Below are positions 1 through 64,000 of a stretch of 64,000 nt of DNA, piece by piece. The first letter of the stretch is position 1; each line of letters begins with the position of its first letter. The position numbers and the translations under genes are program-made. The stretch spans positions 62,001 through 126,000 of the forward strand of contig VCJN01000489.1 in NCBI GenBank assembly GCA_006384855.1, written 5' to 3'. The notes below the pieces were generated by a model. The model searched no databases and was not told the DNA's origin. It saw only the letters and a program-made list of their open reading frames with translations. Origin of the DNA: Tetraselmis striata. Lineage: Eukaryota > Chlorophyta > Chlorodendrophyceae > Chlorodendrales > Chlorodendraceae.

Positions 1-8
1 ATGTTCTA

Positions 9-1222
9 TCATGGAGGGCTGGAGGCTGCAATCCTCAAAGGACATGTAGCTGAGCTTGTCGCTCTGCCCACCGTCTGGAGCGGCATGGGGATAGGGGCTG
101 GCATGCGCATCTTCTGCACTTGCTGATACAACGCTGGATCCTGTATCACACTCGGTTTCCAAATGTTTAGTGCACAGGCTGCACAGTCACAATTGTCGCC
201 GTTTATGCCTGACCTCGGGAACTGCACAATATACGGTGTAGAGATGGCGTGGTTCTTCAACACCTTCTCCAGTACTTGGAACTTTTCCAGCTGCTTGCGT
301 GTGACAGACACTGTGCCCAGGCTGGGGTCCAGCTTCTTCAAGGTTTGAAGAATTAATTCAACCTATGAGAGTACACATTCGCACAGTATATCAAAGGCAA
401 TACTATATATATACTCATGTTGATAGAGCGGGGCAATAGCAAATGCAGATGGTGGCATACCTTTTCGTCAGGCGCAGGTTCTTCAACTTGGAAGTGATTC
501 CCAGCCCAGGTGGAGTGGGCAAACCTAGCCTCCAACATCTCGCGCATAGGCTTGATGCTGGCTATGTATTGACTCTTGAAGCCGCTACTGACCGGCACCT
601 CCTTGCCATCCTCTCCATCCTGACCATCCTCCACGAGATCTACGACATCCTCGCGGCTCATGGTCGTACTGCCCAATCCCGCCGCCACCTCCATCTCAGT
701 ATCGTTGTCCTCCACCAGGATGTCGCGACCGGCCTCGTCCTCATCACTCACAGCACAATAATCACTATCCGAAGATAACGCTTCCCCCTCAGCCTCGTTG
801 TCAAAAGCCTCCTCATCTCCAAGTGGTTGTTGCTCAGCTGGTGCCTCCTCAGCTGCAGACGGCTGCTGCTTTGGCTGTGCCTCAGCTGGCGCCTCCTCAG
901 TTGCAGGTGGCTGCTGCTCCGGCTGTGCCTCAGCTAGCGCCTCCACAACAACCGGTGGCTGCTGCTCCGGCTGGGGCTTAGCGGGAGCCTCCTCAGTTGT
1001 AGGCGGTTGCTGCCCGGGCAGCTGCTCAACGAGCGCCTCCTCACTTGCCAGTGGTTGCTGCTGCCGTTGCTGCCGCTCAAACGCATCAAGCTCCTCTGCC
1101 TTCTTTATTGCGAGGCGCACAGCTGCCATGTTGTTGCACCTGGACATGAGCTTCTTTGCCGCCGGATCAGGGATCTCCTCTCGCATGAGTGGGATGTTAT
1201 TCGCGGTTGGCGCGCTGTACAC
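9..1222 (-). CDS. Hypothetical Gln/Pro/Glu-rich protein, two exons
   Basis: Read as two exons, 1222-461 and 362-9, joined across a 98-nt intron (363-460) with a GT donor after GACGAAAAG and an AG acceptor after CTCTCAT. The join is phase 0 and keeps the frame, giving about 371 residues. The first ATG (MYSAPTANN) is the chosen start. Residues about 55-140 are imperfect blocks of the type EEAPAEAQPEQQPP; residues about 145-210 are acidic and Ser-rich, probably disordered. The second exon carries a Cys cluster (CDCAACALNIW), possibly metal binding. I do not recognise the family. The repeat-rich N-terminus could be a transposon accessory protein or a host gene. Confidence 0.5.
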
Positions 1223-1566
1223 CGGTAGCGACTACTGGTACGGCGCGGCAATATCTGAGTCGTCGCGGGGACGAGACAAGTACATAAGACAGTGCTTCAG
1301 GTGATGAACCGTAATGACAGTGATGGTCTGAACGTCCCCCCTCCCCCCCGCCCCGGCCAAATCCTGGGCAGATTTGCTTCCTAAACCATAACATATAATA
1401 CAGCACGCCTTACACGCAGTGTGAGAACCGATGAACGCAACGATGAGATGGTATGGGAGGCGGGCGGTTGAGCCGCCATGTGCAAGTGTGCGGATGGTTG
1501 AGCCGCACTCGGCTGTAGCTGTAAGAAGCCCCGCACCGAGGAATGTCTAGATCAAGTCGGTAAGGT

Positions 1567-1597
<31 letters not shown>

Positions 1598-1902
1598 CCG
1601 GTCCGGACATAGGTCGCTCATCTCACCGTTGAGCTGCTAGGGCTCGTCGTGTGGCGGTCACCGAAAGGTGGCCTCGCAAAGCGCCAACATCTCCGACGAA
1701 ACGCGCCCCACACCGTCACTCGTGCTCGCCTTCGCGGCCACGCCCGCGACCGCCACCACGCCCACGTCTACGCCCGCGTCATGCAGCCGTTGCCGCCACC
1801 CGAGCAGTAGCGGTGGGTTTCGCTCCGCTGGCGACCGTCGCCTCGAAGACGCGACGCTTGTAGTCCTTCTGTTGGTCCCCAAAAATCGTTGAGCCCAGAT
1901 GC
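1223..1902. other. No supported gene; contains a 30-G run
   Basis: Open frames here are short and Arg/Pro-rich in all directions, as expected from GC-rich non-coding DNA. The only clear structure is the pure G run at 1567-1596. Confidence 0.5.
1567..1596 (+). repeat. Homopolymer G30
   Basis: Thirty consecutive G, a strong G-quadruplex-forming candidate on the plus strand. Its true length is uncertain because such runs are poorly resolved by sequencing. Confidence 0.9.
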
Positions 1903-2322
1903 TCAACAGCAGGCTGAAATGCTGCGCTCGCAGTACGTCCATAACACCTTGGTCGACGTGACCTCGATAAGCCTCCGCAGGCAGGCTAGACGAAAGCGAA
2001 ACGCTTTGTCGATGGCCTCGGCATGGTTCCGAGCGTGCGCGAGGTAGGGGTGAAGTCTTGATTGGCAGCAGGGACGTAGGGTTGCAGCTCGTCGAGACCT
2101 ACGAAGAGTGCAGCCATGTGGGCTCCGAAACACGACATCCAAAGATACCCCTCCTGGGCCGGTAGACGCATGTCATCCTGCTTGAGGTATTCATTTGTCA
2201 GGTCGGTGCTCAGGGGGAATAGTCCATGCAGAGTCCGGGCGAAGATAGGTGCTGTGAAGGTGCCTCGGACCGGGACCGGGACGACCACGGACAGCGCAGT
2301 CAACGCCTGCGGCTCCAGGTGA
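1903..2322 (-). pseudogene. Hypothetical coding fragment with a frameshift
   Basis: The minus strand gives a protein-like stretch (around NEYLKQDDMRLPAQEG) up to about 2050. It continues in a different frame as a Lys/Arg/Leu-rich stretch ending in TGA at 1903-1905. The two frames meet near 2040-2055, so either one indel or a short intron separates them. Amino-acid composition looks coding (varied hydrophobic residues, unlike the Arg/Pro-rich noise around it), but I recognise no domain. Both ends are undefined. Confidence 0.25.
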
Positions 2323-2751
2323 CATCGACCAAGCACCCGCCCGCGCCACCCCCAGTGTGCAAACGGCACGAGCACACCGTCTCCTGCGCCTCGGACGGCA
2401 TGGTGGCTGCCCGCCGTGACGCCTTGTCACGAGTAAAACATCCGATCGCCCGCCCGCCCCCGCTGCGCGGCGGGCGGCGGGCGGAGACGGGTCCCACCGT
2501 AGTTAACGGCAGAACCGCGCTTAACACTGGGAAAGTCGGCGGTGAAGTGTAGTGGTACTGTCTCATCTCGGGATAAAAACGCAGAGATTCGATACCGGGG
2601 CACGTCGCGACTTGAATGAGGACCTGAAAAATAGGCCGACGCGTGGATAGGATGGCTGGTCCTAGCTCGCTTAGGCCGTCATCTGTCGGGATTACATGTA
2701 AGTAATACTTGCTCCCGTTGAACCGGCAATTCTTTTGCATGCCTCGTTGAT

Positions 2752-3010
2752 GTCTGTCCGCTCGGTGGAGCGGTGGTCTCCTACTCAGGAGGTCGTCCCC
2801 AGATCGATTCCCGGCTGTCATATCATGGCAATATTGGCCCGTGTCCCGGATTTACCCGGTTGATGCATAAGCCCTTCGGGGTTCGAATGAGGCAAGGGTC
2901 TAATGGCTATGCCAGACCTACGACTACAATTGGTGCTCGAGGTCAAGTGTTGGGGCGGCTTCGGCCGATGACCCGAGGCGAACTTTACTTTACTTTTACT
3001 ACGACTGCGT
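2752..3010 (+). mobile_element. Candidate tRNA-derived SINE
   Basis: An RNA polymerase III type promoter is visible. An A-box-like CCGCTCGGTGG (2758-2768) is followed 32 nt later by a B-box-like AGATCGATTCC (2801-2811), the spacing of a tRNA. A second B-box-like GGGTTCGAATG lies near 2880. The unit ends in a short T/A/C-rich run (TTTACTTTACTTTTACT, about 2984-3000), a common SINE tail type. It is not a tRNA gene because the cloverleaf stems do not pair well. No target duplication was identified, so the ends are approximate. Confidence 0.4.
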
Positions 3011-5853
3011 GTTGTCGTTATGACGCCGAGTCGCTTGGCGTTGGGATTCGGCAACGGCGGCCGGTTCGCTGAGGATTGTTAATGTGAAGAGGTAATAAAA
3101 AATAAAAATAAATAAACAAATTACAAGGATCCCCCCACGCACCCGCCGCCTGGGTGGACCCGACGACCGTCCTCGACCCTCTGAATCGCGAGCCTTTCCT
3201 CCGCATCCATTCCCGGCTGGGGATGGGGGCGGGGCTCGTGCACGGTGGCAAGGCGTACCATTACCGGGATATCGCGCGCGAACTATTTATGTACGAGAAC
3301 GCTTTATACAAGCCGCTCGCGTCCAGCACACAACAAACTCCCTCACCCACCCCGAGCTGCACATAGCGCGCTCGCCGCCAATGCGCGCAGCCAATGCGCA
3401 TCACGACCCCCGGAGCGCGAACTCTATCCCATGGGTACACATAACTAGCGGTGGTCGGGCAGGTGGCGCCCACAGTGGTCAACACCGGCTGCGCACTCGG
3501 CTGCATCAGGTACGGATGCCGCCTTTTTCCCCACTCACTCACCGCAGCCCACCCACGCCAAACAAAATCGGAGACATCTCTGCACCGATCCCACCCGATA
3601 CGGACCCGATAGCGCTAGAGGGAGGGGAAGCTGAGGTCGTTACCATGGCGGATTGTTGAGTTACTCCGATGTTCTCTCGCATTGTCCGTCGATGCGACAG
3701 GGGATAGGAGGCTGAAAACCCGTCGCGCCGACGCAGCGCCCAAACAGTATGGCGCGGCGCGAGAACTGCGCTCGGTGTGTTCTTGCCCTTCCGGCCAACC
3801 AGCCCGCCGCCTCCGAATTCTGCCGGCAGTGGGGCAAGTCAGCCCCAGTAGACGGAGGCGAGGAGGCGCTTGTTTCGGCGGCGACCGATGCAAGGTACGG
3901 CCGCTTTGAACATCCACCGCATGCGGGGAGGCTTGATGCCTGCGACAACGACCTTTGGTGGCGCGCTAGCGGACCTCCTCATCTCGTTCTGCGAGGCACG
4001 ACCGGACATGTGGCACAGGGTCCGCGTAACAACCCGCGGCGGGAGCAAGAAGGCCATTCACATGACCACCTTTCATGTAAATCCCTTAGCTGGATTCCCT
4101 TTTGGATTTCTGTATGGAATTCTTGAACCTTGCAACTAGCACATGTAATCATACAACAACAAGTAGACCTATTGCATGAGTGTGGAATCCAGAGAGCCGC
4201 AAGGATCAATCATATTGGTGTCTACATTGTACAGCCCCGCGTCTGCCGACCCGCCGACCCGGGGCCCGGCGCGTCCGTCGACGGACGGGCGGCGAGGCGG
4301 ACGGGCGACGGTCGTCCGGCGTCCGGCGAGGGACGACCGACGGCGTTCGGGTCTGGTCATAGCGGCGGGCTTGGCGCTTCGCGCGATGCCCGCCCCGCAG
4401 ACCTGACGAACGGCGACGACGACCGGCCCGACCGGCGGCGGCCAGGCGGCCGGCCGACCGGTATACCCGTACCGGTACATGTAGTCCGGAGGTAAGCGCG
4501 AAGGATATTTTGGCATAGGCGGAGTTATTACGGAATATCTAAGGGGTACGGACTGCGGGTGCGGGCGGGTGGTGCTCAGCATTCCGGAAATACACACGCG
4601 GTCATGGCGATAGGCAAGGGGGCAGTGGGCGGGCTCACCTTCGAGAGACGGGCATGCCCATTGTGGACAGGGCGCAGCACAACGGGCGTGAGGGCGGGCG
4701 GGCCGCAGCGTTGCAAACCGGTGCGGCCTGCGGGTACGGGTGGGCGGATCGAGCGGTGGTCGGCAGGTCGGAAATACGCAGGGTGGCGGTGGCGGTGGCG
4801 GAGATCACTCGTCGAAACGGGGTCCGCCAAACCGCGCCTAACGACTATAAGGCGCGAGTAGTCGCTTGCATATATGTAGCGCCTAATCCGCGCCCAGCCT
4901 TAGGCGTCACAGTACTTTGAAACGGGCGGGAAGGATGAGCACGGCAGCGGAGCCATGCATCAAAGTACTATAGCGAGTAGCTGGTACTCGGTAGTCACGA
5001 GTGCACAAAGTACGACGCTAGTACACAAGTCACTGCACTTTACGCGGGCGTCGCCGCCTTCACATATGCCATAGGCGCGCGCCTATCACGAGCAGCCGCA
5101 GAAGATACCCGCGTGATGATGACGAGTAGGCGGGGCGGTGTGGTAATGGTCAATACAACAAAGGTTGCAATATACATTGCACGGTAGACGCGGTTGGTTT
5201 GGCGATTTATTGAAGCGGAGGTGCCCGGCTGGATCGGCAGCTGCCAATGAGCGTCGAGCTTTGGGCTGTGGTTAGGCGGACATAGGCGCGCCTGCTCCTA
5301 GCTGTCAAATTTAGCGTCGGGGCACCGGGCACTTTTGGATTTATGACGGAGAGGTCGGCAAAAGCATAAAGTATTAGATAAAACCAAGAAATGTAATTAC
5401 AATTGGTCTATCTACTAACGCCCCCGCGCCCGCCCTCCCCTTCAGCCGGCGGGCTACGCTGCCGCCGGCCTCTTCCCGCCGTCGACATGTGGTGCTATGC
5501 CCGCTGCAGGATCGGGGGCTCAATGCCCCTTGCTGCCTGCAACTACTGCTGCGGGTATGTTATTCATGGCAGCTGCTGCCATCTGCTCACCTCGGCTAAG
5601 GGGCGTGTTTGACGGGGCTGATCTGAATGCCGCCGCGCGCCCCCGTTGGGCTTGCTTCTTTTGGCGTCCAGCCTGCAACCTCGTAGTAGCGTCTTGAAGC
5701 GCTGGGGATCTAGCCGCACGGGGGAACATGAGCTGGTCTAGCGAACGGGGGAGGGGGAATGGAGCCGGCATACATGTCTTGCACCGGAGCGCCGTTCTGG
5801 TCGATTCCAGACATGCGGTAGTGATGAAAGAAAAAACTCCAAGTCGCCGGCAC
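3011..5853. other. Gene-poor, GC-rich stretch
   Basis: No frame here looks convincingly coding. Seen: an A/T-rich patch at about 3092-3125; a very GC-rich block with many short inverted CGACGG/CCGTCG words at 4240-4460; and a patch with repeated CGAGTAG/AGTACT words at 4850-5060. A similar word patch occurs at 27590-27790, so these may be diverged copies of one repeat. Confidence 0.4.
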
Positions 5854-5934
5854 TCAAGTGGCGACAACATCAGCATGTGCACGATGAGCATGAAAACCAG
5901 CCGGCAAGCGCACCCTTGCACTGGGGATATGGGA

Positions 5935-6290
5935 GCGTCGGGAACCCTTGCCGCATGCGTCGACTTCACAGACTGAAAGCAATTCAGCTTGCTCCTCATC
6001 CACGATCAAATAGGGTGGGGAGACGGCGGTCGTCCCCTTGGTGACGGACTCCGTGCAGTACTTGCCCCACCACGTTGCTGCCCAGAGCTGGGTGACCTGA
6101 GTCTTCCTCTCCGGCCACTTCTTGGACAGCGGCCAATTACTCTTGCGGCTGGGGGCGGCCTTTTGAATCTGCTTACGCAAGACGTTGTCGGTGGGCGCGT
6201 CGGGAATGATGTCGTAGGCGAAGCCGGTGGCAAGCAGTCGCAGCGAGCTCTTTGAAGCGCTTGATAATGCGGCCTTTTGTACCCTGGGAA
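5935..6290 (-). CDS. Hypothetical protein, exon fragment
   Basis: A minus-strand frame from about 6290 to 5935 reads as ordinary protein. It runs from a helical Leu-rich stretch (LRLLATGFAYDIIPDAPTDN), through a Lys/Trp-rich stretch (SNWPLSKKWPERKTQ), to an acidic stretch near VDEEQAELLSV. There is an acceptor-like TTCCCAG just upstream of about 6290, and the sequence after about 5935 degenerates into low-complexity residues, so this is probably one exon of a larger gene. No family is recognised, and neither the start codon nor the terminator can be fixed. Confidence 0.35.
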
Positions 6291-6542
6291 CACTTCACTT
6301 CACACTTTCCCTCACATAACGGTACCGGTACGTACCGATGCTCACCAGTAGCTTCGGACGACGAAATCACCGGTACTGCGCAACCCCCCCCCCGCCCGCC
6401 AAACCACAACACAAGGTAAAGTACAGTGTGGCCGGACGATCCGCAGTCCCGCCGCCACCGGTCGCATTCTCTTGCCATGCCTTCACCACGAGCCACCCGC
6501 AGCCAGTCCACCCGCCGCAAGCAGGCAGACACGGCCTAATAT

Positions 6543-7263
6543 GTGCCCTCCGCGGAGGATATGGAGGAGGGGGACGAGGTGTTGCAAGGCGGACAAGCGC
6601 CGCGCGACGAGGACGTCGGTATCGTAGATCCGGCGCGAAATCACCCCACAGGCGGCGCGGCCGTCCCGCCCGCCGCCTCACACCCCACAACCCTCGCCAC
6701 CGCTCTTGCACCCGCTGGTTGCACCGAACCAGACCGCCTGCCCTCTGACGAAGAAGGCATGGCGGTCGAAGCGAACGAACTCCCAGGTGACGGGGCTGTC
6801 GCAGTCCCGCATGACTCGGCAGGCCGTCCCGTGCCGGTTGATCCGTTCCCCATCACCCCCCGCCGGTCCATAAGGGCGCCGGCCCAGGCAAAAGGGTCCC
6901 AACCCGCCGCCGCACCACCTGTCGCAGAGCCCACATGCCTCGGCAAACGCAAAGTCAAAACAAAAACCCCTCGTCCAACCGCCAGAGCCGCCCAAACTGC
7001 GCGGGCTGAGGCCACACCTTATGACCCCGGGTCGGCTGGCGCTAGCGATGACGACGCTGCGACGGCAACCGCCACATCCCCCACCGCCCACCCGACAGCG
7101 GCCATATCCGGCAACGCCGCACAGCCAGCGCCACGAAAGCTAGACCCCACCGGGCCCTGCTCGGGCCACCCGGCTGCACCACACCACCAAACTACTCGCG
7201 CACACTCGATGGCCGCGGGCACTTCCGCCGCTGCCGGCGGCACTGCCCAGCACCTCGCCAGCG

Positions 7264-7294
<31 letters not shown>

Positions 7295-9559
7295 TCCCAT
7301 GCGCGCGCGCCCGCGCGCTCACTGCCCTCTATCCCACCAGGCATCGTCGCATCCACAGTGGACGCGCTCCGCGCGGTCGCCAAAGGCAAACCACCGGCCC
7401 ATCCGGCCCAACTCTATCTCCCATCGCGAGCCCTCCCATAGGATAGTAGACCCTTCAAGATCCTCATGGGCCCTCATGGCGTCGGGAGCCCCTCCCCACA
7501 AGGGGGTGGCCGCCGCTGCGTCTGCCTACCAAATCCCGAAACTTCCCCTGGAGGAACCTCCTCACACCACCCTCACGGGCGTGGCGATGAACGCACCGCC
7601 CCAAGACACCGTCGTCCTGGTCCTCAACGACTACTCGAACCCCGGCTTGACATCACAACCGAGAATGAGCGCCGTGACGCCAACCTCACCATCTTCCGGT
7701 CTATCCAAAAGACATGGACGCACATCACGGCCACAGCCACTGACCATCATGTCTCCCGATGCCAAGCCACAAAGGCATGTCTTTTCACGGGACGTCACGT
7801 CGGGCACCGTATTACTCTCCCTACCCAAGGTGGACGGACGCTATCGAGGCCATCCGCCTGCAAACGGACCCCATCACGGCCCCCGCCAACAAACTATGCA
7901 CCAATGCCGGAGAACCGGTGCTCCCCCGCATCGATGCCCCAGCTATCTCTCAAGACCTCCGTGCTCAACGCACTATATTCATATCGAGCCCGATGTTCGA
8001 GGACCGGTCCGGCCCAGAGCTACATGGGTGGCTGACCAACATCCTCACTCATATGCACGACATAGAAAGGGCCGCCGCTGCCAGGGGCACCACCCGCCGC
8101 CCGAAAAAACTCTCTAAGGTGGTAGAGACATGCACGGCCCAGGCTTGGGACGAGCATGACTCCCCCGCTAACACCAACCCAGACAGCACACCGATCAATC
8201 CGACGGCGGAGGTTCGCCTCCCAGACTCTGCCATATACGAGCTCCTCGAAGTCGTCCCCATTAACAAACCTCGCCTCCCCGCCCACACGGCCCGGCTGGA
8301 TCTAGCCACTACCAAAGCTGCCGACCTGCTGGCCCTGGCTGCCCAAGGGGCGGTCATCTGCCTCCCGGCAACAGCCTTTCTGCCCGAGCTCCATCTACAA
8401 ATCATTAAAACCTCATTACCATACACCTCGCACTATGGCCAACCACCGCCCAATCCAGTCAGCGACGACTTCTTCACCTACGTTGTCGACTGCCACATTT
8501 CTCCTTTAGACCCCCTCTCCACCAAACCTTTGCCCGAACCTACACAAATGGCAGAGGTGGTGGTCGATGCACTCCGCCGCGAGCACGCGGCGCTCCCAGA
8601 GGGGGGCCCACACACCATGGCCCGCCTGTCTGAGGAACTCCGGGAGGCCGGGGTTGACCCAAACCTATACCCGGCGACCCTTGACATGTACAAGTGCCGG
8701 TCCGGGCCCACCGCAATACATCGCCGTCCCATATCCAATGAACCCGGGGCTTCGCGCTTCGCCATGTCCCTCCTATCCCCCCTAGGCGTCATCTTCGCGG
8801 TCCACTCAAAGCACATTCGCCTCCGCATAGAGGATGACCCTGAGGCCCCATGCCCCTATAGGGTGTGTCCATTCCCCCCTAAAACCCCTCCCACTACAGC
8901 CGCAGGCAACCTCTCCCGACGCCCAGCGTGGTTGCTCAGCGCCACCCCATGCCGCAACGTCGACCTCCGCTTCATGGATGTCTCTTTGGGCGCCTACGGA
9001 GGCGGCGCCCTTGAGGCATACGCCAAGTCCGCACACACCGAGGCCGAACACACCGAGTTCCAGAAAGCAGTGATGTCCCTGCTTACGGGTTGGACCACCG
9101 TGGAATCTACCCGCCACACCAAGAAACAAAGGTCTGTGGACCCCAGACGCTCACATCCCGGACGCCTCCCCCCGGCCCGTACGTTTCACACCGGTCGCAG
9201 CAGAGGCCGCGGCCCAATCGACGGCCCCGGCCGCACCTCCGGCCTCGGAAGAGGCCATGGGCAAGGCCACGGCCGCATCCCGCCACCCATCGCCTCAGAT
9301 TCAGAGGCACGACACAGCCCACCTCGCGAGGAGGCACCGGACGTGGCCGTCTCCACTCGCATCCGCACCCAACCAACCCGCCCGGTTATTGCTAGAGCGG
9401 CGGGGCGGCCCACAACCCGCCCAAAGCCACGGCCCCGGTCCCCGGGAGAGACGCGTGACGCACAAACACCCCCTCCTCCCCTCCCGGTCAACCCCGGTCT
9501 TGCCTTCCCCCCACTCCGGAAGCTCCCCGCGGGCCAGATCCCGCCTCCCGGACGACCTA
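6543..9559 (+). pseudogene. Broken Pro/Ala-rich gag-like (retroelement ORF1) region
   Basis: About 3 kb of plus-strand coding-like sequence is split over all three frames. The N-terminal part (6543-7263) is Ala/Pro/Thr-rich and ends in a C30 run at 7264-7293. Coding character then continues in other frames: a helical piece at about 7320-7430, another at about 7640-7790, and a long clean frame from 7759 through MSLLSPLGVIFAVHSKH (about 8764-8814) into an Arg/Gly/Pro-rich tail at 9130-9550. A long Pro-rich N-terminus, folded middle and basic RG-rich tail resemble retroelement ORF1/gag proteins, but no zinc knuckle or reverse transcriptase follows. Several frameshifts make it non-functional as read. 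The assignment rests on architecture only. Confidence 0.4.
7264..7293 (+). repeat. Homopolymer C30 in a Pro-coding stretch
   Basis: Thirty consecutive C inside the gag-like region. The most protein-like frame differs on the two sides of the run. Confidence 0.9.
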
Positions 9560-9590
9560 ACAATAAGTCAATTTACGTTATATTAGGTCG
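9553..9590. repeat. Short inverted repeat after the gag-like region
   Basis: CGACCTAA (9553-9560) and TTAGGTCG (9583-9590) are perfect reverse complements around an A/T-rich 22-nt loop. They mark a change from GC-rich coding-like sequence to non-coding sequence. A transposon end or RNA hairpin is possible; nothing decides between them. Confidence 0.3.
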
Positions 9591-9789
9591 GTCATTTTTT
9601 CGCAGGTCACTGTGTTCAGGAACAAAAGGTGACAAAAGATGGCGAAATGTGTCAAATCAAGATGCCAACCACCTTATCTACTGTGACTCTAGTGGGGCTC
9701 GGCTAAAGTTGGAAATTCGCACGACGAAATGGTGTCATTTACAACTACGGGGCAATATGGGAGGGGCGGTAGTTCAAGTAATTTTCAGT

Positions 9790-10990
9790 CTACTCCAACG
9801 TGTCCATTGTCGTGAGGGTGCCGTCTTCGGCCTCGGCGGCGGCCTCCTCCTCCAATCTCTTTTGATCATCTCGAACATCACGGGGGGGGGGGGGGGGGGG
9901 GGGCTTGCGCTGACCGCCGCCCTTGGGTGGCTCGGGGGCCACCTTGGACTTGGCCTTGGGTGGCTCAGGGGCCACCTTGGACTTGGCCTTGGGCGGCTTT
10001 GGGGTCGCTTTGAACTTGGCCTTGGCCTTGGGTGCGGCGGGCTTGCGGTCGGCCTTGGGCTTGGGCTTGACCGTGGGTGCAGCGGGCGTGGGGTCGGGCT
10101 TGGCCTTGGATCTAGGGTTAGCCTCAGCTTGGGAGAGGTTGATCTTCGTCGCAGTCACATGAAAGGGCCGGTCATCGTCCGATGATTCACACCTTTGCGT
10201 AGGCGGTACCTGTGGGTCTTCCTCTCCGCCTTCGTCTAGCATACCCGTCCCCTCAACGGGTAGGTCGTCTTCACAGGAATCTGTGGTATATCGGTGAAAA
10301 ATGTCTTAGTAGAAGTTAATCAGTCGCCGAAACGTGCGCATGCTATGGAAACTAAGGGATGTACCTTCGTCTCGAGGGGCTTCAGCTTTTTTCAGATGGG
10401 CCGGAAGCTTGAGCAAAGGGGAGTCGACCCAGGTCTCGTCTATGCCCGGGTGTGCCTTCAAGTAGCGGTGCTCGATATCTTCTTTGGAAAGTCCTCAATT
10501 GCGTGCCGCAAGTCTCGTCCTCAATGTGCAGGTTGTGCTCCCACACATCCACGCGCTTGGTCGCGCCTTCGAGTTGAGTCTTGTTGCTATCGACCGACCA
10601 ACACCACATGGATAGCGCGTTTCCGGGGGATTGCTTCGCCCTAGCTAGCGGCAGCTCCGACCTGGCATAACCACAGCGGTACACGCAACAAACGGGGCTG
10701 CTGCGGTGCACGGTTGCCTGCAGAACCTGAACCGGTACAGAGGTGGCCCCGGGACAACCAGTAGGGCTCTCACCAATTGGCGACCCGACGACATCATGCA
10801 TATGTATATCGGGCGATCTTCTCACTGCTTCCCTCTGCTCTTTCTCCGGTTCGGCCTCATCTGCATCGGTACCTACATAGAAGAGCTCCGAGGGGACATT
10901 GTTGGCTACCATAGTATGCCCCAACTCGCGTAGTTCTTTCGTGCAAGGCGTCTCGACATCATCAAAAGCCCCCGTCTGTTTGCAACACAA
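9790..10990 (-). CDS. Spliced Lys/Ala/Pro-rich protein, histone-H1-tail-like C-terminus
   Basis: The best-supported exons are 10493-10365 and 10280-9790, joined across an 84-nt intron (10281-10364, GT..AG) in phase 1 so that a Gly/Asp codon is rebuilt and the frame continues. The 129-nt exon encodes a compact segment (HPGIDETWVDSPLLK). The last exon begins acidic and then becomes a Lys/Ala/Pro tail with PPKAKSKVAPE occurring twice, like the C-terminal tails of linker histones and other non-specific DNA-binding proteins. It ends in TAG. Upstream, 10990-10494 is open in another frame (start MCCKQTGAF, acidic, Cys-containing). It joins the 129-nt exon either through an intron ending in AG at 10494-10495 or through an indel. 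The poly-G at 9882-9903 encodes a Pro run on this strand. Function is unknown; DNA binding is an inference from composition. Confidence 0.5.
9882..9903 (+). repeat. Homopolymer G22
   Basis: A run of 22 G inside the last exon of the minus-strand Lys/Ala/Pro-rich gene, where it encodes seven Pro residues. Confidence 0.9.
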
Positions 10991-11767
10991 ATATTGTTAC
11001 TCGCGGCTACTTAACGAGACTCAAGGTCACATGCATTCGGAATGGGGAACGTACCTTGGGCATTTTCTCCTCTCTCGATACACCTGATTCATGGGTTGGC
11101 GAGGAGAATGGTCTTTGCAACCATCACAGTACCGTGTCAGGGTCGTACTCCACCTTATTTACATCAACATGACGTAACATTTTGGTGCGATATTAGGAGT
11201 AGGAACGCTCCTTTTTATTCGTTCGGAGCCGCTCGACCGTACTCGCGACCGGTTTCTTACCCGGCCTCTTTCCCTGCATAGGCATAGTTAGCATGCTAAT
11301 TTAGGAATTAGGAACCGAGGTGACCTCGAGTCTCGTTGCATGTTGTCTGCGGCGAGAATACAAAGGCTCTATTCACATTTTGGCAACTTCCTTAATGAAT
11401 ACCCGACAAGGCGATACATTTGACAGTGGAACCGGGGTCACCTCCGTTCTCACTTTATAGTACTTTACGCATTAGTCGTGCAATCCCAAATGCAAAACCG
11501 CAGATCGAACCGATATCGAACAACTTTTACTACCGTACAGGTCGCGAGGCGGAGGATACTTTCGCTCTAAGCACATAACAATACTACTAGTACCTAGCGT
11601 TGTACCTCTTCTGGGTTGGCGTTCCCGCCCTCCGCCTCCAGCTTTGGTTCCCCTGAGTGTTCATCGGAGTCGACTTCCTACGATTATCAATTCGAATAAA
11701 TTGTGTCATGTGTCGTCCCTCTCCCCGGCGGGGATAGACGAGAGAGTCATTGCAATCCTACTTACAT
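10991..11767. other. Upstream or intronic region with palindromic motif copies
   Basis: No frame looks coding. Two copies of the GAACCGAGGTGACCTCGAG-type motif lie at 11312-11334 and 11429-11451, 117 bp apart. The same motif occurs inside introns at 22-24 kb, so this stretch may be an intron or leader of the minus-strand gene ending at 9790. Confidence 0.4.
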
Positions 11768-12424
11768 GCATGGCACTCTGCAGCACAGCGTCGCACATAC
11801 AGCGCTGCCGTGCTGCAAGAAACATAAATATAATACAGGCTGCAGCGCAGCAATGCCGGCAGCGGTCAGAGGGGACTGCTGCTGCGCGACAGGGCACTCT
11901 TCAGCACGGCGTTGCAAATACGGCGCCACCGTGCTGCAAAAAACATATTAAAACAGATATACAATACAGGCCGCAGCGCGGCAATGCCAGCAGCAGTAAT
12001 GACTGGACTGATGCTGCACAGCAGTGCACTTTGCAGCACGGCGTCGCACATACAGCGCTGCCGTGCTGCAAGAAAGATAAATACAATACCGGCTGCAGCG
12101 TGGCAATGCCAGCAACAATTAGAGAGGATTGTTGCTGCGCGGCAAGGCACTCTGCAGCAAGGCGTCGCACATACAGCGCTGCCGTGCTACAAGAAACATA
12201 TATACAATACCGGCTGCAGCGCGGCAATGCTGGCAGCAGTCAGAGAGGACTGCTGCTGCGCGGCAGGGCACTTTGCAGCACGGCGTCGCACATACAGCGC
12301 TGCCGTGCTGCAAGAAACATAAGTACAATACAGGCTGCAGCGCGGCAACGCCGGTAGCAGTCAAGAGAGGACTGCTGCTGCGCGGCAGGGCACTCTGCAG
12401 CACGGCGTTGCACGTGCAGCTTAA
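11768..12424 (+). repeat. Tandem repeat, about 121-bp unit, 5.5 copies
   Basis: The anchor GCACTCTGCAGCACGGCG recurs with small changes at about 11768, 11899, 12027, 12147, 12268 and 12389, giving a unit of about 120-131 bp. Each unit contains an imperfect inverted repeat (GCAGCACGGC ... GCCGTGCTGC around about 17 nt) that could form a hairpin, followed by an A-rich AAGAAACATA stretch. Open frames crossing it merely repeat Cys/Ala/Ser words and are not taken as a gene. Confidence 0.85.
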
Positions 12425-12948
12425 AACTCTAAACCACAACTAAAACCGCAGAGTTCGATCCGACATCAACATCTACTACGAGGCGGGCGATCGTTTCCCT
12501 CTCGGAAAAGCCCGAGCAATAATAGTACTTAGCCCTTTACATGTCCTGCGTCGGCGCGCTCGCCCACCGCCTTGGCTGCACGAGCATCCAGCTCCGGCGC
12601 TAGTTCCTCGGGGTTGACCTCTGCCTCATGTCCGTGGCGAAGTGCGGGCGTGCAAATCGGCGAGGTGAAGTAGGTGCGACGGGATGTGTGGCGGGGGCCG
12701 CGGCCCGCAGCGCGAGGCGCCGCGAGGAGAGGAACATGGGAGCGCCGCCCCGACGCGCGATTTTATAATGGGCCCCGAAACTCGCGTTATACATATCCGA
12801 CGCGCGGGCGGCGGGCGTGACAAGCGGGCAAGCATAACGAGCCGTGGAGGCCGCGGACGTACCCTAACGTCAGCAAGGCGGTGGTGCGGCGCGTGGTTTT
12901 AGGGTTGGCGCGCGGGTGGGGGGTGGGGGTTGGGGGGCGGGGGGAGGC

Positions 12949-12970
12949 GGGGGGGGGGGGGGGGGGGGGG
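12949..12970 (+). repeat. Homopolymer G22
   Basis: Twenty-two G within a broader G-rich tract beginning about 12914; a strong G-quadruplex candidate. Confidence 0.9.
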
Positions 12971-13074
12971 ATGGGGCGCACCTCAACAACGGATGCCGCT
13001 AGAGCCGCGAGGTTTGCGGTCTTGCCCGCCATGCCATACCATGGGTGTCGTGGAGCAGGACACGGGGTGGCGGA

Positions 13075-13089
13075 GGGGGGGGGGGGGGG
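13075..13089 (+). repeat. Homopolymer G15
   Basis: Fifteen G in a GC-rich non-coding stretch. Confidence 0.85.
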
Positions 13090-13321
13090 TGACTGTGCAC
13101 GTCGCGTGATGATGCGCTTGTATGCGCGTGGCGTAGCGGCTCGGTGGCGGCACTCGCATAATGGGAGGCATTATTATTCTCAGTACTTTATGCTCCTCCG
13201 TCCCTTGACCAGCCCGGGAACCGAGGTCAACCTGCCTATTTTAATCTTGAGCAGGCCGCGCCCGCCTGCCGCGAGTTGCCTGCCCAGCCGCGAATTGCGG
13301 TCAACATAAATATATTTTACC

Positions 13322-13414
13322 TTGACCAGGCCGCGCTGCCCGGCCTTGAAAAGCGGTCAACCACTAAAATCTATCCTTGAGTATGCACGCCACCTGTACG
13401 CGCGGCCTGGTCAA
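13322..13414. repeat. 15-bp perfect inverted repeat
   Basis: TTGACCAGGCCGCGC at 13322-13336 is the exact reverse complement of 13400-13414. Related words (TTGACCAGCCCG near 13205, TTGAGCAGGCCGCGC near 13247, TTGAACAGGCTGCGC near 13439) surround it, so this looks like a small cluster of one short interspersed motif. Confidence 0.6.
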
Positions 13415-13499
13415 GCTAAAGATATTATCAAGCACCGCTTGAACAGGCTGCGCATGCAGGTCTCCTCGACCACATAATACCTCACCCCCCCACTACGCA

Positions 13500-13718
13500 T
13501 TGAGCTCTAATAATAGTAAGGCGGAGGGTGCCACCGACTCCATCGCATGCAGCGCGCCCGGCGCAAGTCTCGTCCAGCCGTTGAATACCGATTGGAAGCC
13601 GCAAAAGCCTCGACCGAAGAAGGACCACCCACCCAAGATCCGCCCGCGAGTTGATGCGCGCACGTCCCCCCGCTTGATCCTCGCGAAGGCGGAGCCCGCC
13701 TCTCCCGATGGCACCACG
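13500..13718 (+). pseudogene. 5' part of a reading frame interrupted by the gypsy element
   Basis: A plus-strand frame starting at 13500 encodes a Ser/Pro/Lys-rich N-terminal segment (WKPQKPRPKKDHPPKIRPR in the middle). It runs without a stop into the 5-bp target site CCACG at 13714-13718, where the retrotransposon begins. If the element and one copy of CCACG are disregarded, the same frame resumes at 21637. So this is the upstream half of an older gene or element, possibly the start of the DUF7869-type gene that follows at 22.2 kb. No domain is recognised in this half. Confidence 0.45.
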
Positions 13719-14156
13719 TGTTAGGGTTCCCACCATAACCCTGCCTGCATACCTTTACCCACACACATGTACCATCATACTCATACCACTCACTCCCTTA
13801 CACTAACACAAGAACACGCAACCAAGCTGCTCATCCGTCCACACACATATGCTTGCCACATGTATGTCACATGCTCGCCACATGCTTGCCACATGCCTGT
13901 CACATGCTTGCCACATGCATGTCACATGCTTGCCACATGCTCGCCACATGCCATGCTTTCACCAGCCATAACAACCCGATGACCCCATGATGACAACAAG
14001 CCTAGATTGCATACATGAACCTAAATGCCTACATGCAAACCGACTGCCAAACGGATAGTGGTACAAAGCCGTGTATGCCTTGGCAAACTGTAACATTTTT
14101 CCTTCGCTGCAAACCTTTTCCTTGTCTGTGCTAACGCCTCTCGCCTAAAGCTTACA
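13719..14156 (+). repeat. 5' LTR of the gypsy element
   Basis: 438 bp, TG...CA ends. Positions about 13851-13955 are a run of 10-bp units of the type CTTGCCACATG / CATGTCACATG, about ten copies, which could bind a factor repeatedly in the promoter region. Confidence 0.92.
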
Positions 14157-14157
14157 T

Positions 14158-14173
14158 TGGTTTCGCTGAGCTC
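14158..14173 (+). promoter_or_regulatory. Putative primer binding site
   Basis: TGGTTTCGCTGAGCTC lies one base after the 5' LTR and starts with TGG, complementary to the CCA end of a tRNA. The tRNA species cannot be named from here. Confidence 0.55.
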
Positions 14174-14523
14174 TAGTTAAATATCCGCCGCTGCGTTTCC
14201 ACTGCGTATGCCCGTCACCCGCCGCGCCGCCGTCGCCGCTACTGCCGCTGGCTTTGAGGCCATGGAAATCGACACCCATGTTGCCCGCGTGATCCAAGTG
14301 GAGCTCGCCAAAACTAAAACCCGCGTCCCGACTCGATACATCATCAACGCCTCCCGCATCCTCGGCGACCGCCGTGAAGTCCGCCAACTCATCGCCTTTT
14401 TTACATAACTCCGTGAGCTCATCGCCGGCATCTACTGGACCCCTACTCTTGAGGCATGGATGCTCCGCGAGTTCCCTCCAGAGTCGGACGATGGCATGGC
14501 CTATCGCGGCCTCACTTACGACA

Positions 14524-14544
14524 CCCCCCCCCCCCCCCCCCCCC
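14524..14544 (+). repeat. Homopolymer C21 in gag
   Basis: Encodes a Pro run in the capsid-like region. Confidence 0.9.
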
Positions 14545-15036
14545 GCGTGTCCCGCGAAGTCGCGCCCGGCGTGAGCGTCTCCACCATCTTCGCAGACATC
14601 GACGACTTCCAGTCCAAGCTCGTGGCATGCTTCCACTCCAACTCCAACCTGCCTTGCGTCATCATGCGTCACGCCACTGCCCTCCGCATCGCCCCTAACC
14701 ACCCCCACCTGCCGGGCACCGCCATCAAGCTCGCCCAACACCTGCGGCGCACCTTCGACCTGCTCCCGGTACATCGTCGGTACGACGAATTCACCGTCGT
14801 TGGCGTCATCCAAGCGTGCCTACCCCACTCGGATCAAGTCGCCCTCGAGGCTGCGAGCCGTCGCGCTGACGAGCCGATAGACTCCTACTCCACCATCTGC
14901 CGCCACCTTGAGGCCATCGATCTCGAGTTCGCCGCTGCCGCCAACGGCAAACGCAAATGTGCTGCCGATGCCCACCCCGCACCGCTACATCCGCCCGGGT
15001 GCTGGCCCGTTTCCCCTGCATGCCCATCCACCCCCT

Positions 15037-15062
15037 CCCCCCCCCCCCCCCCCCCCCCCCCC
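15037..15062 (+). repeat. Homopolymer C26 in gag
   Basis: Lies between the capsid-like part and the zinc knuckle, exactly where the coding frame changes. Confidence 0.9.
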
Positions 15063-15295
15063 ATCTCGCCACCACACCCGCCACCCCCTGCCTTTCTGGC
15101 TATGACCGCTATGACGGCAAATGCGATGGCTGCGGCCGAATGGGCCACTCCATCATGAAATGCTCGTCGACGGGCGAGGCTGACAAGCAGGCTTGGCGCC
15201 AGACAGTGGCTGCCAACAAGGCAGCTAAAGGTATCACTAAGCTGAACTTGAACCGCCCTACCGGTCAATGACGGTTTGGGGCCAGTCAAGATTCG

Positions 15296-15712
15296 GTGTC
15301 GAAATGTAAATCAATCGATGATCTTTCTTACTGGCCGAGTCTGTCCCCCATCCCTGAGACTATGCCTATTGGCTTGCCCCCAGTGAACGAGATAACTCCT
15401 GAGAGTGCGGCCGAGCCCTGCGTGCCGGTGTCTGCGCATGACGGTGCCTCCTCTTCAGGCCCGTTGCATGTCGAGTCGACACACTCGTTGCCTTCGCGCG
15501 AGCTGTGTCGGTTCTTGCTTGCTACCGCCGACTTTGCCATCCCAGCCGACACGGGCATTGCCAAATTGTCCGCGATTGAAAAACGCGATGTTGTCGGCAA
15601 TATTCCCGGCGCCGCCCCCACACTGCCACTAAAACCAAACCTGACCGGCCATCTGCCTGCCCACCCGACTCCACAGCCTTTGACCGTGATGAGTTTTCCC
15701 GCCTTAATTTGA
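15296..15712 (+). pseudogene. gag-pol linker of the gypsy element
   Basis: Open from about 15296 with a Ser/Pro/Glu-rich, probably disordered sequence; it terminates at 15712. Near 15670-15710 the next frame takes over (FDRDEFSRLNLSYG) and leads directly into the methyltransferase-like domain, so a single indel in the linker separates the two in this copy. No catalytic motif is visible here. Confidence 0.4.
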
Positions 15713-16374
15713 GTTACGGCCCGGTTACCCTTGACGCTTGCGCTTCGGCATTTGACGCGGTCTGCCAGAATTTTTGTTCGCGCGATAATCCGTTTACTGC
15801 TACATCGGCTGTCGGCCATATAGTGTTTATCCACCCCCCGTATGATAAATCTGCCCTGCCTTTACTCGTGCACTTTGAAGCTCAGCGTCAGGAGTCCCCT
15901 TATAACACCCGGGCTATTATTGTTTTACCCCGCTGGAATAGCGACCTCGGAAAATCCTGGCGTCCCATCTTGTCTAAGTACCGCCTCATCCACTCATATC
16001 CCGCCGGCACATATCTGTTCCACACTGCCACAACTGCCACTGATGACCTGCCTATGCCACCAACCAACTGGATCGTGGATGTTTACCTTGCCGACAACAC
16101 TGTCGACGAGCAGGCGGCCACGGCGCACAACGACAGTATGCGCTCTGAACACATCAAGGCTCTTGAGCTTGTCTTTGAGTCTAAAGGTGAGTCACATATA
16201 CCCAACAAGACCTTAAAGAAAACCCTCCAACCCCGTTTTGAAACTGATAAAGCTTTCATAACGTCAATGTCCGATCACGACTTAATACTGCTAAAACCCA
16301 GAACTACCCGACCACCCATATTTACCCCCGCTCACTATGCTTCTAGATTCCGGCGCTACACTGTGTTTTATTGA
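15676..16374 (+). pseudogene. Dam-like (N6-adenine) methyltransferase-like domain in gypsy pol
   Basis: About 230 residues. The motif set is that of the phage/bacterial Dam-like family: VTLDACAS near the start (15718-15750), a Cys-rich FCSRDNPF, then the catalytic-type motif HPPY at 15832-15843 (the DPPY/NPPY position), followed by IVLPRW and a YPAGTYLF segment. DIRS1-type retroelements are known to carry a domain of this class; here it sits between gag and protease of a chromodomain gypsy element. The SAM-binding FxGxG motif is not obvious and the first residue of the PPY motif is His rather than Asp or Asn, so activity is uncertain. The role in the element is unknown; guesses include marking or protecting cDNA, or a non-catalytic role. 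Confidence 0.6.
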
Positions 16375-16588
16375 CGAGGCCTTCGCCCGCCTGCTCAAAT
16401 TTAATACCGTACCGCTACAGAATAAAATACGTATTATTATGGCAGACGGCCGTATGACCCTGGCATCACAGTCCTGCACATTACGACTCGACATAAATGG
16501 ATATCAAGCAAATGTTGAGTTTATTGTAACCTCCTTACAGAATAACTTCGACGCCGTGCTCGGCCTTTCCTTTCTCAAAAAACCATAA
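16337..16588 (+). pseudogene. PR: Aspartic protease of the gypsy element
   Basis: The motif LLDSGATLCFID at the start is the pepsin-type D-S/T-G active site of retroviral-like proteases. It is followed by the expected hydrophobic strand pattern and ends with DAVLGLSFLKK, equivalent to the second conserved ILG/GxxFL element. It would cut Gag-Pol as a dimer. It overlaps the end of the methyltransferase-like frame by about 38 nt in another frame. After 16588 coding continues (HNPNINW and VFFYAVLREYN) through one indel at an A-run and a TAA at 16725-16727. Confidence 0.75.
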
Positions 16589-16877
16589 CCCAAATATTAA
16601 TTGGACCACCGTTCACTCACGTTCTCCGACGGACACACCGTGACATGCCCTATTGAACCTCGCTCAAGTAACGTCGATGTAGTTCACGCCAACACTATGG
16701 CTCGTGAGACACTTTAAAAAAATCCCGACACCGTGTTCTTTTATGCCGTGCTGCGCGAGTACAACGCCACGGAACACACTATTGCCCTTTCCGTAGATAA
16801 TGATATAGCCAGTGTTACTACACCCCTGCACATAAGTTTGGGGTCCCTTTTCGGCAGTCTCAAGACTTCACAAGTCT

Positions 16878-18165
16878 AGGGTACCTGAACGTAGGGTATA
16901 TGAGATGAAACCCTGGAATCTCAGAGGGCTTTATAAAACCTGCATGACGAGTGGCTCAAACCGAAGCTTAATGACCTTTGACTAGGGAATCACGCTGCAC
17001 TTGGTGCGTGGATGCGCGTCGCCTGCAACTGCACCAAAACCGGGGTCGGTATCACGCACACGCCGACGCGCGTGCATAGGCAACCAAACGGCGGGATGGC
17101 CATGAACGCGTGAGGAAACACATTGGCGAGGTGCATTTGGTTGGGGTGCAGCCGTGTGGGCGGCGGCCAGTGCATGTCGCGTTGCGATACTGGCATGGCA
17201 TCAGTGTCGGCCACGCGCGGCAACACCCCCTTGGCTTCAAAACGCTATAACTTCTCAGGGTTTGCTCAGAAAACCTTTTCAAAAATATCACGCCATTCCT
17301 CGTTCAATTCTGCGTCGGGAACACTCTTCCATAATCACATAATCGATTTTTTTGGTCTCCGGAAAAAATTCCCAAAGATGATCATCCAAGTTGCCCCTCA
17401 CTGCCTCATGTGCCCACCCATATCGGGCGCGTGGCTTTGCGCCAAGTGCGTGTCTAAGCCCCATACTCAGTTGCGCGAGAGCGTTATGTATGTGGATGAC
17501 CACGGACCACCAACACTTGGCATGTGCCACCTCCTAGCGATACACACATCTACCAGCCAAAATGCCATTTTCCACAGCATTTTTCAAGGAATTTCATATT
17601 AATCAAAATCCACGCCCCTACCGCGCCACCCCGCCCACGAAACGGTGCAACTGGCATTCCACCACGCGCCCCCATAGTAGAGCATTGCCCTACGCCAAGG
17701 GGGGCATCGAGCGCCTCTCCTACGTGCGTTCGCCACAGAAACAGCAGCATTTTCACCCCAAAACTGCTCCCCACAGTGGCCAACTTGACGCTGGGGTGTC
17801 ACGTCGTGCCTATAGCGACATGCTTTCAGTGGCCTACACGCACGGTGTGTGCAACTTATGCCAAGGGCCGTATCCACCGAGTTTGGTGCGACGAGTGCCG
17901 CTATTTCCATAGGTTTGGACGGTTGGCGCAACCCACAACTTTCTGGCGCCAACGCACCATGCAATGATTTCGCGTTTTTGAAAGGGCGCCCACAAATGGT
18001 CGTGTTGTCGCGCGGGTGGGTATAAAGCGCACAATAGGCGTTCGCCCGAACTATTCCCACTGTAGTTAGCATGTATGCACATGCGGCCGGTGTTATCCTC
18101 GCCCATGCATGCGCTTTGCGATCGAAAATGCAAAACCCGGACTTATGTGGAGGGGTGTAATAATG
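16878..18165. mobile_element. 1.29-kb insertion of unknown type inside gypsy pol
   Basis: Gypsy-like coding stops at about 16870 and resumes at about 18166. The 8-bp word ACAAGTCT occurs at both edges (16870-16877 and 18166-18173), as expected for an 8-bp target duplication. I see no terminal inverted repeat, transposase or LTR. Internal sequence has several CCACGCGC/GGCGCCAA words and short spurious frames only. It could be a non-autonomous DNA transposon with diverged ends. The duplicated word could also be chance. Confidence 0.4.
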
Positions 18166-18890
18166 ACAAGTCTGCCAAATATACCCAACAAATCCGTTCC
18201 CTCCTATTTAAACACAAAAGTATTTGCCAACCATTGGACTGCCTCCCGCAATCCCGCCCGGGCTTTGATTTCGAAATGCCCCTACTCCCCGATGCCCAAG
18301 TGCCACCTGGCAAAATATATCGCCTATGCCCTGCCGAGTTGGATGAGTTAAAAAAGCAGTTAAATGACTTTCTCGACGAAAGGCTTTATTAGATAGTCGT
18401 TCTCACCTCACGCTGCACCCGTCCTATTCGCCCGAAAGGGCAATGGCGGCCTGCGCATGCGCATTGATTATCGCCAACTAAATAAATATACGCGCCAAAT
18501 AGAATTCCCAATCCCGCACGTTGACATGCTACTCGAGATGCTCTCCGGCGCTGCAGTTTACTCAGCTCTTGACCTTACCCTGGGCTATCACCAACTCCGC
18601 ATCAAAGACTCCGACGTTCAGAAAACATCCTTCAAAACTCAGTTTGGCCAGTTCGAATTTCTGGTTATGCCATTCGGCCTGTCTAATGCCCCCTCGGCGT
18701 TCCAACGATGGATGAATAACGTCCTTCAACCGCACAAAACCACATTTATCCTTGTTTATCTTGACGATGTACTAGTCTTTAGCAAGTCACTCGATGACCA
18801 TTTGATTCACCTAAATACCACACTCAGCCTCCTCGCCGATAACGACATACGCCTGCGATTGCCCAAATGCTTCTTCGCCAAAAAATGAGC
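18166..18890 (+). pseudogene. RT: Reverse transcriptase of the gypsy element
   Basis: The pre-RT segment (CPAELDELKKQLNDFLDE) is followed, after an indel and a TAG at 18394-18396, by SFSPHAAPVLF and then a clean frame 18457-18888. The conserved blocks are in order: GLRMRIDYRQLNK, SALDLTLGYHQL, FEFLVMPFGLSNAPSAFQ and the catalytic YLDDVLVFS (about 18757-18783). Both Asp of YLDD are present. The frame breaks at an A6 run near 18884 and the thumb continues in the next frame as LEYLGHMVS. This enzyme copies the element RNA into cDNA; this copy cannot make it from one frame. Confidence 0.9.
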
Positions 18891-19778
18891 TAGAATATTT
18901 AGGTCATATGGTTAGCCAACATGGCACACGCCTTTCCGACAATAAAATTGCTGCAATTCGCGACTGGGCCCCGCCTAGAACCGTGCAACAAATACAACAG
19001 TTCCTTGGATTCTGCAATTTCTATCGTAAGTATGTCCACAAACATTCCCACATGGCGGCCCCTCTCTATGATATTTGCCGCAAGACTTAAAATTTTACTT
19101 GGGGAACGCGAGCATGTCGCCCTTAATACCCTTAAACAATCACTATGCTCAGCCCCAGTCTTAATGACTCATGCAACGGGCCCAGACGCCGAGTTTGTAG
19201 TCTCAACAGATGCTTCCAAATATGCCCTAGGCGCAGTATTGCTGCAGAAGGACTCCGCCGGCCACCTCGGACCATGCGCTTACTATGCTAAAGTTTTACA
19301 ACCTGCCCATACTCGATACCCCACCTATGATCAAGAACTTTTAGGTGTAGTCTGCGCATTGAACGAATGGCGCTGCTATATCGAAGGCAGCTGCCGCATA
19401 ACTGTCATCACCGACCACGCAACACTCCGCCACTTTCCCGATCAGCCCGCGCTAGGCCGCCGTCACTCCCTGTGGCTTAGTGTTATTACCCCATACCTTG
19501 CTAATCACCCCCGCACCGGTAAACCCGTCCTACAGATGTTGTATCGCAAAGGATCCCACAACGAAGCTGATGCCCTGTCCCGCCGTCCAGACTTACACCA
19601 TGCCTTAACTGAACACGACACCCAACTTCTTGATAAAGATCTGGAGGACATGCATGATTTCCTCTCAACCATGTGCCACCTACAAGTTAATCCTGAATTA
19701 CTTGTTCTCATCCGCCACGGCTACACAACCGACGCACATTATTATGGCAATCGCTTCCCCATTGGAGTGGATGGCTGA
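18890..19778 (+). pseudogene. RH: RT thumb/connection and RNase H of the gypsy element
   Basis: The connection segment (VQQIQQFLGFCNFYRKY) ends at an in-frame TAA (19088-19090) placed inside a conserved KT-NFTW context. After a further indel the RNase H domain follows in one long frame: STDASKYALGAVLLQ (first Asp), YDQELLGVVCALNEWR (Glu), ITDHATLRHF (Asp) and NEADALSRRPD (last Asp), all four acidic positions present. RNase H removes the RNA strand during cDNA synthesis. The Ty3/gypsy order RT-RH is intact. Confidence 0.88.
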
Positions 19779-20700
19779 TAAGGTTTGCTTGCCAACGTCA
19801 AATACACCCCTGCTTAACTTAATTATCCAGGAATTCCACGACGCGGACGGTCACCCCGATGCAGAACGCACGCTCGCCAGCATCTCTAAAACATTCTGGT
19901 GGCCCCACATGCGCAAAACCATAAAACATTACTGCCCGACCTGCCAACGCATAAACAATTCCACCCAACGCCCCCTTGGCTCTTTGTCACCTCTAACCAA
20001 AGGCACACGGCCCTGGGAAGTTATTTCCATGGACTTTATCACCGGCCTCCCTGCGCAAAATGGCTTCGACACTATCGCCACGTCTGTCTGCACTTTTACT
20101 AAACAAGCCCACTTCATCCAATGCAGTATTCATACAGACGCCTCCCAACTCGCTCGCTTGTTTATCGAGAACATTTTTCGCCACCACGGCCTTTGCCGCA
20201 CCATCATATCTGACTGCGATCTCCGATTCATCTCGACCTTCTGGCAAAATATGTTCCGATCTTTACGTACGAAATTAAACATCATTTCCTCGTACCAACC
20301 CCAAACAGACGGACAAACCGAACGTACGCACCGCACCATTGAACAAATCCTCCGCTCTTTCGTGCACCAAAACCACACTGAATGGCTCTATAATTTGTCT
20401 CTCGCCGAATTCAGATACAACAACGCATATCACTCCGCGATTAATAAACGCACCCCGTTCGAGACATGCTATGGCATGAACCCGCTTACACCCGCACACC
20501 TCTTGTTTCAACCGGTCAACCCCGCGGATCACATTGATATCGTTCCACGGATACACCATACCCATGCCGTAATCACAGAAGAACTAAAACTCGCCGACGC
20601 ATACCAAATAGCATATGCCAACCGTAGAACTCGTCCCGACGAATTCACCGAGGGCGACAGAGTGTGGCTTAGTTTCCACACAACACCTCCTGCTCCGCAA
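19779..20700 (+). pseudogene. IN: Integrase of the gypsy element
   Basis: A zinc-binding HHCC region comes first: HDADGH for the His pair, then FWWPHMRKTIKHYCPTCQ for the Cys pair. The DDE core follows: MDFITGLP (first Asp), SDCDLRF (second Asp) and QTDGQTERTHRTIEQ (Glu), all present, then LAEFRYNNAYHSA. It runs in one open frame from before 19779 to about 20690, where it shifts. It inserts the cDNA into the genome. This is the longest undamaged part of the element. Confidence 0.9.
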
Positions 20701-21076
20701 CCAACAAGTTCGCAAATTCCGCCAATGTTACATCGGCCCGTATCCGATCGTCCGCAAAATTTCCTCGCGAGCCTACCAACTTCGCCTGCCCACCAGCATG
20801 GTCTGCCACCCCGTGTTCCACATCTCTCGCCTGCTCCACTGTGAATCCCCAGACACTCCCGCCGATAACATACCTGGCCGCATTGAGCCCCCGCAAGACG
20901 AATATATCGTCGATGCCATTCGCGACCACCGCATTGACCAACACTCGCCACACCATGCCCGCGGCCCTGCCTTAGTTGTTCTTGTGCATTGGTCCGGCTA
21001 CGACGATTCCCACGACTCATGGGAACCCTATGCCAACCTCAAAATATGTCGATATGCTGAATGTCTATGCCCGTAA
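20690..21076 (+). pseudogene. Integrase C-terminus and chromodomain
   Basis: In a frame different from the integrase core, the GPY/F-type module (YIGPYPIVRKISSRAYQL ... CHPVFHISRL) is followed by a chromodomain: EYIVDAIRDHRI, a Pro/His linker, then LVHWSGYDDSHDSWEPY, with the aromatic residues expected for methyl-lysine histone binding (Tyr, Trp, Trp). It ends in TAA at 21074-21076. Such C-terminal chromodomains direct chromovirus integration to heterochromatin. The frame change near 20690 is a single-indel break. Confidence 0.85.
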
Positions 21077-21193
21077 CACACCTTCCCTCCGCCTTATGCT
21101 TACGCAACATGATTATCATATCCTGTCTGCCAAATACCCCGCCCGCTTTCCTTTACGTATCCCGTAGGGCTACGTTTTTGGGCCGAGATGGAA

Positions 21194-21631
21194 TGTTAGG
21201 GTTACCACCATAACCCTGCCTGCATACCTTTACCCACACACCTATACCGTCATACTCATACCACTCACTCCCTTATACTAACACAAGAACACGCAACCAA
21301 GCTGCTCATCCGCCCACACACATATGCTTGCCACATGCATGTCACATGCTCGCCACATGCTTGCCACATGCCTGTCACATGCTTGCCACATGCATGTCAC
21401 ATGCTTGCCACATGCTCGCCACATGCCATGCTTTCACCAGCCATAACAACCCGATGACCCCATGATGACAACACGCCTAGATTGCATACATGAACCTAAA
21501 TGCCTACACGCAAACCGACTGCCAAACGGATAGTGGTACAAAGCCGTGTATGCCTTGGCAAACTGTAACATTTTTCCTTCGCTGCAAACCTTTTCCTTGT
21601 CTGTGCTAAAGCCTCTCGCCTAAAGCTTACA
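21194..21631 (+). repeat. 3' LTR of the gypsy element
   Basis: 438 bp, matching the 5' LTR except at about 10 positions. Preceded by a purine-rich GGGCCGAGATGGAA that could serve as polypurine tract. Followed at once by the target duplication CCACG. Confidence 0.92.
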
Positions 21632-21636
21632 CCACG

Positions 21637-22035
21637 CGCCCCATGGTGTGTTGCAAGTCAAGCAACTCCATCGCCAAGCTCCTTCGCTGCGGCGAGTTAT
21701 CGACCGAGCATGACCCTCCCTCGCCTCCGCCTCCGACCTCCCCGAGCACCCCCGCCTGCACACCCTGCCTCCGGTAATGGCCTTGACTTCGCGACTGCGG
21801 TGGCTTTGATTCGGCGTGCCATCCATCGCAACGGCTAGAAGGCATCGTGGGACGAACTGGCGAAGAGGGTCAACCGGTGCTTCAAGCCTTGCGAGATTAC
21901 GTCGTGCACTATCACCACCGGCTACGAATATGCGAGCACCAACGCCGGGGGTAGGGACAACCGGCATGCGCATGAGTGGTGGTGGTATACATACTGAGAG
22001 CGGCAGCTCCGTCCGGGTGGGTCCCACCGCCCATG
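21637..22035 (+). pseudogene. 3' part of the reading frame interrupted by the gypsy element
   Basis: Directly after the target duplication the frame left at 13718 resumes (RPMVCCKSSNSIAKLLRCG) and enters a Pro/Ser-rich stretch. A nearby frame continues as FATAVALIRRAIHRNG, a TAG at 21836-21838, then KASWDELAKRVNRCFK and a His/Trp-rich end. An intron or indel near 21770 would join these. It is probably the N-terminal half of the gene continuing at 22.2 kb, but this join is not visible directly. Confidence 0.4.
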
Positions 22036-22619
22036 CCTGACCTGCTGACTGTAGCGCACATGACCTCTAGTACGCTCAATTATTTCACCTATATAACGTT
22101 GGTCCGTCCCAACCGCGTTGCCATGCCCACTATATATTGACCTCGCCTCTAGCACACGATTGCGAACCTGCCGGTGATCACTTTGACCGATAGACTGTAG
22201 CCCGCCCCTGCCGGCAACGGCTAGGATGCGGCCTTCAGCGCGACCCATCATGTCGCAAGAGTGCAATAACTCCGGCGTCTGCATTAACTATCTGACCGTT
22301 GACCTGTATCCCGATAGGTGTGCCAAGGAGGCATGGATGTTCATCCACAAGGTCGGCAGTCTGCGGCTCCGCGGGATCATGGCGGAGGTGGATGGCCTAA
22401 TTAACCCAGGCTGCTCGCGCAACGCACCCCCCGTGTACCACATTTCGTCGCGGACAGCCACGCGTGCTTGGCTGAAAGACTACTTCGACCCAAAGCATGG
22501 CAGGACCGAGAAGATCCCCAACCCTTCCTCGGACCGGGAGGAGTGGCATCTTCCAGCTTGGGCGAACAAAGCCAAGGTCTACATGACGTACATGGACGAC
22601 GACACCTATTGGCCTTCAC

Positions 22620-23105
22620 GTAGGTCACAATCCCGTTTCGTGTGTACCTTTTCGAACCGAGGTGACCTCGAGTCCGACATACTGAGACTCCCGCATGGCA
22701 ATAACAGAATTGGGCGATACTACGGTTATCATTTACGGACGATAAACAGAACCGGGATCACCTTGATACACCTGGTGATGATACACCAACCTCCAAGGGA
22801 AATAGTATTAGTTTGTCATAACATGTACATGCGATAGAACCGAGGTGACCTCGAGTCCAATACGTTGGGCATGCCATACCAACGCGACCACGCGTGTTTG
22901 CATTCACTCGGAAGGTGGGTAGACAAGAAACATCATGTCGAGTACTTTGTTTGACATACACCGTCTCGTGCATCTGTATGAACCAAGGTGACCTCGATTC
23001 TGGAGCATGTGGTTCGAGCACTTACCTGAGCGAATCTGTAGTACTGGACGTACTAACGCAACGACAGAACCTGACACGCCCGATGGTGATTGTCGATGCG
23101 CGCAG
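22620..23105 (+). other. 486-nt intron carrying four copies of a palindromic motif
   Basis: Donor GTAGGT at 22620 and acceptor GCGCAG ending 23105 join TCA-C to AT-GTG in frame. Copies of the GAACCGAGGTGACCTCGAG motif start at 22654, 22749 (degenerate), 22837 and 22980. Confidence 0.65.
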
Positions 23106-23745
23106 ATGTGAAGCGCGTTTCCATGTCAGTGTTCAAACGCATATGGATAAAGTATTTTCCCCACATCAAGACTCCGGCCCAAGACCGTTTCACTAAATGC
23201 GGGATCTGCGTGGCATGCATTGAGCTGATCCGGACTTCCGACTGCCCGGTGACAGTCAGCATCGCGAAGAAAAAGAGAGACAAGCATTGGGAGCGCGTGA
23301 CTACTGAGCGCCTCCATGTGGAGGCAGCCATCCTGGAGTCCCGCCGGCGACCCGATATGCTATTCTGTGAGATCGACGGCATAGACTCCTCGAAGACTCT
23401 ACTACCTCACTGCGCGACATGGTCCAAAGACGTCGTCAAAGACAAGCTCCTGAAGGTTCATCTGACATGCGTAAAGTACAACGACATGCGTCTTGACGAC
23501 GTGTACGCCTTCACCGACATCTTTCCTCACGACAGCTTATGCACAAGCACGGTTATGTGGCTGACAATCATTAAGAACCTGGAGCGTCGCAGGTCTGGAG
23601 CGGGATCGGAGCCGCTCGGCAAGGTGCATTTCCATCTTGACAACACTTGCCGAGCGAACAAGAACCGATACGTGATGTGCTTCGCGGAGTGGCTTGTAGC
23701 CACTTGCGTGGTCGAGGAAGTCGTGCTATCCTTCCTCCCCGTAGG

Positions 23746-23847
23746 GTAAGTGCTCAACCGTGGAATCGAGGTCACCCCCGTTCTAGTGCGCCCCCGGTTG
23801 AGCTGACTTGTAGCGCCTCCACTCAATCCATATCGACTGTCCTGCAG
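23746..23847 (+). other. 102-nt intron with one motif copy
   Basis: Donor GTAAGT, acceptor CTGCAG; splicing rebuilds a Gly codon and yields VGHTHE. A diverged motif copy lies at 23763-23784. Confidence 0.75.
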
Positions 23848-25628
23848 GCATACCCACGAGCGCGTAGACCAAGTCTTCAGCAAATTCTCGCGGCGGCTCG
23901 GGGGGCACTCCGCCAAGACCCGCCCAAAGCTTTTCCGGGAGCTGAGATAGGAATTCACTCAAGTGTGCAACTTTGAGATTCTCGAAGGTGTCATCGACTG
24001 GAAGGAGTTTCTCGGTGGCGCTCTCCCGACGAAGGACCATGTCCTCAGCATCTCACATGCCTACCAGTTCTTAGTGAGGAAGCCCGAGAAGTCCATCGAC
24101 CATGCCGTCCGGGCGGAAATCTTCATGTCCTAGTGGCCGGACACGGGTGTCCACGGCCCGGAGCATTTCCTGAAGTACATGCCCGAAGGCAAGCCGTCCT
24201 ACCTGCCTGGCCGCCCCATTTTCCACTCGCACAAAGACGGGAGGGGCAAAACAGTTCCTCTCAGCGAGGTCGAGGCCGAGAAGCGATTTGACGACATGGA
24301 GAGCCACATTCTCTTTTTGGCGGCGAAGTTCGACTTTTGTGCCGACGACATTGAGGAGTGGGTGCACACCTTGCGGGAACTGCGGGAGAAGCAGTGGGAG
24401 GAGTCGCGTCCGTTCGACAAGTTTTGGCATGAAGACGCTCAAGAGCTACAATATTGGCTCCAAAACCGCCCTCCGTGCCCGGCACGAGGAGCTGCGGCCG
24501 ACACGGGCACTGCCGCGCAACATGAAGCCGGCCCCGCTGCCCACAACGCCCGGAACGCGGCGGAGCTGCCCCACAACGCCGAGGCCGCCGTGGGACGTAT
24601 GATTGCGGTCATGGAGTGTCTCAGGCGGTTGGAGTGGAACCCCGTAACCACCATCGGACCTGGGAAAACCAACGATGACTCCATCAAGCAGATTTTCGAC
24701 GCTGGCCAAGGCAACTTGGTGATTATGGACATGTCCGAACACCACGAGAACATCACCGAGGCCGAGCGTTTCGACCTTCTCGGCAATTGGGAGGCTACAT
24801 GATCCGTGGACAAGATCCGATCGCACAAGGACCTGAAGGACCCCGACGAGAGCAAGAGGCAACTGAATCTGGTGTCGTACGAGCCATGGGTCCCCGACCG
24901 TAGCGGCAACCCCGAGATACCTCAATGGCTTGCGGTGGACATCGCGCGCATCGAAGGCCGCCCCGTTCCCGACACTAGCTGGGAGGTTGCGCAGACGATG
25001 CCTTGGCGTCCAGTGGCGGCCTTGCCCATGCGTACGTACGATCGGTACTATAGATACCTTGGCGGCGTCGCGTCGTCATCCTTCACGACAAACTTCATGG
25101 GCACCAGCGTCCCTGCGGTGTCGTTGCTCGGCAAGACTTTCGGCGGTGACAATAAGGTGTTAGAACAATGGAAGCCGTGGAACGACCTTTTGATCGTAAT
25201 GCAATTCCAGGGTCGGAGCGAGTCGACGGAGTGTACCTGCCTCAGGACAGCCTCGATCATCTGAGGCTCCGCCTGGAGTATATCGAGCTCAAGATCTTCC
25301 TTACGGCCTTCCAGAACAACGACCCCGGGAAGATGGAGGCGGCGCGCAAGATGCGCTTGGTGCAGGCGTGTCTCTCCAAGGGCCGCAAGCGAGCCCGCGA
25401 ACTCGCGGAGATGGATATCGACCCTAACGCTCAAGTGGCCCGACTCCATTGCGCGGACCTGTTTGATCTCGACTACCACCATCACTAGGTAGCGTCTAGG
25501 TATCGCAACTGGCAGCTACTAGCCCCCTCCTTATAGCCCCCTTTAAATCACATGTATTTCGAATTACACCGGCGGACGCATTCTGCGCTAAGTTTGGTTG
25601 CCGACGGCCTGTCTGTGGCCCGCAACAT

Positions 25629-26072
25629 ATGGTTGCGGTGCATCACAATGTGTTGCATGCCGAGTGCAATCCAACACACGCATATGCGTGTCTTTTGCGA
25701 GGGTTTCGCAAACGACCCGCCACCTCCGTTCCGCAGTTCCCACATCGCAGGTTGGACCGACCTATAAAGAAAATTGACATACTGTTACCTCACCACCAGA
25801 GACACCTCCCCAGAGGCTGTCCGCCGCACCCTCCTTGTCCAAGAAGCGGTCGATCGAATGGACCGCAGCTCCCCCGCAGACGCATCCGCATCGCAAAAAC
25901 AATTGCCTCCCTCAGCACGGGCGGCCCGCTCCACTCCCTCACTCTATCTCCCATACCCGCTCTCCCCAGTGACGACGAGCGGATGACCGACGAAGAACCA
26001 GACTCAGGTGCCGAGCTCGACGACTTGGTCGAAGAAGTGGACTACATGGACGCAGACGGGGAAGGCCTCTGA
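25629..26072 (+). CDS. Hypothetical Arg/Pro-rich protein with acidic tail
   Basis: A plus-strand frame of about 147 residues with an Arg/Pro-rich body and a very acidic C-terminus (DDLVEEVDYMDADGEGL) ending in TGA. The acidic end looks selected; the Arg/Pro body does not and may be another frame's shadow. No domain is recognised. It could be the end of a gag-like protein of a degraded element. Confidence 0.22.
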   Translation: MVAVHHNVLHAECNPTHAYACLLRGFRKRPATSVPQFPHRRLDRPIKKIDILLPHHQRHLPRGCPPHPPCPRSGRSNGPQLPRRRIRIAKTIASLSTGGPLHSLTLSPIPALPSDDERMTDEEPDSGAELDDLVEEVDYMDADGEGL

Positions 26073-26570
26073 GCCCCGCATGCCCACACAAAAAATCCCA
26101 TGCGTCCAAGCGAAGCGCTAATCGCAACCTCCGATGGCCTCGCGTCATCCACCATATTCCCCCCAATCACAACCACCGCTACCACAGGCTTGAGACGGCA
26201 TCTCTATTGGTGGCGGAGACCCCTACACGAGGCGCGGGGCAGGGCGGAACGCCTCGGCTGCCTCAGTCCGCCCGCGCTTCCTCTGCGGGACATACCCCAC
26301 CAATGAGAATGGACGGCAATATGGCGCCGCCCTAGCTAGACGCCTACCAAGCAACGGGTCGAAGTTGAACATAGAGGCCAAAAACCTAGAGGAATCCGAT
26401 GCCTAGGGCTCTGTAATGAACTAGGCGCGGAAGACGGAGATGCCGCGAAGTCGGAGAGAGCAGATATGAGGGGCGGCCCGAGGCTGCGACGGAAGGAGGC
26501 GGGGATGGAAACAAAAGAGGAAGGCCGGTAGCCGGAGCTGTAATACACATTTTTGTCCCTACTATGGTTT
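26073..26570. other. No supported gene
   Basis: GC-rich, with short Arg/Pro-rich frames only. It borders the 481-bp tandem duplication. Confidence 0.4.
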
Positions 26571-27051
26571 GAGGTGACATGCCCTAAGAGCAACTCAGTC
26601 TGGGCAGTGGAGAGCATCAGACTAGCATGTTGTAATCAATTTAAATTTAAATTTAAATTTGTATACCCTGGATTTCATCGTCCAGGTAGGGCAGTTGGTG
26701 ACACTGTCAACGGGGGAGAAGGCGTCGAAAGCGGCATCGAACGAAGGGTCGCTTGAGCTCCGACGCTCGGGAAGCGGTAGTATGCGGATTTGAGTTTAAG
26801 GTTCGTCTCTATTATATTAAACAGGAAATAACAAGAAGCCGCTGAATACGTGGGAAGAGGGTGCACTTGGGATGGCGCGTTCATACCGCTGCCTCTCTGT
26901 GCCGGCGATCGCATGCTGCGTCTCAGAGGTGAGCTGCGTGACGGCGCTGCATAGTCCGGTCACCGACGCTCATTCGTCGAAACGTGGTCCCGCGCTTGCC
27001 GAATCGTAAGCTCGAGTAAGCGCATGTATGTCGCAAGCTGAACCCCCGCTT
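26571..27051. repeat. 481-bp tandem duplication, copy 1
   Basis: Begins GAGGTGACATGCCCTAAG and ends AACCCCCGCTT. It contains an A-box-like TCTGGGCAGTGGAGAGC followed by CATCAGACTAGCATG (tRNA-like) and a perfect AATTTAAATTTAAATTTAAATTTG tract near 26638-26661. It differs from copy 2 at about five positions. Confidence 0.92.
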
Positions 27052-27532
27052 GAGGTGACATGCCCTAAGAGCAACTCAGTCTGGGCAGTGGAGAGCATCA
27101 GACTAGCATGTTGTAATCAATTTAAATTTAAATTTAAATTTGTATACCCTGGATTTCATCGTCCAGGTAGGGCAGTTGGTGACACCGTCAATGGGGGAGA
27201 AGGCGTCGAAAGCGGCATCGAACGAAGGGTCGCTTGAGCTCCGACGCTCGGGAAGCGGTAGTATGCGGATTTGAGTTTAAGGTTCGTCTCTATTTTATTA
27301 AACAGGAAATAACAAGAAGCCGCTGAATACGTGGGAAGAGGGTGCACTTGGGATGGCGCGTTCAGACCGCTGCCTCTCTGTGCCGGCGATCGCATGCTGC
27401 GTCTCAGAGGTGAGCTGCGTGACGGCGCTGCATAGTCCGGTCACCGACGCTCATTCGTCGAAACGTGGTCCCGCGCTTGCCGAATCGTAAGCTCGAGTAA
27501 GCGCATGTATGTCGCAAGCTGAACCCCCGCTT
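27052..27532. repeat. 481-bp tandem duplication, copy 2
   Basis: Starts immediately after copy 1 with the same GAGGTGACATGCCC and ends at the same CCCCCGCTT. No spacer or target duplication separates the copies, so this is a local tandem duplication rather than two insertions. Confidence 0.92.
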
Positions 27533-28562
27533 AACATTAAGCGCCGCGGTACTTTACTTCGGGCTGGAGGCATGTGTACGGCAACGATGTCTTGCAGTGC
27601 GTACTAGAGAATAGCGTGACGAGTAGCGCCACGAGTAGTCGCAAGTCATCACTATAGGGCACTAGTAATCGCGAGTCATCTCGATTATAAGGTACGGCGG
27701 GAGTGGCACGAGTATAGTACTTAGCGATAGTGCGATACTCTAGAAAATCACCAAGCGCGGCGGTTAAGAGTAGTCGCGGGGGTTCAAATGTAAAGGGCGG
27801 GAGCTGAAGTACTTTTCGCCACATACCGACAACGCGATAAAGACAACGGAAATGAATTTCACGCGGGCGGCGGATGGTTTGAGGTTTTATCAGAGAATAA
27901 GCGCCACGTTGGATGTTGCCAACCTAAAAGCTAATGAGAGTGGAGCTTCTAAATGTAGTTAAGCTTATTTAAGCACGCTTTATACTATTTGGCAAATTTG
28001 ACAGGTGAGCATCGGCGGTCACTTTCAGTTTTATGTAGGTGGGGTCGGACACTTTGCGAAAGTACTGAGAAACAAACCAGAAAATGTAATTACATGGGAC
28101 CTCTAGTGCCCGCGGCCGAAGCCACGGCGCGGCGGCCAACTACTGCTGCCCGGGGGCTGCGCTGCGGCGGGCCTCTTCTGCCCGGTCTGCCTCGCCCATG
28201 TAGTTGCGGCTTGTGGGGTCGTGTTGTCCATCACCATGCCTGCCATCCGTTGCCCACGGCTAAGGTGGTGGCTCCTCGTGAGTTGCTTGGCTCCTGATGC
28301 CGCTCGCAGATGCGCTTACTTTTGTTGACGCCCAATTTGCATCCTCGCCGTAACAACGAAGTTGGAGGTCACACGCACCCGCCCAGTTGAACTATTCAGT
28401 ACTATTCAGTGAAATGAACCTGCACTATGTACTACACGCATGTCCACCGCCTTTTGACGAGATGCGTCGCGACCCTTCCTTGCTAACCGTTTTTTTCTGG
28501 CCTCGAATGCTACGCCGCCACTGTGCTTTCCACTCATCTACCCCTCGCAAGCTCCCTCGCGC
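27533..28562. other. No supported gene; repeated AGTCGC/CGAGTAG words
   Basis: 27590-27790 is rich in AGTAGTCGC, CGAGTAGCG and AGTACT words. 27980-28300 recalls 5270-5700 in word order (a TGTAATTACA patch followed by GC-rich GCGGGC words). Possibly diverged copies of one repeat; no coding frame is convincing. Confidence 0.35.
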
Positions 28563-29006
28563 TTGTATTCTTTGAGGCATCTTAACGCTTATCGGTGCAC
28601 AAAAGCATGGCATACCGTCTTGGCAGAGCAAAACGCACATCTGCCCGCTTGTAGAGTCATGTGGCGGGGGCATCTGCGGCTGCACTTGGCTTTGACCCTC
28701 GCTCAGCAGCGACTCCAACGGTACGCGGACTCGCATCTTCGCTCGCATCTCATAAGGGCGCCGTGGACTGCTTTAAGCGCACCTCGCCGTCGCGCATCTC
28801 AGGGGTCTCTAGTCACCCAAACCGATGACGACCAGTCTCAAGCATGCCAAGGTGAACACTTGGCCACGATCCGTGAGGAAGAGCAGGGACATGAGGAGAA
28901 GGAGGAAGAAGAGGAGGAGGAGGAGGAGGGGCCCAATACAGTCGGGGCCGGTCCGCCTGGGCAAACGAGCCCCGCCACAAGCGCCAGAAGTGGGAGCAAG
29001 TGGTAA
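28563..29006 (+). CDS. Hypothetical protein with poly-Glu tract (possible exon)
   Basis: A frame of about 147 residues, Arg/His-rich at first, then a Glu run (28893-28930, GAG/GAA microsatellite) and a Ser/Pro-rich end at TAA. The acid run comes from a purine microsatellite and may not be selected. It lies just upstream of the unknown plus-strand coding region at 29.1 kb and could be its first exon. No domain is recognised. Confidence 0.25.
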   Translation: MYSLRHLNAYRCTKAWHTVLAEQNAHLPACRVMWRGHLRLHLALTLAQQRLQRYADSHLRSHLIRAPWTALSAPRRRASQGSLVTQTDDDQSQACQGEHLATIREEEQGHEEKEEEEEEEEEGPNTVGAGPPGQTSPATSARSGSKW

Positions 29007-29130
29007 CCCCTCGCCCCTTCCCAGCACAACCTCAATTGTGTGCGCATCTTCGCGCGTGAGGGCAAAGATTCTCACACGCTTCCTCCTCTTCCCTACATAG
29101 ACCGTCTCCTGGACACCACTTGAACAAGGA

Positions 29131-30039
29131 GTGCCACCTGTCGACCCAAACCTCGGCGAGTGGAACTGCTACGAGCAGGATTTCCCCGCGTACTTCGCCA
29201 CTTGGCCCGAACCACAAGACGGTCATCCAATCTCCTACAAGGAGCATCACGTGCTCTTGACAAGAGTCATCGGCAACGTGGTCAACAGGTCGCCCAACTC
29301 GAGCTGGTTGTTCTTGTCTTGCCTTCACGCCATCGCGGATCTCTTCCCTTGCCCAGAAGGTATGGAGCTCCGGGTGCCCCTCTCTGTCTATAACAAGCGT
29401 CACATTGGCCAAGATCTTGCGAAGACGTTGAAGACCATCTTCCCCAGTTTGTGCCGGAAGACATACCGCGTTCCCGAAAAAGGCAAGCTCGTCGTATGGC
29501 TGGACATCGTGAGGACCCTGGGGCACTTCGCAGGCGGTGTCTGGCGGTCGCGAGATGGCGCCTTGGTCGCCCCTGTCTTCATCTATGACTCATGCGTCCC
29601 AGTCAAGATGCTCACCCGCACCAACCCCTACCCCGGTTGGCAAGCTGTATGGCTGGAGATCGCTAGGCCTCCCTCCTTGACTGGGTGGAACCCCCCACCC
29701 CCTCGCCACGGCTTCTTCCACGGGGTCGTCACGCAACGAAGAGACGCCAACACCTCCTAGGCGAGTTGCGTGCTTGCTGCCAAAGCCGTCGCCACGTTCT
29801 TCTTGTGGAAGTTCTTCGTGAAGATGCCCGTTCCAAGCCAAAACGGTGTCACGGAACTCCCCGAACTGCTCATTGGCGACGACGACGTCGCCACAATGGC
29901 CAAGGTGTGGGCCCCCTTCTTCGACTGTGCGCACATATCGGAAAACAACTCTTTCAACGCCGCGGACCGGTCGAAGGTCTTTCATCCGCATCTCCAGGGC
30001 AAGCTCACGAGATTCCCAATCTCGAGTTCACCCCTTTGA
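29131..30039 (+). CDS. Unknown protein, plus strand, interrupted by one TAG
   Basis: A coding-looking frame of about 300 residues, broken once by TAG at 29758-29760 and continuing in the same frame to TGA at 30037-30039. Segments such as WNCYEQDFPAYFATWPEP, SSWLFLSCLHAIADLFP and VFIYDSCVPVKMLTR have balanced composition typical of a folded protein. The part after the TAG (FFLWKFFVKMPVPSQNG) is equally protein-like, so the stop is a recent lesion, a recoded codon or part of an intron. I recognise no family. It is followed on the same strand by more coding pieces ending in the methyltransferase-like gene. Confidence 0.45.
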
Positions 30040-30060
30040 CCAGAAATTCTGCCTGCTTCA

Positions 30061-30477
30061 CGGAGGGGAACGTGGCGCAAACTGTGAGGCACTTTGGGTT
30101 CTCCGAGACAGCCACGAACAAGATCGCGTGCGCTCTCGACATGGTGCCGACCAATGCGTTCTCGCAGACTGCTGCAAATGGAGTTCGGAAGCTGTGGGTG
30201 CGTGCGCTCCCTGACCCTGTCAACGAGCACGCGTACGCCGACCGCAAGCGCGCACTCCAAGACTCCAATGTGGCCGGAAGCATCTTGGCAACATGCCGTG
30301 GAGTCCGTCCTCTTCGTGGAGTGCAAGAGCAAAACTGTGAGACACTGTGGCTACTCGATTCGCAGCGTGCACGAATGGCACAACGACAACGAGATGCGGC
30401 GCGGCATTCAACACATCACGAACCAACGCTTCACGAAGTCCACCAACACTTGCTAGCCCTACCGAGCCGGCTCTCTA
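30061..30477 (+). pseudogene. Unknown coding fragment upstream of the C24 run
   Basis: The frame from 30061 (VRHFGFSETATNKIACALDM ... DPVNEHAYADRKRALQDSN) is protein-like to about 30280. Coding then moves to another frame (SVLFVECKSKTVRHCGYS ... WHNDNEMRRGIQHITNQRF) up to TAG near 30455. One indel near 30285 separates them. There is no recognised domain. It belongs by strand and position with the pieces on either side. Confidence 0.35.
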
Positions 30478-30501
30478 CCCCCCCCCCCCCCCCCCCCCCC
30501 C
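30478..30501 (+). repeat. Homopolymer C24
   Basis: Twenty-four C at the end of the preceding coding fragment. Confidence 0.9.
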
Positions 30502-30906
30502 ACCCTCTTGGTCGACGACCGCTACTACCAGGTCGTAGCGGCGCCGCGTCAGGCCGGCGGGTCCTCCAAGCCCGCATCTCAACCACCGCCACCGGGGTCC
30601 GGTGGAGATGGCTCCCAAAACGGCGCTGCACGAGGTATGTTGGAGCTTCTGAATATTCTATTGTCTGCATCGCTACAGGGTACGATCCTTGGCGGGCCCT
30701 GGTCCGTGGATGTCGCTTCTGTAATTTGCAGGAGCCAATGGTCGCCACTGCTACGGCATATAACCACGAGCAACACCACAGAGCAACACTCCCAGCAGCA
30801 GACTACTAGAGGAGCAGTCCAACAACTACGAAAGTAGCCGGTGCCCGGCCGCGTAGTAGCACCACCGGGGAGGGCACAGCGATCCCAGTAGCCCACCCTG
30901 CAACGA

Positions 30907-31248
30907 TTGCCTGCCAGCAACAGCGGACAAGCTAGGCTTAGCTTGCCTGTCCACGCCGGTATGTGCGACATCCGCACATATCGCACATCGCCTGCAACGC
31001 TAGCTATCGCGACGGCGGTCGCTGCGGCGGTCGTCGGGGCTGCGGCTGACTTCGACATCGCGGAAGCTGCGGTGGCAGAGCGACTGGCCAACTGGGCAGA
31101 CCGTGCTTCACCAGAGCTCGAAGAAGCCGGGCCAACAACGCGCAATGGGAAGCCCGTGCCGCAAGGGCTGTACCATGCCTGCACGCAAGGCAGTGATATT
31201 CAGCTAAAAGGTGCTGTGGCTGCCGCCGCCTGCGATCAGTGTATGTAG
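30907..31248 (+). CDS. Hypothetical Ala-rich helical protein (possible exon)
   Basis: An open frame of about 113 residues with an Ala-rich helical stretch (LAIATAVAAAVVGAAADFD) that could be a membrane helix or a compositional artefact, followed by AERLANWADRASPELEE and TAG. There is no recognised domain. Low-complexity Ala/Val content from GC-rich DNA makes this weak. Confidence 0.22.
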   Translation: MPASNSGQARLSLPVHAGMCDIRTYRTSPATLAIATAVAAAVVGAAADFDIAEAAVAERLANWADRASPELEEAGPTTRNGKPVPQGLYHACTQGSDIQLKGAVAAAACDQCM

Positions 31249-32308
31249 CTTCATCACCTCCCCCACTAAGTCGAATGGCCCTCCCCCGAGCAAGCTTGGT
31301 CCCTCGGAGACTGCCAAGCCGCCGAGTGAGCCTCAGCCTTCCAAAGCGACGAAGCGCTTGCACGGTGCGTTGAACACGGGAGGCAAGAGCACCTTGTCGC
31401 CCATGAAGCTGCGTAGGAAGCAATCCAAGAAGCGCGGGCCGAGTCCTCCTTTAAATAATATGGCGAAAGAGTTGGAGGACGACGACCCCTTCCATGCCCC
31501 TAAGCCCAAACGCAAAGCCACGTCAAGCCGCCAGGCGCCGTCGGGTTCCGCTGGCGGGAGTCGCAGGGCCACATCTTCCCGTGGCGGTGCCCCATCTCCG
31601 CCCCCCCCCCCCCCCCCCCCCCCGACCCGCATCTCCGCCTAAGAAGCCCTCATCTCGGCACGCCAAGCCCGCACCGCCGCATGCGCCGACAGTCTTCCGT
31701 CGGCCCAGGACAGGCATGACTCCAAGTGCACCCAGGCTCGGCCTCCAGCGGTATGCTCCTCGCCCTCCCCTTCCTGGGCCGCCTGCACCTACGCCCCTGG
31801 CTGAGCGACTTGTCGCGCCTCGCCTTGTCGGGGAATCTCCGCCAATCACCGACCCCACCCTCGCCACTCTCGTGGGCAGCCAAGACTTCCTCCAAACACG
31901 CGTGCGCTCGTTTTTTGGCTCCCAAGACCTGTGCGACCGCGTCGCCGACCTGGGGGACAGGCTAGTCGAGGCACGACTTGCCGGTTCCATGGGTGAGGAG
32001 AAAGCGTGGACTTTCATTGGAGGCGGCAGGAAGCAGCTGCATCTCGACATGAGTGGTGACACCCGCCCCCTCTCCCACCCGTTTCGTGCTTTCGTCCTTG
32101 TCTACCAACGACCTCTAACACCTCACGATCCGCAGGACCCGATGACCTCAGACTGCAAGGGAGGGGCGGGGACGAGAGCACGGTGAACATGCGGGCCTTT
32201 TTGGCCTCCGAAGACCACCGGCTTGTGTACAACGAGCTGCGGGGGATTCGCAACGAGTATGTCCAAGAAGCTCACCAATTATATATTGCGAATCTCGTCC
32301 CCTGGTAA
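31211..32308 (+). pseudogene. Disordered Lys/Arg/Ser/Pro-rich protein with helical C-terminal part
   Basis: 31211-31600 encodes a basic, Ser/Pro-rich disordered region with nuclear-localisation-like clusters (KLRRKQSKKRG, KPKRKATSSR). At the C23 run (31601-31623) the coding frame changes and continues as a Pro-rich stretch. Then comes a helical segment (LATLVGSQDFLQTRVRSFFG, VADLGDRLVEARLAGS) to about 32055. A probable short intron (about 32057-32133, acceptor CCGCAG) leads to a last piece (FLASEDHRLVYNELRGIRNE) ending in TAA near 32308. Function is unknown. The layout resembles a transposon-encoded accessory or coat-like protein, which is inference only. Confidence 0.35.
31601..31623 (+). 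repeat. Homopolymer C23 at a frame switch
   Basis: Separates the basic disordered frame from the helical continuation in another frame. Confidence 0.9.
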
Positions 32309-32579
32309 CATTGCCCGGCACAAGGCCCTCGTCATGGCAGACCCGGACTGCGGCTCGGGTCCTGCCCATGTCGACGGCGTGGCGGGGGGGGGCTGCTCCT
32401 CATCATTTTTCTCAATTGCTGCGCGCCACTCACTGCCGTCCGGAGGGGGCGAGATGTGACAATTGTCGACGCCTTGAAGTGGGCTGCAACTCGAATCGTG
32501 AGCCCCCCCCCTTCGCCTTCCACAGTGCCATTTTGTTTTAGACGTCGGTCGGGGTGGAATCTCACCCTCGCGCATGTCT

Positions 32580-33282
32580 CTCCCTGCATCTCCGCCCAGT
32601 GGGAAGTCGCAGCAGCGTCACCGCTTGGCGTCGTGCCGTGGTTGGAGCACAATCGGCCGGAGGTCCTTGCCGAGCTGCGGAAGTTCCGGAATCTCTGCAC
32701 TAGGCGCATGGCGCAGAGCACATCTCTCGCCCCCCCGGCGTCGCGGACGCCCGCTACCGCACGGGCGTCTGCCAAGGAATCGAGGACGCTGCGACATACT
32801 CGCGCCCTGGCCTTGCTTTCCTCTTGCATGCACAAGATGTCCACGCCAGCCCGCCCAAGGGAAGCGTCAACCCTGCGTTCGCAACATGATGCCCGAGATG
32901 CAAGGACCTCGCGGGCGTCAACCCTTGCTTCCGCATCTTCCCGTGCCTGCACCCCAACACAGGCGCGATGATTCCGGGACCGGAGTGGCAAATTCTGTCC
33001 TATCACGTCCCCGGCATGTCTGCCTTCCTGCCTGAAGTCGATTACGAGGACGAGGCCCGCCGTCGCATGTACGAGACAGCGACAACCATGGCGGCGGCGA
33101 AAGAGATGCGGCACTTGAACCCGGAGGCCAACATTGGGGACGACGATTACATCCTCGCGGACGTCAAAGAGGCGGTGGATGAGGCCACCGTAGGCAAGAC
33201 TGGCGAGCGAGAGATGCGGAGGGTGGAGAGAATTAACCGAGAGGGGTGGGATTACCCGCATCTCCGCAGTGGGGGCAAGTGA
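32580..33282 (+). pseudogene. Unknown coding region upstream of the methyltransferase-like gene
   Basis: Pieces in more than one frame look coding: VVPWLEHNRPEVLAELRKF (about 32628-32690), a Cys-rich piece near 32880-32960 (CCPRCKDLAGVNPCF) and a clean frame from 32968 (WQILSYHVPGMSAFLPEVDY, then Glu/Arg-rich helices) to TGA at 33280-33282. The Cys-rich piece runs straight into the last frame. No family is recognised. A frameshift near 32700-32870 or an intron is needed to connect everything. Confidence 0.35.
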
Positions 33283-33370
33283 ACGCCCGCATCTCTCGCG
33301 TACATACCCGTTACCTGTCGCTACTAGCTCTTGAAACGAAGAGACGCTTTTCCATACCCGACTCCCGTGC

Positions 33371-34084
33371 GTGGTGGAACCTTGTCTTACATGTTGTTGC
33401 GCCGGTTCTTCCGGAGATTGGTGGTACGCTATCAACGTACGCATCTCGCTTGACTGCGGGGATGCCTGCGCGTGGTCGGAGCGCACCCTGAAACGCGGGC
33501 ACGCTCTTTATCGCAAGGTGTTGGGCAACAATCCACCGTGCATCTACACATCTCCGTGGGAGTATCACTGCTTGACGGCATGCGTAAAGACATGGCGACA
33601 TGTCTGCGTGTGGGATCCATGCTGCGGCTTCGCCGGCACGGCACACGCTCTCTTCGGGAGGGCCAAGAGGGTGTTCTTGAGCGACGTCAACCCGTCTCGC
33701 GTGTCCCACTTCGTCGCGGACGCCTTGCCGCCGGAAACGCACGACACGGCCGCTGCCATGTGCAAGGAGCCCTTTGTCGTTGTCACGTCGCCTTGGTTCA
33801 CTCACCTGGATTTGCTCCTACCGCTGCTGGCGGCCTCCAAGGCGGAAATCTGTTGTATGCAGATTCCGAGCACCTACTTGACGCAAGGGCCACTCCCGCG
33901 AATGGACTACCTCGACAGTCTGTTGACAGCGGGTCGTGTACTTATCAACGCGTCAAAGCACCCAAGAAACCCCGACACCAACAGACGCGCCTTGTGGTTG
34001 GTCATCAGAAGAGATTTAGCGACTTTAACGGCGCATCTCTGGGAGCACCTCGGCAAGCAACGTGGGTTCGTGTATGGTCCGTGA
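33371..34084 (+). CDS. Adenine-methyltransferase-like protein
   Basis: About 237 residues, open to TGA at 34082-34084. The core shows a Rossmann-type SAM-binding motif I, VWDPCCGFAGTAHAL (DPxxGxGxT class, about 33610-33655), an acidic strand-2 end LSDVNPSR that would bind the SAM ribose, and a motif IV-like VVVTSPWFTHL (about 33778-33810) at the position of the DPPY/NPPF catalytic tetrapeptide. This order (I before IV) fits gamma/beta-type N6-adenine methyltransferases. The first 60 residues look less conserved, so the real start may lie downstream or across an intron. It is convergent with the Mutator-like transposase at 34628-37073. It may be transposon cargo; substrate and activity are not visible. 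S-P-W-F is a divergent catalytic motif. Confidence 0.5.
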   Translation: MVEPCLTCCCAGSSGDWWYAINVRISLDCGDACAWSERTLKRGHALYRKVLGNNPPCIYTSPWEYHCLTACVKTWRHVCVWDPCCGFAGTAHALFGRAKRVFLSDVNPSRVSHFVADALPPETHDTAAAMCKEPFVVVTSPWFTHLDLLLPLLAASKAEICCMQIPSTYLTQGPLPRMDYLDSLLTAGRVLINASKHPRNPDTNRRALWLVIRRDLATLTAHLWEHLGKQRGFVYGP

Positions 34085-34143
34085 CAGGGGGTTCATGCGG
34101 CGCTAGCTTCGCTGCAATAGCTCAGTGGGCAATACCGTATTAA
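34025..34143 (+). repeat. 118-bp direct repeat, copy 1 (methyltransferase-like 3' end)
   Basis: Begins TTTAACGGCGCATCTCTGGG, covers the last codons of the methyltransferase-like frame and ends near CAATACCGTATTAAT. It contains a perfect A-box-like TAGCTCAGTGG (34118-34128). The second copy is at 34392-34512. Confidence 0.8.
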
Positions 34144-34246
34144 TCATTATCATTATCAACCATCATAACAAATCAGTTTCGACTACTGCAGATAAGAGTT
34201 GAATCGACTGCTGTCCGTCGATTTTACAAACCGCATTCTTTGATAG

Positions 34247-34391
34247 CGCGGCCGGGGCAGCGGGGCGCCAACGCGCCGCGGCCGGGGCAGCGCGGCGCCA
34301 ACGCGCGGCGGCCGGGGCAGCAGGGCGCCAACGCGCCGCGGCCGGGGCAGCGCGGCGCCAACGCGTGGCGGCCGGGGCAGCGCGGCACCAA
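34247..34391 (+). repeat. 30-bp GC-rich minisatellite, about 5 copies
   Basis: Units of the type GCGGCCGGGGCAGCGCGGCG followed by CCAACGCGCC, period 30 bp, five copies with single-base differences, lying between the two 118-bp direct repeats. Confidence 0.9.
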
Positions 34392-34512
34392 CCGTAACGG
34401 CGCATCTCTCGGAGCACATCAGGAAGTAACGTGGGTTCGCGTATGGTCCGTGACAAGGGTTTTATGCCGCTTTAGCTTCGCAGCCATAGCTCACTGGGCG
34501 ATACCGCTTGTA
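34392..34512 (+). repeat. 118-bp direct repeat, copy 2
   Basis: GTAACGGCGCATCTCTCGGA through GCGATACCGCTTGTAA repeats 34025-34143 with about 15% differences. It includes the duplicated tail of the methyltransferase-like frame and an A-box-like TAGCTCACTGG at 34487-34497. Confidence 0.8.
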
Positions 34513-34627
34513 ACACATTATACTCGAGGAGATGCCGAGTCTCACGTCGGAGTGCGGAGTGCCACTACAAAGTTACGCCTTTTACTAAAGCCACGGCTAA
34601 TACGATCTGCCGGCACTTGTCCTTGGT

Positions 34628-37073
34628 TTACGCCTCGCCCTGCGTCCGGTGTCCGCGACGGCGTTGCGACGCGTTCCCGCTGTCTTGGGGCTGCCTCACT
34701 AGGGCCGCAGTAGGACCGCGAGGCCGATGCTTGCCTGGACGGTCGCTCATGTCGCCTTCCAGCCTCTCGAGCCGCATCTTCTCCGTAGGGTCTCGCAGGG
34801 CACCCCATAGAAGCTTGTGGGAGCAGATGCCGTACAGCCAGAAGCGCTCGCAGTCGCATCTTGGCCGGCCGTTGTGAAGGGTCACTCGATTCATGAAGAG
34901 GAAGTCTCGCTCAATCGCCTGGATCGTCCATCGCGGTCTGCTCCCCACACTTCCGGCCAAGCTGTTGCGGTACTTCAGCACCGCTGGTCTAGTGACGCTG
35001 CGAGTGCCGATCTTGAAGGGGTCGCCGACGAGGTACAACGCCCCGTCGACCTCCATGTGGCTTCCCGGTGCCTGTAGATAGTCAACCGCGAAGTGGATGT
35101 CCGTCGAGAGCTCCATGCTGAAGGCATGGTTGATATGCTTGGTGCTGCGCTTGGAAGTCTCGTCCTCCAACCACTTGGGGAAGTGCTTCTCCATAAGGGA
35201 GTCGGTGGGGTTGCGCAATCCCTTGGGAAATGCGTTCTTGGCAGCATTGTGCCACCCCTCCGTGATGTTATTTCTGGTGGGAACTCCCACGAAGGTGGAG
35301 GCTCTCAACCACCAGTCGAGGTTGGCGCCCAAAGGATCGCCCCAGGATAATTGTCCTCGAACTACCGGGCGACTGGGCCGGGGGCTGACCTGGCCATCAC
35401 TTGCAACAACTTGGTCCCGAGCGACAACATGTGGCTGTTCCTCGGAGCGGCAAGGGTGAATCACCTTCACACACTCTTCTCACACCTTCCACTCGTGCTA
35501 CCCTCGGCATACCTGGACACGTCGACCGTTCACGCTCGTCGTCCCCTTTTTGAACTGGAACTTGTGAAGGACATGTATCCAACAGCCGATGGTATGCAAG
35601 AGATGTACAGCGCGGACGCCTCAGCGGGGGAGATTCGTACCTATTGTCACGAGATTCCACCGAGAAGCGAGAAAAAGGGTGGGAGGGCGCACCCTCGCAG
35701 TAGGGAAAACGTTTCTATTGGCGACGCGAATGCCGCCCCCTTTGTCGCTCAAGAGCCCGCGAACGTTGAGCGAACTGCCATACATCTTCTTGTGCGTATC
35801 CATCGTCGCCTTGAACATGAGGGTCATCGCTGCCCTATCCTCCTCTTGCGCGAAGCAGAAGGAGATTGGGCGGAAGCTGTGAACGCGGCTGTACTTCTCC
35901 ATGTCATACTCGATTGAGTGGGCGCCAAGGGTCAAGAGGACCCACTTGCCGTAGTGAATATTGTGCGTGCCGCCCGTGACGAGGCAGAGTGGAAGATTTC
36001 CCGTCTCGGCCAGCCGCAAGGTCCGAAACATGCCCAACGTAGTGAACACCACTCCCTTGGCCTCGTCGCAGAACTGTAGGACGACCAACTTGTCGTCTTC
36101 CAACGCCGCGTCGCTGTCAGCAGAGTGCAGAAGTGGCATCTCGTTTCGACGAGCCCAATCTCTGAGGTCGGCGATAGACTCGTAGGCCCGGGGCCCCTTC
36201 TCTGCGCGAGTGAGGCTCTTTTTCCAGCCTTTAAACGCCAATCGCCACGCCCTCGCGTCCGCAATCTTCTTGTCGTCCGTCGCAAGTTTCTCCACAAGTC
36301 GCATTGGCGCGTCGTCGACGTGCTCCTTCATCTGGGCTTTATTAACTCGCTTAGGATTGCGAACTTTCCCGTCCACGACGACGTCAACCTCCTGCTGCGT
36401 GTGGAGGCGGTGGTCGCGCTGCATCTCCCAGCGCTTGCTCACCGGATCACGACACATGCGGAGATGCGCGGGGCAATTAACGTGGGAGGCGCAGTTATAC
36501 ACCTGCCAAGACCCAACCATGGTTAGTGGATACACTCGTGGAACATGCCGAGATTCAGGTGCACGATGCCCTTCTTCAGACACATCACGCGTGAGGAGCA
36601 CTCACATACGCGCCCTTGCTGACACATTGGGCCTTCCATTCGTCCATCATCCAGATCAACTCCTACACTGCGGCTTGCCTCGTGAGAAAGGTTGCGTCGC
36701 AAACCTTCCTCCAGTCGAATCTCATACGCTTTTCCGCCCCTTGCACATAAGCGCCCCCCTGCTTGCATGGGCTTGGTGAGGGTGCTGGGCGCTTGCTTTG
36801 CTGGCTCCGCAGGGCGGGTCAGGCACGTTTTGGACCCGTAGCGCACGAGGGCGCGATGTACAAAGGTTCACCAACCTCCGAAGGCAGACACGGAGGAAGG
36901 GCGAGCCCATGTAGCAGTTGTCCAGCAACGGCATTCACGCCCTCTTTGCAAAGCTTGTCTCTGTGATCCGGTTGGAGGGGCAAACTGTCTAGGAAGGAGA
37001 TGTAAGGCTGAATTTGCTCTTGGGCCTGGCGAAAGGCTTCGCTGCCCTGCGGGGCAGACGAAGGGTCGGCCAT
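34628..37073 (-). pseudogene. Mutator-like (MULE) transposase gene with SWIM zinc finger
   Basis: Minus strand. The probable first exon starts at MADPSSAPQG (37073). A later exon ending at 36610 joins 36502 across a 107-nt intron (36503-36609, GT..AG, phase 0). After a zinc-finger-like VYNCASHVNCPAHLRMC comes the transposase core: LVTGGTHNIHYGKWVLLTLG, FRPISFCFAQEED and GLLSDKGGGIRVA (second catalytic Asp region). After another junction near 35470-35640 follow ITEGWHNAAKN and the SWIM finger CDCERFWLYGICSHK (C-x-C-xn-C-x-H), then a basic tail ending in TAA at 34628-34630. These parts in this order define MULE transposases. The first catalytic position reads GGTH where DGTH is expected, so the copy is probably inactive. 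No long terminal inverted repeats were identified. Confidence 0.7.
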
Positions 37074-37348
37074 GACGGCTACAGAAAGACGTCAACGAGA
37101 TCGGAGTGCAGTGCAGTGGTGTGGAGTGGGGCGAGGAGTGGACTCTCCAACAGGATGTGCCACAGGTCGCGCAAAATGGCGCGAAGTAGCGCCACCACCT
37201 AGTTGAGGCGGATAGTACTTTACGCATTTTTTGTACTCTCGTATAGTATGGCATTGCACCTAAAATGTGACCGAAAAATGGGTACATATCCCAGCCTAAG
37301 CGATCACGTGGGGGGCACATTTTGAGTCCAGGAATAGGACCGTTTTGG

Positions 37349-38394
37349 CTATGTACCATGTACCATGTACCATGTACCCCCGCCCACACCAGCCAGCTCC
37401 TCCCCTTGCCCTTTCAGCATGTCCTCCACTGATGGCCACTTGATCAGCAAGTTGCCATATGGCAGCACCATCTGCACCAGCTTCTCCATGTCCGCGTCCC
37501 ACTTGGAGCTGCTGAGGTTGATGAGACGCTGATAGGCATCTTGAGATAGCTTCAGGTCAGTGTAGACTTGCACAGCGTTGTGCTCCCACAGCTTTTAAAT
37601 GGCCAGCAAGGTACGCCTCTCTGCTGCTTTCAAGTGATGTTTAAACTGCTTAGACTCCAATATGGAGGCCAGCAGCTCGGGGTAGTTGGCTAGGAGGGCG
37701 CCTAGAATAAATCGGGGGGTGTGCGCTGCTCGCACATCCGCTGGCTGGCCCACTAGGTCCACCTCCTCCATGATGCCTGCCTCCTCCCCGTCAGCTCCAT
37801 GCGTCGACATCGCCTTGCTGCTGCTGCTACTCCGCTCCTTCGTCACCGCCGGAAGGGGCTCCGAACTGTGCGCCGGGCCTGCCCTCCGCATACACAGACT
37901 GCCAGCTGTCGTCGTCTCCGACTGCGTGGGTGAGCCACGCCTCCAGCTGCTCGGCCGTGCGGCCGATGAACTTGCGCACCGTCGCTCGGGTCGTCGCCTC
38001 CCGCAGCTTGTAAGACAGGCCTGCTGGCCGGTCCCTCCCCGGCTCCTGGCCCCCGCCCTCCTCGTCACTGCCGCTGCCCTCACTGCCAGCTGACTCGGCC
38101 TCGCTGCCATTTGACTCAAACATGAGTCGTACCTTGGCTTTTAGGCGCGCTACCTTATTGTCACGCTTCCGGCGCATGATGTCCGCCTCCACTCGCGCCC
38201 TCTCCTCCGCCGCAAGTTGGGACCGCAGCTCCTTCTCCACTTCTTTCTGTCTGTTGACAACCTCCCTCCAGCAACGCCTCCTCCGAGGCCGTCGCTCTCT
38301 TCAGCAGGTACTTGACCTCTGACTCGAGGTTTTGCACCTGGGTCGACACACGAGTCGTCGCCACTGATGCCTGCGACGACGGCCCGGCCGGCAT
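37349..38394 (-). pseudogene. Hypothetical coiled-coil protein
   Basis: Minus strand. From about 38394: a Gly/Ser-rich start (MPAGPSSQASVATTRV), a helical segment (VQNLESEVKYLLKRATASEE), then in the next frame a Lys/Arg/Glu-rich coiled coil (LRSQLAAEERARVEADIMRR). An acidic Ser/Gly region and a helical segment (FIGRTAEQLEAWLTHAVGDD) follow. After another frame change the end reads YPELLASILESKQFKHHLK, a TAA at 37595-37597, then LWEHNAVQVYTDLKLSQDAY. It looks like one gene with two frame breaks or short introns and one in-frame TAA. I have seen similar C-terminal wording in large uncharacterised transposon-like proteins, but cannot name a family. Confidence 0.4.
37350..37378 (+). repeat. Microsatellite (ATGTACC)4
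   Basis: Four exact 7-bp units at the 3' edge of the coiled-coil gene. Confidence 0.9.
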
Positions 38395-38914
38395 GCCGCT
38401 GCCGCTGGCACCCGCCCCGCCTCCTCCATCACCACCGGCATCGCCGCGGCTTTCTTAGACTGCCGCTTCTTTGATTTGTAGCCCACGGTATTCGGACGGG
38501 GGACGGGGGGAGGGGACAAAAGAGGTGGCTGTTGTAAGCATATGTTATGCAAGCAGCTGTGACATGCTGTGGAGTGGCAGATGTTGCATCCCGACTGTAC
38601 GCGGCCGCCAGTTCGCCCCCACCGCCTGCGCACCAGCCGCCTCCCGACACCGCATGTACTACCCCCAAAGGGCCTGGCAGAGGTACCTACAAGGTCTTTA
38701 GACATAGGTCGGGCACTACGGTGACTGCCAATACGGTCAGAGATACTGGAGGGCGCGGACGCGTACGCGCACGTTAAAATGTCCGATTTTCGGGCCTGGA
38801 ACTGCGCTGTGCTCGTCACTCATGGATTTTGCTCCGACACGGCCGCTCTGGGCTAGCTCTAGCAAGTCGGGGCGCTCTACGGCTCCCCCGCTGTATGTCG
38901 GCTGTCTCGGAAGG
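38395..38914. other. No supported gene
   Basis: Possibly an upstream exon of the minus-strand coiled-coil gene (KSKKRQSKKAAAMP near 38440-38480), but frames compete and none is preferred. Confidence 0.3.
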
Positions 38915-38977
38915 GTTCCGGGCAGCGCATCGAACCCTGCATCGAATCCAAGCAGGGTTCGATGCGCTGCCCGGAAC
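38915..38977. repeat. Perfect 26-bp inverted repeat with 11-nt loop
   Basis: 38915-38940 (GTTCCGGGCAGCGCATCGAA...) and 38952-38977 are exact reverse complements separated by 38941-38951. Transcribed from either strand it would fold into a 26-bp hairpin. The right arm contains a tRNA T-arm-like GGGTTCGATGC. Confidence 0.95.
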
Positions 38978-39540
38978 TGGAGCCATGTGCCCCGTCTCCA
39001 TCAACAACACGGTCAAGAGCCGTCACTTGGGCCAACGCTGTTGCAAGCTCGCGCTACAATGCAGACTGGGCCTTCACGTCTGCGTGTAGCGATTTGAGCG
39101 TCGGCTCAACGACGGGTTCTTCTCCATCTGACATGGTAACGCACGGACGTACGGATGAGAAAATCACACACGGGCGGTGAGCCGGGTGTGGTCTTGAACA
39201 ACCTGGGGTGACCTTGCTCGCAACAGGTTACGAGGCAGTTTTAACATCGCTGCGTGTAACGCAACGAAAACTTTAAGATGGCACGCTCAGCTGTTATGGC
39301 TGCTTTTATGTCTACTCGTGCTGCACCCAAAAAGGGCGCAACGACAGGTGCCTAGTTCCCGTACCACTGAGCAACACTTTTAGCCGAAAAGCGGTTGGGT
39401 CACGGGAGTACACCCCATAAAGTAGTTTAGATCACAAGTAAGGAGCAGGTACAACAGTTATGCGCGACGGCTATTTTGCTTGCGCGGAATTATCACGGAA
39501 AGTACAACGGATACATTTTGGATCTCTTATAATCTATGCG
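38978..39540. other. No supported gene
   Basis: Only short frames. One diverged palindromic-motif relative (CCTGGGGTGACCTTG near 39207) is seen. Confidence 0.4.
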
Positions 39541-39568
39541 TTTAACCATTGTGGGGCCGCATTTGCCA
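39541..39568 (-). repeat. B2 copy of the split direct repeat
   Basis: 28 bp identical to 40041-40068 (TTTAACCATTGTGGGGCCGC plus ATTTGCCA on the plus strand); taken as the 3' end of the element. Confidence 0.75.
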
Positions 39569-39677
39569 AAGATGTGAATCTCTTACATTTTTGGGTGTGA
39601 GTAGGCCCACATGCGTACTGTCCGCATTGAAAAGGGCAGCATAGCGGGGTGGGTGGGTTGCGCTAGCTAGCCTTCTA

Positions 39678-39953
39678 GCCGCCTTCTTGCCGCCTGCCAT
39701 CGTAGCGTGCGGAAGTGTCGTGGTGCAAGACTAGTCGTCGAAACCGTCGACTCGTAGAGATATTCACACCTTGCACACATACGAGAGGTGCGACGCCGTT
39801 GCGCTAGCTGGTAAGCTGGCGCAAAGGCAGAAGGTGGACTCCCCTCGTGGTGCGGGTGCGTCATGTAGCAGGGCTGTCGCATGCTGTCGCTAGCGCCGCT
39901 GGACATCCGGAAGTCCAAGCGGTACGCGTACTGCGAGTACATGTACTGGTAGC
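39678..39953 (-). repeat. A2 copy of the direct repeat
   Basis: About 276 bp matching 44259-44533 at roughly 92-95% by eye, same orientation. Sequence continues as TAGCATTCAAG on the plus strand, whereas the A1 copy is cut by the gypsy LTR at this point. Confidence 0.9.
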
Positions 39954-40012
39954 TAGCATTCAAGCTAGAATCTTAATTTTACTAGTACCGGTGACAGAAT
40001 AGCCCGGTGTAA

Positions 40013-41305
40013 TCAAACCTCTATATTACCAATATGACCATTTAACCATTGTGGGGCCGCATTTGCCATCATGCCGCCCATGGGCGGGCAGCCTGTCGCT
40101 GGCGGCCCACCCCAAGGGGTAAGCCAGCCGAAGAGCTGCCACGATGCCGCACACGGCAGCGCCGTGGGATTGATGTAGTCGAGCACGACGCTGGACAACT
40201 GCGCCCAACCGCCAAAGTGCTTGATCTTCTGCAGCACCACGCCGATGGCGTACGCCGCAGTGGCCGCGCCCTTGCGGAGAGAGTGTGACGTCCACACAAA
40301 CCCGGGAGGCGGGTGCTCCTCCAACATATGTGCCACTAGCTGCAACCAGTCTGTAACGGTGGCCGATGTCCACGATGCCGCCGGCTCGTCGTGGGTCACT
40401 GCCCACCGGGCTGCTGGCAGTCCGTGCTGACCGCAGTAAACTGCGCGTGCGGCATCAAAATCGAGCAGCATGGCCGCAATCCGGGGCTGTGCGCGCGCCG
40501 GAATTCGGCACTGTAACTTACGGTCACGGTGCTGCCCGCGTCTGCCTTTTCGGTCCCGATGGTACAATAGGATTGTACCATCTGCAGTAACCGTCAAATC
40601 CCCCGTTTGGCAGGCTACGCCGGCCTTGCCACGCGCGTAGAAGACATACATGGCAACGACTGCCATCGCGGCGCGGAACAAGAGGATATGAGAAAGCTGG
40701 TCGCGGGTCCATGTGGGTCCCAACTCCTCCCGCAGGGTCTCCGCCAGCCGCAACGTCCGTGTGATCAACCGGGCGGGCACGTCGGTGCGGACCCCAGGCG
40801 GGTCTGGCTCAACTTGCGATGCCGCGAGGCCCTTTCTCACCTTGCTGATGAGGTCGGCTTGCGCCACCGGCTCCGCGCCGTGGTCGCGATAGAAACCGCT
40901 GATCGCGGAAAGGTAAGGCTGCAGACTGGCTGCCTTGACCGTCCCCCGCAAACCCTGCCACGCGATGTAGCGCGCGACGGTTGCCGCCGTGCCACCCAGG
41001 GGCGGCACACCCTGCTCAGCGCAGAACTGTAGGAATGGGCGGATGGCACTGCCGTACGTACTGGCGGTAGTCTCTGCCCACGCCGACGCGTACAAATGAA
41101 GCGCCGTTTCGCCGAGTTGGTCGTTACCTAGTACTGACCGCAGGTACGGACGCATAGTAGCTGCCCACGGGTTCGTGCCGCCGGTCTGGATGTCAAACAG
41201 ATATTTGGCATGCGGCACGCGTGTCGCGCGCGCGGGCCTGGCGACAGGCGTAGCACCTCGTACCGGGAACAACGCCAAGGTTGCGCTCACTGATCCGCGG
41301 CGCAT
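40013..41305 (-). CDS. YR: Tyrosine recombinase of the PAT/DIRS-like element
   Basis: About 430 residues. The start chosen is ATG 41305-41303 (MRRGSVSATLA), which overlaps the pol stop by 19 nt; upstream sequence in this frame is antisense noise. An N-terminal SAM-like core-binding region (YASAWAETTASTYGSAIRPF) precedes the catalytic domain with YARGKAG (first Arg region), TSHSLRKGAATAAYA (H-x-x-R) and HFGGWAQLSSVVLDYI (second His position and the Tyr nucleophile). The frame ends in TGA at 40013-40015. The enzyme would insert a circular cDNA by strand exchange, so no target duplication is expected. No stop or frameshift is seen in the catalytic core. Confidence 0.85.
   Translation of the reverse strand: MRRGSVSATLALFPVRGATPVARPARATRVPHAKYLFDIQTGGTNPWAATMRPYLRSVLGNDQLGETALHLYASAWAETTASTYGSAIRPFLQFCAEQGVPPLGGTAATVARYIAWQGLRGTVKAASLQPYLSAISGFYRDHGAEPVAQADLISKVRKGLAASQVEPDPPGVRTDVPARLITRTLRLAETLREELGPTWTRDQLSHILLFRAAMAVVAMYVFYARGKAGVACQTGDLTVTADGTILLYHRDRKGRRGQHRDRKLQCRIPARAQPRIAAMLLDFDAARAVYCGQHGLPAARWAVTHDEPAASWTSATVTDWLQLVAHMLEEHPPPGFVWTSHSLRKGAATAAYAIGVVLQKIKHFGGWAQLSSVVLDYINPTALPCAASWQLFGWLTPWGGPPATGCPPMGGMMANAAPQWLNGHIGNIEV
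40041..40068 (-). repeat. B1 copy of the split direct repeat
   Basis: 28 bp identical to 39541-39568; lies inside the last codons of the recombinase frame. Confidence 0.75.
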
Positions 41306-43236
41306 GTGCAGCCATGACGGTATGCCACACGGAAGACACTCACTGCCCATCGCGGCGCTCTGGGCATATCGCGCCCTGCCCTCCGCCCCGGCCGAAAAAG
41401 ATCGCGGCGAGGCAGTACCACGCGCTCCGACACCGCCATCTCGGTAAGTGCATGGTGCCACACCTTGCCCTCCCAGCGAGGGGCCACGACGGTAGCGGCC
41501 GCGCCGCTTTGGCGCAGCTTCTGCACCGGGTCCGGCAGAAGCGGCCAAAGGGGGTTGCAATAGTTGTTCTCGCGACGCCACTCCGCATCGGACAGGTGCA
41601 AGGAGTCCACCGCCTCGCAGCCGGGGTCCAACCACGCAGCGTAGTAGCGTGGTAGCATCGCGTTCATGGCTGATGCGAACCGATCGACGGAGTGCGCACC
41701 CCACGTTGCCTCCATCTCTGCGAACATGACGGGGTCCAGTTGCCAGTCGTCGATGTCGAGGTGTCGGCTCAGTCGATCCGCCCAGACGTTCGCGGCGGAC
41801 CGGATGTAACGGGCTCTGATGTGTACGCTGTTGTTGTCCAGCAGGTACCATAGCTTGCGTAGTTCCGCCATCATCGCCGGAGACCGGGAGGTGAGGCCAG
41901 CAAGGGCGCTGCACACCGCCTGGCTGTCCTCGTGCAGCAACACGCGGCGACCGGCGAGGTGCGGCAGGAAAGACTCCACTGCCAGCCGGACGGCCTTCAT
42001 TTCTTTCCACGTGATGTGCTGGCGCTCGTCGACTGCCCCCCAGAACCCCCGCGCCTCCAGCCTGCCATTCAGCACCGCACCCCAACCGTAGCCGGAGCTG
42101 TCGCAGTGCTTGTAGGCCGTCTCCACATGGCGGTGGATAGGGCGGCCGTTGGCCTGAGTCGGCACGGCGGTCCACCACTGCAGGTCGCGCCGCAGCTGGT
42201 GTGTCATGCGCACTTGGCCGCCCCACTTGGAGCCCACCACGTCGTGGAGCTCCCGCAAGTAGAAGCGCGCGGCCGGGATTGCCAAGAAAAGGTATTGAGC
42301 CCGCCTAGCGAGCGGCTGCAGCTCCCGCACGGGTAGCCAACGGGCGTCGCGGGCCGCGCGCTGCAGCAATTGCTTGGCTTGGCGCGCGAGCCGCTGCGGT
42401 TTGTCCACCGGGGCATAAAAATATCCAGTGGCTGTGTCGATGTCCACCCCCAGGTGCTGGCCGTACTGGACCGGCTCCCATAGCCCTTTGGCGGGGTTGC
42501 GCTGCAGGCCCAGGCTGTCCAGCAAGTCGGCGACGCACGGGCGGAGCTCCAGCGCCTCCGGATCCGACGAGGCGAACAACAAGAAATCGTCGACGTATGG
42601 TAAGATGCGCGCTCCCCTCCACCGCCCGCGGCGCAGCCAGCGGCGCGACCGCGGGACGTTGCCAGGCGCAGCGGGGATAGTCGGAGAGCGTAGGTGCTTG
42701 ACGAACGTCATCATGAACGTCGTGAAGGAGTAAGGGCTGAGCGACCAGCCCATGGGAAGGCCGCACAGCCGGTAGAGGGTCCCGCGGATGTTGACCGTGA
42801 AGTAGTCGCGGTCGGAGGGCGCGATGCCGAGGGCATAGAAGCCGTCTTGCAGGTCGAACGACAACATGTAGTCCCCTTTCGCGGTCAGGTGTCGGACGCC
42901 CATGAGTGTCTCCATCCGTAGTTGCTTGCGCGCGCAGAAGGTGTTGAGCACACGGAGGTTGATGATGAAACGCCACTGGTTGTCGCCGGGCTTCGGAACG
43001 AAGAACGCCCGGGACACCCACCATGCGCACGACGACTTCTCCCACGCGCCGGCCGCCGTAAAGCGTCTTAGTTCGGCGGTGAGGAGCTTGAGTTGGGCAG
43101 GGGTTGCGTCGTCGAACGAGACGCCTTGGTTGGACCTTGGGGGTGGCCGGTTGTAGTGGAAAGGCCATCCCGTATCCAGCTCGTCACTTGCGCGCTCGCG
43201 CCGATGTCTCCGCCTCCGCCTTACGCGGTGACGCAT
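41287..43236 (-). CDS. pol: Reverse transcriptase-RNase H polyprotein with C-terminal methyltransferase-like region
   Basis: About 649 residues from ATG 43236-43234. The frame is open further upstream but overlaps gag there, so an internal start or frameshifting from gag is likely. RT blocks: WRFIINLRVLNTFC, LSFDLQDGFYALG, LCGLPMGWSLSPYSF and catalytic YVDDFLLFAS (about 42575-42604). RNase H: KHCDSSGYGWGAVL, ITWKEMKAVRLAV, LLHEDSQAV and NVWADRLSRH, all acidic positions present. The last 150 residues contain HSVDRFASAMN, YCNPLWPLL and VVAPRW, the arrangement of the Dam-like methyltransferase region of DIRS elements, with the catalytic tetrapeptide changed to NPLW. It ends in TGA overlapping the recombinase start. 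No stop interrupts it. Confidence 0.88.
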   Translation of the reverse strand: MRHRVRRRRRHRRERASDELDTGWPFHYNRPPPRSNQGVSFDDATPAQLKLLTAELRRFTAAGAWEKSSCAWWVSRAFFVPKPGDNQWRFIINLRVLNTFCARKQLRMETLMGVRHLTAKGDYMLSFDLQDGFYALGIAPSDRDYFTVNIRGTLYRLCGLPMGWSLSPYSFTTFMMTFVKHLRSPTIPAAPGNVPRSRRWLRRGRWRGARILPYVDDFLLFASSDPEALELRPCVADLLDSLGLQRNPAKGLWEPVQYGQHLGVDIDTATGYFYAPVDKPQRLARQAKQLLQRAARDARWLPVRELQPLARRAQYLFLAIPAARFYLRELHDVVGSKWGGQVRMTHQLRRDLQWWTAVPTQANGRPIHRHVETAYKHCDSSGYGWGAVLNGRLEARGFWGAVDERQHITWKEMKAVRLAVESFLPHLAGRRVLLHEDSQAVCSALAGLTSRSPAMMAELRKLWYLLDNNSVHIRARYIRSAANVWADRLSRHLDIDDWQLDPVMFAEMEATWGAHSVDRFASAMNAMLPRYYAAWLDPGCEAVDSLHLSDAEWRRENNYCNPLWPLLPDPVQKLRQSGAAATVVAPRWEGKVWHHALTEMAVSERVVLPRRDLFRPGRRAGRDMPRAPRWAVSVFRVAYRHGCTCAADQ

Positions 43237-43282
43237 ATAGTCGGAGTCGGGGCAGCAGCTGTCGGCGCGGCGCGCCACACCG

Positions 43283-44281
43283 TCATTCACGTGTCTTGTC
43301 GCCGGTCCTGCCGCCGTTCTTGTCGCGGTTTTTGGCGTCCGCCTCGCGGCGTTTCTGCTCCCGCGCCGCCTTGTCATTTTTCTTCCGCGCCTTGTTGCTG
43401 TCGGTGTCGCGCTCCGCTGCTTGCCTCTTGAAGGTCGCTGATGCCTGTGCCTTGGTCGCAGCCGCGAGGCCGACCTTGAGGCGCTTGTCCTCGAGCGCTG
43501 CCAGGAGGCCGTCGACGACGTTGGCGGAGCGCTCATGCTCGGCGGTGTCGAAGACTCGGGAGTAGATGAGTCGCTCGGCGACTTGCTCCTCGGGGGTGAG
43601 GGCCTTCTTGGCCTTGAAGCGTCGAAGGTACGTGAGTCTGGCCTCATCCGCGTCGCCCACTGCTTCAAGCGTGCGATGCGCGGCGTCGAGTAGGTCGAGG
43701 GCGTCGACGCGGTCTTGGGTGGGGGTATCGGGCGCGCGAAGCGTAGCCAGAGCTGTCTTAGCCGCCGCGTTAGCGGCGGCGCGGTAGACGCCATAGCACA
43801 TAAGGTGGCGATACTCGTCGCGCGACGCAATCGTGTTGGCCTCAGTGAGGTAGCGGTCGGCCTCGTCGTTACGGGGCCGCCAGAGGCTCGGGCGTGTGGC
43901 GCCCGACGGGGGGGGGGGGGGGGGGGGGCAGTCTTGGTACGCCCGGGGCAAGAGGTCTTCCCATTCCCGAGGGTCGATGAACACGGCCGCGGCGTCGCGC
44001 GCGCCCCCCGTAGCAGCGGCTGTCCGGGCGTCGTGCTCCGGCTCCCTGCCACCCTCGCCGACTTCGTCGTCGTCCGAGGGAATCTCGCGCTGCTCCTTGT
44101 GCTTGTTGTTGTCATGTACGTCCAAGCGGGTCGATAAAGCGTCCACCTTCAACGCCCGCGCTTGCAGTAACGCAAGCGTTGTCGTGTCCCGTGTCGTCTC
44201 TGTCGGCTCCGCGGGCGTTTCGGCCAAACTATCGGCTGGCGTTGCCTTTGTAGGGTCTGCCGCCTTGTTGCCGCCTGCCAT
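43283..44281 (-). CDS. gag: gag-like protein of the PAT/DIRS-like element
   Basis: 332 residues, ATG 44281-44279 (MAGGNKAADPTKATP) to TGA 43285-43283. The start lies within the A1 repeat, and the A2 repeat carries the same start followed by a few codons, supporting it. The N-terminus is Thr/Ala/Glu-rich and acidic, a G21 run on the plus strand encodes Pro residues near 120, the centre is Ala-rich helical (YRHLMCYGVYRAAANAAAKT), and the C-terminus is a Lys/Arg/Asp-rich coil (RKKNDKAAREQKRREADAK) suitable for nucleic-acid binding. No CCHC knuckle, as is usual for DIRS-order gag proteins. Confidence 0.75.
   Translation of the reverse strand: MAGGNKAADPTKATPADSLAETPAEPTETTRDTTTLALLQARALKVDALSTRLDVHDNNKHKEQREIPSDDDEVGEGGREPEHDARTAAATGGARDAAAVFIDPREWEDLLPRAYQDCPPPPPPPSGATRPSLWRPRNDEADRYLTEANTIASRDEYRHLMCYGVYRAAANAAAKTALATLRAPDTPTQDRVDALDLLDAAHRTLEAVGDADEARLTYLRRFKAKKALTPEEQVAERLIYSRVFDTAEHERSANVVDGLLAALEDKRLKVGLAAATKAQASATFKRQAAERDTDSNKARKKNDKAAREQKRREADAKNRDKNGGRTGDKTRE
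43908..43928 (+). repeat. Homopolymer G21
   Basis: Within the gag-like frame, where it encodes Pro on the minus strand. Confidence 0.9.
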
Positions 44282-44533
44282 CGTAGCGTGCGCAAGTGTC
44301 GTGGTGGGAGACTAGTCGTCGAGACCGTCCACTCGTAGAGACATTCACACCTCGCACACCTATGAGAGGTGCGACGCCGTTGCGCTAGCTGGTAAGCTGG
44401 CGCAAATGCAGAAGGTGGACTCCCTCGTGGTGCGGGTGCGTCATGTAGCAGGGCTGTCGCATGCTATCTCTAGCGCCGCTGGACATCCGGATGTCCAAGC
44501 GGTACGCGTACTGCGAGTACAAGTACTGGTAGC
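44259..44533 (-). repeat. A1 copy of the direct repeat
   Basis: About 275 bp matching 39678-39953. It includes the gag start codon and stops at GTAGC exactly where the gypsy LTR begins. Confidence 0.9.
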
Positions 44534-44753
44534 TGTGAGGAAAGGTGCGCGTGGTGGAGAAGGTGAGTGCTATTCCACTGAGTGATGGTGTATGATGATC
44601 TGACTACATGCCGACACGCGCCGTGTCTGATAGATCAGGCGACGCGATGTGGCCGACATGGCGCGGCGCAGCCCGTCATGTGACGGGCGCTCTCTACGCG
44701 CCTATTTAGCTATGGTGATTAGGAATAGTGAGGGTATATGATATATCCTCACA
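44534..44753 (-). repeat. LTR of the array-founding gypsy element (unit 1 copy)
   Basis: On the minus strand it runs from TGTGAGGATATAT at 44753 to CTTTCCTCACA at 44534, with matching inverted ends TGTGAGGA / TCCTCACA. Unit 1 and unit 2 copies differ at only a few bases. In units 4-12 the end reads TCGCA instead of TCACA. Confidence 0.85.
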
Positions 44754-44920
44754 TTCCATCCCGCTCTGATGAATCTGAGTCATCGGATTCACTGTGGAAA
44801 CCGTTGTGGGCGGCTCGCCTTGGCAGCAATGTAAGCTGGCGAGGTCGAGATATGTTTGAAACGTTCAGTCAGCGTAAAATGCTGCATGGGCGGTGAATAC
44901 CGCATCGTTTCATAGGGCAA

Positions 44921-45466
44921 TCAATCATCTCCGGTTGTCGGGAAATTGTGAAACCTTACTTTAAACAGCAAAGTTTTGCCCTTTGCATATAGTCTGGGAT
45001 ATAGTGCCAACTTATTGTCTGTGATGCCCGCAATGATGGGATCATCAGTTCTGCGTGTTTGTCTGCCAATCAAGGCATTATGAATATCCGTTTGCGCGGA
45101 TACAGTGTCCCAGGGTCTCAATTTAGAGACATGAAGTACTGGGTGGCACTCAACCTCAGGTGGTAATTGTATTTTGTAGGCCTGAGGATTCACCCGTTCG
45201 ATGACCTCATATGGTCCTACATATCGTTGTTTGAGCTTGGGACATTTTTGTCCGCGTATAGTAATATCGTCTGTTTTTATCATTATTTTGTCACCGATTT
45301 GAAATGTGATCGGCTGCTTATTGTTTTTATCATGGAAATGCCTTTGGTATTCTTTGACAATTATTATATTTTCATGCACCCGATTGTGGATATCTTGTAT
45401 TTTCAACAGAATGTCTATAGTAGTCTCTCTCACTCCAGTTTTGGGGTTTACAATATCGATTGGCAA
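44921..45466 (-). pseudogene. Gypsy integrase C-terminal module, unit 1
   Basis: About 181 residues: linker, then GDKIMIKTDDITIRG, KLKQRYVGPYEVIERVNPQ and CHPVLHVSKLRPW, the GPY/F-type DNA-binding module. A short tail (LYAKGKTLLFKVRFHNFPT) resembles the first half of a chromodomain but lacks the closing W-E part, then TGA. Equivalent frames: 46678-47223, 50194-50739, 51951-52496, 53704-54249, 55457-56002, 57210-57755 and 58967-59512; broken copies at 48436-48980 and 62511-62995. Confidence 0.85.
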
Positions 45467-45542
45467 CCGAGGATGGAAGCCATATATTGCCTTGAATGGA
45501 GTAAACTTTGTTGTTGACGATTCTGTGTTATTGTAATTGAAC

Positions 45543-45947
45543 TCAGCGAGTGATAGATAGGTAGTTCACCCAGTCCTCCTGGTTATTGTAGCAGAAAGCT
45601 CGCAGCAACCGCTCGATTATTTTGTTCAATATTTCAGTCTGGCCATCGGTCTGCGGATGATAAGCAGTACTGAGGTGTAATGTTGTACCAAGCTGTTTGA
45701 CCAGTTCTTGGAAATATGATGATGTATATTTTGTGTCCCGGTCTCCCACCATACAAGTGCTGAGACCGTGGAGTCTGTATATATTCTTGATGTACAATTG
45801 TGCAAGTTCAGGAGCCGTGATGGCTTTATGGCAGGGTACAAAGTGAGCCTGCTTTGTGGATAAATCCACAAAAGTGGCAATACAATCATAACCATCCACT
45901 AATGGTAAATTCGTGATAAAGTCAAGACTGAAATATTCCCAGGGCAC
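45543..45947 (-). pseudogene. Gypsy integrase core, unit 1
   Basis: The zinc-binding remnant (FFCWPHMHQNMKTYVRNCEV) lies upstream at about 46015-46085. The DDE core has FSLDFITNLP, VGDRDTKYTS and DGQTEILNKIIERLLRAF, so all three acidic residues are present. It ends prematurely after DWVNYLSITR because a 4-bp TATC duplication (minus strand, about 45551-45558) shifts the frame just before the expected LAEFNYNN, which is still encoded in the next frame and leads into the C-terminal module. The same lesion is present in every unit. Equivalent cores: 47300-47704, 49058-49411, 50816-51172, 52573-52929, 54326-54682, 56079-56435, 57832-58188 and 63134-63460; broken at 59659-59947 and 61380-61721. Confidence 0.88.
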
Positions 45948-46290
45948 GGTTGGTGTTGGCAGTGGCTGTAAATTAAGCCGCTGTTGGAGCCTCTGTATGC
46001 TGTTTTGTCAGCTTACAGACTTCACAGTTTCGGACATATGTTTTCATGTTTTGGTGCATGTGCGGCCAGCAAAAAAATCTGTTGATCAACTTCTGAGTTC
46101 TGAGGATACCGTTATGGCTACACCTGCCGGCGCGACATCTTTACGCTTCCACTATGGAAACTGCCAAGATTCACACAGACACTCTACACAAGCGCAATGC
46201 GTTATTGTGATTTATCATGCCGTTTTCTGTGGCGGAAAACTGACACAACGCTTGACTATAAATTTTCGCGGACGCCGTAGAAGCACCAAA

Positions 46291-48048
46291 TGTGAGGAAA
46301 GGTGCGCGTGGTGGAGAAGGTGAGTGCTATTCCACTGAGTGATGGTGCATGATGATCTGACTACATGCCGACACGCGCCGTGTCTGATAGATCAGGCGAC
46401 GCGATGTGGCCGACATGGCGCGGCGCAGCCCGTCATGTGACGGGCGCTCTCTACGCGCCTATTTAGCTATGGTGATTAGGAATAGTGAGGGTATAGGATA
46501 TATCCTCACATTCCACCCCGCTCTGATGAATCTGAGTCATCGGATTCACTGTGGAAACCGTTGTGGGCGGCTCGCCTTGGCAGCAATGTAAGCTGGCGAG
46601 GTCGAGATATGTTTGAAACGTTCAGTCAGCGTAAAATGCTGCATGGGCGGTGAATACCGCATCGTTTCATAGGGCAATCAATCATCTCCGGTTGTCGGGA
46701 AATTGTGAAACCTTACTTTAAACAGCAAAGTTTTGCCCTTTGCATATAGTCTGGGATATAGTGCCAACTTATTGTCTGTGATGCCCGCAATGATGGGATC
46801 ATCAGTTCTGCGTGTTTGTCTGCCAATCAAGGCATTATGAATATCCGTTTGCGCGGATACAGTGTCCCAGGGTCTCAATTTAGAGACATGAAGTACTGGG
46901 TGGCACTCAACCTCAGGTGGTAATTGTATTTTGTAGGCCTGAGGATTCACCCGTTCGATGACCTCATATGGTCCTACATATCGTTGTTTGAGCTTGGGAC
47001 ATTTTTGTCCGCGTATAGTAATATCGTCTGTTTTTATCATTATTTTGTCACCGATTTGAAATGTGATCGGCTGCTTATAGTTTTTATCATGGTAATGCCT
47101 TTGGTATTCTTTGACAATTATTATATTTTCATGCACCCGATTGTGGATATCTTGTATTTTCAACAGAATGTCTATAGTAGTCTCTCTCACTCCAGTTTTG
47201 GGGTTTACAATATCGATTGGCAACCGAGGATGGAAGCCGTATATTGCCTTGAATGGAGTAAACTTTGTTGTTGACGATTCTGTGTTATTGTAATTGAACT
47301 CAGCGAGTGATAGATAGGTAGTTCACCCAGTCCTCCTGGTTATTGTAGCAGAAAGCTCGCAGCAACCGCTCAATTATTTTGTTCAATATTTCAGTCTGGC
47401 CATCGGTCTGCGGATGATAAGCAGTACTGAGGTGTAATGTTGTACCAAGCTGTTTGACCAGTTCTTGGAAATATGATGATGTATATTTTGTGTCCCGGTC
47501 TCCCACCATACAAGTGCTGAGACCGTGGAGTCTGTATATATTCTTGATGTACAATTGTGCCAGTTCAGGAGCCGTGATGGCTTTTATGGCAGGGTACAAA
47601 GTGAGCCTGCTTTGTGATAAATCCACAAAAGTGGCAATACAATCATAACCATCCACTAATGGTAAATTCGTGATAAAGTCAAGACTGAAATATTCCCAGG
47701 GCACGGTTGGTGTTGGCAGTGGCTGTAAATTAAGCCGCTGCTGGAAGCCTCTGTATGCTGTTTTGTCAGCTTACAGACTTCACAGTTTCGGACATATGTT
47801 TTCATGTTTTGGTGCATGTGCGGCCAGCAAAAAAATCTGTTGATCAACTTCTGAGTTCTGAGGATACCGTTATGGCTACACCTGCCGGCGCGACATCTTT
47901 ACGCTTCCACTATGGAAACTGCCAAGATTCACAAAGACACTCTACACAGGCGCAATGCGTTATTGTGATTTATCATGCCGTTTTCTGTGGCGGAAAACTG
48001 ACACAACGCCTGACTATAAATTTTCGCGGACGCCGTAGAAGCACCAAA
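46291..48048 (-). repeat. Array unit 2
   Basis: Like unit 1 (TGTGAGG end, YVGPYEV). The integrase core has two compensating indels around the sequence after FVDLS. Confidence 0.9.
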
Positions 48049-49806
48049 TGTGAGGAAAGGTGCGCGTGGTGGAGAAGGTGAGTGCTATTCCACTGAGTGA
48101 TGGTGCATGATGATCTGACTACATGCCGACACGCGCCGTGTCTGATAGATCAGGCGACGCGATGTGGCCGACATGGCGCGGCGCAGCCCGTCATGTGACG
48201 GGCGCTCTCTACGCGCCTATTTAGCTATGGTGATTAGGAATAGTGAGGGTATAGGATATATCCTCACATTCCACCCCGCTCTGATGAATCTGAGTCATCG
48301 GATTCACTGTGGAAACCGTTGTGGGCGGCTCGCCTTGGCAGCAATGTAAGCTGGCGAGGTCGAGATATGTTTGAAACGTTCAGTCAGCGTAAAATGCTGC
48401 ATGGGCGGTGAATACCGCATCGTTTCATAGGGCAATCAATCATCTCCGGTTGTCGGGAAATTGTGAAACCTTACTTTAAACAGCAAAGTTTTGCCCTTTG
48501 CATATAGTCTGGGATATAGTGCCAACTTATTGTCTGTGATGCCCGCAATGATGGGATCATCAGTTCTGCGTGTTTGTCTGCCAATCAAGGCATTATGAAT
48601 ATCCGTTTGCGCGGATACAGTGTCCCAGGGTCTCAATTTAGAGACATGAAGTACTGGGTGGCACTCAACCTCGGGTGGTAATTGTATTTTGTAGGCCTGA
48701 GGATTCACCCGTTCGATGACCTCATATGGTCCTACATATCGTTGTTTGAGCTTGGGACATTTTTGTCCGCGTATAGTCATATCGTTGTTGTTATCATTAT
48801 TTTGTCACCGATTTGAAATGTGATCGGCTGCTTATTGTTTTTATCATGGTAATGCCTTTGGTATTCTTTGACAATTATTATACTTTCATGCACCAGATTG
48901 TGGATATCTTGTATTTTCAACAGAATGTCTATAGTAGTCTCTCTCACTCCAGTTTTGGGGTTTACAATATCGATTGGCAACCGAGGATGGAAGCCAGTAT
49001 ATTGCCTTGAATGGAGTAAACTTTGTTGTTGACGATTCTGTGTTATTGTAATTGAACTCAGCGAGTGATAGATAGGTAGTTCACCCAGTCCTCCTGGTTA
49101 TTGTAGCAGAAAGCTCGCAGCAACCGCTCAATTATTTTGTTCAATATTTCAGTCTGGCCATCGGTCTGCGGATGATAAGCAGTACTGAGGTGTAATGTTG
49201 TACCAAGCTGTTTGACCAGTTTTTGGAAATATGATGATGTATATTTTGTGTCCCGGTCTCCCACCATACAAGTGCTGAGACCGTGGAGTCTGTATATATT
49301 TTTGAAGTACAATTGTGCCAGTTCATGAGCCGTGATGGCTTTATGGCAGGGTACAAAGTGAGCCTGCTTTGTGAATAAATCCACAAAAAGTGGCAATACA
49401 ATCATAACCATCCACTAATGGTAAATTCGTGATAAAGTCAAGACTGAAATATTCCCATGGTACGGTTGGTGTTGGCAGTGGCTGTAAATTAAGCCGCTGC
49501 TGGAGCCTCTGTATGCTGTTTTGTCAGCTTACAGACTTCACAGTTTCGGACATATGTTTTCATGTTTTGGTGCATGTGCGGCCAGCAAAAAAATATGTTG
49601 ATCAACTTCTGAGTTCTGAGGATACCGTTATGGCTACACCTGCCGGCGCGACATCTTTACGCTTCCACTATGGAAACTGCCAAGATTCACACAGACACTC
49701 TACACAGGCGCAATGCGTCATTGTGATTGATCATGCCGTTTTCTGTGGCGGAAAACTGACACAACGCCTGACTATAAATTTTCGCGGACGCCGTAGAAGC
49801 ACCAAA
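48049..49806 (-). repeat. Array unit 3
   Basis: Transition unit: TGTGAGG end and YVGPYEV kept, but IHNLVHES-type linker as in later units. One indel breaks the C-terminal module near 48780. Confidence 0.9.
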
Positions 49807-51563
49807 TGCGAGGAAAGGTGCGCGTGGTGGAGAAGGTGAGTGCTATTCCACTGAGTGATGGTGCATGATGATCTGACTACATGCCGACACGCGCCGTGTC
49901 TGATAGATCAGGCGACGCGATGTGGCCGACATGGCGCGGCGCAGCCCGTCATGTGACGGGCGCTCTCTACGCGCCTATTTAGCTATGGTGATTAGGAATA
50001 GTGAGGGTATAGGATATATCCTCACATTCCACCCCGCTCTGATGAATCTGAGTCATCGGATTCACTGTGGAAACCGTTGTGGGCGGCTCGCCTTGGCAGT
50101 AATGTAAGCTGGCGAGGTCGAGATATGTTTGAAACGTTCAGTCAGCGTAAAATGCTGCATGGGCGGTGAATACCGCATCGTTTCATAGGGCAATCAATCA
50201 TCTCCGGTTGTCGGGAAATTGTGAAACCTTACTTTAAACAGCAAAGTTTTGCCCTTTGCATATAGTCTGGGATATAGTGCCAACTTATTGTCTGTGATGC
50301 CCGCAATGATGGGATCATCAGTTCTGCGTGTTTGTCTGCCAATCAAGGCATTATGAATATCCGTTTGCGCGGATACAGTGTCCCAGGGTCTCAATTTAGA
50401 GACATGAAGTACTGGGTGGCACTCAACCTCGGGTGGTAATTGTATTTTGTAGGCCTGAGGATTCACCCGTTCGATGACCTCATATTGTCCTACATATCGT
50501 TGTTTGAGCTTGGGACATTTTTGTCCGCGTATAGTCATATCGTTTGTTGTTATCATTATTTTGTCACCGATTTGAAATGTGATCGGCTGCTTATTGTTTT
50601 TATCATGGTAATGCCTTTGGTATTCTTTGACAATTATTATACTTTCATGCACCAGATTGTGGATATCTTGTATTTTCAACTGAATGTCTATAGTAGTCTC
50701 TCTCACTCCAGTTTTGGGGTTTACAATATCGATTGGCAACCGAGGATGGAAGCCATATATTGCCTTGAATGGAGTAAACTTTGTTGTTGACGATTCTGTG
50801 TTATTGTAATTGAACTCAGCGAGTGATAGATAGGTAGTTCACCCAGTCCTCCTGGTTATTGTAGCAGAAAGCTCGCAGCAACCGCTCAATTATTTTGTTC
50901 AATATTTCAGTCTGGCCATCGGTCTGCGGATGATAAGCAGTACTGAGGTGTAATGTTGTACCAAGCTGTTTGACCAGTTTTTGGAAATATGATGATGTAT
51001 ATTTTGTGTCCCGGTCTCCCACCATACAAGTGCTGAGACCGTGGAGTCTGTATATATTTTTGAAGTACAATTGTGCCAGTTCATGAGCCGTGATGGCTTT
51101 ATGGCAGGGTACAAAGTGAGCCTGCTTTGTGAATAAATCCACAAAAGTGGCAATACAATCATAACCATCCACTAATGGTAAATTCGTGATAAAGTCAAGA
51201 CTGAAATATTCCCATGGTACGGTTGGTGTTGGCAGTGGCTGTAAATTAAGCCGCTGCTGGAGCCTCTGTATGCTGTTTTGTCAGCTTACAGACTTCACAG
51301 TTTCGGACATATGTTTTCATGTTTTGGTGCATGTGCGGCCAGCAAAAAAATATGTTGATCAACTTCTGAGTTCTGAGGATACCGTTATGGCTACACCTGC
51401 CGGCGCGACATCTTTACGCTTCCACTATGGAAACTGCCAAGATTCACACAGACACTCTACACAGGCGCAATGCGTCATTGTGATTGATCATGCCGTTTTC
51501 TGTGGCGGAAAACTGACACAACGCCTGACTATAAATTTTCGCGGACGCCGTAGAAGCACCAAA
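49807..51563 (-). repeat. Array unit 4
   Basis: First unit with the TGCGAGG end and YVGQYEV. Shares its variants with unit 8. Confidence 0.9.
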
Positions 51564-53316
51564 TGCGAGGAAAGGTGCGCGTGGTGGAGAAGGTGAGTGC
51601 TATTCCACTGAGTGATGGTGCATGATGATCTGACTACATGCCGACACGCGCCGTGTCTGATAGATCAGGCGACGCGATGTGGCCGACATGGCGCGGCGCA
51701 GCCCGTCATGTGACGGGCGCTCTCTACGCGCCTATTTAGCTATGGTGATTAGGAATAGTGAGGGTATAGGATATATCCTCACATTCCACCCCGCTCTGAT
51801 GAATCTGAGTCATCGGATTCACTGTGGAAACCGTTGTGGGCGGCTCGCCTTGGCAGTAATGTAAGCTGGCGAGGTCGAGATATGTTTGAAACGTTCAGTC
51901 AGCGTAAAATGCTGCATGGGCGGTGAATACCGCATCGTTTCATAGGGCAATCAATCATCTCCGGTTGTCGGGAAATTGTGAAACCTTACTTTAAACAGCA
52001 AAGTTTTGCCCTTTGCATATAGTCTGGGATATAGTGCCAACTTATTGTCTGTGATGCCCGCAATGATGGGATCATCAGTTCTGCGTGTTTGTCTGCCAAT
52101 CAAGGCATTATGAATATCCGTTTGCACGGATACAGTGTCCCAGGGTCTCAATTTAGAGACATGAAGTACTGGGTGGCACTCAACCTCGGGTGGTAATTGT
52201 ATTTTGTAGGCCTGAGGATTCACCCGTTCGATGACCTCATATTGTCCTACATATCGTTGTTTGAGCTTGGGACATTTTTGTCCGCGTATAGTCATATCGT
52301 TTGTTGTTATCATTATTTTGTCACCGATTTGAAATGTGATCGGCTGCTTATTGTTTTTATCATGGTAATGCCTTTGGTATTCTTTGACAATTATTATACT
52401 TTCATGCACCAGATTGTGGATATCTTGTATTTTCAGCTGAATGTCTATAGTAGTCTCTCTCACTCCAGTTTTGGGGTTTACAATATCGATTGGCAACCGA
52501 GGATGGAAGCCATATATTGCCTTGAATGGAGTAAACTTTGTTGTTGACGATTCTGTGTTATTGTAATTGAACTCAGCGAGTGATAGATAGGTAGTTCACC
52601 CAGTCCTCCTGGTTATTGTAGCAGAAAGCTCGCAGCAACCGCTCAATTATTTTGTTCAATATTTCAGTCTGGCCATCGGTCTGCGGATGATAAGCAGTAC
52701 TGAGGTGTAATGTTGTACCAAGCTGTTTGACCAGTTTTTGGAAATATGATGATGTATATTTTGTGTCCCGGTCTCCCACCATACAAGTGCTGAGACCGTG
52801 GAGTCTGTATATATTTTTGAAGTACAATTGTGCCAGTTCATGAGCCGTGATGGCTTTATGGCAGGGTACAAAGTAAGCCTGCTTTGTGAATAAATCCACA
52901 AAAGTGGCAATACAATCATAACCATCCACTAATGGTAAATTCGTGATAAAGTCAAGACTGAAATATTCCCATGGTACGGTTGGTGTTGGCAGTGGCTGTA
53001 AATTAAGCCGCTGTTGGAGCCTCTGTATGCTGTTTTGTCAGCTTACAGACTTCACAGTTTCGGACATATGTTTTCATGTTTTGGTGCATGTGGGGCCAGC
53101 AAAAAAATCTGTTGATCAACTTCTGAGTTCTGAGGATACCGTTATGGCTACACCTGCCGGCGCGACGTCTTTACGCTTCCACTATGGAAACTGCCATGAT
53201 TCACACAGACACTCTACACAGGATGCGTCATTGTGATTGATCATGCCGTTTTCTGTGGCGGAAAACTGACACAACGCCTGACTATAAATTTTCGCGGACG
53301 CCGTAGAAGCACCAAA
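51564..53316 (-). repeat. Array unit 5
   Basis: Carries the TTTGCACGGA variant at 52121 and the AAGTAAGCCT variant at 52871, both repeated in unit 9. 4 bp shorter than unit 4 near 53222. Confidence 0.9.
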
Positions 53317-55069
53317 TGCGAGGAAAGGTGCGCGTGGTGGAGAAGGTGAGTGCTATTCCACTGAGTGATGGTGCATGATGATCTGACTACATGCCGACAC
53401 GCGCCGTGTCTGATAGATCAGGCGACGCGATGTGGCCGACATGGCGCGGCGCAGCCCGTCATGTGACGGGCGCTCTCTACGCGCCTATTTAGCTATGGTG
53501 ATTAGGAATAGTGAGGGTATAGGATATATCCTCACATTCCACCCCGCTCTGATGAATCTGAGTCATCGGATTCACTGTGGAAACCGTTGTGGGCGGCTCG
53601 CCTTGGCAGCAATGTAAGCTGGCGAGGTCGAGATATGTTTGAAACGTTCAGTCAGCGTAAAATGCTGCATGGGCGGTGAATACCGCATGGTTTCATAGGG
53701 CAATCAATCATCTCCGGTTGTCGGGAAATTGTGAAACCTTACTTTAAACAGCAAAGTTTTGCCCTTTGCATATAGTCTGGGATATAGTGCCAACTTATTG
53801 TCTGTGATGCCCGCAATGATGGGATCATCAGTTCTGCGTGTTTGTCTGCCAATCAAGGCATTATGAATATCCGTTTGCGCGGATACAGTGTCCCAGGGTC
53901 TCAATTTAGAGACATGAAGTACTGGGTGGCACTCAACCTCGGGTGGTAATTGTATTTTGTAGGCCTGAGGATTCACCCGTTCGATGACCTCATATTGTCC
54001 TACATATCGTTGTTTGAGCTTGGGACATTTTTGTCCGCGTATAGTCATATCGTTTGTTGTTATCATTATTTTGTCACCGATTTGAAATGTGATCGGCTGC
54101 TTATTGTTTTTATCATGGTAATGCCTTTGGTATTCTTTGACAATTATTATACTTTCATGCACCAGATTGTGGATATCTTGTATTTTCAGCTGAATGTCTA
54201 TAGTAGTCTCTCTCACTCCAGTTTTGGGGTTTACAATATCGATTGGCAACCGAGGATGGAAGCCATATATTGCCTTGAATGGAGTAAACTTTGTTGTTGA
54301 CGATTCTGTGTTATTGTAATTGAACTCAGCGAGTGATAGATAGGTAGTTCACCCAGTCCTCCTGGTTATTGTAGCAGAAAGCTCGCAGCAACCGCTCAAT
54401 TATTTTGTTCAATATTTCAGTCTGGCCATCGGTCTGCGGATGATAAGCAGTACTGAGGTGTAATGTTGTACCAAGCTGTTTGACCAGTTCTTGGAAATAT
54501 GATGATGTATATTTTGTGTCCCGGTCTCCCACCATACAAGTGCTGAGACCGTGGAGTCTGTATATATTTTTGAAGTACAATTGTGCCAGTTCAGGAGCCG
54601 TGATGGCTTTATGGCAGGGTACAAAGTGAGCCTGCTTTGTGAATAAATCCACAAAAGTGGCAATACAATCATAACCATCCACTAATGGTAAATTCGTGAT
54701 AAAGTCAAGACTGAAATATTCCCATGGTACGGTTGGTGTTGGCAGTGGCTGTAAATTAAGCCGCTGCTGGAGCCTCTGTATGCTGTTTTGTCAGCTTACA
54801 GACTTCACAGTTTCGGACATATGTTTTCATGTTTTGGTGCATGTGCGGCCAGCAAAAAAATATGTTGATCAACTTCTGAGTTCTGAGGATACCGTTATGG
54901 CTACACCTGCCGGCGCGACGTCTTTACGCTTCCACTATGGAAACTGCCAAGATTCACACAGACACTCTACACAGGATGCGTCATTGTGATTTATCATGCC
55001 GTTTTCTGTGGCGGAAAACTGACACAACGCCTGACTATAAATTTTCGCGGACGCCGTAGAAGCACCAAA
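53317..55069 (-). repeat. Array unit 6
   Basis: 1,753 bp, the 4-bp shorter leader form; C-terminal module intact at 53704-54249. Confidence 0.9.
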
Positions 55070-56822
55070 TGCGAGGAAAGGTGCGCGTGGTGGAGAAGGT
55101 GAGTGCTATTCCACTGAGTGATGGTGCAGGATGATCTGACTACATGCCGACACGCGCCGTGTCTGATAGATCAGGCGACGCGATGTGGCCGACATGGCGC
55201 GGCGCAGCCCGTCATGTGACGGGCGCTCTCTACGCGCCTATTTAGCTATGGTGATTAGGAATAGTGAGGGTATAGGATATATCCTCACATTCCACCCCGC
55301 TCTGATGAATCTGAGTCATCGGATTCACTGTGGAAACCGTTGTGGGCGGCTAGCCTTGGCAGCAATGTAAGTTGGCGAGGTCGAGATATGTTTGAAACGT
55401 TCAGTCAGCGTAAAATGCTGCATGGGCGGTGAATACCGCATCGTTTCATAGGGCAGTCAATCATCTCCGGTTGTCGGGAAATTGTGAAACCTTACTTTAA
55501 ACAGCAAAGTTTTGCCCTTTGCATATAGTCTGGGATATAGTGCCAACTTATTGTCTGTGATGCCCGCAATGATGGGATCATCAGTTCTGCGTGTTTGTCT
55601 GCCAATCAAGGCATTATGAATATCCGTTTGCGCGGATACAGTGTCCCAGGGTCTCAATTTAGAGACATGAAGTACTGGGTGGCACTCAACCTCGGGTGGT
55701 AATTGTATTTTGTAGGCCTGAGGATTCACCCGTTCGATGACCTCATATTGTCCTACATATCGTTGTTTGAGCTTGGGACATTTTTGTCCGCGTATAGTCA
55801 TATCGTTTGTTGTTATCATTATTTTGTCACCGATTTGAAATGTGATCGGCTGCTTATTGTTTTTATCATGGTAATGCCTTTGGTATTCTTTGACAATTAT
55901 TATATTTTCATGCACCAGATTGTGGATATCTTGTATTTTCAACCGAATGTCTATAGTAGTCTCTCTCACTCCAGTTTTGGGGTTTACAATATCGATTGGC
56001 AACCGAGGATGGAAGCCATATATTGCCTTGAATGGAGTAAACTTTGTTGTTGACGATTCTGTGTTATTGTAATTGAACTCAGCGAGTGATAGATAGGTAG
56101 TTCACCCAGTCCTCATGGTTATTGTAGCAGAAAGCTCGCAGCAACCGCTCAATTATTTTGTTCAATATTTCAGTCTGGCCATCGGTCTGCGGATGATAAG
56201 CAGTACTGAGGTGTAATGTTGTACCAAGCTGTTTGACCAGTTCTTGGAAATATGATGATGTATATTTTGTGTCCCGGTCTCCCACCATACAAGTGCTGAG
56301 ACCGTGGAGTCTGTATATATTCTTGATGTACAATTGTGCCAGTTCATGAGCCGTGATGGCTTTATGGCAGGGTACAAAGTGAGCCTGCTTTGTGAATAAA
56401 TCCACAAAAGTGGCAATACAATCATAACCATCCACTAATGGTAAATTCGTGATAAAGTCAAGACTGAAATATTCCCATGGTACGGTTGGTGTTGGCAGTG
56501 GCTGTAAATTAAGCCGCTGCTGGAGCCTCTGTATGCTGTTTTGTCAGCTTACAGACTTCACAGTTTCGGACATATGTTTTCATGTTTTGGTGCATGTGGG
56601 GCCAGCAAAAAAATCTGTTGATCAACTTCTGAGTTCTGAGGATACCGTTATGGCTACACCTGCCGGCGCGACGTCTTTACGCTTCCACTATGGAAACTGC
56701 CATGATTCACACATACACTCTACACAGGATGCGTCATTGTGATTGATCATGCCGTTTTCTGTGGCGGAAAACTGACACAACGCCTGACTATAAATTTTCG
56801 CGGACGCCGTAGAAGCACCAAA
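55070..56822 (-). repeat. Array unit 7
   Basis: 1,753 bp; has the CACACATACACTC variant near 56709 that reappears in unit 11. Confidence 0.9.
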
Positions 56823-58579
56823 TGCGAGGAAAGGTGCGCGTGGTGGAGAAGGTGAGTGCTATTCCACTGAGTGATGGTGCATGATGATCTGACTACATGC
56901 CGACACGCGCCGTGTCTGATAGATCAGGCGACGCGATGTGGCCGACATGGCGCGGCGCAGCCCGTCATGTGACGGGCGCTCTCTACGCGCCTATTTAGCT
57001 ATGGTGATTAGGAATAGTGAGGGTATAGGATATATCCTCACATTCCACCCCGCTCTGATGAATCTGAGTCATCGGATTCACTGTGGAAACCGTTGTGGGC
57101 GGCTCGCCTTGGCAGCAATGTAAGCTGGCGAGGTCGAGATATGTTTGAAACGTTCAGTCAGCGTAAAATGCTGCATGGGCGGTGAATACCGCATCGTTTC
57201 ATAGGGCAATCAATCATCTCCGGTTGTCGGGAAATTGTGAAACCTTACTTTAAACAGCAAAGTTTTGCCCTTTGCATGTAGTCTGGGATATAGTGCCAAC
57301 TTATTGTCTGTGATGCCCGCAATGATGGGATCATCAGTTCTGCGTGTTTGTCTGCCAATCAAGGCATTATGAATATCCGTTTGCGCGGATACAGTGTCCC
57401 AGGGTCTCAATTTAGAGACATGAAGTACTGGGTGGCACTCAACCTCGGGTGGTAATTGTATTTTGTAGGCCTGAGGATTCACCCGTTCGATGACCTCATA
57501 TTGTCCTACATATCGTTGTTTGAGCTTGGGACATTTTTGTCCGCGTATAGTCATATCGTTTGTTGTTATCATTATTTTGTCACCGATTTGAAATGTGATC
57601 GGCTGCTTATTGTTTTTATCATGGTAATGCCTTTGGTATTCTTTGACAATTATTATACTTTCATGCACCAGATTGTGGATATCTTGTATTTTCAACTGAA
57701 TGTCTATAGTAGTCTCTCTCACTCCAGTTTTGGGGTTTACAATATCGATTGGCAACCGAGGATGGAAGCCATATATTGCCTTGAATGGAGTAAACTTTGT
57801 TGTTGACGATTCTGTGTTATTGTAATTGAACTCAGCGAGTGATAGATAGGTAGTTCACCCAGTCCTCCTGGTTATTGTAGCAGAAAGCTCGCAGCAACCG
57901 CTCAATTATTTTGTTCAATATTTCAGTCTGGCCATCGGTCTGCGGATGATAAGCAGTACTGAGGTGTAATGTTGTACCAAGCTGTTTGACCAGTTTTTGG
58001 AAATATGATGATGTATATTTTGTGTCCCGGTCTCCCACCATACAAGTGCTGAGACCGTGGAGTCTGTATATATTTTTGAAGTACAATTGTGCCAGTTCAT
58101 GAGCCGTGATGGCTTTATGGCAGGGTACAAAGTGAGCCTGCTTTGTGAATAAATCCACAAAAGTGGCAATACAATCATAACCATCCACTAATGGTAAATT
58201 CGTGATAAAGTCAAGACTGAAATATTCCCATGGTACGGTTGGTGTTGGCAGTGGCTGTAAATTAAGCCGCTGCTGGAGCCTCTGTATGCTGTTTTGTCAG
58301 CTTACAGACTTCACAGTTTCGGACATATGTTTTCATGTTTTGGTGCATGTGCGGCCAGCAAAAAAATATGTTGATCAACTTCTGAGTTCTGAGGATACCG
58401 TTATGGCTACACCTGCCGGCGCGACATCTTTACGCTTCCACTATGGAAACTGCCAAGATTCACACAGACACTCTACACAGGCGCAATGCGTCATTGTGAT
58501 TGATCATGCCGTTTTCTGTGGCGGAAAACTGACACAACGCCTGACTATAAATTTTCGCGGACGCCGTAGAAGCACCAAA
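56823..58579 (-). repeat. Array unit 8
   Basis: 1,757 bp; variant pattern of unit 4, 7,016 bp downstream of it. Confidence 0.9.
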
Positions 58580-60338
58580 TGCGAGGAAAGGTGCGCGTGG
58601 TGGAGAAGGTGAGTGCTATTCCACTGAGTGATGGTGCATGATGATCTGACTACATGCCGACACGCGCCGTGTCTGATAGATCAGGCGACGCGATGTGGCC
58701 GACATGGCGCGGCGCAGCCCGTCATGTGACGGGCGCTCTCTACGCGCCTATTTAGCTATGGTGATTAGGAATAGTGAGGGTATAGGATATATCCTCACAT
58801 TCCACCCCGCTCTGATGAATCTGAGTCATCGGATTCACTGTGGAAACCGTTGTGGGCGGCTCGCCTTGGCAGTAATGTAAGCTGGCGAGGTCGAGATATG
58901 TTTGAAACGTTCAGTCAGCGTAAAATGCTGCATGGGCGGTGAATACCGCATCGTTTCATAGGGCAATCAATCATCTCCGGTTGTCGGGAAATTGTGAAAC
59001 CTTACTTTAAACAGCAAAGTTTTGCCCTTTGCATATAGTCTGGGATATAGTGCCAACTTATTGTCTGTGATGCCCGCAATGATGGGATCATCAGTTCTGC
59101 GTGTTTGTCTGCCAATCAAGGCATTATGAATATCCGTTTGCACGGATACAGTGTCCCAGGGTCTCAATTTAGAGACATGAAGTACTGGGTGGCACTCAAC
59201 CTCGGGTGGTAATTGTATTTTGTAGGCCTGAGGATTCACCCGTTCGATGACCTCATATTGTCCTACATATCGTTGTTTGAGCTTGGGACATTTTTGTCCG
59301 CGTATAGTCATATCGTTTGTTGTTATCATTATTTTGTCACCGATTTGAAATGTGATCGGCTGCTTATTGTTTTTATCATGGTAATGCCTTTGGTATTCTT
59401 TGACAATTATTATACTTTCATGCACCAGATTGTGGATATCTTGTATTTTCAGCTGAATGTCTATAGTAGTCTCTCTCACTCCAGTTTTGGGGTTTACAAT
59501 ATCGATTGGCAACCGAGGATGGAAGCCATATATTGCCTTGAATGGAGTAAACTTTGTTGTTGACGATTCTGTGTTATTGTAATTGAACTCAGCGAGTGAT
59601 AGATAGGTAGTTCACCCAGTCCTCCTGGTTATTGTAGCAGAAAGCTCGCAGCAACCGCTCAATTATTTTGTTTCAATATTTCAGTCTGGCCATCGGTCTG
59701 CGGATGATAAGCAGTACTGAGGTGTAATGTTGTACCAAGCTGTTTGACCAGTTTTTGGAAATATGATGATGTATATTTTTGTGTCCCGGTCTCCCACCAT
59801 ACAAGTGCTGAGACCGTGGAGTCTGTATATATTTTTGAAGTACAATTGTGCCAGTTCATGAGCCGTGATGGCTTTATGGCAGGGTACAAAGTAAGCCTGC
59901 TTTGTGAATAAATCCACAAAAGTGGCAATACAATCATAACCATCCACTAATGGTAAATTCGTGATAAAGTCAAGACTGAAATATTCCCATGGTACGGTTG
60001 GTGTTGGCAGTGGCTGTAAATTAAGCCGCTGCTGGAGCCTCTGTATGCTGTTTTGTCAGCTTACAGACTTCACAGTTTTCGACATATGTTTTCATGTTTT
60101 GGTGCATGTGCGGCCAGCAAAAAAATCTGTTGATCAACTTCTGAGTTCTGAGGATACCGTTATGGCTACACCTGCCGGCGCGACATCTTTACGCTTCCAC
60201 TATGGAAACTGCCAAGATTCACACAGACACTCTACACAGGGCAATGCGTCATTGTGATTGATCATGCCGTTTTCTGTGGCGGAAAACTGACACAACGCCT
60301 GACTATAAATTTTCGCGGACGCCGTAGAAGCACCAAAT
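58580..60338 (-). repeat. Array unit 9
   Basis: Variant pattern of unit 5 at 7,016-bp offset. Single-base indels begin near 59670. Confidence 0.9.
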
Positions 60339-62120
60339 GCGAGGAAAGGTGCGCGTGGTGGAGAAGGTGAGTGCTATTCCACTGAGTGATGGTGCATGAT
60401 GATCTGACTACATGCCGACACGCGCCGTGTCTGATAGATCAGGCGACGCGATGTGGGCCGACCATGGCGCGGCGCAGCCCGTCATGTGACGGGCGCTCTC
60501 TACGCGCCTATTTAGCTATGGTGATTAGGAATAGTGAGGGTATAGGATATATCCTCACATTCCACCCCGCTCTGATGAATCTGAGTCATCGGATTCACTG
60601 TGGAAACCGTTGTGGGCGGCTCGCCTTGGCAGCAATGTAAGCTGGCGAGGTCGAGATATGTTTGGAAACGTTTCAGTCAGCGTAAAATGCTGCATGGGCG
60701 GTGAATACCGCATCGTTTCATAGGGCAATCAATTCATCTCCGGTTGTCGGAGAATTGTGAAACCTTACTTTTAAACAGCAAAGTTTTGCCCTTTGCATAT
60801 AGTCTGGGATATAGTGCCAACTTATTGTCTGTGATGCCCGCAATGATGGGATCATCAGTTCTGCGTGTTTGTCTGCCAATCAAGGCATTATGAATATCCG
60901 TTTTGCGCGGATACAGTGTCCCAGGGTCTCAATTTAGAGACATGAAGTACTGGGTGGCACTCAACCTCGGGTGGTATTGTATTTTGTAGGCCTGAGGATT
61001 CACCCGTTCGATGACCTCATATTGTCCTACATATCGTTGTTTGAGCTTGGGACATTTTTTGTCCGGTATAGTCATATCGTTTGTTGTTATCATTATTTGT
61101 CACCGATTTGAAATGTGATCGGCTGCTTATTGTTTTTATCATGGTAATGCCTTTGGTATTCTTTGACAATTATTATACTTTCATGCACCAAGATTGTGGA
61201 TATCTTGTATTTTCAAGCTGAAATGTCTATAGTAGTCTCTCTCACTCCAGTTTGGGGTTTACCAATTAATCGATTGGCAACGAGGATGGAAGCCATATAT
61301 TGCCTTGAATGGAGTAAAACTTTGTTGTTGACGATTCTGTGTTATTGTAATTGAACTCAGCGAGTGATAGATAGGTAGTTCACCCAGTCCTCCTGGTTAT
61401 TGTAGCAGAAAAGCTCGCAGCAAACCGCTCAATTATTTTGTTCAATATTTCAGTCTGCCATCGGTCTGGCGGATGATAAGCAGTACTGAGGACTGTAATG
61501 TTGTACCAAGCTGTTTGACCAGTTCTTTGGAAAATATGATGATGTAATATTTTGTGTCCCGGTCTCCCACATACAAGTGCTGAGACCGTGGAGTCTGTAT
61601 ATATTTTTGAAGTACCAATTTGTGCCAGTTCATGAGCCGTGATGGCTTTATGGCAGGGTACAAAGTGAGCCTGCTTTGTGAATAAATCCACAAAAGTGGC
61701 AATACAATCATAACCATCCACTAATGGTAAATTCGTGATAAAGTCAAGACTGAAATATTCCCATGGTACGGTTGGTGTTGGCAGTGGCTGTAAATTAAGC
61801 CGCTGTTGGAGCCTCTGTATGCTGTTTTGTCAGCTTACAGACTTCACAGTTTTCGACATATGTTTTCATGTTTTGGTGCATGTGGGCCAGCAAAAAAAAT
61901 CTGTTGATCAACTTCTGAGTTCTGAGGATACCGTTATGGCTACACCTGCCGGCGCGACGTCTTTACGCTTCCACTATGGAAACTGCCAAGATTCACACAG
62001 ACACTCTACACCAGGATGCGTCATTGTGAATTGATATGCCGTTTTTCTGCTGGCGGAAAACTGACACCAACGCGGCTGAACTATTAAAGTCCTTTCCGCG
62101 GACGCCGTAGAAGCACCAAA
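60339..62120 (-). repeat. Array unit 10, indel-rich
   Basis: 1,782 bp because of many one-base insertions and deletions, mostly in or beside short homopolymers; all frames are broken. Confidence 0.85.
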
Positions 62121-63892
62121 TGCGAGGAAAGGTGCGCGTGGTGGAGAAGGTGAGTGCTATTCCACTGAGTGATGGTGCATGATGATCTGACTACATGCCG
62201 ACACGCGCCGTGTCTGATAGATCAGGCGACGCGATGTGGCCGACATGGCGCGGCGCAGCCCGTCATGTGACGGGCGCTCTCTACGCGCCTATTTAGCTAT
62301 GGTGATTAGGAATAGTGAGGGTATAGGATATATCCTCACAATTCCCCGCCGTCTGATGAATCTGAGTCATCGGATTCACTGTGAAACACCGTTGTGGGGC
62401 GGCTCGCCTTGGCAGCAATGTAAGCTGGCGAGGTTCGAGATATGTTTGAAACGTTCAGTCAGCGTAAAATGCTGCATGGGCGGTGAATACCGCATCGTTT
62501 CATAGGGCAATCAATCATCTCCGGTTGTCGGGAAATTGTGAAACCTTACTTTAAACAGCAAAGTTTTGCCCTTTGCATATAGTCTGGGATATAGTGCCAA
62601 CTTATTGTCTGTGATGCCCGCAATGATGGGATCATCAGTTCTGCGTGTTTGTCTGCCAATCAAGGCATTAATGAATATCCGTTTGCGCGGATACAGTGTC
62701 CAGGGTCTCAATTTAGAGACATGAAGTACTGGGTGGCACTCAACCTCGGGTGGTAATTGTATTTTGTAGGCTGAGGATTCACCCGTTCGATGACCTCATA
62801 TTGTCCTACATATCGTTGTTTGAGCTTGGGACATTTTTGTCCGCGTATAGTCATATCGTTTGTTGTTATCATTATTTTGTCACCGATTTGAAATGTGATC
62901 GGCTGCTTATTGTTTTTATCATGGTAATGCTTTGGTATTCTTTGACAATTATTAATACTTTCATGCACCAGATTGTGGATATCTTGTATTTTCAAGCTGA
63001 ATGTCTTATAGTAGTCTCTCTCACTCCAGTTTTGGGGTTTACAATATCGATTGGCAACCGAGGATGGAAGCCATATATTGCCTTGAATGGAGTAAACTTT
63101 GTTGTTGACGATTCTGTGTTATTGTAATTGAACTCAGCGAGTGATAGATAGGTAGTTCACCCAGTCCTCCTGGTTATTGTAGCAGAAAGCTCGCAGCAAC
63201 CGCTCAATTATTTTGTTCAATATTTCAGTCTGGCCATCGGTCTGCGGATGATAAGCAGTACTGAGGTGTAATGTTGTACCAAGCTGTTTGACCAGTTCTT
63301 GGAAATATGATGATGTATATTTTGTGTCCCGGTCTCCCACCATACAAGTGCTGAGACCGTGGAGTCTGTATATATTTTTGAAGTACAATTGTGCCAGTTC
63401 ATGAGCCGTGATGGCTTTATGGCAGGGTACAAAGTGAGCCTGCTTTGTGAATAAATCCACAAAAGTGGCAATACAATCAAACCATCCACTAATGGTAAAT
63501 TCGTGATAAAGTCAAGACTGAAATATTCCCATGTACGGTTGGTGTTGGCAGTGGCTGTAAATTAAGCCGCTGCTGGAGCCTCTGTATGCTGTTTTGTCAG
63601 CTTACAGACTTCACAGTTTCGGACATATGTTTTCATGTTTTGGTGCATGTGGGGCCAGCAAAAAATCTGTTGATCAACTTCTGAGTTCTGAGGATACCGT
63701 TATGGCTACACCTGCCGGCGCGACGTCTTTACGCTTCCACTACGACTGTAAGACTATGATTCACAAGACTCATGATTCACACATACACTCTACACAGGAT
63801 GCGTCATTGTGATTGATCATGCCGTTTTCTGTGGCGGAAAACTGACACAACGCCTGACTATAAATTTTCGCGGACGCCGTAGAAGCACCAAA
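62121..63892 (-). repeat. Array unit 11, indel-rich
   Basis: 1,772 bp. Fewer indels than unit 10; it also has an apparent local duplication near 63740-63785 and the unit 7 CACACATACACTC variant. Confidence 0.85.
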
Positions 63893-64000
63893 TGCGAGGA
63901 AAGGTGCGCGTGGTGGAGAAGGTGAGTGCTATTCCACTGAGTGATGGTGCATGATGATCTGACTACATGCCGACACGCGCCGTGTCTGATAGATCAGGCG
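63893..64000 (-). repeat. Array unit 12, cut by the window end
   Basis: 108 bp of LTR sequence, TGCGAGG form. Confidence 0.9.

Follow-up and report, generated by a model that had tools for sequence, protein, structure and literature searches.

The right-hand part of the window, by which we mean the whole 64,000-bp stretch of DNA analyzed here (C385:62001-126000, from an assembly of 224 Mb in 2,903 contigs), is occupied by a tandem array of an internally deleted Ty3/gypsy retrotransposon. On the evidence presented here, the array appears to be built as a tandem LTR insertion, of which the left edge is seen, and not as a satellite or a TRIM, and its units descend from one founder at a single locus. 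The array covers 44534-64000 (minus strand) with 11 complete units, which start at 44534, 46291, 48049, 49807, 51564, 53317, 55070, 56823, 58580, 60338, and 62121, and with the first 108 bp of a twelfth unit (start at 63893). At its onset, the GC content changes from 0.66 to about 0.45. In the contig, the array takes up everything from window position 44534 to the contig end at 129587, 3,587 bp beyond the window; it comprises 13 complete head-to-tail units plus 184 bp of a fourteenth, and the contig ends inside it. The lengths of units 1-13 are 1757, 1758, 1758, 1757, 1753, 1753, 1753, 1757, 1758, 1783, 1772, 1758, and 1753 bp. An earlier note on this DNA had placed the array start at 44534, where the LTR indeed begins to the base, and its count of at least 11 head-to-tail copies agrees with the 11 complete units in the window and the 13 up to the contig end. 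The unit length of 1,753-1,758 bp given there holds for 11 of the 13 units, the exceptions being units 10 and 11. Neither the minus-strand reading of the element nor the placement of the array within another retroelement was part of that note.

All units are in register, and each passes from LTR to leader unbroken; no second LTR, flanking DNA, or target duplication lies between them. Consecutive internal regions thus have LTRs in common, as in tandem LTR retrotransposons, and the claims of one LTR per unit and of no target duplications between units were correct, the latter in the sense that nothing is present between units that could be one. In the element sense, a unit consists of a PBS-like motif, a leader of ~150 bp, integrase sequence, a purine-rich tract, and a 220-bp LTR. 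The outermost LTR, which forms the left array edge (44534-44753, minus strand, 220 bp), has the ends TGTGAGGA / TCCTCACA and so the TG..CA termini of an LTR. The parts are given here for unit 5 (51564-53316, minus strand, 1753 bp). Its LTR (51564-51783, minus strand, 220 bp) is adjoined by the purine-rich tract AGAGCGGGGTGGAA (element sense; 51784-51797, minus strand), a putative polypurine tract. The integrase region contains a C-terminal part with an SH3_Tf2-1 domain (51951-52496, minus strand, E 1.1e-17), the integrase core (rve, 52573-52929, minus strand, E 3.1e-07), which with 31.0 bits is slightly below the Pfam cut-off of 32.6, and the zinc-binding domain (H2C2, 53006-53146, minus strand, E 2.2e-11), which covers profile positions 20-58 of 59, the first third being absent. 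The deletion junction between integrase and leader is contained in a 30-bp pattern at 53132-53161 (minus strand), followed in the window by the leader (53149-53296, minus strand) and the PBS-like 18-base motif (53297-53314, minus strand; TGGTGCTTCTACGGCGTC in the element sense), which is two bases from the LTR and is exact in 13 of 13 units. A matching tRNA primer gave 0 matches for each of two patterns; ARAGORN found 0 tRNA genes in the window and 16 loci, and Rfam gave 0 families for the window.

The integrase of the unit is, to judge by its reading frames, dead. In unit 5 its sequence is distributed among three frames, and a stop occurs close to its end. With a tolerance of one difference, each of the three break sites occurs in all 13 complete units (exact in 13, 13, and 11 units, respectively); about 1.2 kb of the dead gene is retained. 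The earlier description of a truncated integrase fits the missing start of the zinc-binding domain, but the term is loose, as the remainder is present yet interrupted by two frame breaks and a stop. In agreement with the same source, the unit ORFs tested yielded no domain of gag, protease, RT, or RNase H, and five further ORFs of the unit-5 stretch gave no family match at E 0.01.

The origin of the units from a gypsy LTR retrotransposon, also proposed earlier, was borne out by the three domains of a Ty3-type integrase, rve being the one below its cut-off, and by the integrase of a relative (L019) that matched Ty3 Gag-Pol in the PDB with E 1.4e-28. Dispersed relatives are numerous: of 668 first-look candidates, 39 were scored and gave at least 98 matches; this list is a sample and includes no match in C385 itself. 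One two-LTR relative of about 8.7 kb (L017), whose LTRs agree across 175 bp, contains protease, RNase H, zinc-binding domain, and an integrase core below cut-off in gypsy order; among its ORFs submitted, which did not include that of RT, two from the gag region gave no family match.

The array is placed in the right-hand repeat of another retroelement (39678-44533, minus strand), the direct repeats of which lie at 39678-39954 and 44259-44534. This host element has an RT ORF (41287-44115) and a tyrosine-recombinase-like ORF (40013-42226). The latter gave weak profile matches only and matched no PDB chain. For the RT protein, the best match (90% identity across 62% of the query) was labeled Tetstr1, which we take to be Tetraselmis striata of the JGI. 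The end of the host element was compared at other places (40 of 929 candidates scored, one being the window itself); 33 of 39 align up to window position 44534, and six end 1-9 bases earlier. In four of four fetched relatives and in the left repeat of the host itself, the sequence continues unbroken for about 95 bp past the array start. There, the empty site reads GGT(A/C)GCTAGCATTC, and in the window GGTAGC is followed by TGTGAGG of the LTR. The left array edge is thus an intact LTR terminus that lies within a retroelement of the tyrosine-recombinase type, as expected for a junction made by an integrase. In the case of one canonical insertion, the LTR end at the right edge would be followed by a short duplicate of ...GGTAGC and by TAGCATTC; each of the two patterns used for this end gave 0 matches in the assembly.

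Several results point to a single founder. The 30-bp pattern of the deletion junction, with up to three mismatches allowed, had 13 matches in the whole assembly, all of them in the array; by this pattern, no single-unit, two-LTR, or dispersed founder form with the same deletion is found outside the array. Units 1-9 are at most 1.8% apart, versus 8.2% to the closest of the 13 relatives sampled; in a tree of these nine units and 13 relatives, the branch separating the units from the relatives has a support of 1.000. Tree and distances cover 9 of the 13 complete units, units 10-13 being omitted for their indels. Also omitted were L001, L002, L004, L005, L003, and L006, which coincide with L010-L014 and L019, as well as L016 and L017 (split match) and L050-L053 (rearranged or partial). 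Because all junction matches lie in the array and units 1-9 are so close, the deletion and inactivation of the unit preceded its multiplication, which started from a single founder at one place.

The deletion may have arisen during reverse transcription. The junction of LTR and PBS-like motif had 16 matches in the assembly, namely the 13 in the array and one each in C275, C890, and C2860, the last observed only in a short locus by BLAST. C275 has an internal deletion of another kind, in which the 18-base motif is joined directly to RNase H/integrase sequence; in C890, an inverted and rearranged copy, it is followed by another leader. The motif after the LTR thus continues in three ways: into the array leader, into RNase H/integrase, and into the other leader. 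The search with the leader segment gave 42 candidates, 40 of which were scored, with 13 in the array and 27 elsewhere; it was mapped in detail in L015-L017, C275, and C890. In L015-L017 it recurs in opposite orientation within the 3' part of the integrase region; the inverted copy of L017 has the last seven bases of the 18-base motif. A misplaced strand transfer during reverse transcription would explain the varied joins of the motif. We offer this route as a suggestion, since the motif of L017 itself agrees with that of the array in its first 12 bases only and the tRNA was not found.

The variation among the units bears on how the array grew. Units 1-9 are 98.1-99.9% identical along 1.75 kb, so that chance likeness is no issue. 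Neighbors among them are 4-18 substitutions apart, which fits the few differences between neighbors noted earlier; the description does not extend to pairs 9/10, 10/11, 11/12, and 12/13 with 62, 72, 40, and 46 substitutions, respectively. Units 1-9 have 25 informative sites. Of the 300 pairs of these sites, 79 show all four combinations, and a minimum of seven breaks is needed, six of the seven intervals lying entirely outside the LTR. A 2,394-bp block at 50263-52656 recurs without difference at 57279-59672, 7,016 bp or four units away, although units 3-9 differ elsewhere by 2-20 substitutions. Units 1 and 2, at the edge, are 21-33 substitutions away from units 4-9. Thirteen polarized sites set them apart from the core; at eight of these they have the state of the relatives and at five a new state; units 1 and 2 are therefore not simply the ancestral form. 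Rolling-circle amplification and unequal exchange between LTRs had both been offered as mechanisms; the mosaic variants, the block copy, and the divergent edge units favor unequal exchange and conversion inside the array.

Taken at the level of the sequence, the following course would best explain the array, and we consider it reasonably probable. A Ty3/gypsy element of the host genome would have lost gag to RNase H, probably via a misdirected strand transfer in reverse transcription. The shortened, integrase-dead copy with the order LTR-leader-integrase-LTR would then have integrated into the terminal repeat of the tyrosine-recombinase-type retroelement, presumably with an intact relative supplying the integrase. 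Unequal exchange, at first between the two LTRs and later between whole units, would have raised the unit number, and continuing exchange together with gene conversion would have homogenized the array interior and left the edge units behind. The array would require no function of its own. Within this course, we infer the deletion route, the helper, and the gain of the first extra unit by unequal exchange instead of insertion of a concatemer; the simplest source of that unit would be unequal exchange between the LTR pair of a single insertion.

Alternatively, a ready-made concatemer could have been inserted in one event, as a one-LTR rolling-circle product or a multi-LTR read-through cDNA, and been altered later by mutation and conversion. 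One LTR per unit and the common register of all units suit such an origin, and sources for it have been described: one-LTR circles and tandem transcripts are discussed in the accessible text of PMC11899658, and tandem Cassandra transcripts are reported in that of PMC7215508. A concatemer insertion followed by exchange would also appear much alike. On the other hand, roughly even differences between units would be expected from it, whereas the units show nested similarities, one edge is divergent, and a block recurs four units away; this is a weak objection, as later changes could explain the pattern. Altogether, we regard an origin in one event as rather unlikely. Three copies of a TIR element stand in tandem inside one flanking repeat pair at L019. 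Given that another kind of element is thus also present in tandem in the same genome, the array could have been laid down in one step as a concatemer in an alga with a general way of converting mobile elements to tandem arrays, a reading that we hold to be improbable.

As a further alternative, the assembler might have inflated or scrambled the repeat number at a true locus of one or few units, and three features could be read in this way: the contig ends inside the array, the 2,394-bp block recurs without difference and could be an assembly error, and indel events relative to the majority of units 3-9 rise from 16 in units 1-9 to 64 in units 10-13. The indel-rich part extends from 60338 to 64000 and continues to the contig end, and units 10 and 11 also carry scrambled patches. 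From the indel pattern, units 10-13 look like an unpolished contig end derived from one or few long reads, from which such a four-unit tail is expected; the exact unit number and the variants of units 10-13 are not reliable. However, units 1-9 have variants of their own (38 two-state sites in the part compared) in unit-specific combinations, and the junction from leader to next LTR is present at 13 places in the array. An artificial array is thus decidedly improbable.

The earlier note had viewed the array as a retrotransposon-derived satellite. Its length and homogeneity would suit one block of a genome-wide or centromeric satellite, and the array may be longer, as the contig ends in it. In this assembly, which may lack satellite blocks, the deletion junction is confined to the single array (13 of 13 matches at one locus), in place of the abundance that a satellite would have, and we consider this reading very improbable. 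Independent side-by-side insertions of the same element, for which the many dispersed copies of the family might speak, have a negligible probability in view of the lack of a second LTR, flanking DNA, or target duplication between units and of a deleted form that is not dispersed. TRIMs are short non-autonomous LTR elements with no coding remnant that form dispersed families. With about 1.2 kb of integrase in the unit and the deleted form present only in the array, assignment to this class was rejected.

Tandem arrays with shared LTRs are already known from rice and from Cassandra TRIMs, and the array is no new kind of system. It shows an LTR retrotransposon in transition between mobile element and tandem repeat, as the insertion edge, the divergent units next to it, the homogenized core, and the block copied at a distance of four units can all be seen at a single locus, and it extends to the green alga Tetraselmis a phenomenon that the accessible text of the sources describes from land plants, with animals cited. 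The closest likeness is to the tandem LTR retrotransposons of rice, in which head-to-tail internal regions share LTRs and which a pipeline also finds in Arabidopsis, almond, and cotton (PMC11899658). As far as that text goes, they are read as one insertion, are often gypsy elements, and in one case lie within another transposon; the causes discussed are illegitimate recombination, tandem transcripts, and one-LTR circles. The two rice loci described there have at most two internal regions and three LTRs, with target duplications on both sides, unlike the 13 units of an internally deleted element in a green alga, of which the left side only is seen. For the tandem arrays of Cassandra TRIMs, unequal exchange or template switching is proposed (PMC7215508, as excerpted); Cassandra is described as a family that is dispersed, has 5S sequence in its LTR, and lacks a coding remnant, whereas the array unit keeps its dead integrase and is found at one locus only. 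The maize repeats CRM1TR and CRM4TR are likewise locally homogenized tandem repeats from a Ty3/gypsy element, for which the available part of PMC3648361 discusses gene conversion, unequal exchange, and rolling circle. Their units are described as part of the LTR plus UTR at (peri)centromeres, in contrast to the whole LTR, leader, and integrase of the array unit. The Ogre-derived satellites of Lathyrus are also tandem repeats out of a Ty3/gypsy element, but according to the accessible text of PMC7004042 they grew from short repeats in the 3' region of the element and not from LTR-bounded units.

In dispersed copies of the array's gypsy family, the 160-bp leader segment, which in each array unit lies between the PBS-like motif and the integrase remnant, occurs in inverted orientation within the 3' portion of the integrase region. 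Among the matches listed (40 scored of 42 candidates), this segment was found at 27 places outside the array, and three of its carriers, all with the segment inverted, were mapped in detail: L015 (G000:C1238), L016 (G000:C1127), and the two-LTR copy L017 (G000:C1193). In the latter, the integrase coding region is split by a TATGA-type simple repeat of approximately 150 bp (L017:1385-1540), and a longer one occupies a comparable position in contig C275. The C275 copy (L050) is another internal deletion, in which RNase H/integrase sequence directly abuts the LTR and the 18-base PBS-like motif. In the copy on contig C890 (L053), an internal block is inverted, and two LTRs stand head-to-head with approximately 150 bp between them.

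Within the window, positions 13719-21493 represent another gypsy element, bounded by 300-bp direct repeats (97% alike, 7,475 bp apart) that each contain the 11-bp minisatellite ATGCTTGCCAC and enclose an ORF carrying the integrase domains H2C2 and rve. At the tyrosine-recombinase-type element, two copies of a 28-base repeat located 500 bp apart (39541-39568 and 40041-40068) adjoin its 277-bp repeats, a layout reminiscent of the split direct repeats that characterise PAT-like elements.

Other tandem repeats comprised two copies of a 481-bp sequence (99% alike, window 26569-27532) and about four copies of an approximately 600-bp repeat close to a contig start (L014:336-2811, G000:C544). At L019:1071-5456 (G000:C1612), an element whose terminal inverted repeats measure 17 bp occurs in three head-to-tail copies (period approximately 1,521 bp, 99.9% alike); the complete block is housed in a gypsy LTR and has TAT on either side.
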